Shown one piece after another: positions 1 to 64,000 of a stretch of DNA of 64,000 bases. The stretch's first letter is position 1; each line of letters begins with the position of its first letter. Position numbers and translations under genes: made by a program. Where the stretch lies: contig NZ_WLZY01000008.1 of NCBI RefSeq assembly GCF_010122465.1, positions 124,001 through 188,000 of the forward strand, read 5' to 3'. The stretch is from Phytoactinopolyspora mesophila. Lineage in GTDB: Bacteria > Actinomycetota > Actinomycetes > Jiangellales > Jiangellaceae. The notes beneath the pieces are model-generated. The model had not been told where the DNA came from. It searched no databases and saw only the letters and a list, made by a program, of their open reading frames with translations.

Positions 1-27
1 GGCAACGGGCCTGCACCGGGCAGCAGT

Positions 28-1239
28 ATGGCCAAACTGGACGACTGGTGGGACCGGATCATCCCCATCTGGCACGTTCTGTATCTCGGCCTGCTGGTGC
101 TCGGCGCTGTGTCGACCCTGTTCGTCGGTGGTGGTGTCGAAACGCGGCTCATCACTGTCGGGCTGTTGGCGGTGATGGGCGCGACCTACGCCGCCTTCGC
201 CCGCAGACTGTTCGAACGCCCGGGTGGACTGCCCGCATTCACGTATCTCACGATCACCTGGCTGTGCTTGTATGCCATCTACATCGTGACCTCGGGCGAT
301 ACCAGCGTGTTCTTCGTGCTGTTCGCACTGTTCCCCCAGATCTGGGCCTTCTTGAGTCCCCGTGCCGCAACCGTCACCTCTGTCGTGGTGATCCTCGGCC
401 TCGCTCTGACGCAAGTGCATGTCGCCGGCTGGGGCTGGGAGTCGGCCGTGCGCCACGCGCCAGAGGCGATCATGCAGACCGGACTGGTCATGCTGGTGGG
501 AATCCTCATGGTGGGGGTGGCCAACCAGGCCGAGCGGCGCGCCGAGCTGATCGACGAGCTCGAATCGACCCGTTCCGAGCTCGCCGAGACCGAGCGGGTC
601 CGCGGAGTCCTCGCCGAACGTGAGCGGCTCGCCCATGAGATCCACGACACGCTTGCCCAGGGATTCATCAGCATTCTGACCCTCTCGCAGGCGATCGAAG
701 CGTCGCTCGAGCGTGACGCGGGCCAGGTCCGCGATCGCCTGGCGCTGCTGGAACGGACTGCCCGCGAGAACCTGGCCGAGACCCGCGCTCTGGTCGACGC
801 ACTGGCTCCGGTCGATCTGCAGGGCAGGTCGCTGGCCCAGGCGCTGACGACGGTGGCCAGGCGGTTCAGCACCGAAACCGGCGTGCGGGCCGACGCCGAC
901 GTAGCGCCCGGCATGGTCACGCTGCCGGTCTTCGCCGAGATCGTGTTGCTCCGCACCGCCCAGGAAGCGCTGTCGAACATCCGCAAACATGCCGGCGCGT
1001 CTCAGGTACGGATCAGTTTGTCGGTTGTCGACGACGGCCTCGGGATGGCCACGATGACGGTCGCCGACGATGGCGTCGGGTTCGACACCACCCAGGATTC
1101 CGGCGGCTTCGGGCTCCGGGGCATGCGAACCCGTGCCCAACAGGCAGGTGGCGGCTTCGAGGTCTCCAGCACACCTGGCGGAGGCACAACGGTCCGCGTG
1201 CACGTCCCGATGAACCCCGGCGGCCCCACCCCCCGGTGA
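28..1239 (+). CDS. NarL-type sensor histidine kinase
   Basis: Membrane sensor kinase of the HisKA_3 (NarX/DesK-like) class. The N-terminal ~165 residues are about five hydrophobic segments with no recognisable extracellular sensor domain. A coiled-coil linker (about 168-200) follows, rich in Glu and Arg. The dimerisation and phosphoacceptor box contains HEIHDTLAQG with His206 as the likely phosphorylated residue. The HATPase_c domain has DDGVGFD and GLRGMRTRA. It should phosphorylate the response regulator encoded 143 bp downstream. The stop codon lies inside the first copy of an intergenic repeat. The input signal cannot be told from sequence. Confidence 0.93.
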   Translation: MAKLDDWWDRIIPIWHVLYLGLLVLGAVSTLFVGGGVETRLITVGLLAVMGATYAAFARRLFERPGGLPAFTYLTITWLCLYAIYIVTSGDTSVFFVLFALFPQIWAFLSPRAATVTSVVVILGLALTQVHVAGWGWESAVRHAPEAIMQTGLVMLVGILMVGVANQAERRAELIDELESTRSELAETERVRGVLAERERLAHEIHDTLAQGFISILTLSQAIEASLERDAGQVRDRLALLERTARENLAETRALVDALAPVDLQGRSLAQALTTVARRFSTETGVRADADVAPGMVTLPVFAEIVLLRTAQEALSNIRKHAGASQVRISLSVVDDGLGMATMTVADDGVGFDTTQDSGGFGLRGMRTRAQQAGGGFEVSSTPGGGTTVRVHVPMNPGGPTPR

Positions 1240-1263
1240 TCGTCAGTGGGTTATGGCTGTTTT

Positions 1264-1325
1264 CCGGTGATCGTCAGTGGGTTGTGGTCGTGGTCTAGCA
1301 ACCACAACCCACTGACGATCACCGG
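1264..1325. repeat. 25-bp perfect inverted repeat between kinase and regulator genes
   Basis: The arms at 1264-1288 and 1301-1325 are perfect reverse complements of 25 bp around a 12-nt loop. A third, direct copy of the left arm (one mismatch) lies at 1233-1255 and contains the kinase stop codon. There is no T-tract, so this is not a textbook intrinsic terminator. It may attenuate read-through from kinase to regulator. The core GTGATCGT resembles other intergenic hairpins in this window at 55077, 61021 and 61690. Confidence 0.85.
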
Positions 1326-1382
1326 ACAAGGGGCGGTGGTGACGCGCTCGGACGGCGGGCGCAGCCGGTAGCGTGGACTTTC

Positions 1383-2021
1383 GTGACGACGCTAAGGCTG
1401 CTCCTGGTCGACGACCATCCGGTGGTGCGCACCGGCCTGGCCGGGATGCTCAGCGCCGAGGAAGACTTCGACCTGGTCGGCGAGGCCGGCGACGGCGAGG
1501 AAGCGGTCGCGCTGGTGAGAAAGCTCAAGCCAGATGTCGTCCTGATGGATCTGCGGTTGCCTCGCCTCGACGGCGCGGACGCCACCGCACGCATTCTCGC
1601 CGATTTCCCCAGCATCCGGGTGCTGGTTCTCACGACATACGACACCGACTCCGACATCGTCCGCGCGGTCGAGGCCGGCGCCACCGGCTACCTGCTCAAA
1701 GACACTCCCCGAGCCCAGCTCGCCGAGGCCATCCGAGCCACCGCCAAGGGAGAGACGGTACTCGCGCCGCCGGTGGCCGCACGCCTGGTCAACCGGATGC
1801 GCACACCGGTGGAACCAACGCTCACCCCACGTGAGTCGGAGGTGCTTGCCGCCGTGTCGCGAGGGCTTTCCAACGCGGAGGTGGGGCGCTCCCTGCACAT
1901 CGGCGAGGCGACCGTGAAGACCCATCTGATCCGGATCTTCGGCAAGCTCGGTGTCGATGACCGAACCGCCGCCGTCACCAAGGCCTACAGCCTCGGCATC
2001 CTGCCTCCTCCCACTGGGTGA
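1383..2021 (+). CDS. NarL/LuxR-family response regulator
   Basis: Two-domain regulator of 212 residues. The receiver domain (1-120) has the acidic pair Asp10/Asp11, the phosphoacceptor Asp56 in LMDLRLP, and Lys106 in LLKD. A C-terminal LuxR-type helix-turn-helix (about 148-205) carries LTPRESEVLAAVSRGLSNAE. The start is GTG at 1383. It is the expected partner of the kinase just upstream. Target genes are not evident; the DUF1707 gene 71 bp downstream may be co-transcribed. Confidence 0.93.
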   Translation: MTTLRLLLVDDHPVVRTGLAGMLSAEEDFDLVGEAGDGEEAVALVRKLKPDVVLMDLRLPRLDGADATARILADFPSIRVLVLTTYDTDSDIVRAVEAGATGYLLKDTPRAQLAEAIRATAKGETVLAPPVAARLVNRMRTPVEPTLTPRESEVLAAVSRGLSNAEVGRSLHIGEATVKTHLIRIFGKLGVDDRTAAVTKAYSLGILPPPTG

Positions 2022-2092
2022 GCCGATCCGGCGGATGACGCCGCTGCGCAACTCGGCGCACTAGACTAGACATCACTGCCCAGGGGGGAGAC

Positions 2093-2605
2093 ATGAACGC
2101 TGAAGGCTGGCGCACCATGCGCGCATCGGACGCTGACCGCGATCGGGCCGCGGATCTGGTCAAAGCCGCGCTGGCCGAAGGCCGGATCACCTGGGAAGAA
2201 CACAGCAGCCGCCTGCAGCATGTGCTGAACTCTCGCACGTACGGCGAACTCGATCACGCGGTACGGGATCTCCCCAGTGGGGTGCTGCCGCATCATCAGG
2301 CACCGTTGCCGGCCGCTCCCGGGCATCCGATGCCGCCGGCGTATGCGCCCACACGGTCCACTAACGGCTACGCCCTCGCCTCCGTCATCTGCGGCGGCGC
2401 CGGTTTCATGACCGGCATCAGCGCCATCGCCGCCATCATCACCGGCCACATAGCGCTCTCCCAGATCAAGCGCACCGGGGAAGAGGGCCGGGGCATGGCC
2501 GTGGCTGGGCTGGTCATGGGTTATGTGGTGACCGTAGGTGGCGCGCTCATGCTGATCCTGATGCTCGGCCTGTTCTTCGCGGTCGGTACCAGCGGCACAT
2601 GGTGA
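2093..2605 (+). CDS. DUF1707 / DUF4190 membrane protein
   Basis: The N-terminal ~55 residues match DUF1707 (RASDADRDRAADLVKAAL, then EGRITWEEHSSRL), a short domain common in actinobacterial membrane and regulatory proteins. After a Pro-rich linker, residues ~95-170 form two hydrophobic helices around AALSQIKRTGEEGRGMA-like sequence, typical of DUF4190. A strong ribosome site (GGGGGGAGA) precedes the ATG. The biochemical role is unknown. Its position after a two-component pair suggests an envelope-linked function. Confidence 0.85.
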   Translation: MNAEGWRTMRASDADRDRAADLVKAALAEGRITWEEHSSRLQHVLNSRTYGELDHAVRDLPSGVLPHHQAPLPAAPGHPMPPAYAPTRSTNGYALASVICGGAGFMTGISAIAAIITGHIALSQIKRTGEEGRGMAVAGLVMGYVVTVGGALMLILMLGLFFAVGTSGTW

Positions 2606-2622
2606 GGGGTAGCCCGAACAGG

Positions 2623-4005
2623 TCATGGATGGATGCGTGACCTGGCGGCAGCATAGGCTTCGCGCACCGCCCCGGACGACCCCTTGGGTTCATGTACGGC
2701 GTCGACGGTCACCTCCCAGGCGGGCGGCTGATCGCCCCCGTTCAGCGCCCAGGCGGCCTGCCGCGCCGCGCCCAGAGCGACGTACTCCCCGGGTGCGGGA
2801 ACGACGACAGGCACGCCGAACACCTCCGGTGCGACCGCCCGCACCGCCGCCGACTGCGCGGCGCCTCCCACCAGGAGGATGCGCTCCACCGGCACACCAT
2901 GCGCGCGAAGCGCGTCGACCCCGGCGCCGAGCCCACACAACATTCCCTCTACCGCGGCCCGGGCGAGGTTCTGCGGTGTCATCGCGTCCCGGGTCATGCC
3001 GGTCAGGGTCCCGGTCGCGTCGGGCAGGTCCGGGGTGCGTTCACCATCGAGATACGGCAGCAGCACCAGGCCGCCGGCGCCGGGCTCGGCCTGAAGCGCC
3101 AGTCGGTCGAGACCGGCCAGATCGGTGCCGAGCATGGCGGCCGCGGCGGAGAGCACCCGCGCGGCATTGAGAGTAGCCACCAGGGGCAGATGACGGCCCG
3201 TGGCGTCGGCGAAGCCGGCCACGATCCCGGACACGTCGACGACCGGTCGCTCCGACGTCGCGAACACCGTCCCGCTGGTGCCGAGCGACACCACGATGTC
3301 GCCCGGAGCTAGGCCCAGGCCAAGCGCCGCCCCCATGTTGTCGCCGGTACCGGCCGCTATCGCCGCGCCGGTTCGGGTCGTGCCGACAATCTCCGCCGGG
3401 GCGGCGACCCGCGGCACACCGAGCTCACGGCCGAACGCCATCCGGAGGAGATCGGGCCGGTACTCCCCCGTAGCTGCCGACCAGTAACCCGTGCCCGACG
3501 CGTCGCCGCGGTCGGTGGTGGGCGGCTGTTCCGCGCCGCCCAGCCGCCAGGTGAGCCAGTCGTGCGGCAGAAGCACCTGTTCGACACGTTCCGCCGACGA
3601 CGGCTCGCTTCTCGCCAGCCAGCGCAGCTTGGTGACGGTGAAGCTGGCCACGAGGACCAGCCCCACAGCGTCTGCCCAGGCCTGCGGTCCCCCGAGTTCG
3701 CCGGTCAGTTCTCGCGCGGCGGCCGCTGACCGGGTGTCGTTCCACAACAGCGCTGGGCGGACCACCTCACCAGCGCCATCGAGGGTGACCATGCCGTGTT
3801 GCTGGCCACCGACGGCCACGGCGTCGGCACGGTCCAGCAGACCTTCACCAGCCTGTGCCAGGGCGTCCCACCAGGCACGTGGGTCGGCCTCGGTGCCGTC
3901 CGGGTGGTCGGCACGCCCAGCGCCGACGATCGCTCCCGAGTCCACATCGACCAGCACCACCTTGCACGCCTGGGTGGACGAGTCGATTCCCGCTACCAAT
4001 GCCAT
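2623..4005 (-). CDS. xylB: xylulokinase
   Basis: FGGY-family sugar kinase of 460 residues. It phosphorylates D-xylulose to xylulose 5-phosphate for entry into the pentose phosphate pathway. The N-terminal phosphate-binding strand [15 protein letters not shown], the GGQQHGMV segment, [13 protein letters not shown] and the C-terminal ATP-binding LLVGGAAQS are all present. GGAGGAG lies just before the ATG. It sits 44 bp downstream of xylA on the same strand, so the two probably share a transcript. Its stop is only 17 bp from the convergent DUF1707 gene. Confidence 0.95.
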
Positions 4006-4049
4006 GTCCGCTCCTCCTCGATACGGTCCCGCCTACCAACTCACCGGCG

Positions 4050-5252
4050 TCAGCGAGCGCCCGTCACATGGTCAATCGCCAGCTGGTTCAGCCGGACGAC
4101 GTTATAGCCCTGGGCTCCGGCCGCGTCGGCGTCGTAGTCCTCGAACGCGGCCTTGTCGGCCAGCAGGTCCGCGTAGCTCTCACCAGGCGCCAGCGTCGGC
4201 TCGGCCAGCTCCGGCACGCGGGCCGCCGCCAGCGCCTCCTTCACCTCCGGATCCGCGCGGAACGCCGCGGCGCGCTCCTTGAGGATCAGGTAGGTGCGCA
4301 TGTTCGCGGCCGCCGATACCCAGACGCCGTCGGCGTTCTCGGTGCGCAGCGGCTTGTAGTCGAAGTGCCGCGGACCGTCGTAGCCGGAGCTGACGGCAGC
4401 CGAGCCGCCACCGATCGGTCCGTGTTCCAGGAGATCGACCAGGAAGAACGCGTTCAGCAGATCACCGTGCCCGAAGACCAGGTCCTGGTCGTACTTGACA
4501 CCGCGCTGTCCGTTCAGATCGATGTGGAACAGCTTCTGGTGCCACATCGCTTGAGCGATGCCGTGGACGAAGTTCAGCCCGGCCATCTGCTCATGACCCA
4601 CCTCCGGGTTGAGGCCCACCATGTCGGCGTGCTCCAGGCTGGAGATGAAAGCGAGTGCGTGACCAACGGTGGGCAGCAGGATATCGCCACGCGGCTCATT
4701 CGGCTTCGGCTCCAGCGCGAACCGCAGCCCGTAGCCCTGGTCGACGACGTACTGGGCCAGGGTGTCGACCGCTTCGCGGAACCGCTCGAGCGCCGCGACA
4801 ACATCCTTGGCGGCGTCGGATTCCGACCCTTCCCGCCCGCCCCACATCACGAAGGTCGACGCGCCCAGTTCGGCGGCGAGGTCGAGGTTGCGCATGACCT
4901 TGCGCAGGGCGAACCGGCGCACCGAGCGGTCGTTGCTGGTGAAGCCGCCGTCCTTGAAGACGGGGTGGCTGAACAGGTTGGTCGTCACCATCGGTACGAC
5001 AAGACCGGTATCAGCCAGTGCCGCCTTGAACCGGTCGATGTGCCCGGCTCGCTCGGCATCCGGCGACCCGAACGGGAAGAGGTCGTCGTCGTGGAAGGTC
5101 ACGCCGTAGGCGCCGAGATCGGAGAGCCGGTGGACCGCCTCGACCGCATCCAGCGCGGGCCGGGTGGCGGGCCCGAACGGGTCCTGGGCTGTCCAGCCCA
5201 CCGTCCAGAGGCCGAAGGAGAAGCGGTCAGCGCGGGTTGGTTCGACAGACAC
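4050..5252 (-). CDS. xylA: xylose isomerase
   Basis: TIM-barrel isomerase of 400 residues converting D-xylose to D-xylulose with divalent metal. Family hallmarks are visible: [11 protein letters not shown] near the N terminus, [23 protein letters not shown] with the metal-binding Glu, and HIDLNGQRG. The length fits class I actinobacterial enzymes. The start is GTG at 5252, with AAAGGACG about 8 nt upstream. It lies between the ROK regulator and xylB, all on the minus strand. Confidence 0.97.
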
Positions 5253-5290
5253 GGTAGTCGTCCTTTCTTTGGGGTGTTGCGTCGTGACTT

Positions 5291-6553
5291 TCAGGCTTGA
5301 AGGTTCAGTGGTGCCGCTGGCCGCTCGGGTCGGCGCCGGCCGGTTCCCGGTGCGGTAGCGTCGGCCCGGGTGGGTTCCTCGATCAAAGGGTTCAGGGCGC
5401 TTTCGGCGGCGCCGATCAGTGACGCATCGCTGCCGAGAGCCGCGGGAACCACCCCGGCGCGCGGTGCCGACGTCATCATGGCGCGCGACTCGAGCGCCTG
5501 GTTGAGCGCGGGCTGTAAGACGTCGAACGCGCGGCCGTACATGCCGCCGAGCACCACTAGCTCGGGGTTGAAGACGTTGATCAATCCGGCAAGGCCGACA
5601 CCGAGCCAGGTGCCGACTTGCTCTACGGCCCGCACGGCGCGCGGCTCACCTTCTTGCGCGGCGGTCATCACCTGCGCGACGGGGTCTGCGCCCGGCTCGT
5701 CCTCCACCCCTGCCAGCTGCAATAACACCCGCTTTCCGGCTTCGGTCTCCCAGCATCCGCGGCCGCCGCAGCCGCACCTGGCTCCCTGGGGGTTGACGGG
5801 TAGGTGTCCGATCTCACCGGCGTACCCAGTAGCACCGGTCAGGAGGCGGCCCCCGACGACGATTCCGCCACCGATGCCGACCTCACCCGACAGATAGACG
5901 GCATCGTCGACGCCGTGCGCCGCGCCGCGGGCGTTCTCGGCAAGGATGCCGAGATCTGCCTCGTTGCCGACGGTCACGGGAACCCCATCGGGCACCAGAT
6001 GACCGACCGTCTCGGATCTGATGAGCTCACCGAGCGGCACGTCACGCCACCCCAGGTTGGGGGCGATGTGGACGAGTCCGTCAGCGCGCCGGACAACACC
6101 GACGACCGCCACGCCGACGCCGACGATCGGTGGGGACTCCGGCAACACGTCGGCCGCCAGCTGGTGAATGCCCCCGAGAACCGCCTCGGGCTCACTGTGA
6201 ACCGGTGAGCGAGCCGCCCTGCGACGTTGATGAATGTGACCGCCGAGCCCGACGGTCGCCACGGCGATCGAGTCCACCGCGATCTCGACCGCCATAACCG
6301 CCAGCCGATCCGGGCAAACGCTCACTGTCTGCGACGGGCGCCCGCGGGTGCCGCGCAGATCCGGCCCGCCCTCGGTGACCAGCCCGAGGGTGACCAAGTG
6401 CTCGACCAGGACCTTGATGGTGCTGCGGTTCAGCTCCGTACGTGCTGCGAGTTCCGACCTCGACTGCGCACCGCGCACGTGTAGTTGACGTAGCACGACG
6501 CTGAGGTTGTGCCGGCGCACAGCCTCGTGCGTGGAGCCGTGCTCGATGCGCAC
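5291..6553 (-). CDS. ROK-family transcriptional regulator, probable XylR
   Basis: Winged-helix DNA-binding domain (about 10-75, [17 protein letters not shown]) followed by a ROK sugar-kinase-like domain with the zinc motif [10 protein letters not shown] and GYAGEIGHL. Such ROK repressors (XylR/NagC group) release DNA when they bind a sugar. It lies 38 bp upstream of xylA on the same strand, which points to control of xylose use. Unusually for a repressor of xylAB, it is first in the run rather than divergent, so it may autoregulate or xylA may have a promoter inside it. Confidence 0.88.
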
Positions 6554-6671
6554 CAGAGATCACCCGCGACAATTTGGATATGCCCGCAACAAATTACGTC
6601 GAATCTAGTCCGCCGCCTCAACGAACGTCAAGGGATGCGTCGCCGCGAAGGTGCCGTGGCAGAGTGAAGAC

Positions 6672-7031
6672 ATGGAACATTTCGACGTGGCGACGGCCCG
6701 GGCGGAGATCGCCCGGCTCCGTCCGCTGATCGACGAGCTGATCACCCGCCGAGCCGACGCGGCGGAACTCGCCGCCGCCCAGGAGCGCGGCGCGCCCACG
6801 GCGCTCGGCGGTGTGCCGGAGTTCAAGGCCGCGCAGGCCCGGCTCGACGAGATCGTCACCGAGATACAAGACGCGGGCGTCGAACTGAAGGGGCTAGCAC
6901 CGCTACTGCTGGACTTTCCCTCGGAGTTCGACGGTGTGCCCGTGCTGCTGTGCTGGCTCGAGGGTGATCCGGACATCAACTGGTACCACCGGCGAGATCT
7001 CGGGTTCGCCGGCCGACGAAGGCTGGACTGA
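6672..7031 (+). CDS. DUF2203-family protein
   Basis: Small soluble protein of about 119 residues matching DUF2203. It has a helical N-terminal region (FDVATARAEIARLRPLIDEL) and a conserved C-terminal part ending in LLCWLEGDPDINWYHRRD. I chose ATG at 6672 over GTG at 6651 because FDVATARAEI is the usual beginning of the family. The function is unknown. It is convergent with the DoxX-like gene. Confidence 0.82.
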   Translation: MEHFDVATARAEIARLRPLIDELITRRADAAELAAAQERGAPTALGGVPEFKAAQARLDEIVTEIQDAGVELKGLAPLLLDFPSEFDGVPVLLCWLEGDPDINWYHRRDLGFAGRRRLD

Positions 7032-7035
7032 CGCG

Positions 7036-7048
7036 GGACCGAAGGTCC
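7036..7048. promoter_or_regulatory. DevR-type palindrome copy in a convergent intergenic region
   Basis: GGACC-GAA-GGTCC, a perfect 5-3-5 palindrome. It starts 4 bp after the DUF2203 stop and is not upstream of any gene start, so it may be non-functional or act as part of a terminator stem. It is sequence-identical to the copy at 49120. Confidence 0.4.
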
Positions 7049-7097
7049 GCAACCACCCATGGGCTGGGTCAGGACCAAAGCGGCACACGCACGAAAT

Positions 7098-7129
7098 CCC
7101 GGAACCGGTCTGTGGTGACCGATCCCGGG
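7098..7129. terminator. imperfect hairpin between convergent genes
   Basis: CCCGGAACCGGTC (7098-7110) pairs with GACCGATCCCGGG (7117-7129) with two mismatches and a 6-nt loop. It lies between the ends of the DUF2203 and DoxX-like genes. No U-tract follows. Confidence 0.4.
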
Positions 7130-7174
7130 ATCCGGGCTCCACCGGGAACTGACCCCGGCGGAAGTGAACCGGGC

Positions 7175-7750
7175 TCAGACGAGCCAGCGGTTCTTCTTCA
7201 CGAAGGGCAGCTTCTCCCACCAGCCGCCCAATCCGACGACCCTGCCGGCACCGGCCAGAGCCAGCGCCACGAGGAGCAGAATCTCGATCAGGTAGGTGTC
7301 CATGAACGGGTTGTTCGTCAACGGCAGCGCCGCCATGTACATCATGGCCAGCAGTGCCGCGCCGGTCACCGCGGCGACCCGCATCCCGATGCCGAGGATC
7401 AGCGCCATGCCGATGCCGAGCAGACCGAGCATGAACAGCCAGTCGGCCCATCCCTGACCTGCCATGTTCGTGAAGAATCCTTCGAACGGACCGTCGACGT
7501 TGCTCAGGAAGCCTGTTGTCGGGCTGCCGCCCTCGATCCAGGCGTTCTCAGCCGGTGTCGCATATCCGAGTCCGAAAGTCTTGTCGAGGAACGCCCAGAG
7601 GAACGTCCATCCGAGCGCGAACCGGAGCGCCGCCATGACATAGCCGAGTGGGCTGGGGCGACCGCCCGGACGCAGCACGTCGCGCTGAACCGGCACCGCG
7701 GCCTCGGTCCCCGTGCGTTCCGCAGCTACTGCTTTAGTTGGACGAAACAT
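7175..7750 (-). CDS. DoxX-like membrane protein
   Basis: 191 residues with about four transmembrane segments. The first (ALRFALGWTFLWAFLDKTFG) has the DoxX-type R-x-x-x-G-W-x-F-L-x-A-x-x-D-K pattern. A long loop before helix 2 (about 65-100) and the C-terminal cap GGWWEKLPFVKKNRWL resemble DoxD/TQO-related proteins, which have been linked to thiosulfate:quinone electron transfer. Which substrate it serves is unknown. GGTGAGGTAGG precedes the ATG. A GGGAC-GAT-GGTCC element lies about 104 bp upstream, suggesting control with neighbouring stress genes. Confidence 0.82.
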   Translation of the reverse strand: MFRPTKAVAAERTGTEAAVPVQRDVLRPGGRPSPLGYVMAALRFALGWTFLWAFLDKTFGLGYATPAENAWIEGGSPTTGFLSNVDGPFEGFFTNMAGQGWADWLFMLGLLGIGMALILGIGMRVAAVTGAALLAMMYMAALPLTNNPFMDTYLIEILLLVALALAGAGRVVGLGGWWEKLPFVKKNRWLV

Positions 7751-7853
7751 CGCCCTACCTCACCTTCTGTGTTTCTCGGCCGGCGTTTCCGGCTCACTTC
7801 AAATAAACCCCAGGTGAGAGGGTTCCCGATGCGGTCTTAGGTCGCCGGCCGGT

Positions 7854-7866
7854 GGGACGATGGTCC
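7854..7866. promoter_or_regulatory. candidate DevR-type operator upstream of DoxX-like gene
   Basis: GGGAC-GAT-GGTCC, the 5-3-5 pattern seen before other stress genes here, about 104 bp upstream of the ATG at 7750. Binding is inferred only. Confidence 0.45.
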
Positions 7867-7929
7867 TCTTGCCGGCGGGCCGGTCGGCTGCGCCACGACA
7901 CCTGGCTCCCTCGCCACATCACAGGTGCC

Positions 7930-8364
7930 TCAGACCGCTGGGACGTGCGTCAGAATGCGGCGGCCCCGGACGATCTCCGGAACGATCCGCAGATAGTGCG
8001 CCCTGCTCCCCAGGGCCCAGGGGGTGATCCGCAGGTCTGCCAGCCTGCGCTTCTCGTTCTCGCCGCCGACAGCTTCGGCGCGGCCGATCAGCACCACCGA
8101 CCACCCGGTCATACCTTGCTCATCGAACTCATCGCATTCAAAGGCGACGACGGCCGACTTTGCCGCCAGGGCAAGCTTGGAACCGATACCGATCCGGATC
8201 ACCACAGAATCACCGTCGAGGGCGAAGTTCACCGGCTGGATAGCCGGCAGCGCCCCTTCAGTGAAGACGATCCGTCCCACCGGCACCGTCTTCATCAAGG
8301 CAAGGCATTCGTCCCGGCCGAGCACCTCGAGACCGGTCGAGCCGAGGTCAATGGATGTGTTCAT
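7930..8364 (-). CDS. PNPOx-fold flavin-binding protein
   Basis: 144 residues of the pyridoxamine 5'-phosphate oxidase-like split beta-barrel family, which bind FMN or F420. Typical family segments are VGRIVFTEGALPAIQPVNF and GWSVVLIGRAEAV. I chose ATG at 8364 (MNTSIDLGS) over an upstream ATG because the longer N terminus is unlike the family. A paralogue lies at 27671-28093. Proteins of this type are common members of DevR/DosR-like regulons. It faces the universal stress gene at 8567 across a 202-bp divergent region with two candidate palindromes. Confidence 0.87.
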   Translation of the reverse strand: MNTSIDLGSTGLEVLGRDECLALMKTVPVGRIVFTEGALPAIQPVNFALDGDSVVIRIGIGSKLALAAKSAVVAFECDEFDEQGMTGWSVVLIGRAEAVGGENEKRRLADLRITPWALGSRAHYLRIVPEIVRGRRILTHVPAV

Positions 8365-8400
8365 AGGCCTAGCGTGCGCTTCGACGCCGCTCCGGGAGCA

Positions 8401-8413
8401 GGGGCAAAGGTCC
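8401..8413. promoter_or_regulatory. candidate DevR-type operator, PNPOx side
   Basis: GGGGC-AAA-GGTCC, 37 bp upstream of the PNPOx start at 8364, in the divergent region shared with the universal stress gene. Inferred from similarity to the other 5-3-5 elements. Confidence 0.42.
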
Positions 8414-8455
8414 TCGTCATCCCGGAATCCAGGGCTCAACACTGCATGATCGACC

Positions 8456-8469
8456 TACCCGAAGGTCCC
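8456..8469. promoter_or_regulatory. candidate DevR-type operator, USP side
   Basis: TACCC-GAA-GGTCCC. The right half-site and GAA spacer match the set and the left half is degenerate. It lies about 98 bp upstream of the universal stress gene at 8567. Confidence 0.42.
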
Positions 8470-8566
8470 TAGGTGGAAGGACTCTTGACCGTGACCGCGG
8501 CCAGCAAAGCTGCGATAGGAAAGAAGCAGGACCCGCCGCGGGTCCGGCAAGCTCAGGAAAGGATCC

Positions 8567-9487
8567 ATGATGGGACAGATCGTCGTAGGCATCGACGGCT
8601 CGCGCGACAGCGAAGCCGCCCTCTTCTGGGCCGCCAAAGAAGCCCGGCTGCGCGGTGACCGGCTGGTCATCCTCTACGCCGTGCACACACCGGTCACGGC
8701 GGTGCCATTCGGGGGCGCATCCGTGCTGCCACCGACGGCCGAGCTGAAGACCTACGGTGAGAATCTCCTCGAGGTGGCCACTTCCTTGGTCACCACCGAG
8801 GACGCACCGCTGGAAGTCGCCACCGAACTGGTCGTCCAGCCACCGGTGCCGGCTCTGCTCGCGGCATCGCGCACGGCCGATCTCGTCGTCGTCGGAAGCC
8901 GTGGACTAGGCGCCGTCGGTGCCGCCTTCCTCGGTTCGGTGAGCACCCGGGTGGCCAGCCGGGCCGCATGCCCCACCATCGTCATCCGCCCCGATGCGGC
9001 CGAGTACCGCACCACAGGTCCGATCGTGGTGGGGATCGATGGTCCGCAGAGCGACGCCGCCTTCCGGTTCGCCGTGGAAGAGGCCCAGCGCCGCGGGACC
9101 ACTGTCGATGCCGTGCACACATACTGGCTACCGGTGGTCGCGATGCCGATCGAGGGCACCAACATCACCGGCACGTCGGAAACCTACGCTCGGCGTACGG
9201 CTGAAGAGCACATGGACGAGTTCATGGCCCGGAATCAGCATGTAGTGCCGGCTCAGGTCAAAGTGACCACCCAGGTGCTCCTGAACGATTCGGCTGACGC
9301 ACTGTCTCAGCTGAGTGAAACCGCCGCGTTGGTGGTTGTCGGGTCCCGCGGACGCGGCGCCTTCCGGGGCATGCTGCTCGGGTCGGTCAGTCAGCGCCTT
9401 CTGCACCGGGCGAACGGTCCGGTGGCTGTGGTCCACAACGGAGACGCCGCCGACGAGCCCACCGACGCCGAGCGCGCCCAGCCGTGA
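8567..9487 (+). CDS. tandem-domain universal stress protein
   Basis: 306 residues with two UspA domains (about 3-143 and 150-295). Each ends in the nucleotide-binding signature: VVGSRGLGAVGAAFLGS in domain 1 and VVGSRGRGAFRGMLLGS in domain 2, so ATP binding is expected. AGGAAAGGATCC precedes two adjacent ATG codons; the first is used here. Its end overlaps the start of the P-type ATPase by 4 bp, so the two are translationally coupled. This USP-ATPase order resembles Rv1996-ctpF of the mycobacterial DosR regulon. Confidence 0.93.
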   Translation: MMGQIVVGIDGSRDSEAALFWAAKEARLRGDRLVILYAVHTPVTAVPFGGASVLPPTAELKTYGENLLEVATSLVTTEDAPLEVATELVVQPPVPALLAASRTADLVVVGSRGLGAVGAAFLGSVSTRVASRAACPTIVIRPDAAEYRTTGPIVVGIDGPQSDAAFRFAVEEAQRRGTTVDAVHTYWLPVVAMPIEGTNITGTSETYARRTAEEHMDEFMARNQHVVPAQVKVTTQVLLNDSADALSQLSETAALVVVGSRGRGAFRGMLLGSVSQRLLHRANGPVAVVHNGDAADEPTDAERAQP

Positions 9488-12378
9488 AGGGACCGAGTCC
9501 CGCCAGGTCCGATACGGGTCCGGATGGCCCGTCGTCCAGCAGCTCGTCCATTGACGAGGCGGCAGCCGGTCCCGCACACGTGAACCGAGGCTCCGGCAAC
9601 CATCATGTGTTGCCGGAGCACGAGGTCTTCCTCCTGTTCGAGACCGATCGGGAGCACGGGCTCGACGCGGACGAGGCACGACGGCGCCTGCATCAGATAG
9701 GCCCCAACGTGCTTCCCAGGCTCAGCCGGCGCGGCCCATTGGTCCGGCTATTGCTTCAGTTCCACCATCCGTTGATCTATGTGCTGCTGGCCGCGGCGGC
9801 CGCCACGACAGCGATCGGTGAGCTCGTCGACGCCAGTGTGATCCTGGCGGTGGTCGTCCTCAACGCGGGCATCGGCTACCTCCAGGAATCACGCGCGGAG
9901 CGAGCGCTAGATGCCCTGGTCGCCATGGTGCAGACCGAAGCGACTGTGGTGCGCAATGGCAGCAAGGTGCGCATCCCCTCCGAAGAGGTGGTTCCGGGCG
10001 ACGTGGTGGTGCTCGAAACGGGCGACAAAGTTCCGGCTGATCTGCGGCTGTTCGCGGTGCAGGAACTGCAGATCGACGAGTCGGCACTCACCGGCGAGTC
10101 CGTCCCCGTCGCCAAACAGTCGCTGAAGCTGCCGGCCGATACGGTGCTGGGAGACCGCGCCAACATGGCATACTCGACCAGCCTGGTCAGCCGTGGACAC
10201 GGCCGCGGCGTCGTCGTGGCAACCGGCGCCGACACCGAGATCGGCACGATCCACCGGCTGGTGGGCGAGGCCAAAACCCTCCAGACACCACTGACCCGCA
10301 AGATCGGCCGGTTCAGCCGGATTCTGACAGTCGCCATCCTCGTCCTGGCTGCCCTGACGTTCCTGCTCGGCCTGGCCCGCGGCGAGGACGCCGGCTACAT
10401 GCTCACGGCGGCGGTCGCGCTGGCCGTCGGCGCCATCCCCGAAGGGCTGCCGGCCGTGGTAACGATCACCCTGGCGATCGGGGTCGCCCGGATGGCGAAG
10501 CGGCAGGCGATCATCCGAAAGTTGCCGGCGGTCGAGACGCTCGGCAGCACTACGGTGATCGGAACGGATAAGACCGGCACACTGACCAGCAACGAAATGA
10601 CGGTCACCACCGTCGTGGCCGGCGACGAGACATTCACGATCACCGGCACCGGCTACGCGCCCGAGGGCACCATCCGGCTCGAATCCGCTCACACCAGCGC
10701 CGCGCACGCCGATGGTCTTTCACCCGACCGGTTTCCGGCGCTTCGCGAGTGCCTGCTGGCCGGGGTGCTGTGCAACGATTCCCACCTGAGTGAACACGAC
10801 GGCCGCTGGGGTATCACCGGAGACCCGACGGAAGCGGCGATGATCACGGCGGCCGCGAAGGCCGGGCTGCGCCAGGCGGAGGTCAACGACGAGTACCCGC
10901 GGCTGGAGTCACTGCCGTTCGATTCCGACCGCGGCTACATGGTGACCTTGCACCGCAAGCCCGGCGGCGGCACTGTCGCCTATCTCAAAGGGGCAGTCGA
11001 GCGGGTGCTGGCCATGGCCAACCAGGAGCTCGACGCCGACGGACAGCCGGCTCCGGTCGATCACGGCGCCGTGCATGCTCACACGGACCGCATGGCCTCG
11101 GTCGCCTTACGAGTGCTCGCGGTCGCCCGCGTAGACCTGGCGCCGCCGCCGTCAGTCGACCACACGGGCGTCACAACGCTGACCGAGCTATCCGACGAAC
11201 TACTCGCCGGAGCAAAAGTCACCGTGCTGGGTTTGCAAGCCATGTACGACCCGCCACGGCAGGACGCCATCGACGCGGTCGGCACCTGCTTGCACGCCGG
11301 TATCGAAGTCAAGATGATCACCGGCGACCACGCGGTCACGGCCAGGGCAATCGCCGAGCAGTTCGGCCTCAGCGGGCCAGCGGGGCAAGCCCTGGAGATC
11401 ATGACCGGACGTGAGCTCAGTGCATGCCCGGTCGACGAACTGCCCGAGGCGATCGAACGCACGACGGTGTTCGCGCGCGTCAGCCCGGAACAAAAACTCC
11501 GGCTGGTCGAGAGCATGCAGGCGCGTGGGCACGTGGTCGCGATGACTGGTGATGGGGTCAATGACGCCCCGGCGTTGCGGCGCGCGGACATCGGCGTGGC
11601 GATGGGTGTCGGCGGAACCGAGGTAGCGAAGGAAGCTGCCGACATGGTGCTCACCAACGACGACTTCGCCTCCATCGAGGCAGCCGTAGAAGAGGGCCGC
11701 GGCGTCTTCGACAATCTGCGCAAATTCATCACGTTCACCCTGCCCACCAGCATGGGCCAGGGGCTCGTCGTCCTGGCCGCGATCCTGTTCGCCACCCAGC
11801 TGCCGATTCTGCCGGTCCAGATCCTCTGGGTGAACATGATCACCGCGGTGGCGCTCGGTTTGGTGCTGGCGTTCGAACCGCTCGAGAAAGACATCATGGA
11901 TCGTGCGCCGATACCGCCTTCACGACCGCTGCTCACCGCTGCGCTCATGGGCAGGATCGGGCTGGTGTCGATCGTGATGCTGATCGGCGCGTTCTGGCTG
12001 TTCCATCTGGAACTGGACCGTGGGGCGTCGATCGAGGAAGCCCGGACCGTCGCGGTGAACGTCTTCATGCTGGTTCAGGCCGCCTATCTGCTCAGCTGCC
12101 GGTCGCTGGAGCGATCGTTCGTCCACGCCGGGGTGTTCAGCAATCCCTGGGTCGGCGTCGGAATCTCCGCCATGCTGTTGCTGCAGATCGCCTTCACCTA
12201 CGCGCCCTGGATGAACAGTCTCTTCCACAGCGCGCCGGTCGACGCCGGCAGCTGGCTGCGTGCCCTTGGCGTCGCTGTCGCCGCCTATGGTGTGGTCGGC
12301 GCCGAGAAGGCTATTCGCCGCCGGTTGTCATCCCGACCGGGCTACCCCGCGGTCAAAGGCTCCCACGCAGGGCACTAG
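9484..12378 (+). CDS. CtpF-like P2-type cation ATPase
   Basis: 964-residue P-type ATPase of the Ca2+/PMCA-like P2 group. It has the N-terminal cation-ATPase domain, the TGES actuator motif, PEGLP in helix M4 (about 319-323), the phosphorylated Asp362 in DKTGTLTS, and [11 protein letters not shown]. Helix M6 carries [16 protein letters not shown], close to the NMTTA-LGLMLAFEP form I associate with mycobacterial CtpF. The N-terminal ~45 residues are Ser/Pro-rich and probably disordered. GTG start overlapping the USP stop. Probable substrates are Ca2+ or other cations; the exact ion is unknown. Confidence 0.9.
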
Positions 12379-12390
12379 TCCCCGGAAAAA

Positions 12391-12403
12391 GGACCTTCGG
12401 CCT
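12391..12403. promoter_or_regulatory. candidate autoregulatory DevR-type operator
   Basis: GGACC-TTC-GGCCT, the reverse complement of AGGCC-GAA-GGTCC, 37 bp upstream of the DevR-like gene's GTG and 12 bp after the ATPase stop. Its position suggests autoregulation. Confidence 0.5.
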
Positions 12404-12439
12404 GGTCGGTACCCTGTCCAAGGCACTACCGTCGTCTAT

Positions 12440-13132
12440 GTGAGCGAACAGATCCCGCAGCCCGAACCAGATCGAGTCATCAAAGTCTTCCTCTTGGACG
12501 ACCACGAGGTGGTCCGCCGCGGGGTCGCCTCGTTGCTCGAGATCGAGCCGGACATCACCGTGATCGGCGAGGCCGGGACCGCGGACCAGGCCATGGCGCG
12601 AATCCCCGCGCTCAAGCCGGACGTGGCGATCCTGGATGTCCGGTTGCCCGACGGTGACGGCGTCACGGTGTGCCGCGAGATACGCTCTCGCCTGCCAGGG
12701 CTGGCCTGCCTGATGCTGACCTCCTTCGCCGACGACGACGCCCTGTTCGATGCCGTCATGGCCGGGGCCTCAGGGTATGTGCTCAAGCAGATCCACGGCA
12801 CCGACCTGGTGGGCGCGGTACGGTCACTGGCCGCGGGGCAGTCATTGCTGGACCCGGAGAGCACGTCCCGAATGCTCCAGCGGTTGCGCGACAAGGCCAG
12901 CCGGAAGGACCCGCTGGCGGCGCTGTCCGAGCAGGAGCGCAAGATTCTCGACCTGATCGGCGAGGGCCTGACCAATCGTCAGATCGGCGAGCGGATGTTC
13001 CTGGCCGAGAAGACGGTCAAGAACTACGTCTCCAACCTGCTGGCCAAACTCGACATGAATCGACGCACGCAGGCCGCGGCGTTCTCCGCACAGCTCAAAG
13101 CCGAGTCGGCACGGAACAATCGAGATTCCTGA
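12440..13132 (+). CDS. devR: DevR/DosR-like response regulator
   Basis: 230-residue NarL-family regulator. The receiver domain has LLDDHEVVRRGVASLL and phosphoacceptor Asp66 in ILDVRLP. The C-terminal helix-turn-helix reads RMFLAEKTVKNYVSNLLAKL, then RRTQAAAF, nearly the signature of mycobacterial DevR/DosR. I chose GTG at 12440 because upstream in-frame sequence overlaps the ATPase and is not regulator-like. The nearest DevS-like kinase is 6.6 kb away on the other strand. It is expected to bind the 5-3-5 palindromes listed here, including its own promoter, but this is inference. Confidence 0.92.
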   Translation: MSEQIPQPEPDRVIKVFLLDDHEVVRRGVASLLEIEPDITVIGEAGTADQAMARIPALKPDVAILDVRLPDGDGVTVCREIRSRLPGLACLMLTSFADDDALFDAVMAGASGYVLKQIHGTDLVGAVRSLAAGQSLLDPESTSRMLQRLRDKASRKDPLAALSEQERKILDLIGEGLTNRQIGERMFLAEKTVKNYVSNLLAKLDMNRRTQAAAFSAQLKAESARNNRDS

Positions 13133-13561
13133 CACCGATCCGCGATACCAACCACCACAGCCACGCTGCCAGACCTGGTGCGGTGGTCGTGAAGATCGTC
13201 GTTCCAGACACAGCCAACCCGGTGGCCGGCGCACCAATCACGGAGCACGCCGACCATCCAGACGGCATGACAAGAACGCACAACACAACCCGGGGCACCT
13301 ACTGACAACCACGGAAGAACCCCCCCGTAACCCTCCCGAACACCTACACATGTGCCACAAGAGCACCTAAAAGTCGTAGAAATAGGGCGTTAGGCCCTGG
13401 TCTCCGCTTGCTCGTTCGCACACAATGGATAAGTGCCCTGAGGTCGTACACCTTCTTAGGACACGTCGATGCTCGGCAGTCCGATTTGCGACGCGGCGAG
13501 CGCGGGGGGCCTGAACAACAACGCTCCCCGCCTATCGTCCACTTCGTCGGGGGGCGTGGGG
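13133..13561. other. intergenic region without a recognisable gene
   Basis: About 430 bp between the DevR-like and SARP genes. I see no convincing coding frame, RNA gene or palindrome. It should contain the SARP promoter; a C-rich run (CCCCCCC) lies near 13321. In-frame extension of the SARP gene back to 13469 is possible. Confidence 0.5.
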
Positions 13562-14281
13562 ATGACAGAGCGTCTGGCCAACAGGCTGAGCCTGTTCGGT
13601 TGCTGGCAGTTGCTACATGGCCGCCATATCGTCGAGGTTCCTGCCCGGAGCCGCCGGCTGATGGCCTTTCTCGCCCTGCGCGGCCGCCGGTCACGCGCCT
13701 TCGTCGCAGGTGCGCTCTGGCCCGACGTGGACGAACACCGCGCGCAGGCGAGCCTGCGGGCCGCGCTGTCGTTCCTACACCGGCATGCGCCCGAACTCGT
13801 TCTTACGACACCAAGCGAACTGTGGCTGGCCGAGCACGTCTCCGTCGACGTCCACACGTTCCGTCTCAACGCAAACCGGGTGCTGACCAGCCAGACTCTG
13901 CCCGATCTCTCGCATCCGTCCAGGTGGTCCATCATCGTCGGCGGCGACCTCCTACCCGGATGGTACGACGACTGGGTCCGCCTCGAACGGGACCGGATCC
14001 ATCACACCAGGCTCCACGTACTCGAGACACTGGCTTGTCGCCTCGCCGAAGCGGAGTCGTTCGCCCAAGCCCTCGAGTGCGCCCTGACAGCTGTCGAGAT
14101 CGACCCGCTCCGCGAGAGCGCACGCAGGTCGCTCATCCAGGTTCACCTCGCTGAAGGGAACACCGTAGAGGCCGTCCGCGAGTACCGGCGGTTCAGTTCG
14201 ATTCTCGACGCGGAACTCGGCATCAAGCCGACCTCACAATTGACGAGCATGCTCGGCACCACGTTGAGTCAGCTGGTGTGA
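13562..14281 (+). CDS. small SARP-type transcriptional activator
   Basis: About 239 residues from ATG 13562 (an in-frame start at 13469 would add 31 unconserved residues). An OmpR-like winged helix (LSLFGCWQLLHGRHIV, then RRLMAFLALRGRRSR and LWPD) is followed by a bacterial transcriptional activator domain (about 100-235) with the two-helix repeat LERDRIHHTRLHVLETLA and ECALTAVEIDPLRESARR. There is no ATPase or TPR extension, so this is a compact SARP. Such proteins activate nearby biosynthetic genes. It converges on the glycan cluster, ending 2 bp from the GH18 stop. Confidence 0.85.
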   Translation: MTERLANRLSLFGCWQLLHGRHIVEVPARSRRLMAFLALRGRRSRAFVAGALWPDVDEHRAQASLRAALSFLHRHAPELVLTTPSELWLAEHVSVDVHTFRLNANRVLTSQTLPDLSHPSRWSIIVGGDLLPGWYDDWVRLERDRIHHTRLHVLETLACRLAEAESFAQALECALTAVEIDPLRESARRSLIQVHLAEGNTVEAVREYRRFSSILDAELGIKPTSQLTSMLGTTLSQLV

Positions 14282-14283
14282 CC

Positions 14284-15414
14284 TCAGGGCTCGTCCAGGA
14301 CTGACGGCAGCTGCCGCCACACGTTCGCGTCCTCGCCGCCGAGCCTCCAGAAGAACACACCGCCGAGGTTGTACTCGCTCACCAGCTCGAGTTTGGCCCC
14401 CACGCTCACCGCGTCCTCGAACCATATCTCGTGCTGGTTGCCATGCGCGCTGTGAAAGGTCAGCCACGGCGACCCATCATCGCTACGCTGGACCGGCGCG
14501 TCGTACTCCTCGGAGCGGGCCATCGCGTCGGTGTAGTCGATGGTGATGCCCTGCCCGTTTACCCAGTCATAGCCGAGCAGCACAATGCCAAGGATCACCT
14601 TGTCCGGCGGTATCTGGGTCACGGTCCATTCCAGTACGTCGTCGACCCAGTCACGCGGTGCGACCGGACCTGGCGGCGAGCTCTCCCAGGAATAGTCGTA
14701 GGTCATCACCCGCACCTGGTCGGCGATTCGCCCGATGGCCTGGTAATCCTGAGCCTCGTTGCGCGCGGCGTACCCCTCGTCCGACGTTTTCGCATGCAAC
14801 GCGACGGTGAGCACCTTGTCCTCCGCTTGCAGCCGGTTCGCCAGGTCGGTCAGGAAGTCGGTGAAGGCCTCCCGGTCGGCGGCTTCGAGGTGCTCGTAGT
14901 CCACATCGATCCCGTCGTATCGCTCGGCCACAGCCAGGCTCACGAGTTCGTCCACATGGGTGCCGCGGCGTGCGGGATCATGGAGCACGGCCTGTACCGC
15001 TGCCGCGTCCCACTCCCCGTTTCGCAGGTTGGTGACGGTGGGAATGACGCGTACACCACGGCGGCTGGCCTCCCGCACGGCCTCGGTGTCCACGGTCACA
15101 TGAGTGTCGTCGGCGAGCACAACCTCGCCCGTGGGTTCAATCGAATACCAGACGGGACTCACCTCGTCCAGCAGGTCAGACTGCTCCCACAGGACGTCGA
15201 ACGCACGTTCCTGATCCCAGTACGGCACATACCCGATGACCAATGGGTGACCCGGATCAGCAACGGGGGATTCCTCCGGGCTGGACGGGCTCGGGCTCCG
15301 CGCGATGCCCACCAGGAGCGCCAGCACGGCCACCACAGTCACGGCGGCTCCCGCCATCAGGACCGCCAGTGCTTTAGAGCGCATCCGCCGATGTCGCGCC
15401 ATCCGGAAGATCAC
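14284..15414 (-). CDS. secreted or membrane-anchored GH18 glycosidase
   Basis: 376 residues. An N-terminal hydrophobic helix (about 15-38) follows Arg-rich residues, giving a signal anchor. The catalytic barrel has the family-18 motif DGIDVDYE (167-174) with Glu174 as the acid, preceded by GYVPYWDQ and followed by VMTYDYSWESSPPGP and the C-terminal GGVFFWRLGGED. Sequence style is nearer to YaaH/SpoIVFB-type spore and peptidoglycan glucosaminidases than to large chitinases. It overlaps the GT2 gene by 4 bp, so it is coupled to polymer synthesis and may trim or release that polymer. Confidence 0.88.
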   Translation of the reverse strand: MIFRMARHRRMRSKALAVLMAGAAVTVVAVLALLVGIARSPSPSSPEESPVADPGHPLVIGYVPYWDQERAFDVLWEQSDLLDEVSPVWYSIEPTGEVVLADDTHVTVDTEAVREASRRGVRVIPTVTNLRNGEWDAAAVQAVLHDPARRGTHVDELVSLAVAERYDGIDVDYEHLEAADREAFTDFLTDLANRLQAEDKVLTVALHAKTSDEGYAARNEAQDYQAIGRIADQVRVMTYDYSWESSPPGPVAPRDWVDDVLEWTVTQIPPDKVILGIVLLGYDWVNGQGITIDYTDAMARSEEYDAPVQRSDDGSPWLTFHSAHGNQHEIWFEDAVSVGAKLELVSEYNLGGVFFWRLGGEDANVWRQLPSVLDEP

Positions 15415-16808
15415 GGCTGCGGACCAGCCCCGTCGGGTGACGACGGCGGCCCGGCATCAGGCGGCACACCACCGATCACACGACGCGATTGAACATCCGC
15501 ATCACCGGCAGACGCCACCGGCCGACGTGCCGGGCTCTTCCATTGTCCGCTCGACCGCGTCGACCAGGCTTGCGGCAGCGTCCTCAACACGGCCGACGCG
15601 TCGACCGCCTTCAGGACCAGAAAACCCAGGCCGTACAGCAGAAGACTGGGCCGCCGCACCGCGATCGCAGTCACACACGTCAGCAAGTAGTCCGGCAGGA
15701 ACAGGAACAACAGCAGCGTCGTCCACCCGATGGACGCATCGAACCCTGCGTGTGCTTCAAGCAGCCACGCCCAGGTGACGCCGGCGTTGACGGCGAACGT
15801 CGTCAACGCCCATGCCGTCATCACACCGGTCAGCAGGACCAGGGCGATACTCGCGACCAGGACCTCGGCCAGGAAGAGCAGCAGCGCAGCCGAGAACCAG
15901 CTACGCCAGTAACCATGCCGGCGCACTGTCTGCCAGAATCCCAAGAACCATCGACTGACTTGCCGGTAGTAGTCCCGGAAGTTGTCCGGGTCCTGCGTCG
16001 TCGCGTTGACTCCCGGCCGGAACGCGATCTTCCCCAGACCCTTGCGGTGGATCTCGAAGGTCATATTGAAGTCCTCGATCACGAGGCCCGGCGGGTTCAG
16101 GTCCATCCCACGCAGCACCCGCGTCCGATACATGCTGGCGAACCCCGGGACGATCGACGTCACGTTGGTCCAGCGCCAGGTTTGCCCGTACTTGAGCCAC
16201 TGCATCACGGCATACACACGGGTGCGGTGAGAGACCAGGAAGCGGCCCATGGCCGAGAGTTCTTGGGGCCGCCAGCTGGCCTTCGCATACCCCGCCAGCG
16301 CGACCACCCCGGGCTCGTCCAACATGACCAGTCCGCGCTTCAGGTAGTTCTGATCCAGCACTGTGTCCGCGTCGACGATCAGGAGCACCTCGAATCGGCC
16401 GGGGAGATCGAAGCGTTCCACCACGGCCTCGATCCCGCCGGCCTTTCCTCTGCCCGGGTTGAGTTCCAACACCTGAACCCCCGCCGCGCGCGCGATCTCG
16501 GCCGTCGCGTCGGCGCACCCGTCGGCTACGACGTGGATGTTGCCCGCCGGGACGAGCCGCAACGCGGACTCGATGGATGCCGCGATCACCGGTTCCTCGT
16601 TGTGGGCGGGGATCAGCACCGCCACATCGGCAGGTTTCAGTCGACCCTCGTCCTTCTCCGCGGGGTCAGTTCCGGCTTCCGCACCGCCCTCGTGATCGCC
16701 CCTCACCGGCCACGTGATCCATCGCTCGGTGCCATACCGCACCAACCCCACCACCGACCACAGGGCTAGATTCACCCCTACGACCAGGAACAGGAAGGGG
16801 ACTTCCAT
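15411..16808 (-). CDS. processive family 2 glycosyltransferase
   Basis: 465-residue membrane GT2. One N-terminal helix (3-25) precedes a cytosolic GT-A domain with PAHNEE, Asp96, the DAD pair (146-148), ED at 245-246 and QVSRW (283-287), the set found in hyaluronan, cellulose and poly-GlcNAc synthases. Three or four helices follow (about 300-420). Such enzymes polymerise a sugar and pass it through the membrane. The product is unknown; a hexosamine polymer would suit the deacetylase and GH18 neighbours. The C-terminal ~45 residues are Pro/Ser/Gly-rich. Confidence 0.9.
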   Translation of the reverse strand: MEVPFLFLVVGVNLALWSVVGLVRYGTERWITWPVRGDHEGGAEAGTDPAEKDEGRLKPADVAVLIPAHNEEPVIAASIESALRLVPAGNIHVVADGCADATAEIARAAGVQVLELNPGRGKAGGIEAVVERFDLPGRFEVLLIVDADTVLDQNYLKRGLVMLDEPGVVALAGYAKASWRPQELSAMGRFLVSHRTRVYAVMQWLKYGQTWRWTNVTSIVPGFASMYRTRVLRGMDLNPPGLVIEDFNMTFEIHRKGLGKIAFRPGVNATTQDPDNFRDYYRQVSRWFLGFWQTVRRHGYWRSWFSAALLLFLAEVLVASIALVLLTGVMTAWALTTFAVNAGVTWAWLLEAHAGFDASIGWTTLLLFLFLPDYLLTCVTAIAVRRPSLLLYGLGFLVLKAVDASAVLRTLPQAWSTRSSGQWKSPARRPVASAGDADVQSRRVIGGVPPDAGPPSSPDGAGPQP

Positions 16809-17002
16809 CAGGTGCCCCTCAGCCGCCGCGCGTCGGCTCAGAGGCCGCGCAGAATGGGGCGCCTGACAGCGAGCGGGGTCGGGCGCCTGGATGGCAAGGC
16901 GGAGGAAGGAGTCGCACTGGGTTTGTGCGACGACTGACGATCAACGCCTTCCATTCTCGGACAGCTGGCATGCTCGGGCCTGCTCGCCAGGCGACTCCCA
17001 TC

Positions 17003-17749
17003 TTAGGCATGCGAGCCCACCGCGGACAGCACATCGATCTCCTCATGCCGGCGCCGGCCGGCAAGGATCTCAGCCGTTTCGGTCCCACAGGAGAACAGCA
17101 TGTCGATCGCCGCGAGGTTCGCGATGAACTCGTCGCCGATCTGTTCGTAGACCGGATGTTCGAACATCTGCGCTTCGACTCGCAGGCCGGCACGGTGCAT
17201 GACCGTCCAGTCGACATAGCGCCGTTCAGTGCCATAGGTGCTCGTCAGATGCGTGGTTCCGCCCACCGCCTGAACAAGCTGGACGAGCCGCTGCGTCGTG
17301 TCCCCGCTGTGCGGTAACGTGCTGGCCCGCACGATCCGCACCGGCGTCTCCAGGTATTCACACAGTGCCTTGATGATGTCGAGGTTCAGGTCCGCGAGCT
17401 TCTCCTGGTCCCGCCCATAGACCTCCTCGAGAATGGGATAGATTTCGTCGAAGTACGGCATTGAGCCGTACGACAATCGCAGGCGTCGCAGGTGTTGCCG
17501 GCGAAACGGCTGCGCGTTCTCGATCCGGACGTCTTGAATGAGCTGTTGGACTCCACGGACATGTCGTACTGGCACCGACAGCCACATCGGACCCGTCGGT
17601 GTCTTGATCTTCTGCCGGGCGTGGTATTCACTCTTCGTGTACTGCACGGTGTCGAACGCCACGTACACGTCGCTGGCCAGGATCTTGTCCAGCAGCCGCA
17701 GCCAGGGCTGGAAGTTCGGCTGATGCACCGAGACAACCACGTCTTTCAT
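17003..17749 (-). CDS. WbqC-like family protein
   Basis: 248 residues matching the WbqC family, first noted in O-antigen clusters: VSVHQPNFQPWLRLLDKI at the start, DTVQYTKSEYHARQKIKTP, LSVPV, and HPVYEQIGDEFIANLAAIDMLF near the end. The family is linked to amino-sugar or amino-acid decoration of glycans, but its chemistry is not settled. It sits 31 bp downstream of the PIG-L gene on the same strand, and 194 bp upstream of GT2, a gap that may hold a separate promoter. Confidence 0.87.
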   Translation of the reverse strand: MKDVVVSVHQPNFQPWLRLLDKILASDVYVAFDTVQYTKSEYHARQKIKTPTGPMWLSVPVRHVRGVQQLIQDVRIENAQPFRRQHLRRLRLSYGSMPYFDEIYPILEEVYGRDQEKLADLNLDIIKALCEYLETPVRIVRASTLPHSGDTTQRLVQLVQAVGGTTHLTSTYGTERRYVDWTVMHRAGLRVEAQMFEHPVYEQIGDEFIANLAAIDMLFSCGTETAEILAGRRRHEEIDVLSAVGSHA

Positions 17750-17780
17750 CGCAGTTCACCTCCTCATCGCAACAGCACCG

Positions 17781-18515
17781 CTAGACCAGTGCCCGGAGCA
17801 CGGCGAACCCCTCGGCCGCTTCGACACTGACCTCGCGACCACGCAACATCGTGGCCATCTCCAAGCCTTCCGGGCTGCCGTGGTAGATCGGCGGCCGGAC
17901 CTGAGACGCGTGTAGGCGCATGGCTTGGATCTTGACGTCGAGGAACCGGGAGATGTCGACGAACCAGTTCGGACGGAACCGCTCATGATCGAACGACCAG
18001 AACAACGACGTGTTGTCATATGCCAACACGAACGGGACCAGGTGCCGCTCACCCGGGACACCAGGCCGTGTGGCGGTGACACACGCGCGGTACAGGGCCT
18101 CGTGATCCTGGTTGTAACTCGGCGCCGGGATCAGGATCATCGTCGGCTCGATCCGGTCGATCGACAGCCGCCCCTTCGACTCCACGAGGCCAACCAGCTG
18201 CTTACGTGGGACGACATCAAGAGCGAGATGAGCTTCCGGGTCCGCGAGCAGCACGTCCCAGTCGTCCACTTTCAGCAGCCTCATCACGGCTTCGAACTCG
18301 CCCATCCGGGTGCCGCGAGAAACCAGCTTGACCTTGTTACCGGCGTCATCCGCACCGAAATGCCGCAGGTCGGCCGCTGTGGCCAGCACCACGTACACTT
18401 CACCGCCGAGTGACTTGATCCGGGCGATAGTTCCGGCGCAGCCGTACGTCTCGTCGTCGGCATGTGGGGTGATGACCAGGACGCGCTGCCGAGCCAGGAA
18501 ATCGTCACCAAACAT
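17781..18515 (-). CDS. PIG-L/LmbE-family deacetylase
   Basis: 244 residues with the zinc-binding start ITPHADDETYGCAGT (His18, Asp20, Asp21 region) typical of N-acetylglucosamine deacetylases of the PIG-L/MshB/LmbE family. A later His-rich segment (NQDHEALYRACVTAT) supplies the third metal ligand. It likely removes an acetyl group from a GlcNAc-type sugar or lipid-linked sugar. It overlaps the upstream epimerase gene by 11 bp, so the two are translationally coupled. Confidence 0.9.
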   Translation of the reverse strand: MFGDDFLARQRVLVITPHADDETYGCAGTIARIKSLGGEVYVVLATAADLRHFGADDAGNKVKLVSRGTRMGEFEAVMRLLKVDDWDVLLADPEAHLALDVVPRKQLVGLVESKGRLSIDRIEPTMILIPAPSYNQDHEALYRACVTATRPGVPGERHLVPFVLAYDNTSLFWSFDHERFRPNWFVDISRFLDVKIQAMRLHASQVRPPIYHGSPEGLEMATMLRGREVSVEAAEGFAVLRALV

Positions 18516-19602
18516 CGCTGTCTCCAGCGAAACCGGCCACGACCGGAACCGGCCTATCGCCGTTGACCCGCAGTGCGGCGGTCAGCTGATCCTGGATGAC
18601 GCTCCTGATGATGTCGTCGAGGTTGCGTTGAGGATCGAAGCCAACGGTGTTTCGCGCGCGACTGATGTCCGGCACCCTGCGCATGGTGTCCTCGAATCCA
18701 GCGCCGTAGGCATCTTCGTACCGGATGCGGCGGATGGCGCTCGGTGATCCGGACAACGCGATGACCCGTTCCGCGAGATGCTGGATGGTGACTTCCTCGG
18801 GCCGGCCGATGTTGAACGCCTGCCCATAGGTAGCGGGGTCGGCCACCAGCGCGACAAGACCTTCGACCGCATCGCTGACATGACAGAAACTGCGCGTCTG
18901 CTGGCCATCGCCGTACACGGTCAGCGGCTCGCCGTTGATCGCCTGGCTGACGAACCTGGGAATCACCATGCCGTAGCGGCCGGTCTGCCGCGGGCCCGCC
19001 ACATTGAACAGCCGTGCGATCACGGTGGGGACACCAAGCTCGGCCCAGTACAGGAACGCCATCGTCTCGTCGAGCGCCTTTGCCTCCGCGTAGGACCATC
19101 GCCGGACTTGTGGTGATCCGACCACCCTGTCCTGTGTCTCGCTCAAGGTGGCGGCCGGGTTTTTCCCGTAGATCTCGCTCGTCGAAGCGATCAGAGTCCT
19201 GGTGCGATGCCGGTACGCACATTCGAGGACGATCTCGGTGCCGTGCACGTTGGTCCGGATACCTTCTAGCGCCCGGGCCAGAATGAGTTCCACCCCTACG
19301 GCTGCCGCGAGATGGAACACCACGTCCGATCGCGAGACGAGGGCGTCCATCAGGCGCTCATCGAGAATCGACCCCCGGACAAAGGCGAAACCGGGCCGGT
19401 CTTCCAGGTGCTCGATGTTGGCACGACTGCCCGTCGACAAGTCGTCCAGGGCAGTGACCTGGTGGCCGTCAGCCAGAAGGCGTTCAGCCAGATGTCCACC
19501 CACGAATCCGGCACCGCCGGTAATCAACGCCCGTATTCCACCTGGCCTGCTTGTCTGGCCTTCCGGCCACCAGCTGACGTCTGCTCTCGGACTCGTTTCC
19601 AT
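18505..19602 (-). CDS. NAD-dependent epimerase/dehydratase (extended SDR)
   Basis: 365 residues from ATG 19602, which has GGAGGGGGAG just upstream; longer in-frame starts lack this. Rossmann motif GGAGFVGG (about 29-36), ALDDLSTG, and the catalytic Y-x-x-x-K in SYAEAKALDE are present, with Ser/Thr in STSEIYG. NVAGPRQ and GDGQQTRSFCHVSD are typical of UDP-glucose 4-epimerase or UDP-glucuronate decarboxylase-like enzymes. It likely supplies an activated sugar for the GT2. First gene of the glycan run. Confidence 0.88.
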   Translation of the reverse strand: METSPRADVSWWPEGQTSRPGGIRALITGGAGFVGGHLAERLLADGHQVTALDDLSTGSRANIEHLEDRPGFAFVRGSILDERLMDALVSRSDVVFHLAAAVGVELILARALEGIRTNVHGTEIVLECAYRHRTRTLIASTSEIYGKNPAATLSETQDRVVGSPQVRRWSYAEAKALDETMAFLYWAELGVPTVIARLFNVAGPRQTGRYGMVIPRFVSQAINGEPLTVYGDGQQTRSFCHVSDAVEGLVALVADPATYGQAFNIGRPEEVTIQHLAERVIALSGSPSAIRRIRYEDAYGAGFEDTMRRVPDISRARNTVGFDPQRNLDDIIRSVIQDQLTAALRVNGDRPVPVVAGFAGDSDVW

Positions 19603-19754
19603 CGCGCTCCCCCTCCGTTCGGATTCCACGGCAGTGCCGCAAGACCCAGTAAGCCAGGCAGGACGCGACTGGGACGTGACCGAAACGTGACGGGCCCGCA
19701 CCACAAGTGCAGGCGACTAGGGAAGGGAACCGCAGAAGGATGCCGCGCCGGCAG

Positions 19755-21452
19755 TCAGAGAGCCGGTGCTTGCCAGTGCAGTTTGGTTCCGCCGCTCGGG
19801 CCGGGCCCGATGTCGAACGAGCCTCCGAGCCGCTGCGCTCGCTCGGCCAGATTGGCCAGGCCGCTGCGTCGGCCGTCCGCGGACACCCCGACGCCGTTGT
19901 CTGTGACGCTCAGCCGGATCTCTCCGTCCGATACGGCGACATCAACGTCCACGCGCGTCGCGTGCGCATGCCGGACGACGTTTGACAATGCCTCCTGGAG
20001 CACGGCTATCACGTCGTGGCCGACGTCTTCGGTGACAGATGTGTCCAGCAGACCTTCCATCCGAACGGACGGTGCGAAGCCGAGCTGCTCGGTTGCCGAG
20101 GCGACGATCCCGACCACCCGGTCACGCAGCGTGGTCTCAGTGCCACTCTGGGCAGACTGAAGCGCGAAGATCGTTGAGCGGATCTGGCGGATCGTCGCGT
20201 CGAGATCATCGACCGTGCGCTGGATCCGTTCCGCGACCTCGGGCCGTTCCACGAGCCGGATGGCCGCCGTGAGGGTCATCGCGCTGGCGAACAGGCGCTG
20301 GACCACCACATCGTGAAGATCGCGAGCGATCCTTTCCCGGTCATCGACAAGCCCATGCCGCTCGGCCTCACGACGCGCATCGGCCAGTTCCAGCGCGACG
20401 GCCGCCTGATCGGCGAACGAACTCAGCATCCCGACCGTCGAAGCGGGGAACGGCGCTTCGCCGCGCCGTTTGACCAAGACCAGCACGCCGCGCACCCGCT
20501 GCCGCGCGCCGAGCGGAACCAGCAGTGCGGGGCCGTTGGGCAGGCGGTCGAGCAACGGAGTGGACTCCACACCCTTGCGCAGTTCCTCGACGGTCCGAGC
20601 CTCACCGCTGGACAAGACCGTTCCGATCAGCGTGCCTTCAGCCGAGAACTCCAGGGTCGCGAGATGTTCAGAACCGGCGCCGTTCGCGGCAAGCACCGTC
20701 ATGATGTCCATCTTTCCGCCGGGTACGGCGACGGCCGCGGTGTGGGCATCGGCCATCTCGCGTGCGTTGCTCGCAACCAGCTGGACAGCAGCCGACGGGT
20801 CCGCGCCCGACAACAACGCCTGCGTCACTTCCGCCGACGCGTCCAGCCAGATCTCACGCCGCTTTGTCTCGTCATACAGCCGGGCGTTCTCGATCGCGAT
20901 GCCAGCGGCGGTGGCCAGAGCCGACACGATGACCTCGTCTTGCTCGTCGAAGTCGCGGCCACCGTGTTTCTCGGTCAAATAGAGGTTACCGAACACGGAA
21001 TCGCGGACCCGGATGGGTACACCGAGGAAGTTGCGCATCGGCGGGTGCCCTTCGGGGAAACCGTAAGACTCCGGATGATCGGAGATACGGTCGAGCCGCA
21101 GCGGTCTTGGCTCTTTGATCAACAGCCCCAGCAAGCCGCGCCCGTGCGGCCATTCGGCGATCTCGGCGATCTCTTCCTCAGTGATACCTACCGGAATGAA
21201 CTGCGCGAGCTGGCCGTCTTCTCCGATGACGCCCAACGCGCCATACCGGCAGTCGACCAGGTCGGTGGCGGCCTCGACGATTCGCTGCAGAACGGTCTCG
21301 AGCTCTAAGTCGCGACCGATCGACACGACGGCCTCGAGCAATGAATGAACTCCGTCTCTGGCCGACACCACGGCCTGCAGGCGCGTCTGCACCTCGGCCA
21401 AGAGCTCATCCAGCGGCAGCTTCGGCAGAAAGTGCCCGGCCTGATCCTCCAT
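19755..21452 (-). CDS. devS: DevS/DosS-like heme-GAF sensor histidine kinase
   Basis: 565 residues from ATG 21452 (AAGGGG upstream). Order: short N terminus, GAF-A (about 54-195), GAF-B (about 220-360), HisKA_3 with RIARDLHD and His380, HATPase_c with DNGVGVS. GAF-A contains GFPEGHPPMRNFLGVP; His136 aligns by eye with the heme-ligating His of mycobacterial DosS/DosT, and FGNLYLTEK follows as in those proteins. It should sense O2, NO, CO or redox state and phosphorylate the DevR-like regulator at 12440. It has no transmembrane segments. It is not adjacent to devR. Confidence 0.92.
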   Translation of the reverse strand: MEDQAGHFLPKLPLDELLAEVQTRLQAVVSARDGVHSLLEAVVSIGRDLELETVLQRIVEAATDLVDCRYGALGVIGEDGQLAQFIPVGITEEEIAEIAEWPHGRGLLGLLIKEPRPLRLDRISDHPESYGFPEGHPPMRNFLGVPIRVRDSVFGNLYLTEKHGGRDFDEQDEVIVSALATAAGIAIENARLYDETKRREIWLDASAEVTQALLSGADPSAAVQLVASNAREMADAHTAAVAVPGGKMDIMTVLAANGAGSEHLATLEFSAEGTLIGTVLSSGEARTVEELRKGVESTPLLDRLPNGPALLVPLGARQRVRGVLVLVKRRGEAPFPASTVGMLSSFADQAAVALELADARREAERHGLVDDRERIARDLHDVVVQRLFASAMTLTAAIRLVERPEVAERIQRTVDDLDATIRQIRSTIFALQSAQSGTETTLRDRVVGIVASATEQLGFAPSVRMEGLLDTSVTEDVGHDVIAVLQEALSNVVRHAHATRVDVDVAVSDGEIRLSVTDNGVGVSADGRRSGLANLAERAQRLGGSFDIGPGPSGGTKLHWQAPAL

Positions 21453-21591
21453 ACAGCTTCGCCCCTTTTCTGCCCTTCGTAAGTCTCTCACCATCGACGA
21501 TTGTTGTCGACAAGGCACGAAGAGGCGTGGGCAGGTCAAAGCTGGCCGAACAGGGCAGGCTGGTGCAGCCCTGTCACCGTGCGTCGGACGC

Positions 21592-22494
21592 TCAGCGGTG
21601 CACGACCGTCACCGGCGCCCCAGCGCGTCGGATGACCGTGCGAGCCACCGAGCCGAGCAACGCCCCAGTGACCAGACCGTGGCCGCGCCCACCGATGACG
21701 AGCCGGTTCACTTCCGGCCCAAAGCTGGCCAGAGCCTCGACGGCGGAACGCTCGTCAACGCTCGTGTCGACCTGAACACCGGGATACATCTCCCGCGATG
21801 GGGCCAACGCGTCCATCAGCGCGCGCCGCGCGTCCTCCACCAGGTAGTCCCGGCCATTTCCGGCGGGCCATCCCTGCGGGTAGCCCGCGGGAAGATCCAA
21901 GGCCAGTACCGCAAGGACCCCGGTTCCCAGTTCGGCAGCCGTGCTGAACGCATAGGCGACAGCGGGCTGGCACCGGTCGGAGCCGTCGATGCCGACCACT
22001 ACCGCGCCGTCGGCGGCTGCCGGCGACGACCACGTGGCAGGGACCACCGTGACCGGAGTGTCCGTGCTGGTCGCACAGGCGACTGCCGTCGACGTCGAGA
22101 GCAAGCTCGCCACCCGGCCGGTGTGCTCACGTCCGAGCACGAGCATGCCGGCGTCGTCGGCGATCCGGAGCAGAACCCGCGGTGGCGAGCCCTGGGCGGT
22201 GTGGGTGGTCATGGCCAGGCCGTCATACTGCTGTGCAGCAAGCCGAGCACGAGCTGCTTCGAAGGCCAACTCGGCTCGTTCATGCCCCACCGGTGTCACC
22301 GGGTAATCGATGACGTTGGCCGGGTAGGCGTGGACGAGCTGAAGCGCTCGGCCGAGGCGCATCGCCTCGGTCGCGGCCCATTCCACCGCGACCAGGCACG
22401 AGTCGGTTCCGTCGACTCCCACCGCGATCGGCGCGGCCACCGGCGTCCGGAGAATGCCGGACTGCGTCTGCAGGTTCTCAGGGCTGATTGTCAT
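21592..22494 (-). CDS. tandem-domain universal stress protein
   Basis: 300 residues, two UspA domains (about 20-155 and 160-298). The second ends in RLVIGGRGHGLVTGALLGS, a complete ATP-binding signature; the first reads MLVLGREHTGRVASLLSTS, where the G-x-x-G part is degenerate, so nucleotide binding there is doubtful. A GGACC-AAT-GGCCC palindrome lies 60 bp upstream of the ATG. It is downstream of nothing on its strand, so it is probably monocistronic. Confidence 0.92.
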   Translation of the reverse strand: MTISPENLQTQSGILRTPVAAPIAVGVDGTDSCLVAVEWAATEAMRLGRALQLVHAYPANVIDYPVTPVGHERAELAFEAARARLAAQQYDGLAMTTHTAQGSPPRVLLRIADDAGMLVLGREHTGRVASLLSTSTAVACATSTDTPVTVVPATWSSPAAADGAVVVGIDGSDRCQPAVAYAFSTAAELGTGVLAVLALDLPAGYPQGWPAGNGRDYLVEDARRALMDALAPSREMYPGVQVDTSVDERSAVEALASFGPEVNRLVIGGRGHGLVTGALLGSVARTVIRRAGAPVTVVHR

Positions 22495-22553
22495 GACTTC
22501 AGAACACCACCTTCGAGGTATACCGGCCTAGAGCCCGTCGCCCCGGCTGGACA

Positions 22554-22566
22554 GGACCAATGGCCC
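22554..22566. promoter_or_regulatory. candidate DevR-type operator upstream of USP
   Basis: GGACC-AAT-GGCCC, with nine of ten half-site bases forming the palindrome, 60 bp upstream of the universal stress gene start at 22494. Confidence 0.5.
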
Positions 22567-22782
22567 GTCTCCGGCCGGACAAGCTTGTTGAAAGTCGTCG
22601 AGCACGTCGCGGACGCCGAACGTCCTGGACAACAAACCGCTTGTCGCTCTTGCCGTCCGTTCCCCGGTAGACGGCGCGAAGCAGCCCGTCAGGAGGTGGA
22701 ACGGCATCGGCTCCGGCCGCGTCGTAGTACGTGAGGCCGTACCGGGGTACAGCTGACAACAGCAGAGGAACAGGAGAGCGAC

Positions 22783-23013
22783 ATGTCGAACAGCATCCGG
22801 CACGAGACGATGTGCACCAGTTACGGCCGCACGGTTGAGGTCGGCAGGCTTCGGCTCCCTGGTGTGACTCGTCCCGTGGAACGGATCGTCCTGGACGTGC
22901 CGCGAAAGAACCCCGAATACGACAACCTCTGGCTCTCGCTCAGCCCAGATGAAGCTCGAGACCTGGCGAGCCGTCTGGTCCGGCAGGCTGCGGAGGCCGA
23001 GACGTCCGACTGA
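22783..23013 (+). CDS. small conserved-looking protein, unknown function
   Basis: 76 residues, soluble, no Cys pair beyond one Cys, no signal peptide. The C-terminal half (LWLSLSPDEARDLASRLVRQAA) looks like an amphipathic helix. AGGAGAGCGAC directly before the ATG is a strong ribosome site, and codon use matches its neighbours, so I take it as real. I do not recognise the family. It lies among stress genes and may be expressed with them. Confidence 0.68.
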   Translation: MSNSIRHETMCTSYGRTVEVGRLRLPGVTRPVERIVLDVPRKNPEYDNLWLSLSPDEARDLASRLVRQAAEAETSD

Positions 23014-23037
23014 AGGCGCCCAGCGCCTTGCTGCGGC

Positions 23038-23235
23038 TCAGCGGCTCGTCTCAGGCTGCTTGAGCTGCGCGTCGCGCCCAGGGAAGTAGAGCGCAAGCTT
23101 GCCGCTGTCCGCCCATCGGACGATGTAGGGCGGAGTGCCGCTCCTACCCTGTACCTCCACGACCTCGCACTCGCGCTCATCCTGACCGCGCGGCTCGGAG
23201 TCGATCACAATCCGGTCACCGATATTCGCGTGCAC
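23038..23235 (-). CDS. DUF1918-family protein
   Basis: 65 residues matching DUF1918: HANIGDRIVIDSEPRGQDER, GEVVEVQG-like centre and PPYIVRWADSGKLALYFPG. The fold is a small SH3-like barrel; function unknown, often next to stress genes in actinobacteria. GTG at 23235 was chosen because the family begins at this point and GAGGAAGG precedes it. It is divergent from the universal stress gene at 23475. Confidence 0.85.
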   Translation of the reverse strand: MHANIGDRIVIDSEPRGQDERECEVVEVQGRSGTPPYIVRWADSGKLALYFPGRDAQLKQPETSR

Positions 23236-23299
23236 GGCGTCCACCTTCCTCTGTGTCTTCTGTCCTTCCACGGTCCCTCCTGCGGGCACAAGACAACCA

Positions 23300-23312
23300 G
23301 GGTCGAAGGCCC
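23300..23312. promoter_or_regulatory. candidate DevR-type operator between DUF1918 and USP genes
   Basis: GGGTC-GAA-GGCCC, 65 bp upstream of the DUF1918 start and 163 bp upstream of the USP start. It could serve either divergent gene. Confidence 0.45.
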
Positions 23313-23474
23313 CGGCGCGCGGGACTTCCGGCACTACGACCGTGACCTGCGAAGCAGAAGAGTGGTAGTAGCCGTCCGCGACCGCGGACTGGAACCGGTT
23401 CCTGCGACACACCGAGAGCGTTCGACACGAACAGTTCGAGACGCCGGGTGTCCGCCACGTACGGAGGAAGGGCG

Positions 23475-24416
23475 ATGACACGCCAACACCACGACCAAGA
23501 GGCTGACGCGAGGGCATCCGCAGCCAGCGGCACTACAGCAATGCCACGGCCGATCGCGGTTGGCGTCAACGAAACGCCAGGGAGCCAGCTGGCTCTCCGA
23601 TGGGCTGTCGAAGCAGCTCGCCTGCACCAGCGGCCACTCAAGGTGATCCTGGTCGCCGATCCCGCCCCGGCATCTCACTACTACCCGTACACCCCACCGG
23701 GCTCGTCGGAGACGTTCGTCCTCCAAGGCCCGTCACCGGCGCATCGAACCTCAGAGGCCTTCGAGCGCGCCGTGGCCTACGCTGAGGACCGTTTGCCGGC
23801 CGACGCCGTCACTGGTGTTCACACGCCCGGGCGCACAACGGCCGTGCTGATCGATGCCAGTCGCAACGCTGGGATGCTGGTTGTGGGCTCCCGCGGGCGT
23901 TCGGCGGTCAGCGCGGCGATGCTCGGTTCGGTCAGCGCGACCGTCGCGGCCCGCGCGTCGTGTCCGGTGACCGTTGTTCGCAGCAGTGATCTCGTCCTGG
24001 ACGGTCACCGCCGGGTCGTGGTCGGCGTCGACGGATCGCAGGACTCCGAAGATGCGCTCGAGATCGCATTCCGCGAGGCTTCGGTTCGCAAGCTGCCGGT
24101 CACCGTGGTGCATTGCTGGGCAGACCTGAAAGACGAGCCGCCGGGCAGCGAAGCCATATTCGGCCGCCGCCTACCGGCCGTGGTCCGCAAACTCGCTGAA
24201 TACCGTGAACAGTGGCCCGACGTCAACGCTACGACTCTCCTGCTGCGGGGCGATCCCGCGATCAGGCTGCTCGAAGAGAGTCTGGGGGCGGAACTGCTGG
24301 TTGTCGGTTCTCGGGGACGTGGGCGCATCTCTGGGCCGCTCCTCGGCTCGGTCAGCCAGGATCTGCTTCGACAGGCCCACTGCCCCGTCGTCGTGGCGCA
24401 TCGGCAGGAACACTGA
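23475..24416 (+). CDS. tandem-domain universal stress protein
   Basis: 313 residues from ATG 23475, which has GGAGGAAGGGCG in front. Two UspA domains: the first ends in VVGSRGRSAVSAAMLGSVS and the second in VVGSRGRGRISGPLLGSVS, both with intact ATP-binding signatures. It converges with the hemerythrin-fused ATPase gene, ending 36 bp away. It is the third such protein in the window. Confidence 0.92.
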   Translation: MTRQHHDQEADARASAASGTTAMPRPIAVGVNETPGSQLALRWAVEAARLHQRPLKVILVADPAPASHYYPYTPPGSSETFVLQGPSPAHRTSEAFERAVAYAEDRLPADAVTGVHTPGRTTAVLIDASRNAGMLVVGSRGRSAVSAAMLGSVSATVAARASCPVTVVRSSDLVLDGHRRVVVGVDGSQDSEDALEIAFREASVRKLPVTVVHCWADLKDEPPGSEAIFGRRLPAVVRKLAEYREQWPDVNATTLLLRGDPAIRLLEESLGAELLVVGSRGRGRISGPLLGSVSQDLLRQAHCPVVVAHRQEH

Positions 24417-24451
24417 TTCGGCCACGAGCGGATTCCGCGTCCTGGTCGTCC

Positions 24452-26845
24452 TCACCCGTCGGCCAGGACGTGGAAATTCTCTTCCTCCGAAGCATTGTGC
24501 AGCCGGAGGATCGCGTGCAGCTCATATATCGCCCGCCGCAAATCTCGTAGTTCCGCACCGAGATCGCTGCCCGAGGCTACCGGGACGCCTGGACGCATTG
24601 CGTCGTCCTCCCGCGCCGGTCCGGCATGCAGACGACGGCTGATCTCGTCGGAGAGCTCGCTGATCCGGCCGGCGAGCTCCGTGATCTCGGTGTGTTGCCG
24701 GCTCATCGTCGCTGTCGGATCGCTGCCGCCCAGCGCCCTCGCGACCTCCGGGTACAGCAGCTTCTCGTCGGCTCGCTCATGCGGCAGCAACTCCTCGGTG
24801 AGAAAGGCCGACAGCTGCCGGAGCCGTACGCCGAGTTCATCGCCATCCATCCGGTGCAGCTGGTCGGCCAGCTGGGGCAGTGCAGCGATGCCGGGTTCGA
24901 GTCGCCGGTGCTCTTCATCAAGACGCCGCACCAGCTCGGCCGCGTCGCCGTCCAGTCGCGGTCCCCGGCGACGGTCCGGCCCGAGGGCCCGGAGCGCGTT
25001 GAGGATGGCGACGACGTCGATCACCTCCTGCACCAGGGCACCCACAAGCGGAACCAGCAGGCCAGCCGCCGCGCCGGTCATCGCGACAACGGACAGTCCC
25101 ATGCCCAGCAGCGCACTCTGCCGGGCGATGAGACGGGTCCGACGAGCGATCGCCACCGATTCGGCCAGGCGTTCCAGCCGGTCGACGGTGATCACGACAT
25201 CAGCCGCCTCCGACGACGCGGACGCGCCACGGGCGCCAAGGGCGACGCCCACATCCGCCGCCGCGAGCGCCGGGGCATCATTGATTCCGTCACCGACCAT
25301 GAGCGTCGTCGCCTCAGCGGTCTCTCTCCGCACCACCTCGACCTTTCCAGCCGGGCTTTGCTCGGCGTAGAAGGCGTCGGCGCCGATCTGTGCGGCGACC
25401 TGTGCGGCGACGCCGGCGCGGTCGCCGGTGATCATGACTGTGCGGTCGACACCAGCCCGCCGCAGCAACCGCATGGTCCGCGCCGCGTCACGACGAACCC
25501 GGTCCCGGAGCAGGATCACACCGGCAAGCTCGCCGTCGACCCCGACGAACACCGTGCTCATACCACCCACGGCTGCCCGCCGGCGAGTAGCGACGGCCCA
25601 GGCCGGCGGGTCGGCGGTGACGAGCGACGCCTTGCCGACCGTGACGTCGTGCTCCCCTACTCGCCCGCGCGCCCCGGTTCCAGGCTCCTCGACCACGCCC
25701 GAGGGCAGGTCGAGCGAGAACCCGCCAGCGCGTCCGGCCTCGACGATCGCGGCCGCCAGGACATGGGGAGACGCTTGATCGAGCGACGCGGCGAGCCGCA
25801 AGACCTCGGCTTCGGCGAACTCTCCCGGCGCGAGCACCTCGGCCACGGTGGGCCGTCCGGCCGTCACAGTGCCGGTCTTGTCGAACAAGAGCACCCGGGC
25901 CCGGCCGAGCTGGTCCAGGGCTGCGCCCCCCTTGACCACGACACCACGGCGAGCGCACCGGGACATGCCCGACACAAAAGCGATCGGCACCGCCAGGATC
26001 AGCGGACACGGCGTCGCGACGACGAGCACTGCCACGGCGCGGACGGAATCACCGGAGAGCGCCCAGGCAAGCCCGGCCAGCAGCAACGTAAAGGGCAGCA
26101 GGAATGCCGCGTATCTGTCGGCCATCCGGACGAAAGGCGCGTTCTCAGCGGCCGCCGACCTGGCCAGCCGGACCAGGCCGGCGTAGGTGCCTTCGCTCGC
26201 AGGTGCGGTACAGCGCATGTGCACCGCGGTGCCAGTGCTGATCGTCCCGCTGCGCACCGGGCTGCCCGGCCCGAGTTCCACCGGAAGCGGCTCGCCAGTG
26301 ATCATCGACTCATCGATCAACGCCGTCCCGTCGTCGATGATCCCGTCCACCGGAACGACTTCGCCGGGCCGGACCAACAGACTGTCTCCCGGCTCGACCT
26401 CATCTACGGCGATGGTCTCGATGCCGGTGCCGGTCCGTCGGTGCGCGAAGGACGGCGCTAACGACATCAGCGCCGACAGATCTCGTTCAGCTCGTCGTTC
26501 GGCGCGCTCTTCGAGCGCACGCCCACCGCTGAACATCAGCGCGACGACGGCGCCGGCCAGGTATTCGCCCACGGCAAGGGTCCCGATCAGCGCCAGGACC
26601 GCGATGGAGTCCGCACCGAACTTGCGGTCGCGTAAGGCGACCGCGACCCACCACGCCGCCGGCAGCAGAACGACGACGACCGTAGCTATCCAGACCGCGT
26701 CCGCCACGTCCGGCAGGCCCGCCAGGGCCGCTGCGCCACCACCGCCCAAGCCGGCGGCGGCCATGGTGACCAGCAGTGCGGTTATCGATGGCCGGTGTAC
26801 TCGGCCGGGCGACGAATCCGGCTTCGCGGCCAGCTCATGTGTCAT
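24452..26845 (-). CDS. P1B-type metal ATPase fused to a hemerythrin-like domain
   Basis: 797 residues. There is no N-terminal metal-binding domain. About six to eight helices surround TGEP (actuator), TPCPL (278-282) in place of the usual CPC/CPx, Asp322 in DKTGT, and [10 protein letters not shown]. The C-terminal ~155 residues (about 640-797) form an HHE hemerythrin-like bundle with spaced ligands in LDEEHRR, PHERADEKLLYPE, RQHTEI and RLHNASEEENF. A di-iron or O2-sensing role joined to metal export is plausible but unproven. A GGCC-GAA-GGTCCC element lies ~150 bp upstream. The substrate metal is unknown. Confidence 0.9.
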   Translation of the reverse strand: MTHELAAKPDSSPGRVHRPSITALLVTMAAAGLGGGGAAALAGLPDVADAVWIATVVVVLLPAAWWVAVALRDRKFGADSIAVLALIGTLAVGEYLAGAVVALMFSGGRALEERAERRAERDLSALMSLAPSFAHRRTGTGIETIAVDEVEPGDSLLVRPGEVVPVDGIIDDGTALIDESMITGEPLPVELGPGSPVRSGTISTGTAVHMRCTAPASEGTYAGLVRLARSAAAENAPFVRMADRYAAFLLPFTLLLAGLAWALSGDSVRAVAVLVVATPCPLILAVPIAFVSGMSRCARRGVVVKGGAALDQLGRARVLLFDKTGTVTAGRPTVAEVLAPGEFAEAEVLRLAASLDQASPHVLAAAIVEAGRAGGFSLDLPSGVVEEPGTGARGRVGEHDVTVGKASLVTADPPAWAVATRRRAAVGGMSTVFVGVDGELAGVILLRDRVRRDAARTMRLLRRAGVDRTVMITGDRAGVAAQVAAQIGADAFYAEQSPAGKVEVVRRETAEATTLMVGDGINDAPALAAADVGVALGARGASASSEAADVVITVDRLERLAESVAIARRTRLIARQSALLGMGLSVVAMTGAAAGLLVPLVGALVQEVIDVVAILNALRALGPDRRRGPRLDGDAAELVRRLDEEHRRLEPGIAALPQLADQLHRMDGDELGVRLRQLSAFLTEELLPHERADEKLLYPEVARALGGSDPTATMSRQHTEITELAGRISELSDEISRRLHAGPAREDDAMRPGVPVASGSDLGAELRDLRRAIYELHAILRLHNASEEENFHVLADG

Positions 26846-26993
26846 CGTTCCGATTCCCGCATGGTGATCACCCTTACTTCGAAGTTTTCGTGACCCCGAA
26901 AATCGAGGTTGCCACGCCTGCGGGGCAGCGCATCACCGCGGCGCCACCCCGGTCCGCGTCTCAAGAAAACCAGGCTGGGCCCACCGGGCGGTA

Positions 26994-27007
26994 CGGCCGA
27001 AGGTCCC
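26994..27007. promoter_or_regulatory. candidate DevR-type operator, divergent ATPase/protease promoter
   Basis: CGGCC-GAA-GGTCCC, 77 bp upstream of the hydrogenase-maturation protease start and 149 bp upstream of the fused ATPase start. Confidence 0.48.
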
Positions 27008-27082
27008 GGACCGCGCTGCCCTGCGCCTCTACCTTCGATCAGGCGGATCAGGTGTGATCGAGACAGAGCGGAGGGAAGCCCC

Positions 27083-27580
27083 ATGCACACAACTGATCCC
27101 CGCACCCAGTCCACCAGCACCGGCCAGATCGTGGTCATCGGCGTAGGCAACGATCTCCGTCGTGACGACGGCCTCGGGCCTACCGTGATCCGCAGGCTCG
27201 GCCGATGCACGCTCCCCCACGTCACTTTGGCCGTCTGCGACGGCGAGCCCAGCCGGCTGCTCGAATTATGGTCCGGAGCGGATCTCGCGATCGTCGTCGA
27301 CGCGGTCCAGAACGACCCAGCGCGGCCAGGTCACCTGCACGAGATCATCGTGGATCGTCCAGTCGCCGCCAACCAGGCGCGGACCAGCTCGCACGGCCTG
27401 GGAGTCGGTGAAGCGGTCGAACTAGCGCTCACGCTCGACAGAATGCCGCGCAGACTGGTGATCCTGGCGGTCGAAGGCGCTGATTTCAGCGTCGGGCAGG
27501 GGCTCACCCCGGCCGTGGTGGCCACCCTTGATCGCCTCACCCATCTCATCAATCAGGAAATCAGCTATTGCCAGCGCTGA
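27083..27580 (+). CDS. hydrogenase maturation protease (M52 family)
   Basis: 165 residues from ATG 27083, which has GGAGGGAAG upstream. HyaD/HycI-like signatures: VIGVGNDLRRDDGLGPTVI with the metal-binding Asp, LAIVVDAVQ, and SSHGLGVGEAVELA with the conserved His. Such proteases cut the C terminus of the large subunit of NiFe hydrogenases. No hydrogenase gene lies in the window, so its client must be elsewhere, or the gene is a remnant of a Dos-type hydrogenase set. Confidence 0.88.
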   Translation: MHTTDPRTQSTSTGQIVVIGVGNDLRRDDGLGPTVIRRLGRCTLPHVTLAVCDGEPSRLLELWSGADLAIVVDAVQNDPARPGHLHEIIVDRPVAANQARTSSHGLGVGEAVELALTLDRMPRRLVILAVEGADFSVGQGLTPAVVATLDRLTHLINQEISYCQR

Positions 27581-27670
27581 CGGCGCTGTCTCCCAGCGCT
27601 TTCCTGTTGCCGGAGGCCCATCCATGGCAGAGGCGAACGTACCGTTGTCCGCCGTGCGACTCCCTCAGTG

Positions 27671-28093
27671 CTAAGCCCCACGACTCTCCGCGAGCCAGAA
27701 GCCTGAAACGATCTTCGGCACGATCCGGATGACTCGATCCATGGGACGGCTCACCCACGGCCGCAGTATCTCCTCATAACGAGCCACCGTCGCTTCGTCC
27801 TCGATCGCTTCGGCCATGCCAGTGATCACGACGCTCCAGCCGAGTCGCTTGTCCGGGTCGATATCGTCGGCTTCATACGCGACGACCCCGACCTCTGAAG
27901 AACCGGTCACAGCGGAGAGCGCCGACCCCAGATGCGTCCGGATGATCACGGACTCGTCGTCGATCACATGGTTGACCGGCCGGATGGCGGGGAGTGCTTG
28001 ATCGGTGAAGACCACCCGGCCAAAAGCGACACCAGCCACCATCGCCAGGGCGTCATGCCGGTCCATCGCGATCATCTGGCGGTCACCGCTCAT
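27671..28093 (-). CDS. PNPOx-fold flavin-binding protein (paralogue)
   Basis: 140 residues, same family as 7930-8364: GRVVFTDQALPAIRPVNH and GWSVVITGMAEAI align with GRIVFTEGALPAIQPVNF and GWSVVLIGRAEAV. A split beta-barrel binding FMN or F420 is expected; the reaction is unknown. A GAGTC-GAA-GGTCCC element lies 125 bp upstream of the ATG. Confidence 0.87.
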   Translation of the reverse strand: MSGDRQMIAMDRHDALAMVAGVAFGRVVFTDQALPAIRPVNHVIDDESVIIRTHLGSALSAVTGSSEVGVVAYEADDIDPDKRLGWSVVITGMAEAIEDEATVARYEEILRPWVSRPMDRVIRIVPKIVSGFWLAESRGA

Positions 28094-28217
28094 GAATGTT
28101 CCTATCTTGATGTACCGACCGTCGACGAAGCCGTCTTATTGTCATTGGTTGTTGTCAATCCGATCTGTCACGACCCACTCGCAACACAAGCTTCGTCGTC
28201 GGGCCGGTCCTGCGCCA

Positions 28218-28231
28218 GAGTCGAAGGTCCC
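28218..28231. promoter_or_regulatory. candidate DevR-type operator upstream of PNPOx paralogue
   Basis: GAGTC-GAA-GGTCCC: perfect right half and spacer, weaker left half. It sits between the PNPOx gene start (28093) and the FetB-like stop (28247). Confidence 0.42.
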
Positions 28232-28246
28232 ATTCGGATCGATGAC

Positions 28247-29032
28247 CTATTTCGCGTCGGCCGGACGAGGCAACCAGCACAGCCGATGGTCCGGAGTGAA
28301 CAACCTGCGCACAAGGCCGAGCGTCACGACAACGGTCGTCGTCGCGACGGCACCGAGAATCAGAAACATCACCACGGCCTGGACCAGCACCGCCTGGGTC
28401 GGCGGTACCCCGGCGAGGATCAGTCCGGTCATTGCCCCCGGCAAGAACACCAGACCCGTGGCTTTGGTGATCTCGATCTGCGGGGTGAGGGCCGAGCGTA
28501 GGGCCGAGCGCGCATAGGGCGTGGCAGCCTCGCGTGCGGGCTGGCCGAGTGCCAGGCGCGCCTCCACTTCGTCGCGCTTATCCCGCAACTCGTCCACCAC
28601 TCGGCGGGCGACGAGCACCGTAGCCGTCATCGAATTGCCAACCATCATGCCGGCGATCGGCACCAGGGTGCGGCCTTCGAGCGGCAACACCCCGAAGCCG
28701 AACAGGACCCCAAGTGTGATCACCGCGGCAGCGGCAAATGCCGCAATGGCCAGCCACATGATTCCCGGTACCTCAGGCGCGCGACGACGCGCGACATCCC
28801 CAGCATAGGCGACCATCGCGGCCACCCAGAGCCATGACCAGAGCAGGTTCCGGCCCGGCTCGATCACCAGCGCGAGCGCCGCCCCCACAAGCAGGAGTTG
28901 GACGAGCGCTCGCGTCGCCGCCCAGACAACCTGCCGTTCCAGGCCCAGCCGTTGCCACAACGATATCGCGGCGGCCACACCGACCAATGCCAACGAGGTC
29001 GCCAGCCCGGCGACACTCACCTCTCCCTCCAT
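28247..29032 (-). CDS. FetB/YbbM-like ABC transporter permease
   Basis: 261 residues with about seven helices, matching the UPF0014/FetB family: WAATRALVQLLLVG at the N terminus and IAGMMVGNSMTATVLVARR in the middle are diagnostic. In E. coli FetAB is linked to iron homeostasis. ATG at 29032 follows GGAGATG, 2 bp after the ATPase stop, so the pair is one operon. Confidence 0.88.
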   Translation of the reverse strand: MEGEVSVAGLATSLALVGVAAAISLWQRLGLERQVVWAATRALVQLLLVGAALALVIEPGRNLLWSWLWVAAMVAYAGDVARRRAPEVPGIMWLAIAAFAAAAVITLGVLFGFGVLPLEGRTLVPIAGMMVGNSMTATVLVARRVVDELRDKRDEVEARLALGQPAREAATPYARSALRSALTPQIEITKATGLVFLPGAMTGLILAGVPPTQAVLVQAVVMFLILGAVATTTVVVTLGLVRRLFTPDHRLCWLPRPADAK

Positions 29033-29034
29033 GC

Positions 29035-29715
29035 CTACATCTCCTCGCTGTGTCGCTTGCGCCCGATGGCTTCGCTGGCGGCGCACCGGCCGGCATGAAT
29101 TCGGATGACGACGTCGGCCACCCGCTCCAGTTGGGCACGGTCGTGGCTGACCCACAGCACCATGAGCCCGTCTCGGGTGAGCTCCAGCACCGTGTGTTCG
29201 AAGGAGCGTGCCACGTCTTCATCGAGCGCCGACGTCGATTCATCGAGCATCAGCACCTCGGGCTCGGCGACAAGAGTGCGCGCGACACACACCCGCTGGG
29301 CTTCGCCCCCGGACAGCGCGGTGGCGTCACGTTCCAGCCAGGAATTGTCCAACGCCGCACGCTCCAACGCCTGTTCCAGCTGCTGTCGAGTAGCCTCCGG
29401 CGCGGCCGTGAGCAAGTTGTCACGCACCGTGCCCGGGAAGGGCGTGGGACGCTGGAACACCATGCCGACACGGCGTCTCAACCGCAACGGATCCAGTGCG
29501 CCGACGTCGTCGCCTCGAAACCACACCCGGCCCGACGTCGGAACCTCCAGCCGGTTACACAGCCTCAGCACCGTGCTCTTGCCTGAGCCAGACGGCCCGA
29601 ACAAACCGGTGATGCCACGGGCCGGCGCTCGGGCAGAGAAACCGTCCAGCGCGCGAACGCCGCGGCGCTCCACCACGACCTCGTCGAAAACGAATCCATC
29701 CAGCTCATCTGTCAT
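29035..29715 (-). CDS. FetA-like ABC transporter ATPase
   Basis: 226 residues. Walker A GPSGSGKST, Q-loop in VFQRPTPFPGTV, signature LSGGEAQRVCVART, Walker B VLMLDEST and H-loop VSHDRAQ are all present. It pairs with the permease 2 bp downstream. A start six residues earlier (29733) is possible; MTDELDG was preferred. Transport of iron or another small substrate is inferred from family. Confidence 0.9.
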   Translation of the reverse strand: MTDELDGFVFDEVVVERRGVRALDGFSARAPARGITGLFGPSGSGKSTVLRLCNRLEVPTSGRVWFRGDDVGALDPLRLRRRVGMVFQRPTPFPGTVRDNLLTAAPEATRQQLEQALERAALDNSWLERDATALSGGEAQRVCVARTLVAEPEVLMLDESTSALDEDVARSFEHTVLELTRDGLMVLWVSHDRAQLERVADVVIRIHAGRCAASEAIGRKRHSEEM

Positions 29716-29793
29716 AGAGGAATGCTCGCGCATTGAAGCCGTCTACGGCCGCGTGTACTCCTCGACGGAGCCATGCCGCCCGGCCGACGTTGA

Positions 29794-31020
29794 TCAGTCG
29801 GTGTGAGTGTGTTCGCTTGCCTGACGGCGCACGGACGTCGCCGTGTAGGCGAAAGCCGCCGCCGCGGTCAGCGCGAGGAGGATGAAACCCCAGGTGTATG
29901 AGCCGGTGGCGGTGAAGACCACACCCATCACCAGGGGCGGGAAGAAACCGCCCAGGCCACCGGCGGCGCCGACGAACCCGGTCACGGCACCCACGTTCTC
30001 CGCGCGAACCATCCTCGCGACCAGTGTGAACACCGCACCGGCGCCAGCTCCCAGCGCAGCAGCCATGCCGAGGAAAGCTACGGTACCGAACGGAATCAGG
30101 TCGAGCTCGAAGGCGGCCAGCACAGCGAGGCAGGACACTGCCCCGAAAGCCCACGTCAGCACTGTCACCGGGCTGAGGCGGTCGGACAAGAACCCACCGA
30201 CCGGCCGCATGATCACCGCGAGCATGACGAAACCGGCGGTCCGGAACGACGCATCGGACTGCGAGAGCTCGAAGGCGTTGCGCAGGTACGTGGGTAGGTA
30301 CACGCTGAACGCGACGAAGCCGCCGAACGAGACGGCGTACAACAATGCCAGCGGCGCCGTGGCCGGGATCTTCAATGTCGCGGCCGTGCGCGCGAGCAGA
30401 CCGCCTGACGAGGTCGCGCGGCCGGGCCGGTCGCGCAGCATCAGCCACGCCACGACCGCGTAGACCGCCAGCACGATCGCCATCAGGTCGAAGGGGAATG
30501 ACTCACCGACATTCTCGGTCAGTGGCACCGTGGTGAACGCGGCAATGGCGGTTCCGCCCATGCCGGCGCCGAAGATCCCGAGGGCCGTCCCCCGGTTCCG
30601 CGGCGGATACCACGCGTTGACGAACGGCACACCGATGGCGAACGTGGTTCCGCCGAGCCCGAGGAAGAAGCCACCCACCAGCAGCTCGCCATAGGACTCG
30701 GCGACATGTCCGAGGTAGAGCACGGGCAGGATGGTCAGCAGGCTGACCGCCGGGAACATCACGCGTGCGCCCAGCCGGTCGGTGAGCGCCCCCACGGGGA
30801 TCCGGCCGAGCGAGCCGACGATCACCGGCACGGCGACGACGACGGCCTGCTGGGTGGCGGACAGATCCAGCCGGTCTCGCAGCGACGGGCCGAGCGGCCC
30901 CAACAGGGCCCATGCCCAGAACGTCAGCGTGAATCCGGTCGTGGCCAGTGCCAGCATCACGACGTTGCCAGATGGTTCGGCCGTCTTCGAGTGGGCCGAA
31001 GCTGCCGGGTCCGTGCTCAC
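29794..31020 (-). CDS. narK: NarK-type nitrate/nitrite MFS transporter
   Basis: 408 residues, twelve predicted helices. NarK/NNP-family features: ATTGFTLTFWAWALLGPLGP in helix 1, RIPVGALTDRLGAR, and the Gly-rich nitrate signature GVTGFVGAAGGLGGFFPPL near helix 11. GTG at 31020 has GGAGGGAG upstream. It is divergent from narG across 188 bp, so nitrate uptake and reduction are likely co-controlled. Confidence 0.93.
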   Translation of the reverse strand: MSTDPAASAHSKTAEPSGNVVMLALATTGFTLTFWAWALLGPLGPSLRDRLDLSATQQAVVVAVPVIVGSLGRIPVGALTDRLGARVMFPAVSLLTILPVLYLGHVAESYGELLVGGFFLGLGGTTFAIGVPFVNAWYPPRNRGTALGIFGAGMGGTAIAAFTTVPLTENVGESFPFDLMAIVLAVYAVVAWLMLRDRPGRATSSGGLLARTAATLKIPATAPLALLYAVSFGGFVAFSVYLPTYLRNAFELSQSDASFRTAGFVMLAVIMRPVGGFLSDRLSPVTVLTWAFGAVSCLAVLAAFELDLIPFGTVAFLGMAAALGAGAGAVFTLVARMVRAENVGAVTGFVGAAGGLGGFFPPLVMGVVFTATGSYTWGFILLALTAAAAFAYTATSVRRQASEHTHTD

Positions 31021-31122
31021 GGCGACTCCCTCCGGAATGTGCGAACAGAGTAGGCACACTCGGCGTCCGGGCATGGGCGTTTGCGCGTTCTCGACCGTAC
31101 GCTGCGACCCAAAGATCCATTA

Positions 31123-31136
31123 GGGTCTTTCGACCC
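31123..31136. promoter_or_regulatory. palindrome in the narK-narG divergent promoter
   Basis: GGGTC-TTTC-GACCC: 5-bp perfect arms, 4-bp spacer. It lies 102 bp upstream of narK and 72 bp upstream of narG. Spacing and bases differ from the 5-3-5 set, so the binding protein may be another regulator (for example the NarL-type one at 1383). Inference only. Confidence 0.5.
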
Positions 31137-31208
31137 TGTTGTGACCCGTGGGGCGCTCGGGCATGGTGGGAGTCAACGAGTTTTCCGCGCCTACACGGGG
31201 TGGATTCA

Positions 31209-34200
31209 ATGACACAAGGTGCCAACGACGACACCACCGGACTCGATGGCGCGGTCAGCGACTTGCTGCTGCGGACCGGCCGGTATTTCACCCGTAGTGA
31301 GGTCGGTGATCACCTCCGCACCGTGCACAAGCGCGGCGGCCGGGGGGGCGACGTCTTCTACCGCGACCGCTGGAGCCATGACAAGGTGGTGCGCTCCACT
31401 CACGGGGTGAACTGCACCGGCTCGTGTTCGTGGAAGGTCTACGTCAAGGACGGGATCATCACCTGGGAGAGTCAGGAGACCGACTACCCGAGCGTCGGCC
31501 CGGACCGGCCGGAGTACGAACCCCGCGGTTGTCCTCGCGGCGCCGCCTTCTCCTGGTACACGTACTCACCCACCCGGGTGCGCTATCCGTATGCCCGGGG
31601 CGTACTGGTGGAGATGTTCCGCGAGGCGAAAGCCCGGCTGGGCGATCCCGTGGACGCGTGGTCGGACATCCAGGCCGATCCGGAACGTCGCCGCCGCTAC
31701 CAGAAGGCGCGCGGCAAAGGCGGGCTGATCCGGATCAGATGGGAAGAAGCGGTCGAGATGATCGCCGCCGCCCACGTGCACGCGATCAAGACCTACGGCC
31801 CGGACCGCGTCGCCGGGTTCTCCCCCATTCCCGCGATGTCGATGGTGTCCCATGCTGCCGGCGCCCGGTTCATCGAGCTCATCGGTGGCGCGATGACGTC
31901 GTTCTACGACTGGTACGCCGATTTGCCGGTGGCCTCGCCCCAGGTGTTCGGCGACCAGACCGACGTTCCCGAGTCCGGCGACTGGTGGGACGCCTCGTAT
32001 CTGGTGATGTGGGGCTCCAACGTGCCGGTGACCCGCACCCCCGACGCGCACTGGATGGCCGAGGCGCGCTACCGGGGCACCAAAGTCATCGCTGTCTCCC
32101 CGGACTACGCCGACAACACCAAGTTCGCTGATGAATGGCTGCCGGCCCAGCCGGGCACCGACGGCGCGCTCGGCATGGCGATGGGCCACGTCATCTTGCG
32201 TGAGTTCTTCGTCGAGCGCCAGGTCCCAGCATTCAGCGACTACGTCCGTCAGTACACCGACCTGCCGTTCCTGGTCACGCTGACCGAACGCGACGGCGCC
32301 TACGTGCCGGGCAAATTCGTCACAGCCGCGGATCTGGCCGCCGACGACGCGCGGGAACCCGGCGAGGGTGATGAGTGGAAGACCGTCGTCCTCGACGAGC
32401 ACACCGGCACACCCGTGGTGCCGAACGGGTCGATCGGGTTCCGGCACACCGAATCCGGGATCGGGCGCTGGAACCTGGACCTCGACGACGTCCAGCCCCG
32501 GCTCACGCTGCACGCCGAACCGGACAGCACCGGTGTCGAGCTGCTGCTCCCCCGGTTCGACGAGCCCACCGGTCCCACGGTGCTGCGCCGCGGCGTCCCT
32601 GCCCGCAGGCTGGGCGAGCGGCTGGTCACCACCGTGTTCGATCTGATGCTCGCCCAGTACGGCGTCGCCCGGGATGGCCTTCCTGGCGAGTGGCCCACCG
32701 GGTACAACGATCCGACGCATCCGTACACGCCGGCCTGGCAAGAAGAGATCACGTCGGTCAAGGCCGAGACCGCGGCCCGGATCGCCCGTGAGTTCGCCCA
32801 GAACGCCGAAGAGTCCGGCGGGCGCTCCATGGTGATCATGGGCGCCGGGATCTGCCAGTGGTTCCACGGTGACACCACCTACCGGTCCATCCTCGCGTTG
32901 CTGATGCTGACCGGATGTATGGGTCGCAACGGCGGCGGCTGGGCTCATTACGTCGGGCAGGAGAAATGCCGTCCGTTCACCGGCTGGGCCACGCTCGCCA
33001 TGGGTCTGGACTGGTCCCGCCCACCGCGGCAGATGATCGGCACCGCCTACTGGTACACCCACACCGATCAGTGGCGCTACGACGGATACCAGGCCAACGC
33101 GCTGGCGTCGCCGCTGGCCACCGGCCACTTCGATCAGATGCACACCGCCGACGTCGTCGCTCAGTCCGCCCGGATGGGCTGGATGCCGTCCTACCCGCAG
33201 TTCGACCGCAGCCCGCTCGATCTGGTCGACGAGGCCGAGGCGGCCGGCGTCGACCCCAAGGAACACGTCGTCCAGCAGCTGCGCAGCGGCCAGTTGGGAT
33301 ACGCCTGCGAGGATCCGGACGCTCCGGAGAACTGGCCGCGGGTGCTCACGGTTTGGCGGGCCAACCTGCTGGGCTCGTCGTCGAAGGGCAACGAGTACTT
33401 CCTCCGGCACCTGCTGGGCACGGACGCGAACCTGCGTGCCTCGCAGACCCCGGAGGATCGCCGCCCGCGCGACGTGACCTGGCGGGCCGAGGCGCCCGAG
33501 GGCAAGCTCGACCTGCTGCTGTCGATGGATTTCCGGATGACCAGCACCACGCTGCTCTCCGACGTCGTGCTCCCCGCGGCCACCTGGTACGAGAAACATG
33601 ACTTGTCCACCACGGACATGCACCCGTACATTCACGCGTTCACCCCGGCCATCGATCCACCCTGGGAGACCCGCAGCGATTTCGACACGTTCTCTGGGAT
33701 CGCCCGGGCGTTCAGCGCGCTGGCCGCCAAACACCTCGGCGTGCGCAAGGACCTGGTGGCCACCGCGCTCCAGCACGACACCCCCGGCGAGGTCGCCCAG
33801 CCCGGCGGCCTGGTGCGGGACTGGCGCCGCGACGACGTCGACCCGGTTCCCGGCCGGTCCATGTGGGGCCTGGCCGTCGTCGAACGTGACTACGCCGCGA
33901 TCGCGGAAAAGATGGCGACACTCGGCCCGCTGGTGGACAGTCTGGGCACCACGACCAAGGCGGTGACCATCAAACCGGATCGCGAGGTCTCCGAGCTCGC
34001 GGCCCTGGGTGGTGTCATGAACGCACCCGGTTCTCCGGCCGACGGACGCCCCGCACTCGACACCGACATCAAGATGGCCTCGGCCATCCTCGCGTTGTCC
34101 GGCACCACCAACGGCAGGCTAGCCACCGAAGGTTTCCGCGTTCTGGAGAAGCGGGTGGGCCGTCCGTTGCACCACCTGGCCGAAGGCGCCGAAGAGAAGC

Positions 34201-34934
34201 GGATCACCTTCCCGGACACCCAGGCCCGGCCGGTTCCGGTCATCACCAGCCCCGAGTGGTCCGGCAGCGAGACCGGCGGGCGCCGGTACGCGCCGTTCAC
34301 CGTCAACGTCGAAGAGCTCAAACCGTGGCACACCCTCACCGGGCGGATGCACTTCTTCCTCGACCACGACTGGATGAGCGATCTTGGCGAGACACTCCCG
34401 GTGTTCCGGCCACCCCTGGACATGACCGCGCTCTTCGACGAGCCGGCTCTGGGCGACGGCAGCGGCACCGGAGTCACCGATCTCACCGTCAGATACCTGA
34501 CCCCGCATTCGAAGTGGTCGATCCACTCCGAATACCAGGACAACCTGCTCATGCTCAGTCTTTCCCGCGGCGGCCCGACGATGTGGATGAGCCCGGCCGA
34601 CGCCGCCCGGATCGACGTGAGCGACAACGACTGGGTCGAGGCGGTCAACCGCAACGGCGTGGTGGTGTGCCGGGCCATCGTGTCGCACCGGATGCCGGCC
34701 GGGACAGTGTACGTTCACCACGCCCAGGAACGCACCATCGACGTCCCTCTCACCGAGACCACCGGCAAACGCGGCGGCATCCACAACTCGCTGACCCGGC
34801 TGCTGGTCAAACCCACCCATCTGATCGGCGGCTACGCGCAACTCTCCTTCGCCTTCAACTACCTCGGGCCCACCGGAAACCAGCGCGACGAGATCACCGT
34901 CGTGCGCCGGCGCTCCCAGGAGGTGACCTACTGA
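31209..34934 (+). CDS. narG: respiratory nitrate reductase alpha subunit
   Basis: 1241 residues. Molybdopterin-bisMGD catalytic subunit reducing nitrate to nitrite at the cytoplasmic face. The FS0 cluster ligands are visible as His65, Cys69, Cys73 and Cys108, with the same spacing as E. coli NarG. The N-terminal NarI-anchoring tail is also present. ATG 31209 was chosen over upstream frames because the NarG N terminus (TGRYFTRSE) begins here. First gene of narGHJI; its stop overlaps the narH start. Confidence 0.97.
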   Translation: MTQGANDDTTGLDGAVSDLLLRTGRYFTRSEVGDHLRTVHKRGGRGGDVFYRDRWSHDKVVRSTHGVNCTGSCSWKVYVKDGIITWESQETDYPSVGPDRPEYEPRGCPRGAAFSWYTYSPTRVRYPYARGVLVEMFREAKARLGDPVDAWSDIQADPERRRRYQKARGKGGLIRIRWEEAVEMIAAAHVHAIKTYGPDRVAGFSPIPAMSMVSHAAGARFIELIGGAMTSFYDWYADLPVASPQVFGDQTDVPESGDWWDASYLVMWGSNVPVTRTPDAHWMAEARYRGTKVIAVSPDYADNTKFADEWLPAQPGTDGALGMAMGHVILREFFVERQVPAFSDYVRQYTDLPFLVTLTERDGAYVPGKFVTAADLAADDAREPGEGDEWKTVVLDEHTGTPVVPNGSIGFRHTESGIGRWNLDLDDVQPRLTLHAEPDSTGVELLLPRFDEPTGPTVLRRGVPARRLGERLVTTVFDLMLAQYGVARDGLPGEWPTGYNDPTHPYTPAWQEEITSVKAETAARIAREFAQNAEESGGRSMVIMGAGICQWFHGDTTYRSILALLMLTGCMGRNGGGWAHYVGQEKCRPFTGWATLAMGLDWSRPPRQMIGTAYWYTHTDQWRYDGYQANALASPLATGHFDQMHTADVVAQSARMGWMPSYPQFDRSPLDLVDEAEAAGVDPKEHVVQQLRSGQLGYACEDPDAPENWPRVLTVWRANLLGSSSKGNEYFLRHLLGTDANLRASQTPEDRRPRDVTWRAEAPEGKLDLLLSMDFRMTSTTLLSDVVLPAATWYEKHDLSTTDMHPYIHAFTPAIDPPWETRSDFDTFSGIARAFSALAAKHLGVRKDLVATALQHDTPGEVAQPGGLVRDWRRDDVDPVPGRSMWGLAVVERDYAAIAEKMATLGPLVDSLGTTTKAVTIKPDREVSELAALGGVMNAPGSPADGRPALDTDIKMASAILALSGTTNGRLATEGFRVLEKRVGRPLHHLAEGAEEKRITFPDTQARPVPVITSPEWSGSETGGRRYAPFTVNVEELKPWHTLTGRMHFFLDHDWMSDLGETLPVFRPPLDMTALFDEPALGDGSGTGVTDLTVRYLTPHSKWSIHSEYQDNLLMLSLSRGGPTMWMSPADAARIDVSDNDWVEAVNRNGVVVCRAIVSHRMPAGTVYVHHAQERTIDVPLTETTGKRGGIHNSLTRLLVKPTHLIGGYAQLSFAFNYLGPTGNQRDEITVVRRRSQEVTY

Positions 34935-36658
34935 TGACCGTCGACGATCCGAACCGCACGACCGGTACCGCAGGCTCGGGCGGCCGTCCCGTCGGACGGT
35001 GTATGGCGCAGGTAGCGATGGTGATGAACCTCGACAAATGCATCGGCTGCCACACCTGCTCGGTCACCTGCAAGCAGGCGTGGACCAACCGGCCGGGCAC
35101 CGAGTATGTGTGGTTCAACAATGTCGAAACCCGGCCCGGGCAGGGTTACCCCCGCACCTATCAGGACCAGGAACGCTGGCTCGGCGGCTGGGAACGCACC
35201 AAGCGCGGGCGGCTACGGCTCAAGGGCGGCGGCCGGCTGCGCAAGCTGTTCTCCATCTTCTCCAATCCGAAGATGCCGTCGATCCAGGACTACTACGAGC
35301 CTTGGACCTACGACTACGAGACGCTGATCAACGCCCCGCTCAGCGACCAGATGCCGGTCGCCCAGCCGCGTAGCCTGATCAGCGGCGATCCGATGAAGAT
35401 CGAATGGTCCGCCAACTGGGACGACAACCTGGCCGGCGGCCCGGACCTGATCGCCGACGATCCGATCCTGAAGAAGATCTCCGACGAGGTGAAGCTCGAG
35501 TTCGAGCAGACCTTCATGTTCTACCTGCCGCGCATCTGCGAGCACTGCATCAACCCGTCCTGCGTCGCGTCCTGCCCGTCGGGAGCGATGTACAAACGCA
35601 GCGAGGACGGCATAGTGCTCGTCGACCAGGACCGGTGCCGGGGCTGGCGGATGTGTGTCTCGGGCTGCCCCTACAAGAAGGTCTACTTCAACCACCGCAC
35701 CGGCAAGGCCGAGAAATGCACCCTGTGTTACCCGCGGATCGAGGTGGGCCTGCCCACGGTCTGCTCGGAGACCTGCGTCGGACGGCTGCGTTACCTCGGG
35801 CTGGTCCTGTACGACGCCGACGGGGTACTCGAAGCGGCCTCGGTCGAGGACCCGAAAGACCTGTATGAGGCGCAACTCGACATCATGCTCGATCCGCACG
35901 ATCCCGCGGTGGTCGAGGCCGCCCGCCGGGACGGCATCGCCGAAGACTGGATCTCCGCCGCCCAGCGCTCTCCGGTGTACAAGCTCGCCAAGGACTACCG
36001 GGTAGCGCTGCCTCTGCACCCGGAGTACCGGACCATGCCCATGGTCTGGTACATCCCACCGCTGTCTCCGGTGGTGGACCGGATCCGCGACACCGGACAC
36101 GACGCCGAAGACGCGGGGAACCTCTTCGGCGCCATCGAGGCGCTCCGTATCCCGATCGAGTACCTCGCCGAACTGTTCACCGCCGGCGACCCCGCACCCG
36201 TCGACGCCGTGCTGCGCAAACTGGCCGCGATGCGCTCCTACATGCGCGATGTCAATCTCGGCAGGGACACCCGCCCAGAGATCCCGGCCGGCGTCGGCAT
36301 GACCGAGGAATCTCTGCACGCGATGTACCGGCTGCTGGCGATCGCCAAGTACGAAGACCGTTACGTGATCCCCGCCGCCCACCAGGAGACCGGCCGCCAG
36401 CTCGAGGAAATGAGCTGTTCACTGGACTACGACGGCGGGCCGGGCATGTACGTCACCGGGTCCGGACCGTTCGGCGAGGCGTCCGGGCAGCCCACGCCCG
36501 TATCGGTCGAGACTTTTCACGCGTTGCGGGTCCGGCAGACCACGGACACACCGGCCGGGCCGGAGAACAAAGACCAACGGCTCAACCTGCTCAACTGGGA
36601 CGGCCAGGGCCGCCCAGAGGGCTTGTTCCCGGAAAACGAGGAGCCCCGCGATGGCTGA
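34934..36658 (+). CDS. narH: respiratory nitrate reductase beta subunit
   Basis: 574 residues. Electron-transfer subunit with four Cys groups: CIGCHTCSVTCKQAW, CEHCINPSCVASCPSG, CRGWRMCVSGCPYKK (Trp in place of a Cys marks the [3Fe-4S] cluster) and CTLCYPRI/CSETCVGR. ATG overlaps the narG stop (ATGA). It passes electrons from NarI hemes to NarG. Its end overlaps narJ by 8 bp. Confidence 0.97.
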   Translation: MTVDDPNRTTGTAGSGGRPVGRCMAQVAMVMNLDKCIGCHTCSVTCKQAWTNRPGTEYVWFNNVETRPGQGYPRTYQDQERWLGGWERTKRGRLRLKGGGRLRKLFSIFSNPKMPSIQDYYEPWTYDYETLINAPLSDQMPVAQPRSLISGDPMKIEWSANWDDNLAGGPDLIADDPILKKISDEVKLEFEQTFMFYLPRICEHCINPSCVASCPSGAMYKRSEDGIVLVDQDRCRGWRMCVSGCPYKKVYFNHRTGKAEKCTLCYPRIEVGLPTVCSETCVGRLRYLGLVLYDADGVLEAASVEDPKDLYEAQLDIMLDPHDPAVVEAARRDGIAEDWISAAQRSPVYKLAKDYRVALPLHPEYRTMPMVWYIPPLSPVVDRIRDTGHDAEDAGNLFGAIEALRIPIEYLAELFTAGDPAPVDAVLRKLAAMRSYMRDVNLGRDTRPEIPAGVGMTEESLHAMYRLLAIAKYEDRYVIPAAHQETGRQLEEMSCSLDYDGGPGMYVTGSGPFGEASGQPTPVSVETFHALRVRQTTDTPAGPENKDQRLNLLNWDGQGRPEGLFPENEEPRDG

Positions 36659-37271
36659 GCGATCCGCACGTCAGCACTCCGCTGCGGCACGGCAGATCGC
36701 GTCGTTGCTGCTCGCCTACCCTGACGAAAGTCTGTCGGCCCGGCTCGACCTCCTGCACAAGGCCGTCGCGGCTCTTCCGGCCCGGCTGAAGGGGCCGCTC
36801 ACCACCACCCTCGACTACGTCCGCGCCACACCGCTGGGTGACCAGCAACAGAGCTACGTCACCACATTCGACCTGCGGAAGAAGTGTTGCCTCTACCTGA
36901 GCTGGTGGGTGCACGGCGACACCCGCAATCGCGGCCACGCACTCGTCGAGTTCAAGGCGGCCTTTCGCGAGGCCGGGGTGCTACCGCCCAGCAACGAACT
37001 GCCGGACCACCTGGCCGTTGTCCTCGAATTCACGGCCACCATCGATCCCGCCGGTGGAGAGCGGTTGCTGACCGAGCACCGGCCGGGCCTTGAGCTGCTC
37101 CGGCAAGCACTTCACAAAGCCGAGTCCCCCTACGCCGGCGTCCTCGACACGGTGTGCGCCACGCTTCCAGGCCCTGCCGACGACGCGTTCGCAGCCGCCC
37201 GAAGGATCGCCGCGACCGGACCGCCGACCGAGATGGTCGGCCTGGAACCATATCGGATGGTCGAGCGATGA
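36651..37271 (+). CDS. narJ: nitrate reductase assembly chaperone
   Basis: 206 residues, mostly helical, of the NarJ/DmsD/TorD chaperone family. Visible are IASLLLAYPDESL at the N terminus, YVTTFDLRKKCCLYLSWW and the conserved PDHLAVVLEF. It guides molybdenum cofactor insertion and membrane docking of NarGH and is not part of the final enzyme. It overlaps both narH and narI. Confidence 0.95.
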   Translation: MAERSARQHSAAARQIASLLLAYPDESLSARLDLLHKAVAALPARLKGPLTTTLDYVRATPLGDQQQSYVTTFDLRKKCCLYLSWWVHGDTRNRGHALVEFKAAFREAGVLPPSNELPDHLAVVLEFTATIDPAGGERLLTEHRPGLELLRQALHKAESPYAGVLDTVCATLPGPADDAFAAARRIAATGPPTEMVGLEPYRMVER

Positions 37272-37981
37272 ACACGCTGATGTGGACGATACTTCCCTAC
37301 GTCACCCTGGCTGTGCTGATCGGCGGCACGATCTGGCGGTACCGATACGACAAATTCGGCTGGACCACCCGCTCATCGCAACTGTACGAAAGCCGCCTGT
37401 TGCGGATCGGCAGCCCACTGTTCCACTTCGGCATCCTGGTGGTGATCATCGGGCACGTCATCGGCCTGGTGATACCGCAACGGTGGACCGACGCCATGGG
37501 CATCAGCCACGATACGTACCACATCCAGGCCTTGGTTCTCGGCGCCATCGCGGGCTTCAGCACCCTGGCCGGAATCGCCATCTTGATCTATCGGCGCCGC
37601 ACGATCGGGCCGGTTTTCATGGCAACCACAAAGAACGACAAAGCCATGTACGTCGTCTTGGTCGCCGCCATCGTCACCGGCCTGGCGACGACCCTGATCG
37701 GCGCGGGCATCGTCGTCGAGGAACACAACTATCGCGAGACCGTCTCCGTGTGGTTCCGGTCGCTGTTCACCCTCAGTCCCGACGTCGACGCGATGGCCGC
37801 GGCTCCCCCGTCGTTCCAGATCCACACGCTGGTCGGGTTGCTGCTCATTGTCAGCTTTCCGTTCACCCGGCTCGTCCACGCCTTCAGCGCACCCATCGGA
37901 TACCTGTTCCGGCCCTACATCGTCTACCGCAGCCGGGACACCGGACGGCCGCGTGCCCGCACGGGCTCGTCGCGCCGCTGA
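37268..37981 (+). CDS. narI: nitrate reductase gamma subunit (cytochrome b)
   Basis: 237 residues with five helices. Conserved His residues (for example in FHFGILVVIIGHVIGL and the last helices VGLLLIVSFPFTRLVHAFS) bind two hemes b. It oxidises menaquinol and anchors NarGH. ATG 37268 sits in ATGA with the narJ stop. The C terminus ends in an Arg-rich tail. It completes a full narGHJI operon. Confidence 0.96.
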   Translation: MNTLMWTILPYVTLAVLIGGTIWRYRYDKFGWTTRSSQLYESRLLRIGSPLFHFGILVVIIGHVIGLVIPQRWTDAMGISHDTYHIQALVLGAIAGFSTLAGIAILIYRRRTIGPVFMATTKNDKAMYVVLVAAIVTGLATTLIGAGIVVEEHNYRETVSVWFRSLFTLSPDVDAMAAAPPSFQIHTLVGLLLIVSFPFTRLVHAFSAPIGYLFRPYIVYRSRDTGRPRARTGSSRR

Positions 37982-38029
37982 ACGGTGGGCTCCATCGCTG
38001 CGGCGGCGGCCCGGGGACAGTCCCCGCGA

Positions 38030-39079
38030 TCACCGGGCCGTGACCGTCACTGACAACGCGGGCAACTCGACCCACGTATTGCCGGGCGACAGCGCTAGCT
38101 CGGTCGCGCTGTCGGTCCGGAACTCGAATGGATCGTTGGCTCCGTCCTTCGTCCATGTACCCGTCACCGAGAAGCCTCCGGTAAAGGCAGTGAACGGGCC
38201 AGAGCCGCCGACGAGTTGCAGCACCGGCACCGCCGCACCGTGGCCATCGACCAGTTTGTCGACGACGGACTCGACCTGAATGACCACCACGTTGGTAGCG
38301 CTGATCTGCGTACCGCCTGCCATCACGTGCGGCCCCCACGGCTGTGTCCGCGAATAGCGCCCGCTGGCCGCGTCGTATGTCCACCCCACCACCCATGCGC
38401 TTCCGTACTGAACCTCGATCGAAGTCCCTGGGCCGGCGGCCTGTTCAGCTGACGTAGGCTCGGCTCCACCCGCGTAGGCGAAATACGGCGCGGGCGGTTC
38501 GGCGCGATCGGATGCATCGAGCAGTATGGCGGGCCGGGCGAACACGTGGTCCGGCCTCGGGCGGGCGGGATCGAGGACATACGCCCCGGTTCCGCTCATC
38601 CGCGAGGTACCGAGGTTGTCCCAGTCCGCCACGCTGTCGGTGTACTCGACAACCCATCCGGCGCCCATCGTGTTGGCGAAGACCGGGGACAGCGGACCGA
38701 GCAAGGCGGCATCCGCCGGGCGGACCGATCGCACAGGTCCCACGCTCTCGGGCAGATCGGAATGGAAGACCACCGCCAGCCGGGTGTACGCCTCGCCAAT
38801 CGGCTGCGCGAAGACAATGTCCGCGTGGGCTACGCCGACCTGCGGGTGGGCCTGGCGAACGTCGGACACCTTGATCGCGACAGCGGGACGCTCGAGAACT
38901 GCGGGGTTGTCGACAGGCAGACCGGTGAGAGGGGCAACCGATCCCGGCACCGCTACCTGCGGATCACCCGGCGAATTAGGGTCATCGGTGCGCAGGGCCA
39001 GGCCGATGAGCAATGCGAACGCCGCGAGCGCCGCAGTGGCCGCCGTCGTCGCGGCTAGTGTCCGCTGGCTGCGCTTCAT
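38030..39079 (-). CDS. DUF3048-family exported protein
   Basis: 349 residues of the YerB/DUF3048 family. An N-terminal hydrophobic segment (about 8-30) gives export or anchoring; no lipobox Cys is seen. Family segments: ERPAVAIKVSDVRQAHPQVG, ADIVFAQPIGEAYTRLAVVF, PVRSVRPAD and a C-terminal beta domain with GTWTKDGANDPFEF. The function is unknown; an envelope role is likely. It converges on narI. Confidence 0.86.
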   Translation of the reverse strand: MKRSQRTLAATTAATAALAAFALLIGLALRTDDPNSPGDPQVAVPGSVAPLTGLPVDNPAVLERPAVAIKVSDVRQAHPQVGVAHADIVFAQPIGEAYTRLAVVFHSDLPESVGPVRSVRPADAALLGPLSPVFANTMGAGWVVEYTDSVADWDNLGTSRMSGTGAYVLDPARPRPDHVFARPAILLDASDRAEPPAPYFAYAGGAEPTSAEQAAGPGTSIEVQYGSAWVVGWTYDAASGRYSRTQPWGPHVMAGGTQISATNVVVIQVESVVDKLVDGHGAAVPVLQLVGGSGPFTAFTGGFSVTGTWTKDGANDPFEFRTDSATELALSPGNTWVELPALSVTVTAR

Positions 39080-39275
39080 GTCGATGCCTGCTCTCCAACG
39101 AGCGGTCTACATCCTCATTGTGCCTCGCCACCGACCTAGATCCGAGAGGCGAAATACCCGATCGCCGGGCTGATTGCACCTCCCGTGTGCTGCACAAAGA
39201 TGCCAATGGTCCCGACCCTGTGGGCCCCTGGACACTTCAGTTCGACACTCGAACGAGAGCAGACTGGTCTTATGG

Positions 39276-39299
39276 GACAGACGAGCGTACTCGTCTGTC
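39276..39299. promoter_or_regulatory. 10-bp perfect inverted repeat upstream of Met/His-rich peptide gene
   Basis: GACAGACGAG-CGTA-CTCGTCTGTC. It lies 46 bp upstream of the ATG at 39346, a fitting place for an operator or a 5'-UTR hairpin. The regulator is unknown. Confidence 0.5.
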
Positions 39300-39345
39300 A
39301 ACAGCACCCGGACGATCCGGGACTCGATCCGGCCGGGAGGTAGCG

Positions 39346-39615
39346 ATGCGAACAAGAACCACCGTCCTCGCGACGGCCGCAGCCGCACTGCTCATCGGAG
39401 GCGCCGCCCTTGCACAGGCTCACCCTGACGGCACACCGGGCCAGGGCCCGATGGACCGCATGCATGATTCGCAAGAGATGCGGGAGATGCACGGCGACAT
39501 GCCGAACGGAGCACGAGAAGACTGCGACGACCTGCACCAGCAGATGGAGCAACAGATGGATCGCATGTTTGACCGGCACATGGAGGAAACGCACCACCGG
39601 AACTGGGACCGATGA
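39346..39615 (+). CDS. secreted Met/His/Asp-rich small protein
   Basis: 89 residues. A clear signal peptide (about 1-26, cleavage near AQAHP) follows MRTRT. The mature part is very polar and rich in Met, His, Asp and Glu, with MDRMHDSQEMREMHGDM and QQMDRMFDRHMEETHHR, the composition of extracellular copper-binding peptides. GGGAGG precedes the ATG. It lies beside an ABC exporter behind a CsoR-like site and a copper-type ATPase, which supports a metal role. I do not recognise a named family. Confidence 0.78.
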   Translation: MRTRTTVLATAAAALLIGGAALAQAHPDGTPGQGPMDRMHDSQEMREMHGDMPNGAREDCDDLHQQMEQQMDRMFDRHMEETHHRNWDR

Positions 39616-39701
39616 ATCACAGACCCATGACGGCGCGCGTCGCAGACTGCGTGCGGCGCGCGACGCCACTGGTTCGTTGAGTCTCACGGGAACGGATTTC
39701 C

Positions 39702-41189
39702 TCAGGCACGCGCCGGTACCGCCAGGCGACCGAAGACGACCGTGGCCCCGGCGGCGACCGCGATCAGCCAGGCGCCCGCCAGCAGAAGTCCGCCAACCTG
39801 GTCGAACGTGGTGGTGAACGCGCCGTCAAGTAGGACGCGGATCGCGCCGTGCGCGGGCATCCCGATAGCCCATCCCGGAGGGGCGGCATCGAACATCGGA
39901 TTCTGCGCCAGGCCTCCGTCGATGAACGGGATCATGATCATCACGTAAAGACCTCCGAGCCGGCCGACAAGCGGCCCGATCAACACGCCGATCATCCCGT
40001 AGGTCAGCGCCACCAGCACGTTGCCGAGGACGAACGCTCCCCAGTCCCGCGGCGAGAATCCGAACGCCGTAACGGCGAGTGTGACCGCCGTCGTGAGCAG
40101 CGCGGCCAAGGTGACGATGCCGAGCCGGGCGGCGAGAACCTCGCGCGCCCGGTACCCGGCCAGAACCAGTCGCCGGTCGCCCTGGGCAGACCCCGTGACG
40201 ACGAACAGCCCCGCAAGACCCGAGAGAAACGCCACCGTAATCGGCACCATGATTGCGCCATGAATCTCCGACATCGGCAACACCTGGGTGATGCGCAGTC
40301 CACCGTCCATCAACTCGATCGGCGTGGGATCATCGGGGGTGACGGCCATGCTGACAGTGATGAAATACACCGGCAGGCCGATCAGTAGCACCCACAGCAC
40401 CACGTTGCGGCGGTACTCGCGGAAGCCGTAACGCAGCCCCGCACCCAGTCGCGCCGGCGCGCCGGGGCGGCGCTCAACACCTGTACGGGCCGGCCGGGTG
40501 GTCGCCACAAGCGCCGCCACCGCGACCGCGATTCCACCGACTGCCCAGGCAAGCGAGATGCCCAAGTCACCCAGCGCACCCGCGTGGCCGGATGCTACAT
40601 CGGTCACCACTTGGCTCGGAAAGTGCAGTGGTAGCACTCGCAGGCCCAGTGCGTCGACGCCCATGGCCGGGCTGAGGAACACGTTAAAGATCCAGAAGAA
40701 GACGATCAGCAGCGAGCCGTTCATCTCCGATCGAACCATTGCACCGGTCGCCATGCCGACAGCGAGAAAGATGAACGCGAAGAGTACCGTCGCACCGATA
40801 GCGCGGGGGGCGTCGCCCAGACCGGTGCGTGCGGCCAGCGCCACCAGCGCACCCATGGCCGCGATTGCGGCCAGGATCAGGGCCGACGCAGAACGCGCCA
40901 GCACCACCCGCAACGTTCCCGCCCCGCTGGCGGCCAGCCGCCGGTCAGGTTCGCGAGACCCGGATACGTGGAAGAAACCCGCGATTCCAGCCAAGATCGC
41001 CGCCGCCCAACCAGCACTGGCCGCCTCGATCCCTCCGCCGTCGGCGCTGCCCCCCAGCGCGGCAGAGAAATCGGCAAGCGCACCGGCGGTCAGGCTGACG
41101 AAGACGAGAGGTACCACGACAAGCAGGACCAGGTTGAGCGGCCTGCGGGTGTACTCCTGCAATCCACGCAGAGCGAGCAGGGTAGTCAT
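39702..41189 (-). CDS. ABC-2-type transporter permease
   Basis: 495 residues with two halves of about six helices each, separated by an Arg/Pro-rich linker near residue 230 (RRPGAPARLGAG). This is a duplicated ABC-2 permease. Its start overlaps the stop of its ATPase by 4 bp. The substrate is unknown. The CsoR-like operator upstream of the pair suggests copper stress induces it. Confidence 0.85.
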   Translation of the reverse strand: MTTLLALRGLQEYTRRPLNLVLLVVVPLVFVSLTAGALADFSAALGGSADGGGIEAASAGWAAAILAGIAGFFHVSGSREPDRRLAASGAGTLRVVLARSASALILAAIAAMGALVALAARTGLGDAPRAIGATVLFAFIFLAVGMATGAMVRSEMNGSLLIVFFWIFNVFLSPAMGVDALGLRVLPLHFPSQVVTDVASGHAGALGDLGISLAWAVGGIAVAVAALVATTRPARTGVERRPGAPARLGAGLRYGFREYRRNVVLWVLLIGLPVYFITVSMAVTPDDPTPIELMDGGLRITQVLPMSEIHGAIMVPITVAFLSGLAGLFVVTGSAQGDRRLVLAGYRAREVLAARLGIVTLAALLTTAVTLAVTAFGFSPRDWGAFVLGNVLVALTYGMIGVLIGPLVGRLGGLYVMIMIPFIDGGLAQNPMFDAAPPGWAIGMPAHGAIRVLLDGAFTTTFDQVGGLLLAGAWLIAVAAGATVVFGRLAVPARA

Positions 41190-41890
41190 CGTGGCACCGC
41201 CTTACCGTCGCGCAAATCGTAAATCCGGTCGAAACGGTCCTCGTCGGTGATGAAATGGCTGACGATTAGCAGGGCACGGCCGGCGGCCCGCCGCAATGCG
41301 GACAGCTCCCAGAACCGCTGGTAGGTGTCCCAGTCAAAGCCGGCGTAGGGTTCATCGAGCAACAGCACCTGTCTATCCGGAAGAAGCGCCAGAGCGAGGT
41401 TGACCTTGGCGCGGGTCCCGCCGGACAACTCGTCGACGCGAGACTCCGCCCATTGCCCGAAGCCCAACGCGTCATAGATTTCGTTGCTAGCGCCGGTTAT
41501 CTCGGCCGGTGTCATCCCGTACCCGCGTCCGAACAAGGCGAAGTGTTCGTCGCAGGTCAACCGGGTGTAGAGGATCGGCTCCTGGGGGCAGTAACCCACC
41601 TGACCGGCAAGCCGGATCGCTCCGCTGTCGCGCCGGAGACCGCCGACGATGATCTTCATGAGCGTGCTCTTCCCCGAGCCGTTCTCTCCCACCAGGCCAA
41701 CCACCTCACCCGGGTAAAGCTCAAGGTCAGCGCCACGCAGTACGTGGCGAGAACGGCGTCGCGGCCACACGCCCCGGCGATAGGTCTTCGTCACGTCCCG
41801 GACCTCCAACAGAGCCCCGGCACGCTTGCCACCATCCCAGCGAGCCCCGGGCCGGATCTTTCCGGCGCTGGCAGTGCGGTGCTGCATCAT
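41186..41890 (-). CDS. ABC transporter ATPase
   Basis: 234 residues: Walker A GENGSGKST, Q-loop GYCPQEP, signature ELSGGTRAKVNLALAL, Walker B VLLLDEPY and switch His in IVSHF. The first ~28 residues are an unconserved basic extension. It drives the permease downstream. The start (41890) lies 44 bp from a strong CsoR-like palindrome. Confidence 0.88.
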   Translation of the reverse strand: MMQHRTASAGKIRPGARWDGGKRAGALLEVRDVTKTYRRGVWPRRRSRHVLRGADLELYPGEVVGLVGENGSGKSTLMKIIVGGLRRDSGAIRLAGQVGYCPQEPILYTRLTCDEHFALFGRGYGMTPAEITGASNEIYDALGFGQWAESRVDELSGGTRAKVNLALALLPDRQVLLLDEPYAGFDWDTYQRFWELSALRRAAGRALLIVSHFITDEDRFDRIYDLRDGKAVPR

Positions 41891-41933
41891 GGCGACCTCC
41901 AGTTGAAGGCGTTGCCAGTTCGATACGCCGAGA

Positions 41934-41956
41934 TTACCCCTACCCCCTAGGGGTAA
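41934..41956. promoter_or_regulatory. CsoR-like copper-responsive operator
   Basis: TTACCCC...GGGGTAA spans 41934-41956, with an inner perfect palindrome CCCCTAGGGG at 41944-41953. G-tract/C-tract palindromes of the TACCCCC-GGGGTA form are typical of actinobacterial CsoR sites. It lies 44 bp upstream of the ABC ATPase start. No csoR gene is in the window. Confidence 0.68.
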
Positions 41957-42057
41957 ATAGGATCGAACGTCACTGCCCGACCGGGCTAAGGTCCCCTGTC
42001 GGCCTCAGCCAAGATCCCAGACGGCCCTTGGGGACCAGACCGGCGATCACCGGTGCA

Positions 42058-44757
42058 CTAGTGGTGCGAGGCAGGTCTTCCGCCTTGGGAGACGAAGGCA
42101 TCCAGGCAGCCGGCAGAGCAGAACCAGTACGTGGTACCGCCATGCTCGGCGGATATCTCCGCCGACGCGGGATCGATCCGCATGCCGCAGACCGGGTCGG
42201 TCACCGCCTCCGGCTCCATGTGCGTCTCGACAGCAATCTGCAACTCCGGGGCGGCCGTGCCTGCCGCCGGAAGCGCGGGCGAGGTGAAACGGCGCAGCCG
42301 GTTGGCATTGCTGACCACCGACAAGGATGACAACGCCATCGCCGCGGCGGCGATGATGGGACTGAGCCGGATGCCCACAAACGGGTAAAGCACGCCTGCC
42401 GCTATGGGGATACCCAGCGTGTTGTACATAAAAGCGAGCACCAGGTTCTGCCGGATATTGCGCATGGTGGCCCGCGAGAGCCGAACGGCGGTCACCACGC
42501 CACCGAGCGATCCGGAGATCAGCGTCACGTCGGAAGCCTCGATCGCGACGTCGGTGCCGGTGCCGATCGCGAACCCGACATCGGCCTGAGCGAGCGCGGG
42601 AGCGTCGTTGATACCGTCGCCGACCATGCCGACCCGGCGCCCCTCGCCCTGCAGCCGCGCGATCTCGGCGGCCTTGTGCTCGGGCAGCACTTCCGCAAGC
42701 ACGCGGGTGATACCTACGTCGCGCGCGATGGCCTCAGCTGTGCGCCGGTTGTCTCCCGTGATCATCACGACGTCAATATCCAGGTGCTGCAACGCCACGA
42801 CCGCGTCCCGGGAATCCTCCCTGACCGTGTCCGCCACGGCCACGACACCGGCGGGCATGCCATCGATCGCCGCCACGATGGGCGTCCGGCCAGCGCTGGC
42901 GAGCCGGTCAGCCGTGCTCTCCAGCGCCGTTATATCCACGCCGAACTCGGCCAGCAATCGAAGACGGCCCACCAGCACGTCATGGCCGTCAACCCGGGCG
43001 CTGATCCCTTTTCCCGTCATCGAGTCGAAGTCAGCAGCATCGACGAGCACCAGCCCACGCTCCTGTGCCCCACGCACGATGGCTTCGCCCAGAGGGTGTT
43101 CAGACGACCGCTCAGCGGAGGCCACGAGCTTGAGCACATCGTCGCCGGACCACTCGGCATGGGGCACGACGTCGGTGAGGGCAGGGCGCCCGCTGGTGAT
43201 AGTGCCGGTCTTGTCGAGTACCACCGTGTCGAGCTTGTGCGCAGTCTCCAGCGACTCCGCGTCGCGAATCAGAATGCCCGCTTGAGCCCCTTTGCCCGTA
43301 CCTACCATGATCGACAATGGCGTCGCCAATCCCAGCGCGCACGGGCAGGCGATGATCAGCACGGCCACCGCTGCAACCAGGGCTAGCGTCATCGCCGGCT
43401 GCGGACCGAGGACGAACCACGCTGCAAAGGTGGCAATGGCGACGAACACCACCGCCGGCACGAAATAGCTGGACACCAGGTCTACCAGGCGCTGGATCGG
43501 CGCCCGGGACGCCTGCGCACGCTGCACCAGGCGGATGATCTGAGCCAGCATCGTCTCGGCCCCGACCTTGGTTGCTTCGAACGTGAACGCTCCGGTCTGG
43601 TTGACCGTCGCACCGACCACCTCATCGCCCGGTCTTTTCTCGACCGGAATGGACTCACCGGTCACCATGGATTCGTCCAGCGTGGAACGGCCGTCGATGA
43701 TCACGCCGTCGACCGGAATCTTCTCGCCGGGCCGCACCACGACGACGTCGCCGGCGACGACGTCTCCGACCGGCACGTCCACCTCGGCGCCGTCTCGGAT
43801 CAGCCTGGCCGTGGGCGCCTGCAACCCGATCAGCTTGCGGATCGCCTCACCCGTTCCTGCTTTGGCCCTCGTTTCCAGAAGCCGGCCCAGCAGGATCAGG
43901 GTGATGATGACCCCGACCGCCTCGTAATAGACGTCGCGTACATCTGCCGGGAGCCAGCCGGAGGCAACAGTGACCACCAGGCTGTAGCCATACGCCGCGG
44001 TGGTGCCCAATGTGATCAGCGTGTTCATCTCTGCCGTACGATGGCGCAGGCTCAGCCATCCAGCTCGATGGATCGGCCATCCCGTATAGAACATCACTGG
44101 CGTGATCAACGCGAACTGAGTCCAGCGGTCGAGGAGAATTCCGGGCACCCACATCGCTCCGAACACCTCGTGCGCCATCACCGCGAACGCGACGGGCGCC
44201 GTCAGTAGCGCACCGGCCAGCACCCTCCACGACAGATCCTTGATCTCCGCTCGCCGATCGGCCGCCTCAGCATCTTGGTCATTCACGTCGAGAATCGCCG
44301 CTTCCGGCTCACTGACACGCACACCCGCGGATTCAGAATCCGGCTGTTCCCCGGCCACGAGCGCCACCCCGTGTTCGGTGTCCTGGCCATCCGCCTCGAC
44401 GATCAGCTTCCCGCGCACCATGTTCATGCCACACGAGAAGCCGAACTCGCCTGCCACGTCCGGCACGATTTCCACAGTGCTCGTCGCGAACGCCGGTACG
44501 GCAGCATTGACACCAAAATCGGGGAACAACACTCGCGAGGTGCACTCGCCACTCTCCCGCCGGTCGAACACCAATCGCAAGGGCACGCCCTGCCGAACGC
44601 GAATCACATCAGGCGAATACCCACCTCGGACCGTGACCCTGACCTCTTGAAACCCTGCGCGCGCCGCAGCCACGGACGACGTCCGCGGCCCGAAGAAGAA
44701 CCAGGCTAGGACCGCGATCGCCACGGTCGCGCCCGCAACCACGACAACATCAATCAT
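42058..44757 (-). CDS. CopA-type P1B ATPase with N-terminal cupredoxin and C-terminal YHS domains
   Basis: 899 residues. A signal-anchor helix (about 2-22) leads into a cupredoxin-like domain (about 36-122) with likely ligands Cys72, Cys109 and nearby Met (CGMNM). The ATPase core has TGES, CPCALG (471-473 CPC), Asp515 in [15 protein letters not shown] and Met-rich later helices, fitting Cu+ export. The C terminus (about 858-890) is a YHS domain with DPVCGM and FCSAGC. No HMA domain is seen, so cupredoxin and YHS may supply copper handling. ATG 44757 was preferred to a TTG five codons earlier. Confidence 0.9.
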
Positions 44758-44950
44758 TGCCCGCGCCCCCAATCATTCAGGATGAACGCATCCGCCTTGC
44801 TCTTCACCATCTGCAGGCTCGCCACCATTGGGTAGAGGAATTGGTCCTGACCGGACCAGAGTCAAGTCAGCAGAACACCACGAGTTCGACTGAACGACGT
44901 CCGCTCGCGTCCATCTCATCCGCCGGAAGAAGGTTGTCGGTCACACCCGA

Positions 44951-44956
44951 TAGAAT
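44951..44956 (+). promoter_or_regulatory. -10 element of a probably leaderless HNH gene
   Basis: TAGAAT ends 7 bp before the ATG at 44964, the distance expected when transcription starts at the start codon. This arrangement is common before DUF222/HNH genes in actinobacteria. Confidence 0.5.
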
Positions 44957-44963
44957 CGAGTAT

Positions 44964-45066
44964 ATGTTCGATAACGGTGCTATTAGCGGGCGCGGAGCCC
45001 ATCCGGTAACGGATGTGCTCGACGCCGCCGACGCCGTGTTCGAACAGGGCTGGAGGTTCCGGCCGA
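44964..45066 (+). pseudogene. frameshifted 5' part of the HNH endonuclease gene
   Basis: Reads MFDNGAISGRGAHPVTDVLD, then AADAVFEQGWRFRP, a normal DUF222 N terminus, but leaves frame at about 45063-45065. The next frame continues with DSLGDDELADTLARAHGLAT. A single missing G in CCG(G)ACTCT would restore one open frame. It may be a true mutation or a sequencing error. Confidence 0.65.
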
Positions 45067-45142
45067 CTCTCTGGGGGATGATGAGCTTGCCGACACGCTC
45101 GCGCGGGCTCATGGGCTGGCGACGAAACAGGCCGAATTCTTC

Positions 45143-46627
45143 TTGCGGCTGCTGGCCGAGGCAGATACCCGAGACCTGGGCCGTCGTCTTGGCGCCTCGT
45201 CCACCACGGCGTGGGTACGAGACGCGCTCAACGTGCGCCCCGGTACGGCGAAGTCGTCTGTGGATCTCGCCCATCGGCTCAGCCCACCGGTGCCGGCGGA
45301 AGACTTCGCAGCCAACCCCGCGGCAGGCGCCAACGCCACCCGGTCGATGCCGGCCACATATGCGGCGCTCATCGCGGGCGAGGTGTCGACCGATCACGCG
45401 ACGGTGATCTCTAGGACGATGGCCCAGCTGCCGCCGGATGTCGCCGCCGAGGACGCCACCCGGGCGGAGGAAGACCTCGCCGCGTTCGCGAGAGAACATG
45501 ATCCGGCCACTCTGCAACGCCTGGCCACCCATCTTCTGCACCTTCTGGCCGGGGAGAGCCTGGAAGAGCGTGAAGAACGCGCTCGGCGTAAGCGGCAGCT
45601 CCGGCTGGTCGATCTCGGTGACGGCACCGTCCGCATCAGCGGATTGCTGTCGAACGAAGACGCGGCGACGGTGCGCACCGCACTCGATCCGCTCGCCGCA
45701 CCCCAGCCAGCTGCTGACGGAGAACGCGACCCTCGAACGGCCGAGCAACGTCATGCCGACGCGCTGGTCGAGCTCTGCCGCCGCTTTCTCGCCGGCGGCG
45801 ACCTGCCCACTCGGCACGGCCATCCCACTCAGCTCCTCCTGCTGGCCAACCTCACCACTCTGCTGCGCCAGCAGGCTGCCGCGGAAGAAGGCGATGGCCA
45901 CAGCTGCGTTCACACCGGCTGCGGCACCCCAGACAACTCCAGCACAGGCAACGCCCACACCGACGACACCGGAGACAACGCCACTACACACGGCGCCACC
46001 GCCGACGACGCCAACCTCAACGGCGCCGGCGACATCAACAACAACGCCTCCTCTGCTGGCGTCAAAGCCAACCTCGGCCGCGGAGATCGCGCGGGCCTAC
46101 ACATCGTCGATGTGAACAGCACGTGCGGTCACAAGCCGCGACGCTGGCTGCAGGACACCTGGGCACGCCGTTTCGGGGTCGCCCCAGCCGAACTCAGCTG
46201 GGGCGGACCGGTCTCCACAGAGGCTGCGCGCAGACTGGCGTGCGATGCCGCCGTCACCGCCGTCTTGGTCGATCAGCATGGCATCCCGCTACGTGTCGGG
46301 CGTGCCGAACGCGGCGTCACCCCAGGCATCTGGACCGCACTCGTCGCCCGCGACCGCGGATGTGTGTTCCCCGGGTGTACAAGACCTCCAGAATGGTGCC
46401 AGGCGCATCATCTCAAGCACTGGGTCGACGGCGGGCCCACCGATCTCGACAACCTGGTCTTGCTCTGCGGATACCACCACCGCGTCATCCACCATGGCGG
46501 GTGGGACGTCCGCCTCGGCGCCCACGGCCATCCCGAGTTCCTGCCTCCCCCGTGGGTCGACCCGCGACGGGCACCACGGAGAAACACCAAGCCTCGCCAC
46601 CACCTACAGCCGCCACCCGACACATAG
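45143..46627 (+). CDS. DUF222 / HNH endonuclease domain protein
   Basis: About 494 residues in the open part; the intact gene would start at 44964. The DUF222 domain (LLAEADTRDLGRRLGASST onward) precedes a C-terminal HNH nuclease with CVFPGCTRPP, QAHHLKHW, DNLVLLCGYHH. Between them lies a low-complexity insert (about 265-310) rich in Asn, Asp, Thr and Ala. These multicopy 13E12-like proteins are widespread in actinobacteria with unclear function. The start shown is a TTG without a ribosome site and is probably not natural. Confidence 0.78.
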   Translation: MRLLAEADTRDLGRRLGASSTTAWVRDALNVRPGTAKSSVDLAHRLSPPVPAEDFAANPAAGANATRSMPATYAALIAGEVSTDHATVISRTMAQLPPDVAAEDATRAEEDLAAFAREHDPATLQRLATHLLHLLAGESLEEREERARRKRQLRLVDLGDGTVRISGLLSNEDAATVRTALDPLAAPQPAADGERDPRTAEQRHADALVELCRRFLAGGDLPTRHGHPTQLLLLANLTTLLRQQAAAEEGDGHSCVHTGCGTPDNSSTGNAHTDDTGDNATTHGATADDANLNGAGDINNNASSAGVKANLGRGDRAGLHIVDVNSTCGHKPRRWLQDTWARRFGVAPAELSWGGPVSTEAARRLACDAAVTAVLVDQHGIPLRVGRAERGVTPGIWTALVARDRGCVFPGCTRPPEWCQAHHLKHWVDGGPTDLDNLVLLCGYHHRVIHHGGWDVRLGAHGHPEFLPPPWVDPRRAPRRNTKPRHHLQPPPDT

Positions 46628-46652
46628 CCGCGGCGAGAGAGAAGCCCACGGA

Positions 46653-47444
46653 TCAGCTGCCGCGCACCCCTGCCAGCAGGTCTGTGGACTCGAGGAGGCT
46701 CCGAAAGGAGGCAGCGAACCGCGCCGCCGGGGCGCCGTCCACTACGTTGTGATCGACGGTGATGGTCAGGTCCACCACCGTTCTGACCTCGATTTTCCCG
46801 TCCACGACCCGGGGCCGCTCACTCAACCCGCCAACCATCACGTTCAAGGTCAGCATGGTCGGCGCCCCAATTCCGTGACCACCTCCCCCGGCAAACATGC
46901 CGATCGGGCTCACCGCAACCGATCCGCTGCGCTCGTGCATGCGGACCGACCTGCGCATGACACGCATGAAGAGCGGCACGGCACCCGGGATACGCGCCAC
47001 GATCATGGCGCGTTCGAACATCGCTCCGGCGCTGCTGGATGATCGACCGGCCTGCACGTCGCGGATCTCGGAACTGATGTCCGTCACCTCCCGCACATCC
47101 GCGTCACGAACCAGATGGGCCACCGGAACCGGTCCGTCCTCGAGCGCCTCCTCGATCAGCACCGCGACGTCGACGTGGTGAGGCAGCACCAGCCGCCCTC
47201 GCCAGTCCCGGTAGGCGTGTACCTCCGGGTGCATAGCCGCCGCGCGGGCCACACAGGCCACGACGTAAGCCGAGAATGACAGCCGCGGCCGCTGCTCACG
47301 CAGCATACGCCGCGCCGTGGTCACGTCGGCCTCCACCAGGCCGTGTATCGGCACCATGGTGCGGCCCACCCGCATCGCCGCGGTCAGGAGACGCCGACGT
47401 GCCGGGAATGGCCGGAACTCGACCTGTCGGCGTCTGGATGTCAT
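46653..47444 (-). CDS. E2-like 2-oxoacid dehydrogenase acyltransferase domain protein
   Basis: 263 residues that match only the catalytic domain of lipoate acyltransferases: PIHGLVEADVTTARRML, SFSAYVVACVARAA and DHNVVDGAPAARF, a variant of the DHRxxDG catalytic motif with the His kept. There is no lipoyl or E1/E3-binding domain and no E1 or E3 gene nearby, so it is not a normal complex subunit. It may be a stand-alone acyltransferase. ATG 47444 follows GGTGAGG. Confidence 0.82.
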   Translation of the reverse strand: MTSRRRQVEFRPFPARRRLLTAAMRVGRTMVPIHGLVEADVTTARRMLREQRPRLSFSAYVVACVARAAAMHPEVHAYRDWRGRLVLPHHVDVAVLIEEALEDGPVPVAHLVRDADVREVTDISSEIRDVQAGRSSSSAGAMFERAMIVARIPGAVPLFMRVMRRSVRMHERSGSVAVSPIGMFAGGGGHGIGAPTMLTLNVMVGGLSERPRVVDGKIEVRTVVDLTITVDHNVVDGAPAARFAASFRSLLESTDLLAGVRGS

Positions 47445-47505
47445 GGCTGCCTCACCACCTGAACGCGCCACACGTGGGCACCGACAACCCTGGGGCTGAA
47501 AGTTC

Positions 47506-48828
47506 TCATGGCAGCAGATCCGCCACTCCAGCACCGTCGAGCACCACGGGCTGATACCCGGCCCGCTTCAGTATCGTCGCGGCAATGGTGGACCGCCGCC
47601 CGCTGGCGCAGACCGTCAGTACCTCGCGTTTCGGATCGAGCTCCTCCGGGATGCCTTCGGTGACGAGATCGGGCAGGAATCGCTCGACGGTATTGCCGAG
47701 TCTTTCCGCTGCCCACTCGCTGGGCATTCGCACGTCGAGCACTTGCGCTGCCGGGTCGGCAAGCCGTCGCCGGAACTCCGGCAGCTTGACCAGTTCGAAT
47801 CGGGCAGCAGCATGGCCGGTTAGATCACGGAGCACGCCTCGCACGCTGTCGATGCCGATCTGTGCCAGCTGTGTGACGGCACCGCGAACGTCCTGCGCCG
47901 GCTCGGCGATCAAGATGATGGGAGCGTTGTACGGCAGCAGCCAGCCAGTCCAGCTGCCGAAGTCGTCCGCGTATTCGATGCCGGTGGAGCCGAGGACGAA
48001 CCCGGTAGCGATTGCCTCTCGCGGCCGGATGTCCACCAGTTCCACGTCCTCCGGCTGCCGACCCAGATCAGACCACGTGATGTCGGGGACGACTACCGGC
48101 GGCATCGGCGGGATACCGAGGGTGTTCGCCGGACCCAGATGCTTGTAGAAAGCCGGAATGGGTAGCGGCGCGCCGAGCATCTCATCCGCGAAACGCTCAG
48201 CGTCACCGATCTCGAGCATCGGATTGGTAGCGACCTCGGCGCCCACGGTGGACGTACTCTCGCCGGCTTCAGCCGTCGTGCAGAACGAACCACCGCCATG
48301 GGTGGGATAAAGCTCGACATCGTGCGGGAGTGCGACGAGCCGCCGCAGCGATCCATACTGCAGTCTGCTCAGGGTCCTCGCGCGTTTCACTCCCAGCAGG
48401 TCCGCGCGCCCAGCCGAACCCACGAGCAGGCTTCCACCGGAGAACAACGCCACCGCTTCGCCATCCAGCAACACGAGATAGCTCGTGTGCTCAGGCGTGT
48501 GCCCAGGGGTGTGGATGGGGCGGACAGTCAAGCCGGCAGCCTTGATGTCCTCCATGTGAAACGCCGGCGTATGGGGGTACGCGGCGGCGGCAGCGGCCGG
48601 CAGCACCAGCTCCGCACCGGTGCGCAGGGCTGCCTGCTCCGCGCCCGAGGCGTAGTCGTTGTGCAGATGTGTCTCCAGGACAAGTCGAAGTTCGACGTCA
48701 CGTTCGCCGACAACGTCGAGGAAGCGTTCGATGTCTCGCTGCGGATCGACGAGCACTCCGCTGCCTTCATGAACCAGCAGGAATGTCTGGTCTCCGAGTC
48801 CGGGGGTGCGGAATGGTACGACCTCCAT
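47506..48828 (-). CDS. MBL-fold persulfide dioxygenase with rhodanese domains
   Basis: 440 residues from ATG 48828. The N-terminal metallo-beta-lactamase domain has THLHNDYASG (His54, His56, Asp58) and HTPGHTPEHTSYL, as in ETHE1-like persulfide dioxygenases. Two rhodanese domains follow. The first (about 255-345) lacks an active Cys; the second (about 350-440) has VCASGRRS with the catalytic Cys. It likely oxidises glutathione/mycothiol or protein persulfide to sulfite. A GGACC-GAA-GGTCC site lies ~290 bp upstream. Confidence 0.88.
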   Translation of the reverse strand: MEVVPFRTPGLGDQTFLLVHEGSGVLVDPQRDIERFLDVVGERDVELRLVLETHLHNDYASGAEQAALRTGAELVLPAAAAAAYPHTPAFHMEDIKAAGLTVRPIHTPGHTPEHTSYLVLLDGEAVALFSGGSLLVGSAGRADLLGVKRARTLSRLQYGSLRRLVALPHDVELYPTHGGGSFCTTAEAGESTSTVGAEVATNPMLEIGDAERFADEMLGAPLPIPAFYKHLGPANTLGIPPMPPVVVPDITWSDLGRQPEDVELVDIRPREAIATGFVLGSTGIEYADDFGSWTGWLLPYNAPIILIAEPAQDVRGAVTQLAQIGIDSVRGVLRDLTGHAAARFELVKLPEFRRRLADPAAQVLDVRMPSEWAAERLGNTVERFLPDLVTEGIPEELDPKREVLTVCASGRRSTIAATILKRAGYQPVVLDGAGVADLLP

Positions 48829-49196
48829 CGCCTGTCCTCTCGATCGGCCGGCTGACACACGGCTGCGGGATACGCACCCGACGTCGCTCTCTGTACCCGA
48901 AAGCGGCCTGCACCATCAGCGATGGACACCCGTCGGCCGGTGTTGGTGGGAGCTGTTCCAGCAGGCGCTTCCATCGCATCGATGGTGTGATTCGTGGCCC
49001 CCGGAGCCACCTCGTTTGCGCCTCTCTGCTGTTGTGCCCCATCTCCTCGTCGGCGGGTGTCCACTTTCAGGATGAACCATTGATGCTGCTGGCTGTAGGG
49101 GCGAGCGGCCTGTGTCAGAGGACCGAAGGTCCCAACAGCCCAGCGCTTATCCGGATCTGGAACATGCCTCTCCGATCTGCCGCACCCACGCGGGTA
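48829..49196. other. intergenic region with a DevR-type palindrome
   Basis: About 370 bp between the persulfide dioxygenase start and the decayed dehydrogenase. I see no credible gene. The only clear element is the palindrome at 49120. The promoter of the dioxygenase should be here, giving it a long leader if the palindrome is its operator. Confidence 0.5.
49120..49133. promoter_or_regulatory. candidate DevR-type operator
   Basis: GGACC-GAA-GGTCCC with a perfect 13-bp core palindrome, the best copy of the set. It is 292 bp upstream of the persulfide dioxygenase start. Confidence 0.5.
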
Positions 49197-50000
49197 TCAG
49201 GGCGTGAAGACGATCCGGGCCTTGACCGTGCCTCGCAGCACGTCCTGGATCGCATCGTTCACGGTGCTGAGCGGGCGGGTCTCGTAGATCACCCGCGTAC
49301 GTCCGGCCGCGTGCAGGGCGAAGACCTCCGCCAGATCAGCGCGAGTGCCGACAATCGATCCGATCACCGACGTGCCGTTCAGAACGGTCTCGAACACCGG
49401 TATGTCGATGTTTGCCCTGCGCCGGAAGAGCGACGAGCACCAGGCGTCCGCCCCGGCGCAAGCTCGCGTATGCCGCGGCGTAGGATGCGTTGTCCACGGC
49501 CAGCCCGATCGCCGCGTCGGCGCCGCCATGCTCCCGCAGCACCTTGGCCGGATCTTCGGTGCGCGCATCGATGACGATGTCCGCCCCGAGCTCACGTGCC
49601 AGTTCGAGCTTCTCGTCGGTGATATCGATGGCGGCGACGGTGGCGCCGGCGATCTTGGCGTACTGCACCGCGAGATGCCCCAGTCCACCGACGCCGGAGA
49701 TGGCCACCACGTCGGTAGGGCCGACATCGGCAACCTTGAGCGCCTTGTACGTGGTCACACCGGCGCAGGTCAGTGGTGCCGCTTCAGCCGCGGTGATACC
49801 TTCCGGGACCCGGGCGGCGAAGTCCGCCCAGGCGAGCATGGATCCGGCCCACCCGCCGTCGACCCCGTAACCGGTGTTCTGCTGCTGCAGGCACAACGTC
49901 TCCCAGCCAGTGAGGCAGTGCTGGCAGCGCCCGCACGCCCAGCCCAGCCACGGAACCGCCACCCGGTCGCCGATCGCCAGGTGATCGCGAGAGCGGGCAA
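49197..50000 (-). pseudogene. decayed zinc alcohol dehydrogenase (AdhP-like)
   Basis: The reading begins without the first ~70 family residues (including the catalytic Cys and GHE zinc site) at about DHLAIGDRVAVPWLG, continues through CGRCQHCLTGWETLC (structural zinc Cys) and the Rossmann motif GVGGLGHLAVQYAK, then leaves frame after LVLVALPAQGK. One extra base in the GGG at about 49415 would explain it: the next frame continues ANIDIPVFETVLNGTSVIGS to the normal end. Loss of the 5' end plus a frameshift makes activity unlikely. Confidence 0.85.
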
Positions 50001-50090
50001 GCCGAGCAGGGCCGAACGTCCTGGCTCCGGTCGCTTTGGCCCTCCACGTCGCCGGCCGGGAGCGGTCCGCGTCGTTGGGCCCTCGGGGTA

Positions 50091-50642
50091 CTAGTCCGCG
50101 GATGAAGATGGCCGCGCCGCGTACTCGGCGCCGGCCCGGCGCGCAAGGAACTCCGACAGCGGGCCGGGGAGTTCGGCGACTCGTCCGCCCCAGTCGTACA
50201 CCACCGCCGTGCCCGCGATCAGATCGTGCAACGCCCTGTGCTCCCGCTGGACCAGCGCCAGCGCGAACCCGAGTCCGGCCACCAGCCCGCTCAGCGGAAA
50301 CACCAGAGTGCGCAGGAGAGCTCGCCCAGCTGACAATGTCGCCCCGTCGGCTTTGACCACCCGCAGGCCGACGATCCCTTTGCCCGGCGTGCGCCCAGCG
50401 ATAGCCAGGCTCAAGTACACGTACAGGAATGCCCAGACCGCCAGCGCGACGGTCCACCCGGGCCCGGTCCGGTCATCCGCCAGTGCTCCACCGATCAGGG
50501 TTCTGGTGAGCAGATCGAAGCCGGCGAGCCCGGCGGTGAACGAGCCGAGCACGATGCCGACGTCCAGGAGGGCACCCGCCGCCCGGCTGACGACACCCGC
50601 GTAGTGTCCGGTGACACGGAGCCGGGGAACGACGACGCTCAT
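50091..50642 (-). CDS. RDD-family membrane protein
   Basis: 183 residues with RDD features: RAAGALLDVGIVLGSF (Arg, Asp in helix 1), TPGKGIVGLRVVKADG after helix 2, and REHRALHDLIAGTAVVYD in the C-terminal part. Three or four helices. The family is of uncertain function, perhaps ion exchange. Its start overlaps the stop of the nonapeptide-repeat gene by 4 bp (ATGA), so they are translationally coupled. Confidence 0.88.
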   Translation of the reverse strand: MSVVVPRLRVTGHYAGVVSRAAGALLDVGIVLGSFTAGLAGFDLLTRTLIGGALADDRTGPGWTVALAVWAFLYVYLSLAIAGRTPGKGIVGLRVVKADGATLSAGRALLRTLVFPLSGLVAGLGFALALVQREHRALHDLIAGTAVVYDWGGRVAELPGPLSEFLARRAGAEYAARPSSSAD

Positions 50643-51208
50643 GTGGCACGCTCCTCGATCAGTTTGGCCGGGCCGAGCGGCTGCTGAGCGGAGTCACGGC
50701 CAAAGAGGCGGTTCACGATCCGGTCGAGTACCACGTCGAGGCCGACAATTTGGCGCCGGGCGAGATCCAGCGCCGATCCGGCGACCCGCCCGGTGCTCTC
50801 GGCCACGATCTCCGGCACGCCCGCACGACGCACGGCCGCTTCGAGGTCGACGTTCTCCAGAGCCGCGTCGAAGTCGACCCGGGCGAGCAACCGGTTGACA
50901 TCGACACGATCCATCAGCCGGTCGACGTCTACCCGATCGAGCAACGTATTGACGTCCACCCGGTCGAGGAGGTGGTTGATGTCCACCCGGTCGAGCAACC
51001 GGTCGATGTCAACACGATCGAGCAGTTCGTCGACGCCCACCCGGTCCAGAAGGTGGTCGACATCCACCCGGTCCAGCAACCGGTTGACGTCCACGTGGTC
51101 GATCACGGCATCCGGGCCGACGGTTTCCACGACCCGCCCGGTGACAGCTCCGGCCAGCCGTCCAAGACGCCCTTTCGGCTTGTGGTCAGAATCCGGTCCA
51201 ACGCTCAT
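50639..51208 (-). CDS. nonapeptide-repeat protein coupled to RDD gene
   Basis: 189 residues. After a basic N terminus (KPKGRLGRLAGAVTGRVVE), residues 39-128 are ten tandem 9-residue units with consensus V-D-V-[DN]-x-L-L-D-R. The last two units drift (VDFDAALEN, VDLEAAVRR). The C-terminal ~60 residues form a helix-rich segment. No signal peptide or membrane helix is clear. I do not know a function; the regular Val/Leu/Leu spacing suggests a solenoid or stacked helices beside the membrane partner RDD protein. Confidence 0.82.
   Translation of the reverse strand: MSVGPDSDHKPKGRLGRLAGAVTGRVVETVGPDAVIDHVDVNRLLDRVDVDHLLDRVGVDELLDRVDIDRLLDRVDINHLLDRVDVNTLLDRVDVDRLMDRVDVNRLLARVDFDAALENVDLEAAVRRAGVPEIVAESTGRVAGSALDLARRQIVGLDVVLDRIVNRLFGRDSAQQPLGPAKLIEERAT
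50825..51094 (-). repeat. ten tandem 27-bp coding repeats
   Basis: In-frame DNA repeats of 27 bp encoding the nonapeptide units. Plus-strand copies read close to GGTCGACATCCACCCGGT. The codons differ between copies far more than the residues, which suggests selection for the protein sequence rather than recent DNA expansion. Confidence 0.85.
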
Positions 51209-51370
51209 GGGCCCGCCCAACGATCGAGATGCCGGTGTCGCGCGGACACCGGTGTCTTTACCGCCCAGACTCTACCGAGCCACGGCCCGGATACCCGGTA
51301 CCTCAAGCGTTTCCTGCCGTGCCGACGGCTCCGGGTATCATCACCGCGTTGCCCAGCCGAAAGTGAGAAC

Positions 51371-52249
51371 GTGCGTACGTTCACCGCCGTTGTGAATCCC
51401 GCCGCCGGGAACAGAAGACGCACAGCGGCCGGCCGCGTGCGCCACGTCGTTCAACGGTTACGCGAGGCCGGCGCCGCGGTGCGGGTGGAGACCACCCGAA
51501 GCCTGCAGCACTCGGACGAGATCGCCTCGGCTGCCGTCGCCCGCGGTGACGTGGTCCTGGCCGTGGGTGGCGACGGCACTGTGGGCCGGCTGGCCGGCAC
51601 AGTGGTACGGACCGGTGGGGTGCTCGGCATTCTCCCCGCGGGCCGTGGAAACGACTTCGCCCGGCAGCTGGGCCTGCCGACGGATCCCGATGCCATCGCC
51701 AAGCTACTGCTCCGCGAGTCCGAGCCACAACTGGTCGACGTGATCGAAACCGCGGGGACGATCGTCGTCGGCAGTATCTACACCGGAATCGACGCGATCG
51801 CCAACCGCCATTTCAACCGGGTTCGCCCGCTCGGCGCGGCCGGTTATCACTACTCTGCTGGACGCGCGCTGCTGACCTGGCGAATGGCAACGTACCACGT
51901 GACCGTCGACGGCACCGAGCACAACGCCCGCGGCTACACCGTGGTGCTCGCCAACTCGGGTTTCTACGGAGACGGCCGGCACGCCGCGCCGGACGCGCGG
52001 GTCGACGACGGCCTGCTCGACATCGTCATCCTGCGCGACGTCTCCAGGTGGGGCTTCGTCTCCATCGCCATGAAGGAGCTGTACTCCGGGGCACACCTCA
52101 AGCGCCCGGAGGTGGAAGTGCTACGCGGCCGTGAGGTCCGGGTCGAGGCCGACCGTGAGCTTCCGTACGGCGGCGACGGCGAACTGCTGAGCACGCTGCC
52201 GGTCACCGCCCGCGTATTGCCGGGCGCGCTGCGCGTGCTAGCCAGCTAG
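51371..52249 (+). CDS. diacylglycerol kinase-family lipid kinase
   Basis: 292 residues, DAGK_cat fold: VVNPAAGN at the N terminus, the nucleotide-binding VGGDGTVGRLAG, PAGRGNDFARQLG, and NSGFYGDGRHAAPDARVDDG in the C-terminal half. It likely phosphorylates diacylglycerol or a related lipid. GTG 51371 is the start consistent with the family. Followed by a large inverted repeat at 52251. Confidence 0.9.
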   Translation: MRTFTAVVNPAAGNRRRTAAGRVRHVVQRLREAGAAVRVETTRSLQHSDEIASAAVARGDVVLAVGGDGTVGRLAGTVVRTGGVLGILPAGRGNDFARQLGLPTDPDAIAKLLLRESEPQLVDVIETAGTIVVGSIYTGIDAIANRHFNRVRPLGAAGYHYSAGRALLTWRMATYHVTVDGTEHNARGYTVVLANSGFYGDGRHAAPDARVDDGLLDIVILRDVSRWGFVSIAMKELYSGAHLKRPEVEVLRGREVRVEADRELPYGGDGELLSTLPVTARVLPGALRVLAS

Positions 52250-52250
52250 G

Positions 52251-52367
52251 GGCTCCGGCATTGTGGAATCTCTCCATGGTGTGGCGGGCATCAGCGAGGC
52301 AGGCCGATGGCGAAGCCTCTCCGATTCGAGTCTGCTGGGCGAGGAGAGATTCCACAATGCCGGAGCC
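52251..52367. repeat. 25-bp perfect inverted repeat with a 67-nt loop
   Basis: Arms at 52251-52275 and 52343-52367 are exact reverse complements; the left arm begins GGCTCCGGCATTGTGGAA. It starts 2 bp after the lipid kinase stop and ends 45 bp before the TetR gene. The arms do not share the TGATC core of the other hairpins. It could be a terminator, a folded RNA or a small mobile or MITE-like remnant. Confidence 0.85.
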
Positions 52368-52412
52368 GCTCACACCTAGTCCACGTACGCGTATGCTGTA
52401 CGGTTACGCCGT

Positions 52413-53036
52413 ATGCCCCGGCCGAGATCGCTGACCTCTGCCGACATCGCCGCGGCCGCCCTGGCGGTAGTCGATCGCGGCGGGCTGTCCGCCTTGTCCA
52501 TCCGCGCGGTCGCCGGTGAGCTGAACATGGGCACCATGTCTCTCTACCGCTATTTCGACGACCGCCATCAGCTCGAAGCTCTTCTGGTCGACCATGTCTT
52601 CGGCTCGCTCAGCCACGATGTCCAGCCCGGAGAACCATGGCGGCAACGCATCACCGAACTGCTCGAGCGGTTCCGGGCGACGGCGTCGTCACACCCGGCG
52701 GTGGTGCCTTTGCTCCTCATCCATCGTTCCACCGCTAAGAACGTGGCGCCGTGGGCAGAGGCGCTCCTCGCGGCCCTCGCCGACGCCGGGCTCAGCGGGC
52801 ACCGCCGTTGCGTCGCCTTCCGGATGCTGACCAGCTACGTCATCGGCGTCATCCAGACCGAGCACCTGGGCCCGCTGCCCGGCTGGGGCGAAGCCGCGGG
52901 GCGCGAACTCTCCTGCGACGAGTATCCGTTGCTGGCGCAGAACGCGACGCCGGACCGAGACCAGCGCACCGACGAAGAATTCCGGGCAGGTTTGTCCATC
53001 ATCTTGACCGGATTGGACACCACCGAGAACCGTTGA
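52413..53036 (+). CDS. TetR-family repressor
   Basis: 207 residues. N-terminal HTH (about 8-55: TSADIAAAALAVVDRGG, LSIRAVAGELNMGTMSLYRYF) and an all-helical C-terminal domain of the TetR_C type. The start lies inside the second copy of a direct repeat (ACGCGTATGC at 52387, ACGCCGTATGC at 52406) that could be its own operator. It heads a run of acyl-CoA genes and probably represses them in response to an acyl-CoA. Confidence 0.88.
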   Translation: MPRPRSLTSADIAAAALAVVDRGGLSALSIRAVAGELNMGTMSLYRYFDDRHQLEALLVDHVFGSLSHDVQPGEPWRQRITELLERFRATASSHPAVVPLLLIHRSTAKNVAPWAEALLAALADAGLSGHRRCVAFRMLTSYVIGVIQTEHLGPLPGWGEAAGRELSCDEYPLLAQNATPDRDQRTDEEFRAGLSIILTGLDTTENR

Positions 53037-53125
53037 GTACCCACCCGAAGATCCCCTGATCACCCCGCCGACGCCACCCTTTCGCATCCAATATCGAACC
53101 GTCACAGTGAAGGTAGGAGTCTCGT

Positions 53126-53893
53126 ATGGAAATCACCACTGACACCGTCGCCCTCGTGACCGGTGGCGCGTCCGGGCTCGGACGCGCCACCGCTCAACGA
53201 CTGGCCGCTGGCGGCGCCAAGGTCGTCATCGCTGACCTCCCGTCGTCGCAGGGCGCCGCCGTCGCCGACGATCTCGGTGCGGGTGCCACGTTCGCCCCCA
53301 CCGACGTCACCAATGAAGAGCATGTCACCGCTGCCCTGGATGCCGCCGCGGACCTCGGCACGCTGCGCATCGTCGTCAACTGTGCTGGAATCGGCACCGA
53401 CGTCTTCCGGGTCGTCGGCAAGAAGGGGCCGTTCCCGTACGAGGCGTTCCGCCGCACCGTCGAGGTCAACCTGATGGGCACGTTCAACGTCATCCGACTC
53501 GCGGCAGAGCGCATCATGGCGCATGAGCCGGTCGGCGAGGAACGCGGCGTGATCATCAACACCGCCTCGGTCGCGGCGTTCGACGGCCAGATCGGCCAGG
53601 CCGCCTATTCCGCGTCGAAAGGCGGCGTCGCGAGCATGACCCTCCCCATCGCCCGCGATCTCGCCCAGCACCTGATCCGGGTGACCACCATCGCGCCGGG
53701 TCTGTTCAAGACCCCGATGCTGGAGGCGCTCCCGGAGGAAGCTCAGCGTTCGCTCGGCACCCAGGTACCACACCCGAGTAGGCTCGGTCGCCCGGACGAG
53801 TACGCGGCGCTCGTCGCTCACATCGTCGCCAACCCCATGCTGAACGGCGAGACCATCCGCCTCGATGGCGCCATCCGGATGGCGCCACGCTGA
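53126..53893 (+). CDS. SDR, 3-hydroxyacyl-CoA dehydrogenase type II-like
   Basis: 255 residues: [15 protein letters not shown] for NAD(P) binding, NCAG, catalytic Ser in [11 protein letters not shown] and Tyr/Lys in YSASKGG. The [17 protein letters not shown] and [16 protein letters not shown] segments match the HSD17B10/HADH II group, which oxidises 3-hydroxy (often 2-methyl) acyl-CoA. GAAGGTAGGAG precedes the ATG. It lies 23 bp before the acyl-CoA dehydrogenase. Confidence 0.92.
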
Positions 53894-53916
53894 GCGCATG
53901 AGAGGAACGGTGCCAC

Positions 53917-55083
53917 ATGGCACGTCACCTGCTGGACACGGACCTGTACGACGACGATCACCGCGCCTTCCGCCAGATCGTGCGCGAGTACATCGCCCGG
54001 GCGGTGACCCCTCATCTCACGCGCTGGGAGCAGGAACGCCGGATCGACCGGAAGGCGTGGCAAGCGGCCGGTCAGCAGGGACTCCTGGGGCTGGCGGTCC
54101 CGGAGGAGTACGGCGGAGCAGGGCAACCCGACTACCGGTTCCGGGCGGTGATCGCCGAAGAGCTCGCCGACGTCGGGGCTTCGTCGCTGAACATCGGGCT
54201 TGCGCTCAATGAGGACATCGTCCTGCCGTACCTGCTGGACCTCTGCACGCCCGAGCAGAAGCAACGCTGGCTTCCGGGGTTCGCGAGCGGCGAGACCATC
54301 TCCGCGATCGCCATGACCGAGCCCGACGCCGGCAGCGACCTCCGGGCGATCCGCACCACCGCCACCCGGTCAGGCGACGAGTGGGTGATCAACGGCTCGA
54401 AGACGTTCATCACCAACGGCATCCAGTCGGATCTGGTGATCGTCGTCGCCCGGACGTCGGAGCGCTCACTCACGCTTTTTGTCGTCGAAGGCGACCGTTC
54501 GGGGTTCACCCGGGGCCGCCAGCTGGACAAGATGGGCCTGCACGCCCAGGACACCGCGGAGATCTTCTTCGACGACGTCCGGGTGCCGGCCGAGAACGTG
54601 CTCGGTGCGGAAGGGCGTGCCTTCGCCTACCTGATGGAGCGCCTGCCGAAGGAACGGATGCTCATCGCGGTCGGCGCCCAGGCGGCGTCCGAGGCGATGC
54701 TGCGCTGGACTACCGCGTTTGTGCGGGAGCGCAAGGCTTTCGGCCAGCGGCTGGTGGAGTTCCAGACGGTCGGGTTCACCCTCGCCGAGCTCCAGACCGA
54801 GATCGAGGTCACCCGGGCCTACATCGACAAGGCGATCCTGGCGCTCAACGCCGGCACCCTCGGCCCGGTGGACGCGGCCAAAGCCAAGTGGTGGGCATCG
54901 GAGATGCAGAACCGGGTGGCTGCCCGCTGTTTCCAGCTCCACGGCGGCTACGGATACATGATGGAGTACCCGATCGCCCGTGCCTTCGTCGACGCTCGAG
55001 TCCAGACCATCTACGGGGGCACCACCGAGATCATGAAGGAGATCATCAGCCGGGAGATCGTCGGCCCGCGAACCTCCCCATGA
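53917..55083 (+). CDS. acyl-CoA dehydrogenase
   Basis: 388 residues, FAD-dependent. It has the N-terminal helical domain, AMTEPDAGSDLRAIRTTA for FAD/substrate, FDDVRVPAENVLG, RKAFGQRLVEFQTV and LHGGYGYMMEYPIARAFVDA. The MCAD-type catalytic Glu position near the C terminus reads IYGGTTEIMKE, with Gly instead of Glu. In IVD/LCAD-type enzymes the base sits on another helix; that may apply here. It catalyses the first step of beta-oxidation on an unknown acyl chain. Confidence 0.92.
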   Translation: MARHLLDTDLYDDDHRAFRQIVREYIARAVTPHLTRWEQERRIDRKAWQAAGQQGLLGLAVPEEYGGAGQPDYRFRAVIAEELADVGASSLNIGLALNEDIVLPYLLDLCTPEQKQRWLPGFASGETISAIAMTEPDAGSDLRAIRTTATRSGDEWVINGSKTFITNGIQSDLVIVVARTSERSLTLFVVEGDRSGFTRGRQLDKMGLHAQDTAEIFFDDVRVPAENVLGAEGRAFAYLMERLPKERMLIAVGAQAASEAMLRWTTAFVRERKAFGQRLVEFQTVGFTLAELQTEIEVTRAYIDKAILALNAGTLGPVDAAKAKWWASEMQNRVAARCFQLHGGYGYMMEYPIARAFVDARVQTIYGGTTEIMKEIISREIVGPRTSP

Positions 55084-55134
55084 TCATTGGCCTTTGTCCC
55101 CATGATCGTGGGGTCAGGCGTCAATGATCATGGG
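55077..55134. terminator. GATC-centred double hairpin between convergent genes
   Basis: CCCATGATCATTG (55077-55089) pairs with CAATGATCATGGG (55122-55134). Inside is CCCCATGATCGTGGGG (55098-55113), a near palindrome. It includes the dehydrogenase stop and lies just before the end of the CaiB gene, so it can serve both strands. No U-tract. Confidence 0.6.
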
Positions 55135-56275
55135 AGCGCCAGCGGGTGAGGACGGAATCCACGTCACCCGGCTCCGGCCGCCCGCTCCCCCACGGGTCGG
55201 GCGCCGGCAGATCCGCCGGAGTGCGGGAGAATCGCGGCGCCGGAGCGGCCTGCGTCACACCGTCCCGCTCGATCACACCGGCTCGAGCCGCGTTGTGCGG
55301 ATGGGCGGCGACCTCGTCGAACCGCAGCACCGGTGTGACGCACGCGTCGGTTCCGTTGAAGGTGTCCGCCCACTCGTCCCTGGTGCGCGAGGCGAACACC
55401 GCGGCGAACCGTTCACGCAAGGCCGGCCAATTCTCCCGCTGACCTCGATCCGGTAGCTCGGCGGCGTCCAGCCCGAGTCCGTCCAGCAGCTGGGCGTAGA
55501 ACTGTTGCTCCAACGCGCCGACGGCTACGTAGCGGCCGTCGGCGCACTCGTAGGTGTCGTAGAACGGTGCACCGCCGTCGAACAGGTTGCTTCCGCGCTC
55601 GTCGGTCCACATGCCGAGCCCGCGCATGCTCCAGGTCAGCTGAAGCAGCAGGCCGACGCCGTCGGTCATGGCGGCGTCGACCACCTGGCCGTGTCCAGAT
55701 CGGGTCCGCTCCCACAGTGCGGCCAGCACACCGGTCAGCAGCAGCATCGAGCCGCCGCCGAAGTCCCCCGCCAGGTTGAGTGGCGGCGCCGGGCGCTCAC
55801 CGGGACGACCCATGGCATGCAAAGCGCCGGTCAGCGCCAGATAGTTGATGTCGTGCCCAGCCCGCTGAGCGAACGGCCCGTCCTGGCCCCAGCCGGTCAT
55901 CCGGCCGTAGATCAGCCGCGGATTGCGCTCCAGGCAGTCGGCTGGGCCCAAGCCCAGCCGGTCGGCCACCCCCGGCCGGAAGCCTTCGAGCAGAACGTCG
56001 GCGTGTGACACCAGCGCCAGCACGCCGCGCAGACCAGCCGGGTCTTTCAGATCCGCCCCGATGAGCAGTTTTCCGCGCTGCATCTGGTCGCGGCCGGCCG
56101 TCGCACCAGTCATCGCCTGCGCGACGTCTCCCATGGCGGAGGCCACGTCACCGGCCGAACGACGCTCGATCCGCACGACCTCCGCGCCGAGGTCGGCCAG
56201 GACCATCGCCGCGTGTGGCGCCGGCCCCAGCCCCGCCAGCTCCACCACCCGGAGGCCGGCCAGCGGACCTGTCAT
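55121..56275 (-). CDS. CaiB/BaiF CoA transferase or alpha-methylacyl-CoA racemase
   Basis: 384 residues from ATG 56275. Type III CoA-transferase features: [64 protein letters not shown] (the GHD-x-N-Y motif with the Asp seen in racemases), and [10 protein letters not shown]. This points to the racemase (AMACR) branch used for 2-methyl-branched acyl-CoAs. It is divergent from the thiolase gene and convergent with the dehydrogenase. Confidence 0.9.
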
Positions 56276-56382
56276 GCACAACCTCCCTCTGGCGACCGGC
56301 GGCGAATTCGCCTCGGAGCACCAGTATCTTGCGCCGGGAAGCCGCCTGCCGGACCCTGGTCCCGGCGACCTCACAACGCTAG

Positions 56383-56407
56383 GATAAGCGTACAGGCTAC
56401 TCTTATC
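56383..56407. promoter_or_regulatory. inverted repeat in the CaiB/thiolase divergent promoter
   Basis: GATAAGCGTA-CAGGC-TACTCTTATC, 9 of 10 arm bases paired. It lies 54 bp upstream of the thiolase ATG and 108 bp upstream of the CaiB ATG. It fits a TetR-type operator; the TetR at 52413 is a candidate binder. Confidence 0.5.
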
Positions 56408-56460
56408 GTCGTGATCTCCGGACCGTGGTTCTGGGCACGTCACCTCAGGGAGTTGGAACC

Positions 56461-57624
56461 ATGCGAAACGCCGTCATCGTGGACGTCGTCCGGACCCCGT
56501 CGGGCAAGGGCAAGCCCGGCGGCGCACTCTCCGGAGTCCACCCGGCTGACCTGCTGGCCGACGTGGTCCGGGCGCTGGTCGAGCGTAACGACCTCGATCC
56601 CACCACTGTCGACGACGTCATCGCCGGGTGCGTCAGCCAAAGCGGGGAACAAGCCGCCAACATCGCCCGCACCGCGGCACTCACGGCCGGCTTGCCCGAA
56701 TCGGTTCCGGCCACCACCATCGACCGACAGTGCGGCTCGAGCCAGCAAGCGGCCCACTTCGCGGCCCAGGGCGTGCTGGCCGGTGCTTACGACGTGGTTA
56801 TCGCCTGCGGTGTGGAGTCCATGAGCCGGGTGCCCATGTTCAGCAACACCCAGGGTGAAGATCCATTCGCCCCCCTCGCCGCGCGGTATCCCGACGGTCT
56901 CGTCCCGCAGGGCATCAGCGCCGAACTGATCACCGCGCGGTGGAAGCTCAGCCGCGAAGAACTCGACGCCTACGCCGCGCGATCCCACCAGCGGGCCGCC
57001 GCTTCGGCAGGCTCCGGGGGGTTCGGGGCAGAGATCATCCCGGTCGGCTCACACACGGTGGACGAGACCGTCCGGCCGGCCACCACACCTGAGGGCCTGG
57101 CCGGGCTCAAACCGTCGTTCGCCGATCCAGCGCTGAGCGAGCGGTTCCCGGAGATCTCCTGGTCCATCACCCCGGGCAACTCCTCGCCACTGTCGGACGG
57201 CGCGTCCGCCGCGCTGATCATGAGTGAGGAACGCGCCACCGAACTCGGGCTGCGCCCGCGCGCACGGTTCCATGCGTTCGCCGTCACGGGCAGCGATCCC
57301 CTGCTGATGCTCACCGGCATCATTCCGGCCACCAAGAAGATCCTCGCCCGCACTGGCATGCGGCTCCCCGACATCGACGCATACGAAGTCAACGAGGCAT
57401 TCGCACCCATCCCGCTGATCTGGCAGCAGGAGTTCGACGCCGATCCCGAGCGGCTCAACCCGCGCGGCGGCGCCATCGCACTGGGCCATCCACTGGGCGC
57501 CTCGGGCACCAAGCTCCTGTGCACGCTGGTGAACCACCTCGAGGCCACCGGCGGCCGCTACGGCCTGCAGACCATGTGCGAGGGCGGCGGCATGGCCAAC
57601 GCGCTGATCGTCGAGCGCCTCTGA
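56461..57624 (+). CDS. acetyl-CoA acetyltransferase (thiolase)
   Basis: 387 residues with all thiolase active-site elements: [10 protein letters not shown] (nucleophile Cys), [18 protein letters not shown] (His) and CEGGGMANA (second Cys). It likely cleaves 3-ketoacyl-CoA as the last beta-oxidation step; acetoacetyl-CoA synthesis is an alternative. AGGGAG lies before the ATG. It is divergent from CaiB with a shared palindrome. Confidence 0.93.
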
Positions 57625-57682
57625 TCAGGAGCGGACGACGGCGCCGCGAGACGGCAACACGCGCTCATGCGGGCGAAGCGGG

Positions 57683-58123
57683 CTACTGCCGCTGCGCGGT
57701 GCTGCTGGTGGACGTCAGCCGCTCGAGAAGCTGAACCAGAGCGGCACGTTCTTTGGGCTCAAAAGCAGCAAGCATGGATTCCGTTTTCTCGAGCATCGCC
57801 TCGTCGACCTGCTTGAGCAGCTCTAGACCGGGCTCGGCCACATGGATGAGCACACGTCGCCGGTCGAATGGGTCGTTGCGGCGGTAGACAAGCATCTTCT
57901 GCACCAGAGAATCCACCACTCGAGTGGCGGTGGCGCCGGCCAGTCCGAGTACTTCGGAGATCTCCCCCATGGCGTGGCCGTTGCCGTCCGCCAGCAGGCG
58001 CAGCACCTGCCACGGCTCCCGGCTCAGGCCCACTCGCTTCAACGCGGGGTCCCGAACCCCTACCACGAGGCGATCCAGGTCTCCTACAATCTGGAGCACT
58101 CGCTGGGTTTCGGTGATCCTCAT
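57683..58123 (-). CDS. MarR-family regulator
   Basis: 146 residues. Winged helix with REPWQVLRLLADGNGHAMGE, ISEVLGLAGATATRVVDSLVQ and the wing RRNDPFDRRRVLIHV (Asp-Arg-Arg signature). Long N- and C-terminal helices form the dimer. It is divergent from the amide operon and is the obvious candidate to control it; the thiolase end is 59 bp from its stop. Confidence 0.88.
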   Translation of the reverse strand: MRITETQRVLQIVGDLDRLVVGVRDPALKRVGLSREPWQVLRLLADGNGHAMGEISEVLGLAGATATRVVDSLVQKMLVYRRNDPFDRRRVLIHVAEPGLELLKQVDEAMLEKTESMLAAFEPKERAALVQLLERLTSTSSTAQRQ

Positions 58124-58187
58124 GAGCGCAATGTCCTCGAGTCTGCAGCATCACGACGACGTCTCCTGGCGCCCGGAACCGGGTGAC

Positions 58188-59309
58188 GTGCCGACTGATC
58201 ATTCAGTCTATCGCGCACCCATTCTACGGATCCGGCCGTCGGAGCACCCTCGTTCACGCTCAACGGCGGTCAACGTCGGCCTCGTGATTCCCATGCACGG
58301 CCCGGCCGGGATCTTTGGGTTGTCATGTATCGCCTGTTCGGTGCTGGCCGGCGAGGAGATCAATGCCGAAGGCGGTCTCCTCGGCCGCGAAGTCCGCCTG
58401 GTGCCCATCGACGGCGCCGGCAACCCCGAGGTGGTGGCCGGCCGGGTCGTGGAACTGGTCAGGGACGGCCAGGTCGACGCCATCACCGGCTGGCACCTGT
58501 CGCACGTGCGGCGTGCGCTGGCGGCGCACCTACACGGCGAAGTGCCGTATGTGTACAGCAGTTTGTACGAGGGCGGCGAACATGCGCCCGGCGTCTTCAT
58601 GGCCGGCGAGACACCAGATCAGCAGATCGCCCCGGCTATGGCCTGGCTGGCCCGCGAGATGGGGGTCCGCCGGTGGGCCGTCGTCGGGGACGACTACCTC
58701 TGGCCCCGCGGCTCGGCCAGCGCGGTCAGGCGGTTCGTCGGCGACTTCGGCCTTCAGCTCACCGATGAGATATTCGTGCCCCTCGGGCAGCACAACTTCG
58801 ATCGGGTGATCAGCAGACTGCGCAGCGGCAGCGCCCAAGGTGTGCTGATGCTCCTCGTGGGCCAGGACGCCGTCCACTTCAATCGTGCCTTCGCCGAAAC
58901 CGACCTCGATGAACGATTGGTCCGCCTCAGCCCACTGATGGACGAGAACATGCTTCTGGCCAGCGGTCCCGAGGCCGGCCGCCAGCTGTACTCGGCCGCC
59001 GGCTATTTCGGTGCGCTGGCCACCGAGGACGCGCTGGACCTCCTGGGGCGCTACGTACGCCGCTTCGGCCCGGACGCGCCGGTACTCAACAGCATGGGCG
59101 AATCCTGCTACGAAGCGCTGCGACTACTGGCCACCCTCGTCCGGCAGGCGCGTTCCCTCGACGTGCGGAGCATGTCTCATACAGCCGAGTCGCCGGTCGG
59201 CTATCACGGTCCGAGAGGTTCGGTGCACCTGCGCGATCACCATTTGATGCAGCGGGTCTACCTCGCGCGCGCCGACGGAACGGTATACGACGTCGTCACC
59301 CAGCTCTAG
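58188..59309 (+). CDS. cytosolic AmiC/FmdD-like periplasmic-binding-fold protein
   Basis: About 373 residues from GTG 58188. A Peripla_BP-type sensor: VNVGLVIPMHGPAGIFGLSC, AEEINAEGGLLGREVRL, VYSSLYEGGEHAPGVFMAG. It has no signal peptide, so it should act in the cytoplasm like AmiC of Pseudomonas, which senses amides. ATG 58122 or 58131 are also in frame, but 58122 overlaps the start codon of the divergent MarR gene, which is hard to reconcile with promoters. It heads the formamidase operon. Confidence 0.85.
   Translation: MPTDHSVYRAPILRIRPSEHPRSRSTAVNVGLVIPMHGPAGIFGLSCIACSVLAGEEINAEGGLLGREVRLVPIDGAGNPEVVAGRVVELVRDGQVDAITGWHLSHVRRALAAHLHGEVPYVYSSLYEGGEHAPGVFMAGETPDQQIAPAMAWLAREMGVRRWAVVGDDYLWPRGSASAVRRFVGDFGLQLTDEIFVPLGQHNFDRVISRLRSGSAQGVLMLLVGQDAVHFNRAFAETDLDERLVRLSPLMDENMLLASGPEAGRQLYSAAGYFGALATEDALDLLGRYVRRFGPDAPVLNSMGESCYEALRLLATLVRQARSLDVRSMSHTAESPVGYHGPRGSVHLRDHHLMQRVYLARADGTVYDVVTQL
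58194..58207. promoter_or_regulatory. candidate MarR operator
   Basis: ACTGA-TCAT-TCAGT, a perfect 5-4-5 palindrome 71 bp upstream of the MarR start. It overlaps the first codons of the AmiC-like gene if GTG 58188 is the true start. Confidence 0.4.
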
Positions 59310-59421
59310 AGCGGTCGGCACCAGCTTTGCATGCACCCTTGACGCGGCACTCATGCGTGGATACTGTTCCAATGTGGAAATATTCCACTTCAGCACTAAC
59401 CGGGGATCCGAAGGGAGAGCC

Positions 59422-59703
59422 ATGGCGCTCTACGAATACCGCTGTGCGGGTTGCGGAATCTTCGAAGTGGCCAGGGCGATGGGCTCCGCCCCGTCGTCGC
59501 ACCCATGTGCTCGCTGTGGATCCGACGCTCGGCGTTCTTTCTCGATCCCCCATGTCAACCGTGCTCCCACTCCACTGCGCAAGGCGCTGGACCGGGCGGA
59601 GAAGTCGCGCGACGAGCCCGCCGTCGTGACCCGGGTCCCACCCCAGCGTGATCGGCAACCGGGCCGCCAAGATCCTCGACGCAAGCATCTGCCCACTCCC
59701 TGA
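59422..59703 (+). CDS. fmdB: FmdB-family zinc-ribbon protein
   Basis: 93 residues. It starts MALYEYRCAGCGIFE, then HPCARCG: four Cys in two CxxC pairs form a zinc ribbon. The C-terminal part is basic and Pro-rich. FmdB was described as a regulator of formamidase genes in Methylophilus, and its place 54 bp before the formamidase gene fits. Confidence 0.88.
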   Translation: MALYEYRCAGCGIFEVARAMGSAPSSHPCARCGSDARRSFSIPHVNRAPTPLRKALDRAEKSRDEPAVVTRVPPQRDRQPGRQDPRRKHLPTP

Positions 59704-59756
59704 GCAGCAAACCGCACGTCGTCACCATCATTCGCCGTCGATACGGAGGTATCGCC

Positions 59757-61010
59757 ATGCCCGACGTCGCATTCTCCATCGATTACACCCGATCGATGTT
59801 CGACCAAGACATCCCCGGCCACAACCGCTGGCACCCGGATATCCCGATCGCCTCCGAGGTCTCGCCCGGTGACGAGTTCCGGATCGAATGCCTCGACTGG
59901 ACCGACGGCCAGGTCAAGAACGACGACTCCGCGAACGACATCCGCGACATGGACCTCCTGCGATGCCACGTACTCAGCGGACCGGTCGGCATCCGCGGCG
60001 CCGAGCCCGGCGATCTGCTGGTGATCGACATCCTGGACCTCGGCCCCGTTCCGCAGTCGGTGGGCGACCTGCCCGGCCAGGGCTGGGGCTACACCGGAAT
60101 CTTCTCCAAGGTCAACGGCGGCGGCTTCCTCACCGACTACTACCCCGACGCCTACAAGACGATCTGGGACTTCCGCGGCCAGCAGGCCTCGTCGCGACAC
60201 ATCCCCGGCGTGTCCTACACCGGGATCACCCACCCTGGCCTGTTCGGCACCGCGCCGTCGGCGGAACTGCTGGCCAAGTGGAATGAGCGTGAACGCGCCC
60301 TCATCGCCCGTGACCCGGACCGCGTTCCGCCGCTCGCGCTACCACCGGACGAGACCAACGCGCTGGCCGGCGCCCTCGACCGCGGCTCCGCGGAGTTCGC
60401 GAAGGTCGCCCGCGAAGGTGCCCGCACCATCCCGGCCCGGGAGAACGGCGGCAATCACGACATCAAGAACCTCACCCGTGGCTCGCGCATCTACTATCCG
60501 GTCCACGTGCCCGGCGCGAAGTTCTCCGGTGGCGACCTGCATTTCAGCCAGGGTGACGGAGAGATCACCTTCTGCGGCGCCATCGAGATGGGCGGTTTCA
60601 TCGACTTCGGCGTCGATCTCATCAAGGGCGGCATGGAGAAGTACGGCGTCACCACCAACCCCGTCTTCATGCCCGGCAACGTCGAGCCACGCTACTCGGA
60701 GTTCGTCTGCTTCACCGGTGTGTCGGTCGAGCACTCCACGAACACCAACGAGTACATGGACGCCACCCTCGCCTACAAGAACGCCTGCCTGAATGCGATC
60801 GAGTACCTGAAGAAGTTCGGTTATACCGGTGAGCAGGCCTACATGATCATCGGCACCGCGCCGATCGAGGGCCGGGTCAGCGCCGTCGTGGACCTGCCGA
60901 ACGCATGCTGCTCGCTGTACCTGCCCACCGAGATCTTCGACGTCGACATCCGTCCGTCGGCCGACGGCCCGGTCACCCAAGACCGCGGACAGGTCGCGAT
61001 TACCTCTTAA
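59757..61010 (+). CDS. fmdA: formamidase/acetamidase
   Basis: 417 residues of the FmdA/AmdA family: HNRWHPDIP, LSGPVGIRGAEPGDLLVIDI, GVSYTGITHPGLFGTAPS, ENGGNHDIKNL and HFSQGDGEITFCGAIEM with metal-binding Asp/His residues. It hydrolyses formamide or short amides to ammonium and the acid, giving nitrogen. GGAGGTATCGCC precedes the ATG. Third gene of the amide operon. Confidence 0.95.
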   Translation: MPDVAFSIDYTRSMFDQDIPGHNRWHPDIPIASEVSPGDEFRIECLDWTDGQVKNDDSANDIRDMDLLRCHVLSGPVGIRGAEPGDLLVIDILDLGPVPQSVGDLPGQGWGYTGIFSKVNGGGFLTDYYPDAYKTIWDFRGQQASSRHIPGVSYTGITHPGLFGTAPSAELLAKWNERERALIARDPDRVPPLALPPDETNALAGALDRGSAEFAKVAREGARTIPARENGGNHDIKNLTRGSRIYYPVHVPGAKFSGGDLHFSQGDGEITFCGAIEMGGFIDFGVDLIKGGMEKYGVTTNPVFMPGNVEPRYSEFVCFTGVSVEHSTNTNEYMDATLAYKNACLNAIEYLKKFGYTGEQAYMIIGTAPIEGRVSAVVDLPNACCSLYLPTEIFDVDIRPSADGPVTQDRGQVAITS

Positions 61011-61020
61011 CAACGCATCC

Positions 61021-61140
61021 GTGATCGTGAGCCAATTTGCGCCCACTCCCCCTGTGATCGTGAGCGGATTCCGGTCGCTATAGCCGCGCTTTCCCGCTCA
61101 CGATCACCGGTCGTGCGGGCGGAAATCCGCTCACGATCAC
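61021..61140. repeat. nested GTGATCGTGAGC inverted repeats
   Basis: Two left copies (GTGATCGTGAGC at 61021-61032 and 61054-61065) face two right copies (GCTCACGATCAC at 61096-61107 and 61129-61140). The second left arm pairs over 17 bp (61054-61070) with 61124-61140. It sits between the formamidase and channel genes in the same operon and so may tune read-through. Confidence 0.75.
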
Positions 61141-61179
61141 TTGACCGGCACCGCGTGCCGAACTCGGAGGTGACCACCC

Positions 61180-61686
61180 ATGCTCGGCCTCGTACTGCTC
61201 TACGTCGGTGCTGTGCTCTTCGTGAACGGCATCTGGCTTCTCGGCCGTATCACACCCCGGGAAGTCGCGATCATGAACGTGTTCACCGGTCTGGTGGGGC
61301 TCGTCGTCGCGATCTTCGCCGTTGCGGCACAAGACCTCGCATCCATCCAGCTGGCCGGCTATGTGCTGCTGTTCGCCTTCACCTACCTGTGGGTGGCGTA
61401 CAACCAGTACATCGACGCCGACGGGTCCGGCCTGGGCTGGTACTGCTTGTTCGTCGCCATCACGGCGGTACCTGTCTCGATCATCACCCTCAGCGACACC
61501 GGTGGTGACACGTTCCTCGTCTGGCTCGGCCTCAGCTGGGCGGTGTGGGCCGTCCTCTGGTTCACGTATTTCTTGCTCCTGGCCGTCAAACGGCCGATTC
61601 AGCAGTTCGCCGCCTACCTGACCATCGCCGCCGGGATCGGCACCGCGTGGCTGCCCGGATTCCTCGTGCTCAACGACTACATCTGA
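61180..61686 (+). CDS. AmiS/UreI-family amide or urea channel
   Basis: 168 residues with six or seven helices matching the AmiS/UreI family: LGLVLLYVGAVLFVNGIWLLG, NVFTGLVGLVVAIFAV and FAFTYLWVAYNQYIDADG, the last a family hallmark. It lets short amides or urea cross the membrane to the formamidase. CGGAGGTGACC precedes the ATG. Last gene of the amide operon. Confidence 0.92.
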   Translation: MLGLVLLYVGAVLFVNGIWLLGRITPREVAIMNVFTGLVGLVVAIFAVAAQDLASIQLAGYVLLFAFTYLWVAYNQYIDADGSGLGWYCLFVAITAVPVSIITLSDTGGDTFLVWLGLSWAVWAVLWFTYFLLLAVKRPIQQFAAYLTIAAGIGTAWLPGFLVLNDYI

Positions 61687-61689
61687 CCC

Positions 61690-61740
61690 ATGATCATGAA
61701 CACTTGACGACCATATTGGTCGTCAAGTGTTCATGATCAT
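61690..61740. terminator. 24-bp perfect hairpin between convergent genes
   Basis: ATGATCATGAACACTTGACG... at 61690-61713 pairs perfectly with 61717-61740 around a 3-nt loop. It lies between the channel stop and the antiporter stop and includes the antiporter stop codon, so it can end transcription on both strands. Confidence 0.75.
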
Positions 61741-63380
61741 CGGGTGTTGTCGTCGTCGCGGATGACCTCCGCAATCATGTCGGCCACCGAATTCGCCGCA
61801 AGCGAGAACGGTGCCAACACCACGTCCACACCCGCGGCCCGCAGTTGATCGGCATCGCGCTCGTTGTGGGCGGTCAAGGCGGTCTTGCCCTCGAAATCGT
61901 GAGCCCGAAGACCATGCAGCAGCGCCTTGTTGGTCTCGAGCAACGGCACGGTGCTGATCACGTAGCGGGCCTGGCTCAGCGGCAGCGTCTCGAGGAAGTG
62001 CGTATCCTCGGCGCTGCCGAAGACCGCGCTCACCCCCGCCCGCCGGTTGTTCATCACCCGATGTGGATCGAAATCAACAGCGAGCACCTGGTAACCGGCG
62101 CTACCGAGCCGGTCGGCGACGTGGCCACCGAAACGGCCGAGCCCGTACAAGATCACGTCAACATCGGCGTCGGAGTCGCTGACGCCGGACTTGAGGGTGC
62201 CTTCGCGTTCGAATACCCGCAGCCAGCGTTTGATCCGGTCATAGATGTGATGCGAATACAAGATCAGGTAGGTGGAGCCGCCGATCGTCACCAAACCGAC
62301 GACGGTGATCAAGCTGACGGTCGCGTTGGTGATATGGCCGAGACTCAGCCCGAGGGCGGCAAGAATCAGCGAGAACTCGGAGATCTGCGCCACCGTCAGC
62401 CCGGCGAGAAATCCGACCCGAACCGGATACCGCATCGCCGCCATGATGAGGATGACGATCAGCGGATTGCCCAACAGCACGAACACCGAGAGAATCAGCG
62501 CTTCGGAGATCTGCTGAGCGGTGTCGGTGAACTCCAGCTTGGCGCCCAGATCGAGGAAGAAGAACAGCAGCATGAAGTCGCGCAGGCTGACCAGCCGCGA
62601 CCCCAGCGCATCCCGATAAGGAGTAGTGGCCAGGGAGACCCCGGCCAGGAAGGCTCCCACTTCGGAGCTGAAGCCGAGCCATTCGCTCAGCGCCGCGACA
62701 AGCACCGCGTAGGCCACTCCGAACAGAACCAGCAGCTCCTGGGATCTGGCGATGTAATGCAGCAACCGGGGCAGGACGAACCGCATCAGCAGGCCGATAC
62801 CGCCCAGCAGCGCGGCTCCCTTGGCGAGCACGGTGAAGATGTCCGTGGTGAGGTCGCCGTCAGTGGGCTGCCCGAACGCCGTCAACCCGATCATGACCAG
62901 GACGACGACGATGTCCTGGACGATCAAGAAGCCGACGGCTATGCGTCCGTGAAGCTGCTCGAGTTCACGCTTGTCGGAGAGCAGCTTCACGATGATGATC
63001 GTCGACGAGAAGGTCAGCGCGATGGCGACGTACACGGCGGTGACCGTGTCCATGCCGAGGGCGGTCGCGATCACGAAGCCGACCACGGAGGTGAAGAGAA
63101 CTTGCCCGAGCCCGGTGGCCAGCGCGATCGGACCGGTGTCCCGGATCAGGTGCAGGTCGAGCCGAAGCCCCACGAGAAACAGCAGGATCGCGATGCCCAT
63201 GCTGGCCAGCAACTCGATGGTGCCGTCGGCGACGACCCAGCCGGTGCCGGCGGGCCCGACGAGGATGCCGACGCCGATGAAGGCGACGATCATCGGCTGC
63301 CGGAACAGATTCGCGAGCAGGCCGGCTGCTGCAGCGATCGCCAGGATGACTGCAACCAGCGCGAAGGTATCCAGTTCCAT
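61737..63380 (-). CDS. Kef-type cation/proton antiporter with RCK domain
   Basis: 547 residues from ATG 63380. About twelve helices of the CPA2 Na+/H+ exchanger domain (1-390: GVGILVGPAGTGWV, FLVGLRLDL, SSTIIIVKLL, FLAGVSLATTPY). A cytosolic TrkA-N/RCK domain follows (about 425-545), with DVILYGLGRFGGHVAD as the NAD-binding motif. It likely exports K+ or Na+ in exchange for H+. Longer in-frame starts add residues unlike the family. Confidence 0.9.
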   Translation of the reverse strand: MELDTFALVAVILAIAAAAGLLANLFRQPMIVAFIGVGILVGPAGTGWVVADGTIELLASMGIAILLFLVGLRLDLHLIRDTGPIALATGLGQVLFTSVVGFVIATALGMDTVTAVYVAIALTFSSTIIIVKLLSDKRELEQLHGRIAVGFLIVQDIVVVLVMIGLTAFGQPTDGDLTTDIFTVLAKGAALLGGIGLLMRFVLPRLLHYIARSQELLVLFGVAYAVLVAALSEWLGFSSEVGAFLAGVSLATTPYRDALGSRLVSLRDFMLLFFFLDLGAKLEFTDTAQQISEALILSVFVLLGNPLIVILIMAAMRYPVRVGFLAGLTVAQISEFSLILAALGLSLGHITNATVSLITVVGLVTIGGSTYLILYSHHIYDRIKRWLRVFEREGTLKSGVSDSDADVDVILYGLGRFGGHVADRLGSAGYQVLAVDFDPHRVMNNRRAGVSAVFGSAEDTHFLETLPLSQARYVISTVPLLETNKALLHGLRAHDFEGKTALTAHNERDADQLRAAGVDVVLAPFSLAANSVADMIAEVIRDDDNTR

Positions 63381-63635
63381 GAACCCCAACCCGATGACGA
63401 TGCCCGGACCGAAACAATATCCAACCCGGCACAAATTCGCAGGACAGGACATCCGAACAGGAGGAGCCCGTCGCTGGCCGATCGGCTCTTCGCGCTGGCC
63501 CGGCCGCGGGCGGAGCATGAGATTTCGCGGGACAATCACGAGGTTTCTTACCGGTATCTCGCCAGCAGCCTGTTCGAGCGCCGCGCATGCTGGTACCGTC
63601 ACGCAGCAGGGCGTGTAGTGGCGGAGGTGGACTGG

Positions 63636-64000
63636 ATGGCTCATGTTCTGGTGCTCGGTGGGGGCTTTGGCGGGCTCGCTGCCGCGCACGAGCTGCGCCG
63701 GCGGTTGCCCCCTACCGATGAGGTCACCGTGGTGGCCATGAGCGACCGGTTCTTCGTCGGCTTCGCCAAACTCTGGGATGTCGCGGGGTTGCGTCCGTTG
63801 CTGGACGGCACCCGTCCGCTGGAGCGCCTACGTCGCCGCGGCATTCGCTTCCTGCAGGCCGAGATCACCTCGATCGACCCCGCCGCACGTCAGGTCGAGA
63901 CCACGGCCGGAACGCTGAGTGCCGACGGCATCATCGTCGCGCTCGGAGCCACCTATCAGCCCACCAGCGCCGCGCTGCTGGAGAATGGCGCGTTCAACCT
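63636..64000 (+). CDS. SQR/NDH-2-like FAD oxidoreductase (cut by window end)
   Basis: At least 121 residues, open to the window end. It starts with the FAD-binding VLVLGGGFGGLAAAHELRRR and continues with FFVGFAKLWDVAG and the second nucleotide-site strand DGIIVALGATYQP. The pattern fits sulfide:quinone reductases or type II NADH dehydrogenases; the deciding Cys residues lie beyond the window. GGCGGAGGTGG lies before ATG 63636. It is divergent from the antiporter across 255 bp that show no other feature. Confidence 0.82.
   Translation, partial: MAHVLVLGGGFGGLAAAHELRRRLPPTDEVTVVAMSDRFFVGFAKLWDVAGLRPLLDGTRPLERLRRRGIRFLQAEITSIDPAARQVETTAGTLSADGIIVALGATYQPTSAALLENGAFN

Follow-up and report, generated by a model that had tools for sequence, protein, structure and literature searches.

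P1B-5 ATPases that end in a hemerythrin-like domain have been described for Acidothermus cellulolyticus (2010) and for Nia of Sinorhizobium meliloti (2013), as recounted in a review (PMC9388753). The S. meliloti protein, Sma1163, is reported to have Ni2+ and Fe2+ as substrates, and a nia mutant to have built up nickel and iron; in another S. meliloti strain, deletion of nia is reported to have left tolerance to Cu, Zn, Cd, Pb, and Ni unchanged in an assay that did not extend to iron (both as given in PMC4932525). Nia has been counted among the iron-exporting P-type ATPases (PMC7762939), and the S. meliloti protein is described as binding O2 in an oxy form of unusual stability (PMC9388753). In this study, we examined a stretch of 64,000 nucleotides from the genome of Phytoactinopolyspora mesophila, here called the window, in which a first-pass annotation had pointed out such a fusion and had known of no defined substrate for it. 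Since Nia has the same fusion and Ni2+/Fe2+ as its reported substrates (PMC4932525), that last statement was wrong. The window ATPase is almost certainly a member of the P1B-5 family, an already described fusion kind, and the fusion is no longer undefined: it belongs to a known but little-studied pump family that the present locus would tie to hypoxia regulation in actinomycetes. What is noteworthy here is the setting: the pump gene probably belongs to the DosR set of low-oxygen genes, and close to it lie genes for a hydrogenase-maturation protease, an orphan in this genome, and for a putative iron exporter. The features discussed below are listed in the table.

Features of the window around the ATPase gene (positions are those of the window)
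Feature	Position	Strand	Remarks
DevR/DosR orthologue	12440..13132	+	presumed start at 12440; DosR-like boxes at 12369 and 12390
DosT/DevS-type sensor histidine kinase, heme-type GAF domain	19755..21539	-	HPPMR motif kept
Universal stress protein	21592..22494	-	AGGACCAATGGCCC box at 22553
Tandem universal stress protein	23448..24416	+	
P1B-5-type metal ATPase with C-terminal hemerythrin-like (HHE) domain	24452..26845	-	797 aa, ATG start
Hemerythrin-like domain, residues 639-792	24470..24931	-	PF01814, ligand conservation, AlphaFold2, YtfE profile match
TPCPLI ion-site motif in TM4, residues 278-283	25997..26014	-	starts at T278
DosR/OsdR-like box CGGGACCTTCGGCCGT	26993..27008	-	candidate site, 148-163 bases ahead of the ATPase start codon
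Hydrogenase-maturation protease (TIGR00072 family)	27083..27580	+	divergent from the ATPase gene; orphan in the genome
FetB-like (UPF0014) permease and FetA-like ABC ATPase, putative iron exporter	28247..29733	-	below NCBIfam equivalog cut-offs
Nitrate reductase alpha subunit NarG	30948..34934	+	in nar cluster

Pfam searches of the ATPase protein revealed an E1-E2_ATPase domain at residues 129-300 (1.7e-42), a Hydrolase domain at residues 317-531 (3.6e-23), and the C-terminal Hemerythrin domain (3.3e-12; 47.4 bits versus a cut-off of 25.3), while no HMA metal-binding domain was found. With the actuator, a match to the heavy-metal P-type ATPase model TIGR01525 of NCBIfam (503.9 bits), and the P-domain motif DKTGT at residues 322-326, the P1B core is present. 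The first-pass description of a P1B ATPase that lacks an N-terminal metal-binding domain, has TPCPL in place of CPC, and ends in a hemerythrin-like domain was thus borne out. TPCP is taken as the mark of P1B-5 ATPases, and relatives without the hemerythrin-like domain carry it too. T278, P279, C280, and P281 are invariant in 46/46 domain-bearing relatives, and TPCP occurs in all but one of the 58 aligned sequences, the exception being SPCP. Likewise, Q606, E607, and D610 of TM6 do not vary across all 58 sequences. A structure model of the full-length ATPase had a mean pLDDT of 74.3, and no claim is built on it. A small open reading frame overlapping the ATPase start (26842-27225, minus strand) was rejected as a gene; it has no Pfam match and covers the promoter region. 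The window also harbors a second P1B ATPase (42058-44772, minus strand) of the copper type (TIGR01511, 617 bits).

Within the class, 61 of 395 genomes match the ATPase at 1e-110 or better. Setting aside two contig-truncated matches, all 38 matches of at least 577 bits (37 genomes) extend to the end of the domain, so that its absence from close homologues, which the first-pass annotation had named as counting against its reading, was not observed in this clade. Matches of 405-466 bits come from shorter frames and extend to about residue 621-664. Relatives at a greater distance (identity of about 44-52%) have no hemerythrin-like domain. In the tree, the domain-bearing rows cluster together except for a domain-less trio of one family with long branches (L157, L159, and L160), which falls inside their cluster at modest support; the domain-less L006 and L007 (about 50% identity) lie just outside the group. 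Match extents and tree placement together indicate a domain that is stably kept within the clade and was probably lost in one lineage. In the trio, the TM6 motif reads ILWAL, IFWAL, and ITWAL, respectively, instead of ILNAL, and a change of substrate is possible there.

The placement of the gene in a Dos block, also put forward in the first-pass annotation, agrees with our findings: a DevR/DosR orthologue, a DosT/DevS-type kinase, universal stress proteins, and a DosR-like box are all found nearby. The regulator scored 271 bits to DevR of Mycobacterium tuberculosis (next best, 158), and the kinase scored 181 bits to the GAF domain of DosT. Another regulator gene of the window (1383-2021) was rejected as DosR, since its product is nearer to VraR than to DevR and the regulator listed in the table is the better candidate. 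The window contains narI together with narG. Directly upstream of the DosR orthologue and beside a universal stress protein lies a P2-type cation ATPase (9484-12378, plus strand) reminiscent of CtpF. Across genomes, universal stress protein genes occur within the same ~20 kb at 14 of the 37 loci that bear the domain (a count that takes in the window and its sister), compared to 1/20 among the control segments (p=0.01) and 0/7 at loci of domain-less relatives; since the controls were hand-picked and the loci come from related, non-independent genomes, this and the other p values given here are indicative only. Enrichment of DosR-like regulators and of the GAF kinase as neighbours was not significant in the same comparison of 37 loci with 20 controls. 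A tally of P2-ATPase neighbours was discarded because the query also matches the P1B-5 gene itself and the count was inflated.

A box, CGGGACTTTCGGCCCC, is found at the same place in the sister genome (L096, 10894-10909) as the one upstream of the window ATPase gene. OsdR sites in the literature include AGGGACCTTCGGCCCC, whose core is the same as that of the ATPase box (PMC5069765). The ATPase box surfaced only with a pattern resembling these OsdR sites; the strict mycobacterial DosR consensus gave no exact match in the window and was not overrepresented when up to 3 mismatches were allowed. For the pattern RGGRCCWWNGGYC, the window has 4 occurrences where 0.41 would be expected, a count that is not independent because the pattern was picked after the site had been seen. 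Using a scoring matrix made from published OsdR sites, we found that domain-bearing genes outscore both control genes (p=0.007) and domain-less relatives (p=0.002). Strong boxes (score of at least 10) are nevertheless a minority, present at 6 of 44 domain-bearing homologues versus 6.9% of controls, and the box is weak or missing upstream of many domain-bearing homologues. Judged from sequence, the ATPase gene probably belongs to the DosR (low-oxygen) gene set of P. mesophila.

Furthermore, the FetAB-like pair near the pump is syntenic with it in the sister locus L096. A tally of FetA-like neighbours was uninformative, since such ABC genes are common everywhere (6/20 controls). Plasmid-borne copies of the pump in Rhodococcus and Mycolicibacterium (L093 and L094, respectively) are found near VIT family genes, with a ferritin-family gene also present in L094.

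We give about an even chance to the following scheme as a whole, that of a P1B-5 iron efflux pump under DosR control whose C-terminal domain reports to the ATPase. The pump, of the Nia/Acidothermus type, would export cytoplasmic Fe2+ and possibly also Ni2+. Its expression would probably be turned on by the hypoxia regulator DosR, along with the universal stress proteins, nitrate reductase, and the FetAB-like iron exporter. Falling oxygen would enlarge the pool of free Fe2+, which the pump would relieve, while the di-iron domain may report iron loading or the O2/NO state to the ATPase, the latter being what the first-pass annotation had put forward. Family membership, ligand conservation (see below), box placement, and the Dos-block context support the scheme from the sequence side; the substrate in P. 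mesophila, control by DosR, and gating by the domain are inferred, and transport of Ni2+/Fe2+ by the window pump is proposed by analogy with the substrates of Nia. If DosR control and iron export hold true, iron efflux would join the dormancy response, and the signal sensed by the domain would become testable outside the legume nodule.

The divergent neighbour of the pump gene is a hydrogenase-maturation protease (100.7 bits versus a cut-off of 47.45 for TIGR00072), and this raises the question of whether the pump could instead serve nickel homeostasis, setting cytoplasmic nickel for a group-3b-like [NiFe]-hydrogenase of the Dos block, with the strain having lost the hydrogenase and kept the pump and one protease. 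The sister genome (G003) has a HyhBGSL-like operon of this group with its own protease 4-8 kb from the pump, plus a second hydrogenase-maturation protease at the syntenic place. Members of two other families (L144 and L163; genomes G172 and G040) also have this hydrogenase type within about 10 kb of the pump, and Ni2+ is reported to be handled by Nia (PMC4932525). Only 3 of the 37 loci that bear the domain, however, have hydrogenase genes nearby, versus 1 of 20 controls (p=1), i.e., there is no significant general linkage. In addition, the pump is kept in a genome (99.46% complete) without matches to the [NiFe]-hydrogenase large subunit, urease alpha, or HypA, from which the hydrogenase appears to have been lost. 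The lack of these three in its own genome makes us lean towards iron, and we consider a nickel homeostasis pump unlikely.

Regarding the C-terminal domain, the predicted ligands are H646, H689, D693, H718, E720, H783, and E787, with E788 adjoining. When 46 domain-bearing relatives, drawn from Actinomycetota and Pseudomonadota, were aligned, the four histidines, E720, and E787 proved invariant (46/46), which excludes chance. Position 693 is Glu in 39/46 and Asp in 7/46, the window protein being among the latter, and position 788 is Glu or Asp in 45/46. The full set of His/Glu ligands seen by the first-pass annotation thus needs correction: residue 693 is Asp in the window protein, and where the canonical HxxxH has its second His, the window protein has T722 (His in 6/46). 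While the five-His set with HxxxH of oxygen-carrying hemerythrin is not found in the domain, the ligand pattern of P1B-5 proteins, H-HxxxE-HxE-HxxxxD, is present as H646, H689xxxD693, H718xE720, and H783xxxE787-E788, with conservative departures of Asp for Glu and Glu for Asp.

The AlphaFold2 model of the domain consists of four long helices (pLDDT 86.9). A Foldseek search of the PDB with this model gave no match at E<=0.001, the top entries being generic four-helix bundles, whereas a profile built from six domains had YtfE as its best PDB match (4.8e-5). The ligands of YtfE are H84, H129, E133, H160, H204, and E208 (PMC9268430). Both the window domain and the YtfE/RIC proteins have four His and two bridging carboxylates of the HxxxE type, and E720 aligns with E162 of YtfE, although the profile alignment places the first His three residues off. 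YtfE/RIC proteins differ in being stand-alone, with an N-terminal ScdA domain and no pump fusion, and the sequence similarity is weak, as the E value above indicates. Pfam found no ScdA domain in the ATPase protein, and the DnrN model of NCBIfam reached 18.2 bits against a cut-off of 300. By its residues, the ligand pattern resembles that of YtfE/RIC di-iron proteins more closely than that of oxygen-carrying hemerythrin.

This likeness bears on what the domain does. Instead of sensing, it could act as a membrane-tethered enzyme with a nitrite or NO reductase-like activity such as that reported for YtfE, which is the best profile match and has been described as an NO-generating nitrite reductase; the nitrate reductase cluster begins about 4 kb from the pump. 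The missing ScdA domain speaks against such a role, as does a literature search that turned up no catalytic data on any P1B-5 domain, and we regard it as highly improbable. Among sensing functions, all within the scheme of a DosR-controlled iron efflux pump, the domain may respond to iron loading rather than to gas, with high cytosolic Fe2+ activating the pump. The ligands fit those of YtfE/RIC proteins, whose labile iron can be donated, and the review allows either oxygen/redox or iron sensing by the domain (PMC9388753). On the other hand, the same review reports that O2 binds to the S. meliloti protein in a stable oxy form, and the Dos-block context suggests control by gas, though at the level of expression. 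An iron-loading sensor is a serious possibility that falls somewhat short of an even chance. A bolder form of the iron efflux scheme would have the pump as an exporter of the DosR regulon whose di-iron domain reads O2/NO directly, so that hypoxia would act on transcription as well as on the pump itself, and would have it evolutionarily coupled to the [NiFe]-hydrogenase of the Dos block; in this combination we find it decidedly unlikely.

Compared to the described P1B-5 pumps, the window protein resembles A0LQU2 of A. cellulolyticus by description, which has actuator, ATP-binding, and C-terminal hemerythrin-like domains according to the review (PMC9388753). On pSymA of S. meliloti 1021, the best-matching protein (L092) shows 45% identity over 777 aa, domain included, and we take it as Nia (SMa1163), the record itself carrying no gene annotation. 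It shares the domain order, the TPCP motif, and the C-terminal hemerythrin-like domain with the window protein and, like it, has Asp at position 693, where most relatives have Glu. In contrast to the window gene, which lies within a DosR block, nia is located on a symbiotic plasmid. CtpF of the mycobacterial DosR regulon is likewise a P-type ATPase of a Dos regulon but, unlike the window pump, it is a calcium pump of the P2A type and has no hemerythrin domain.
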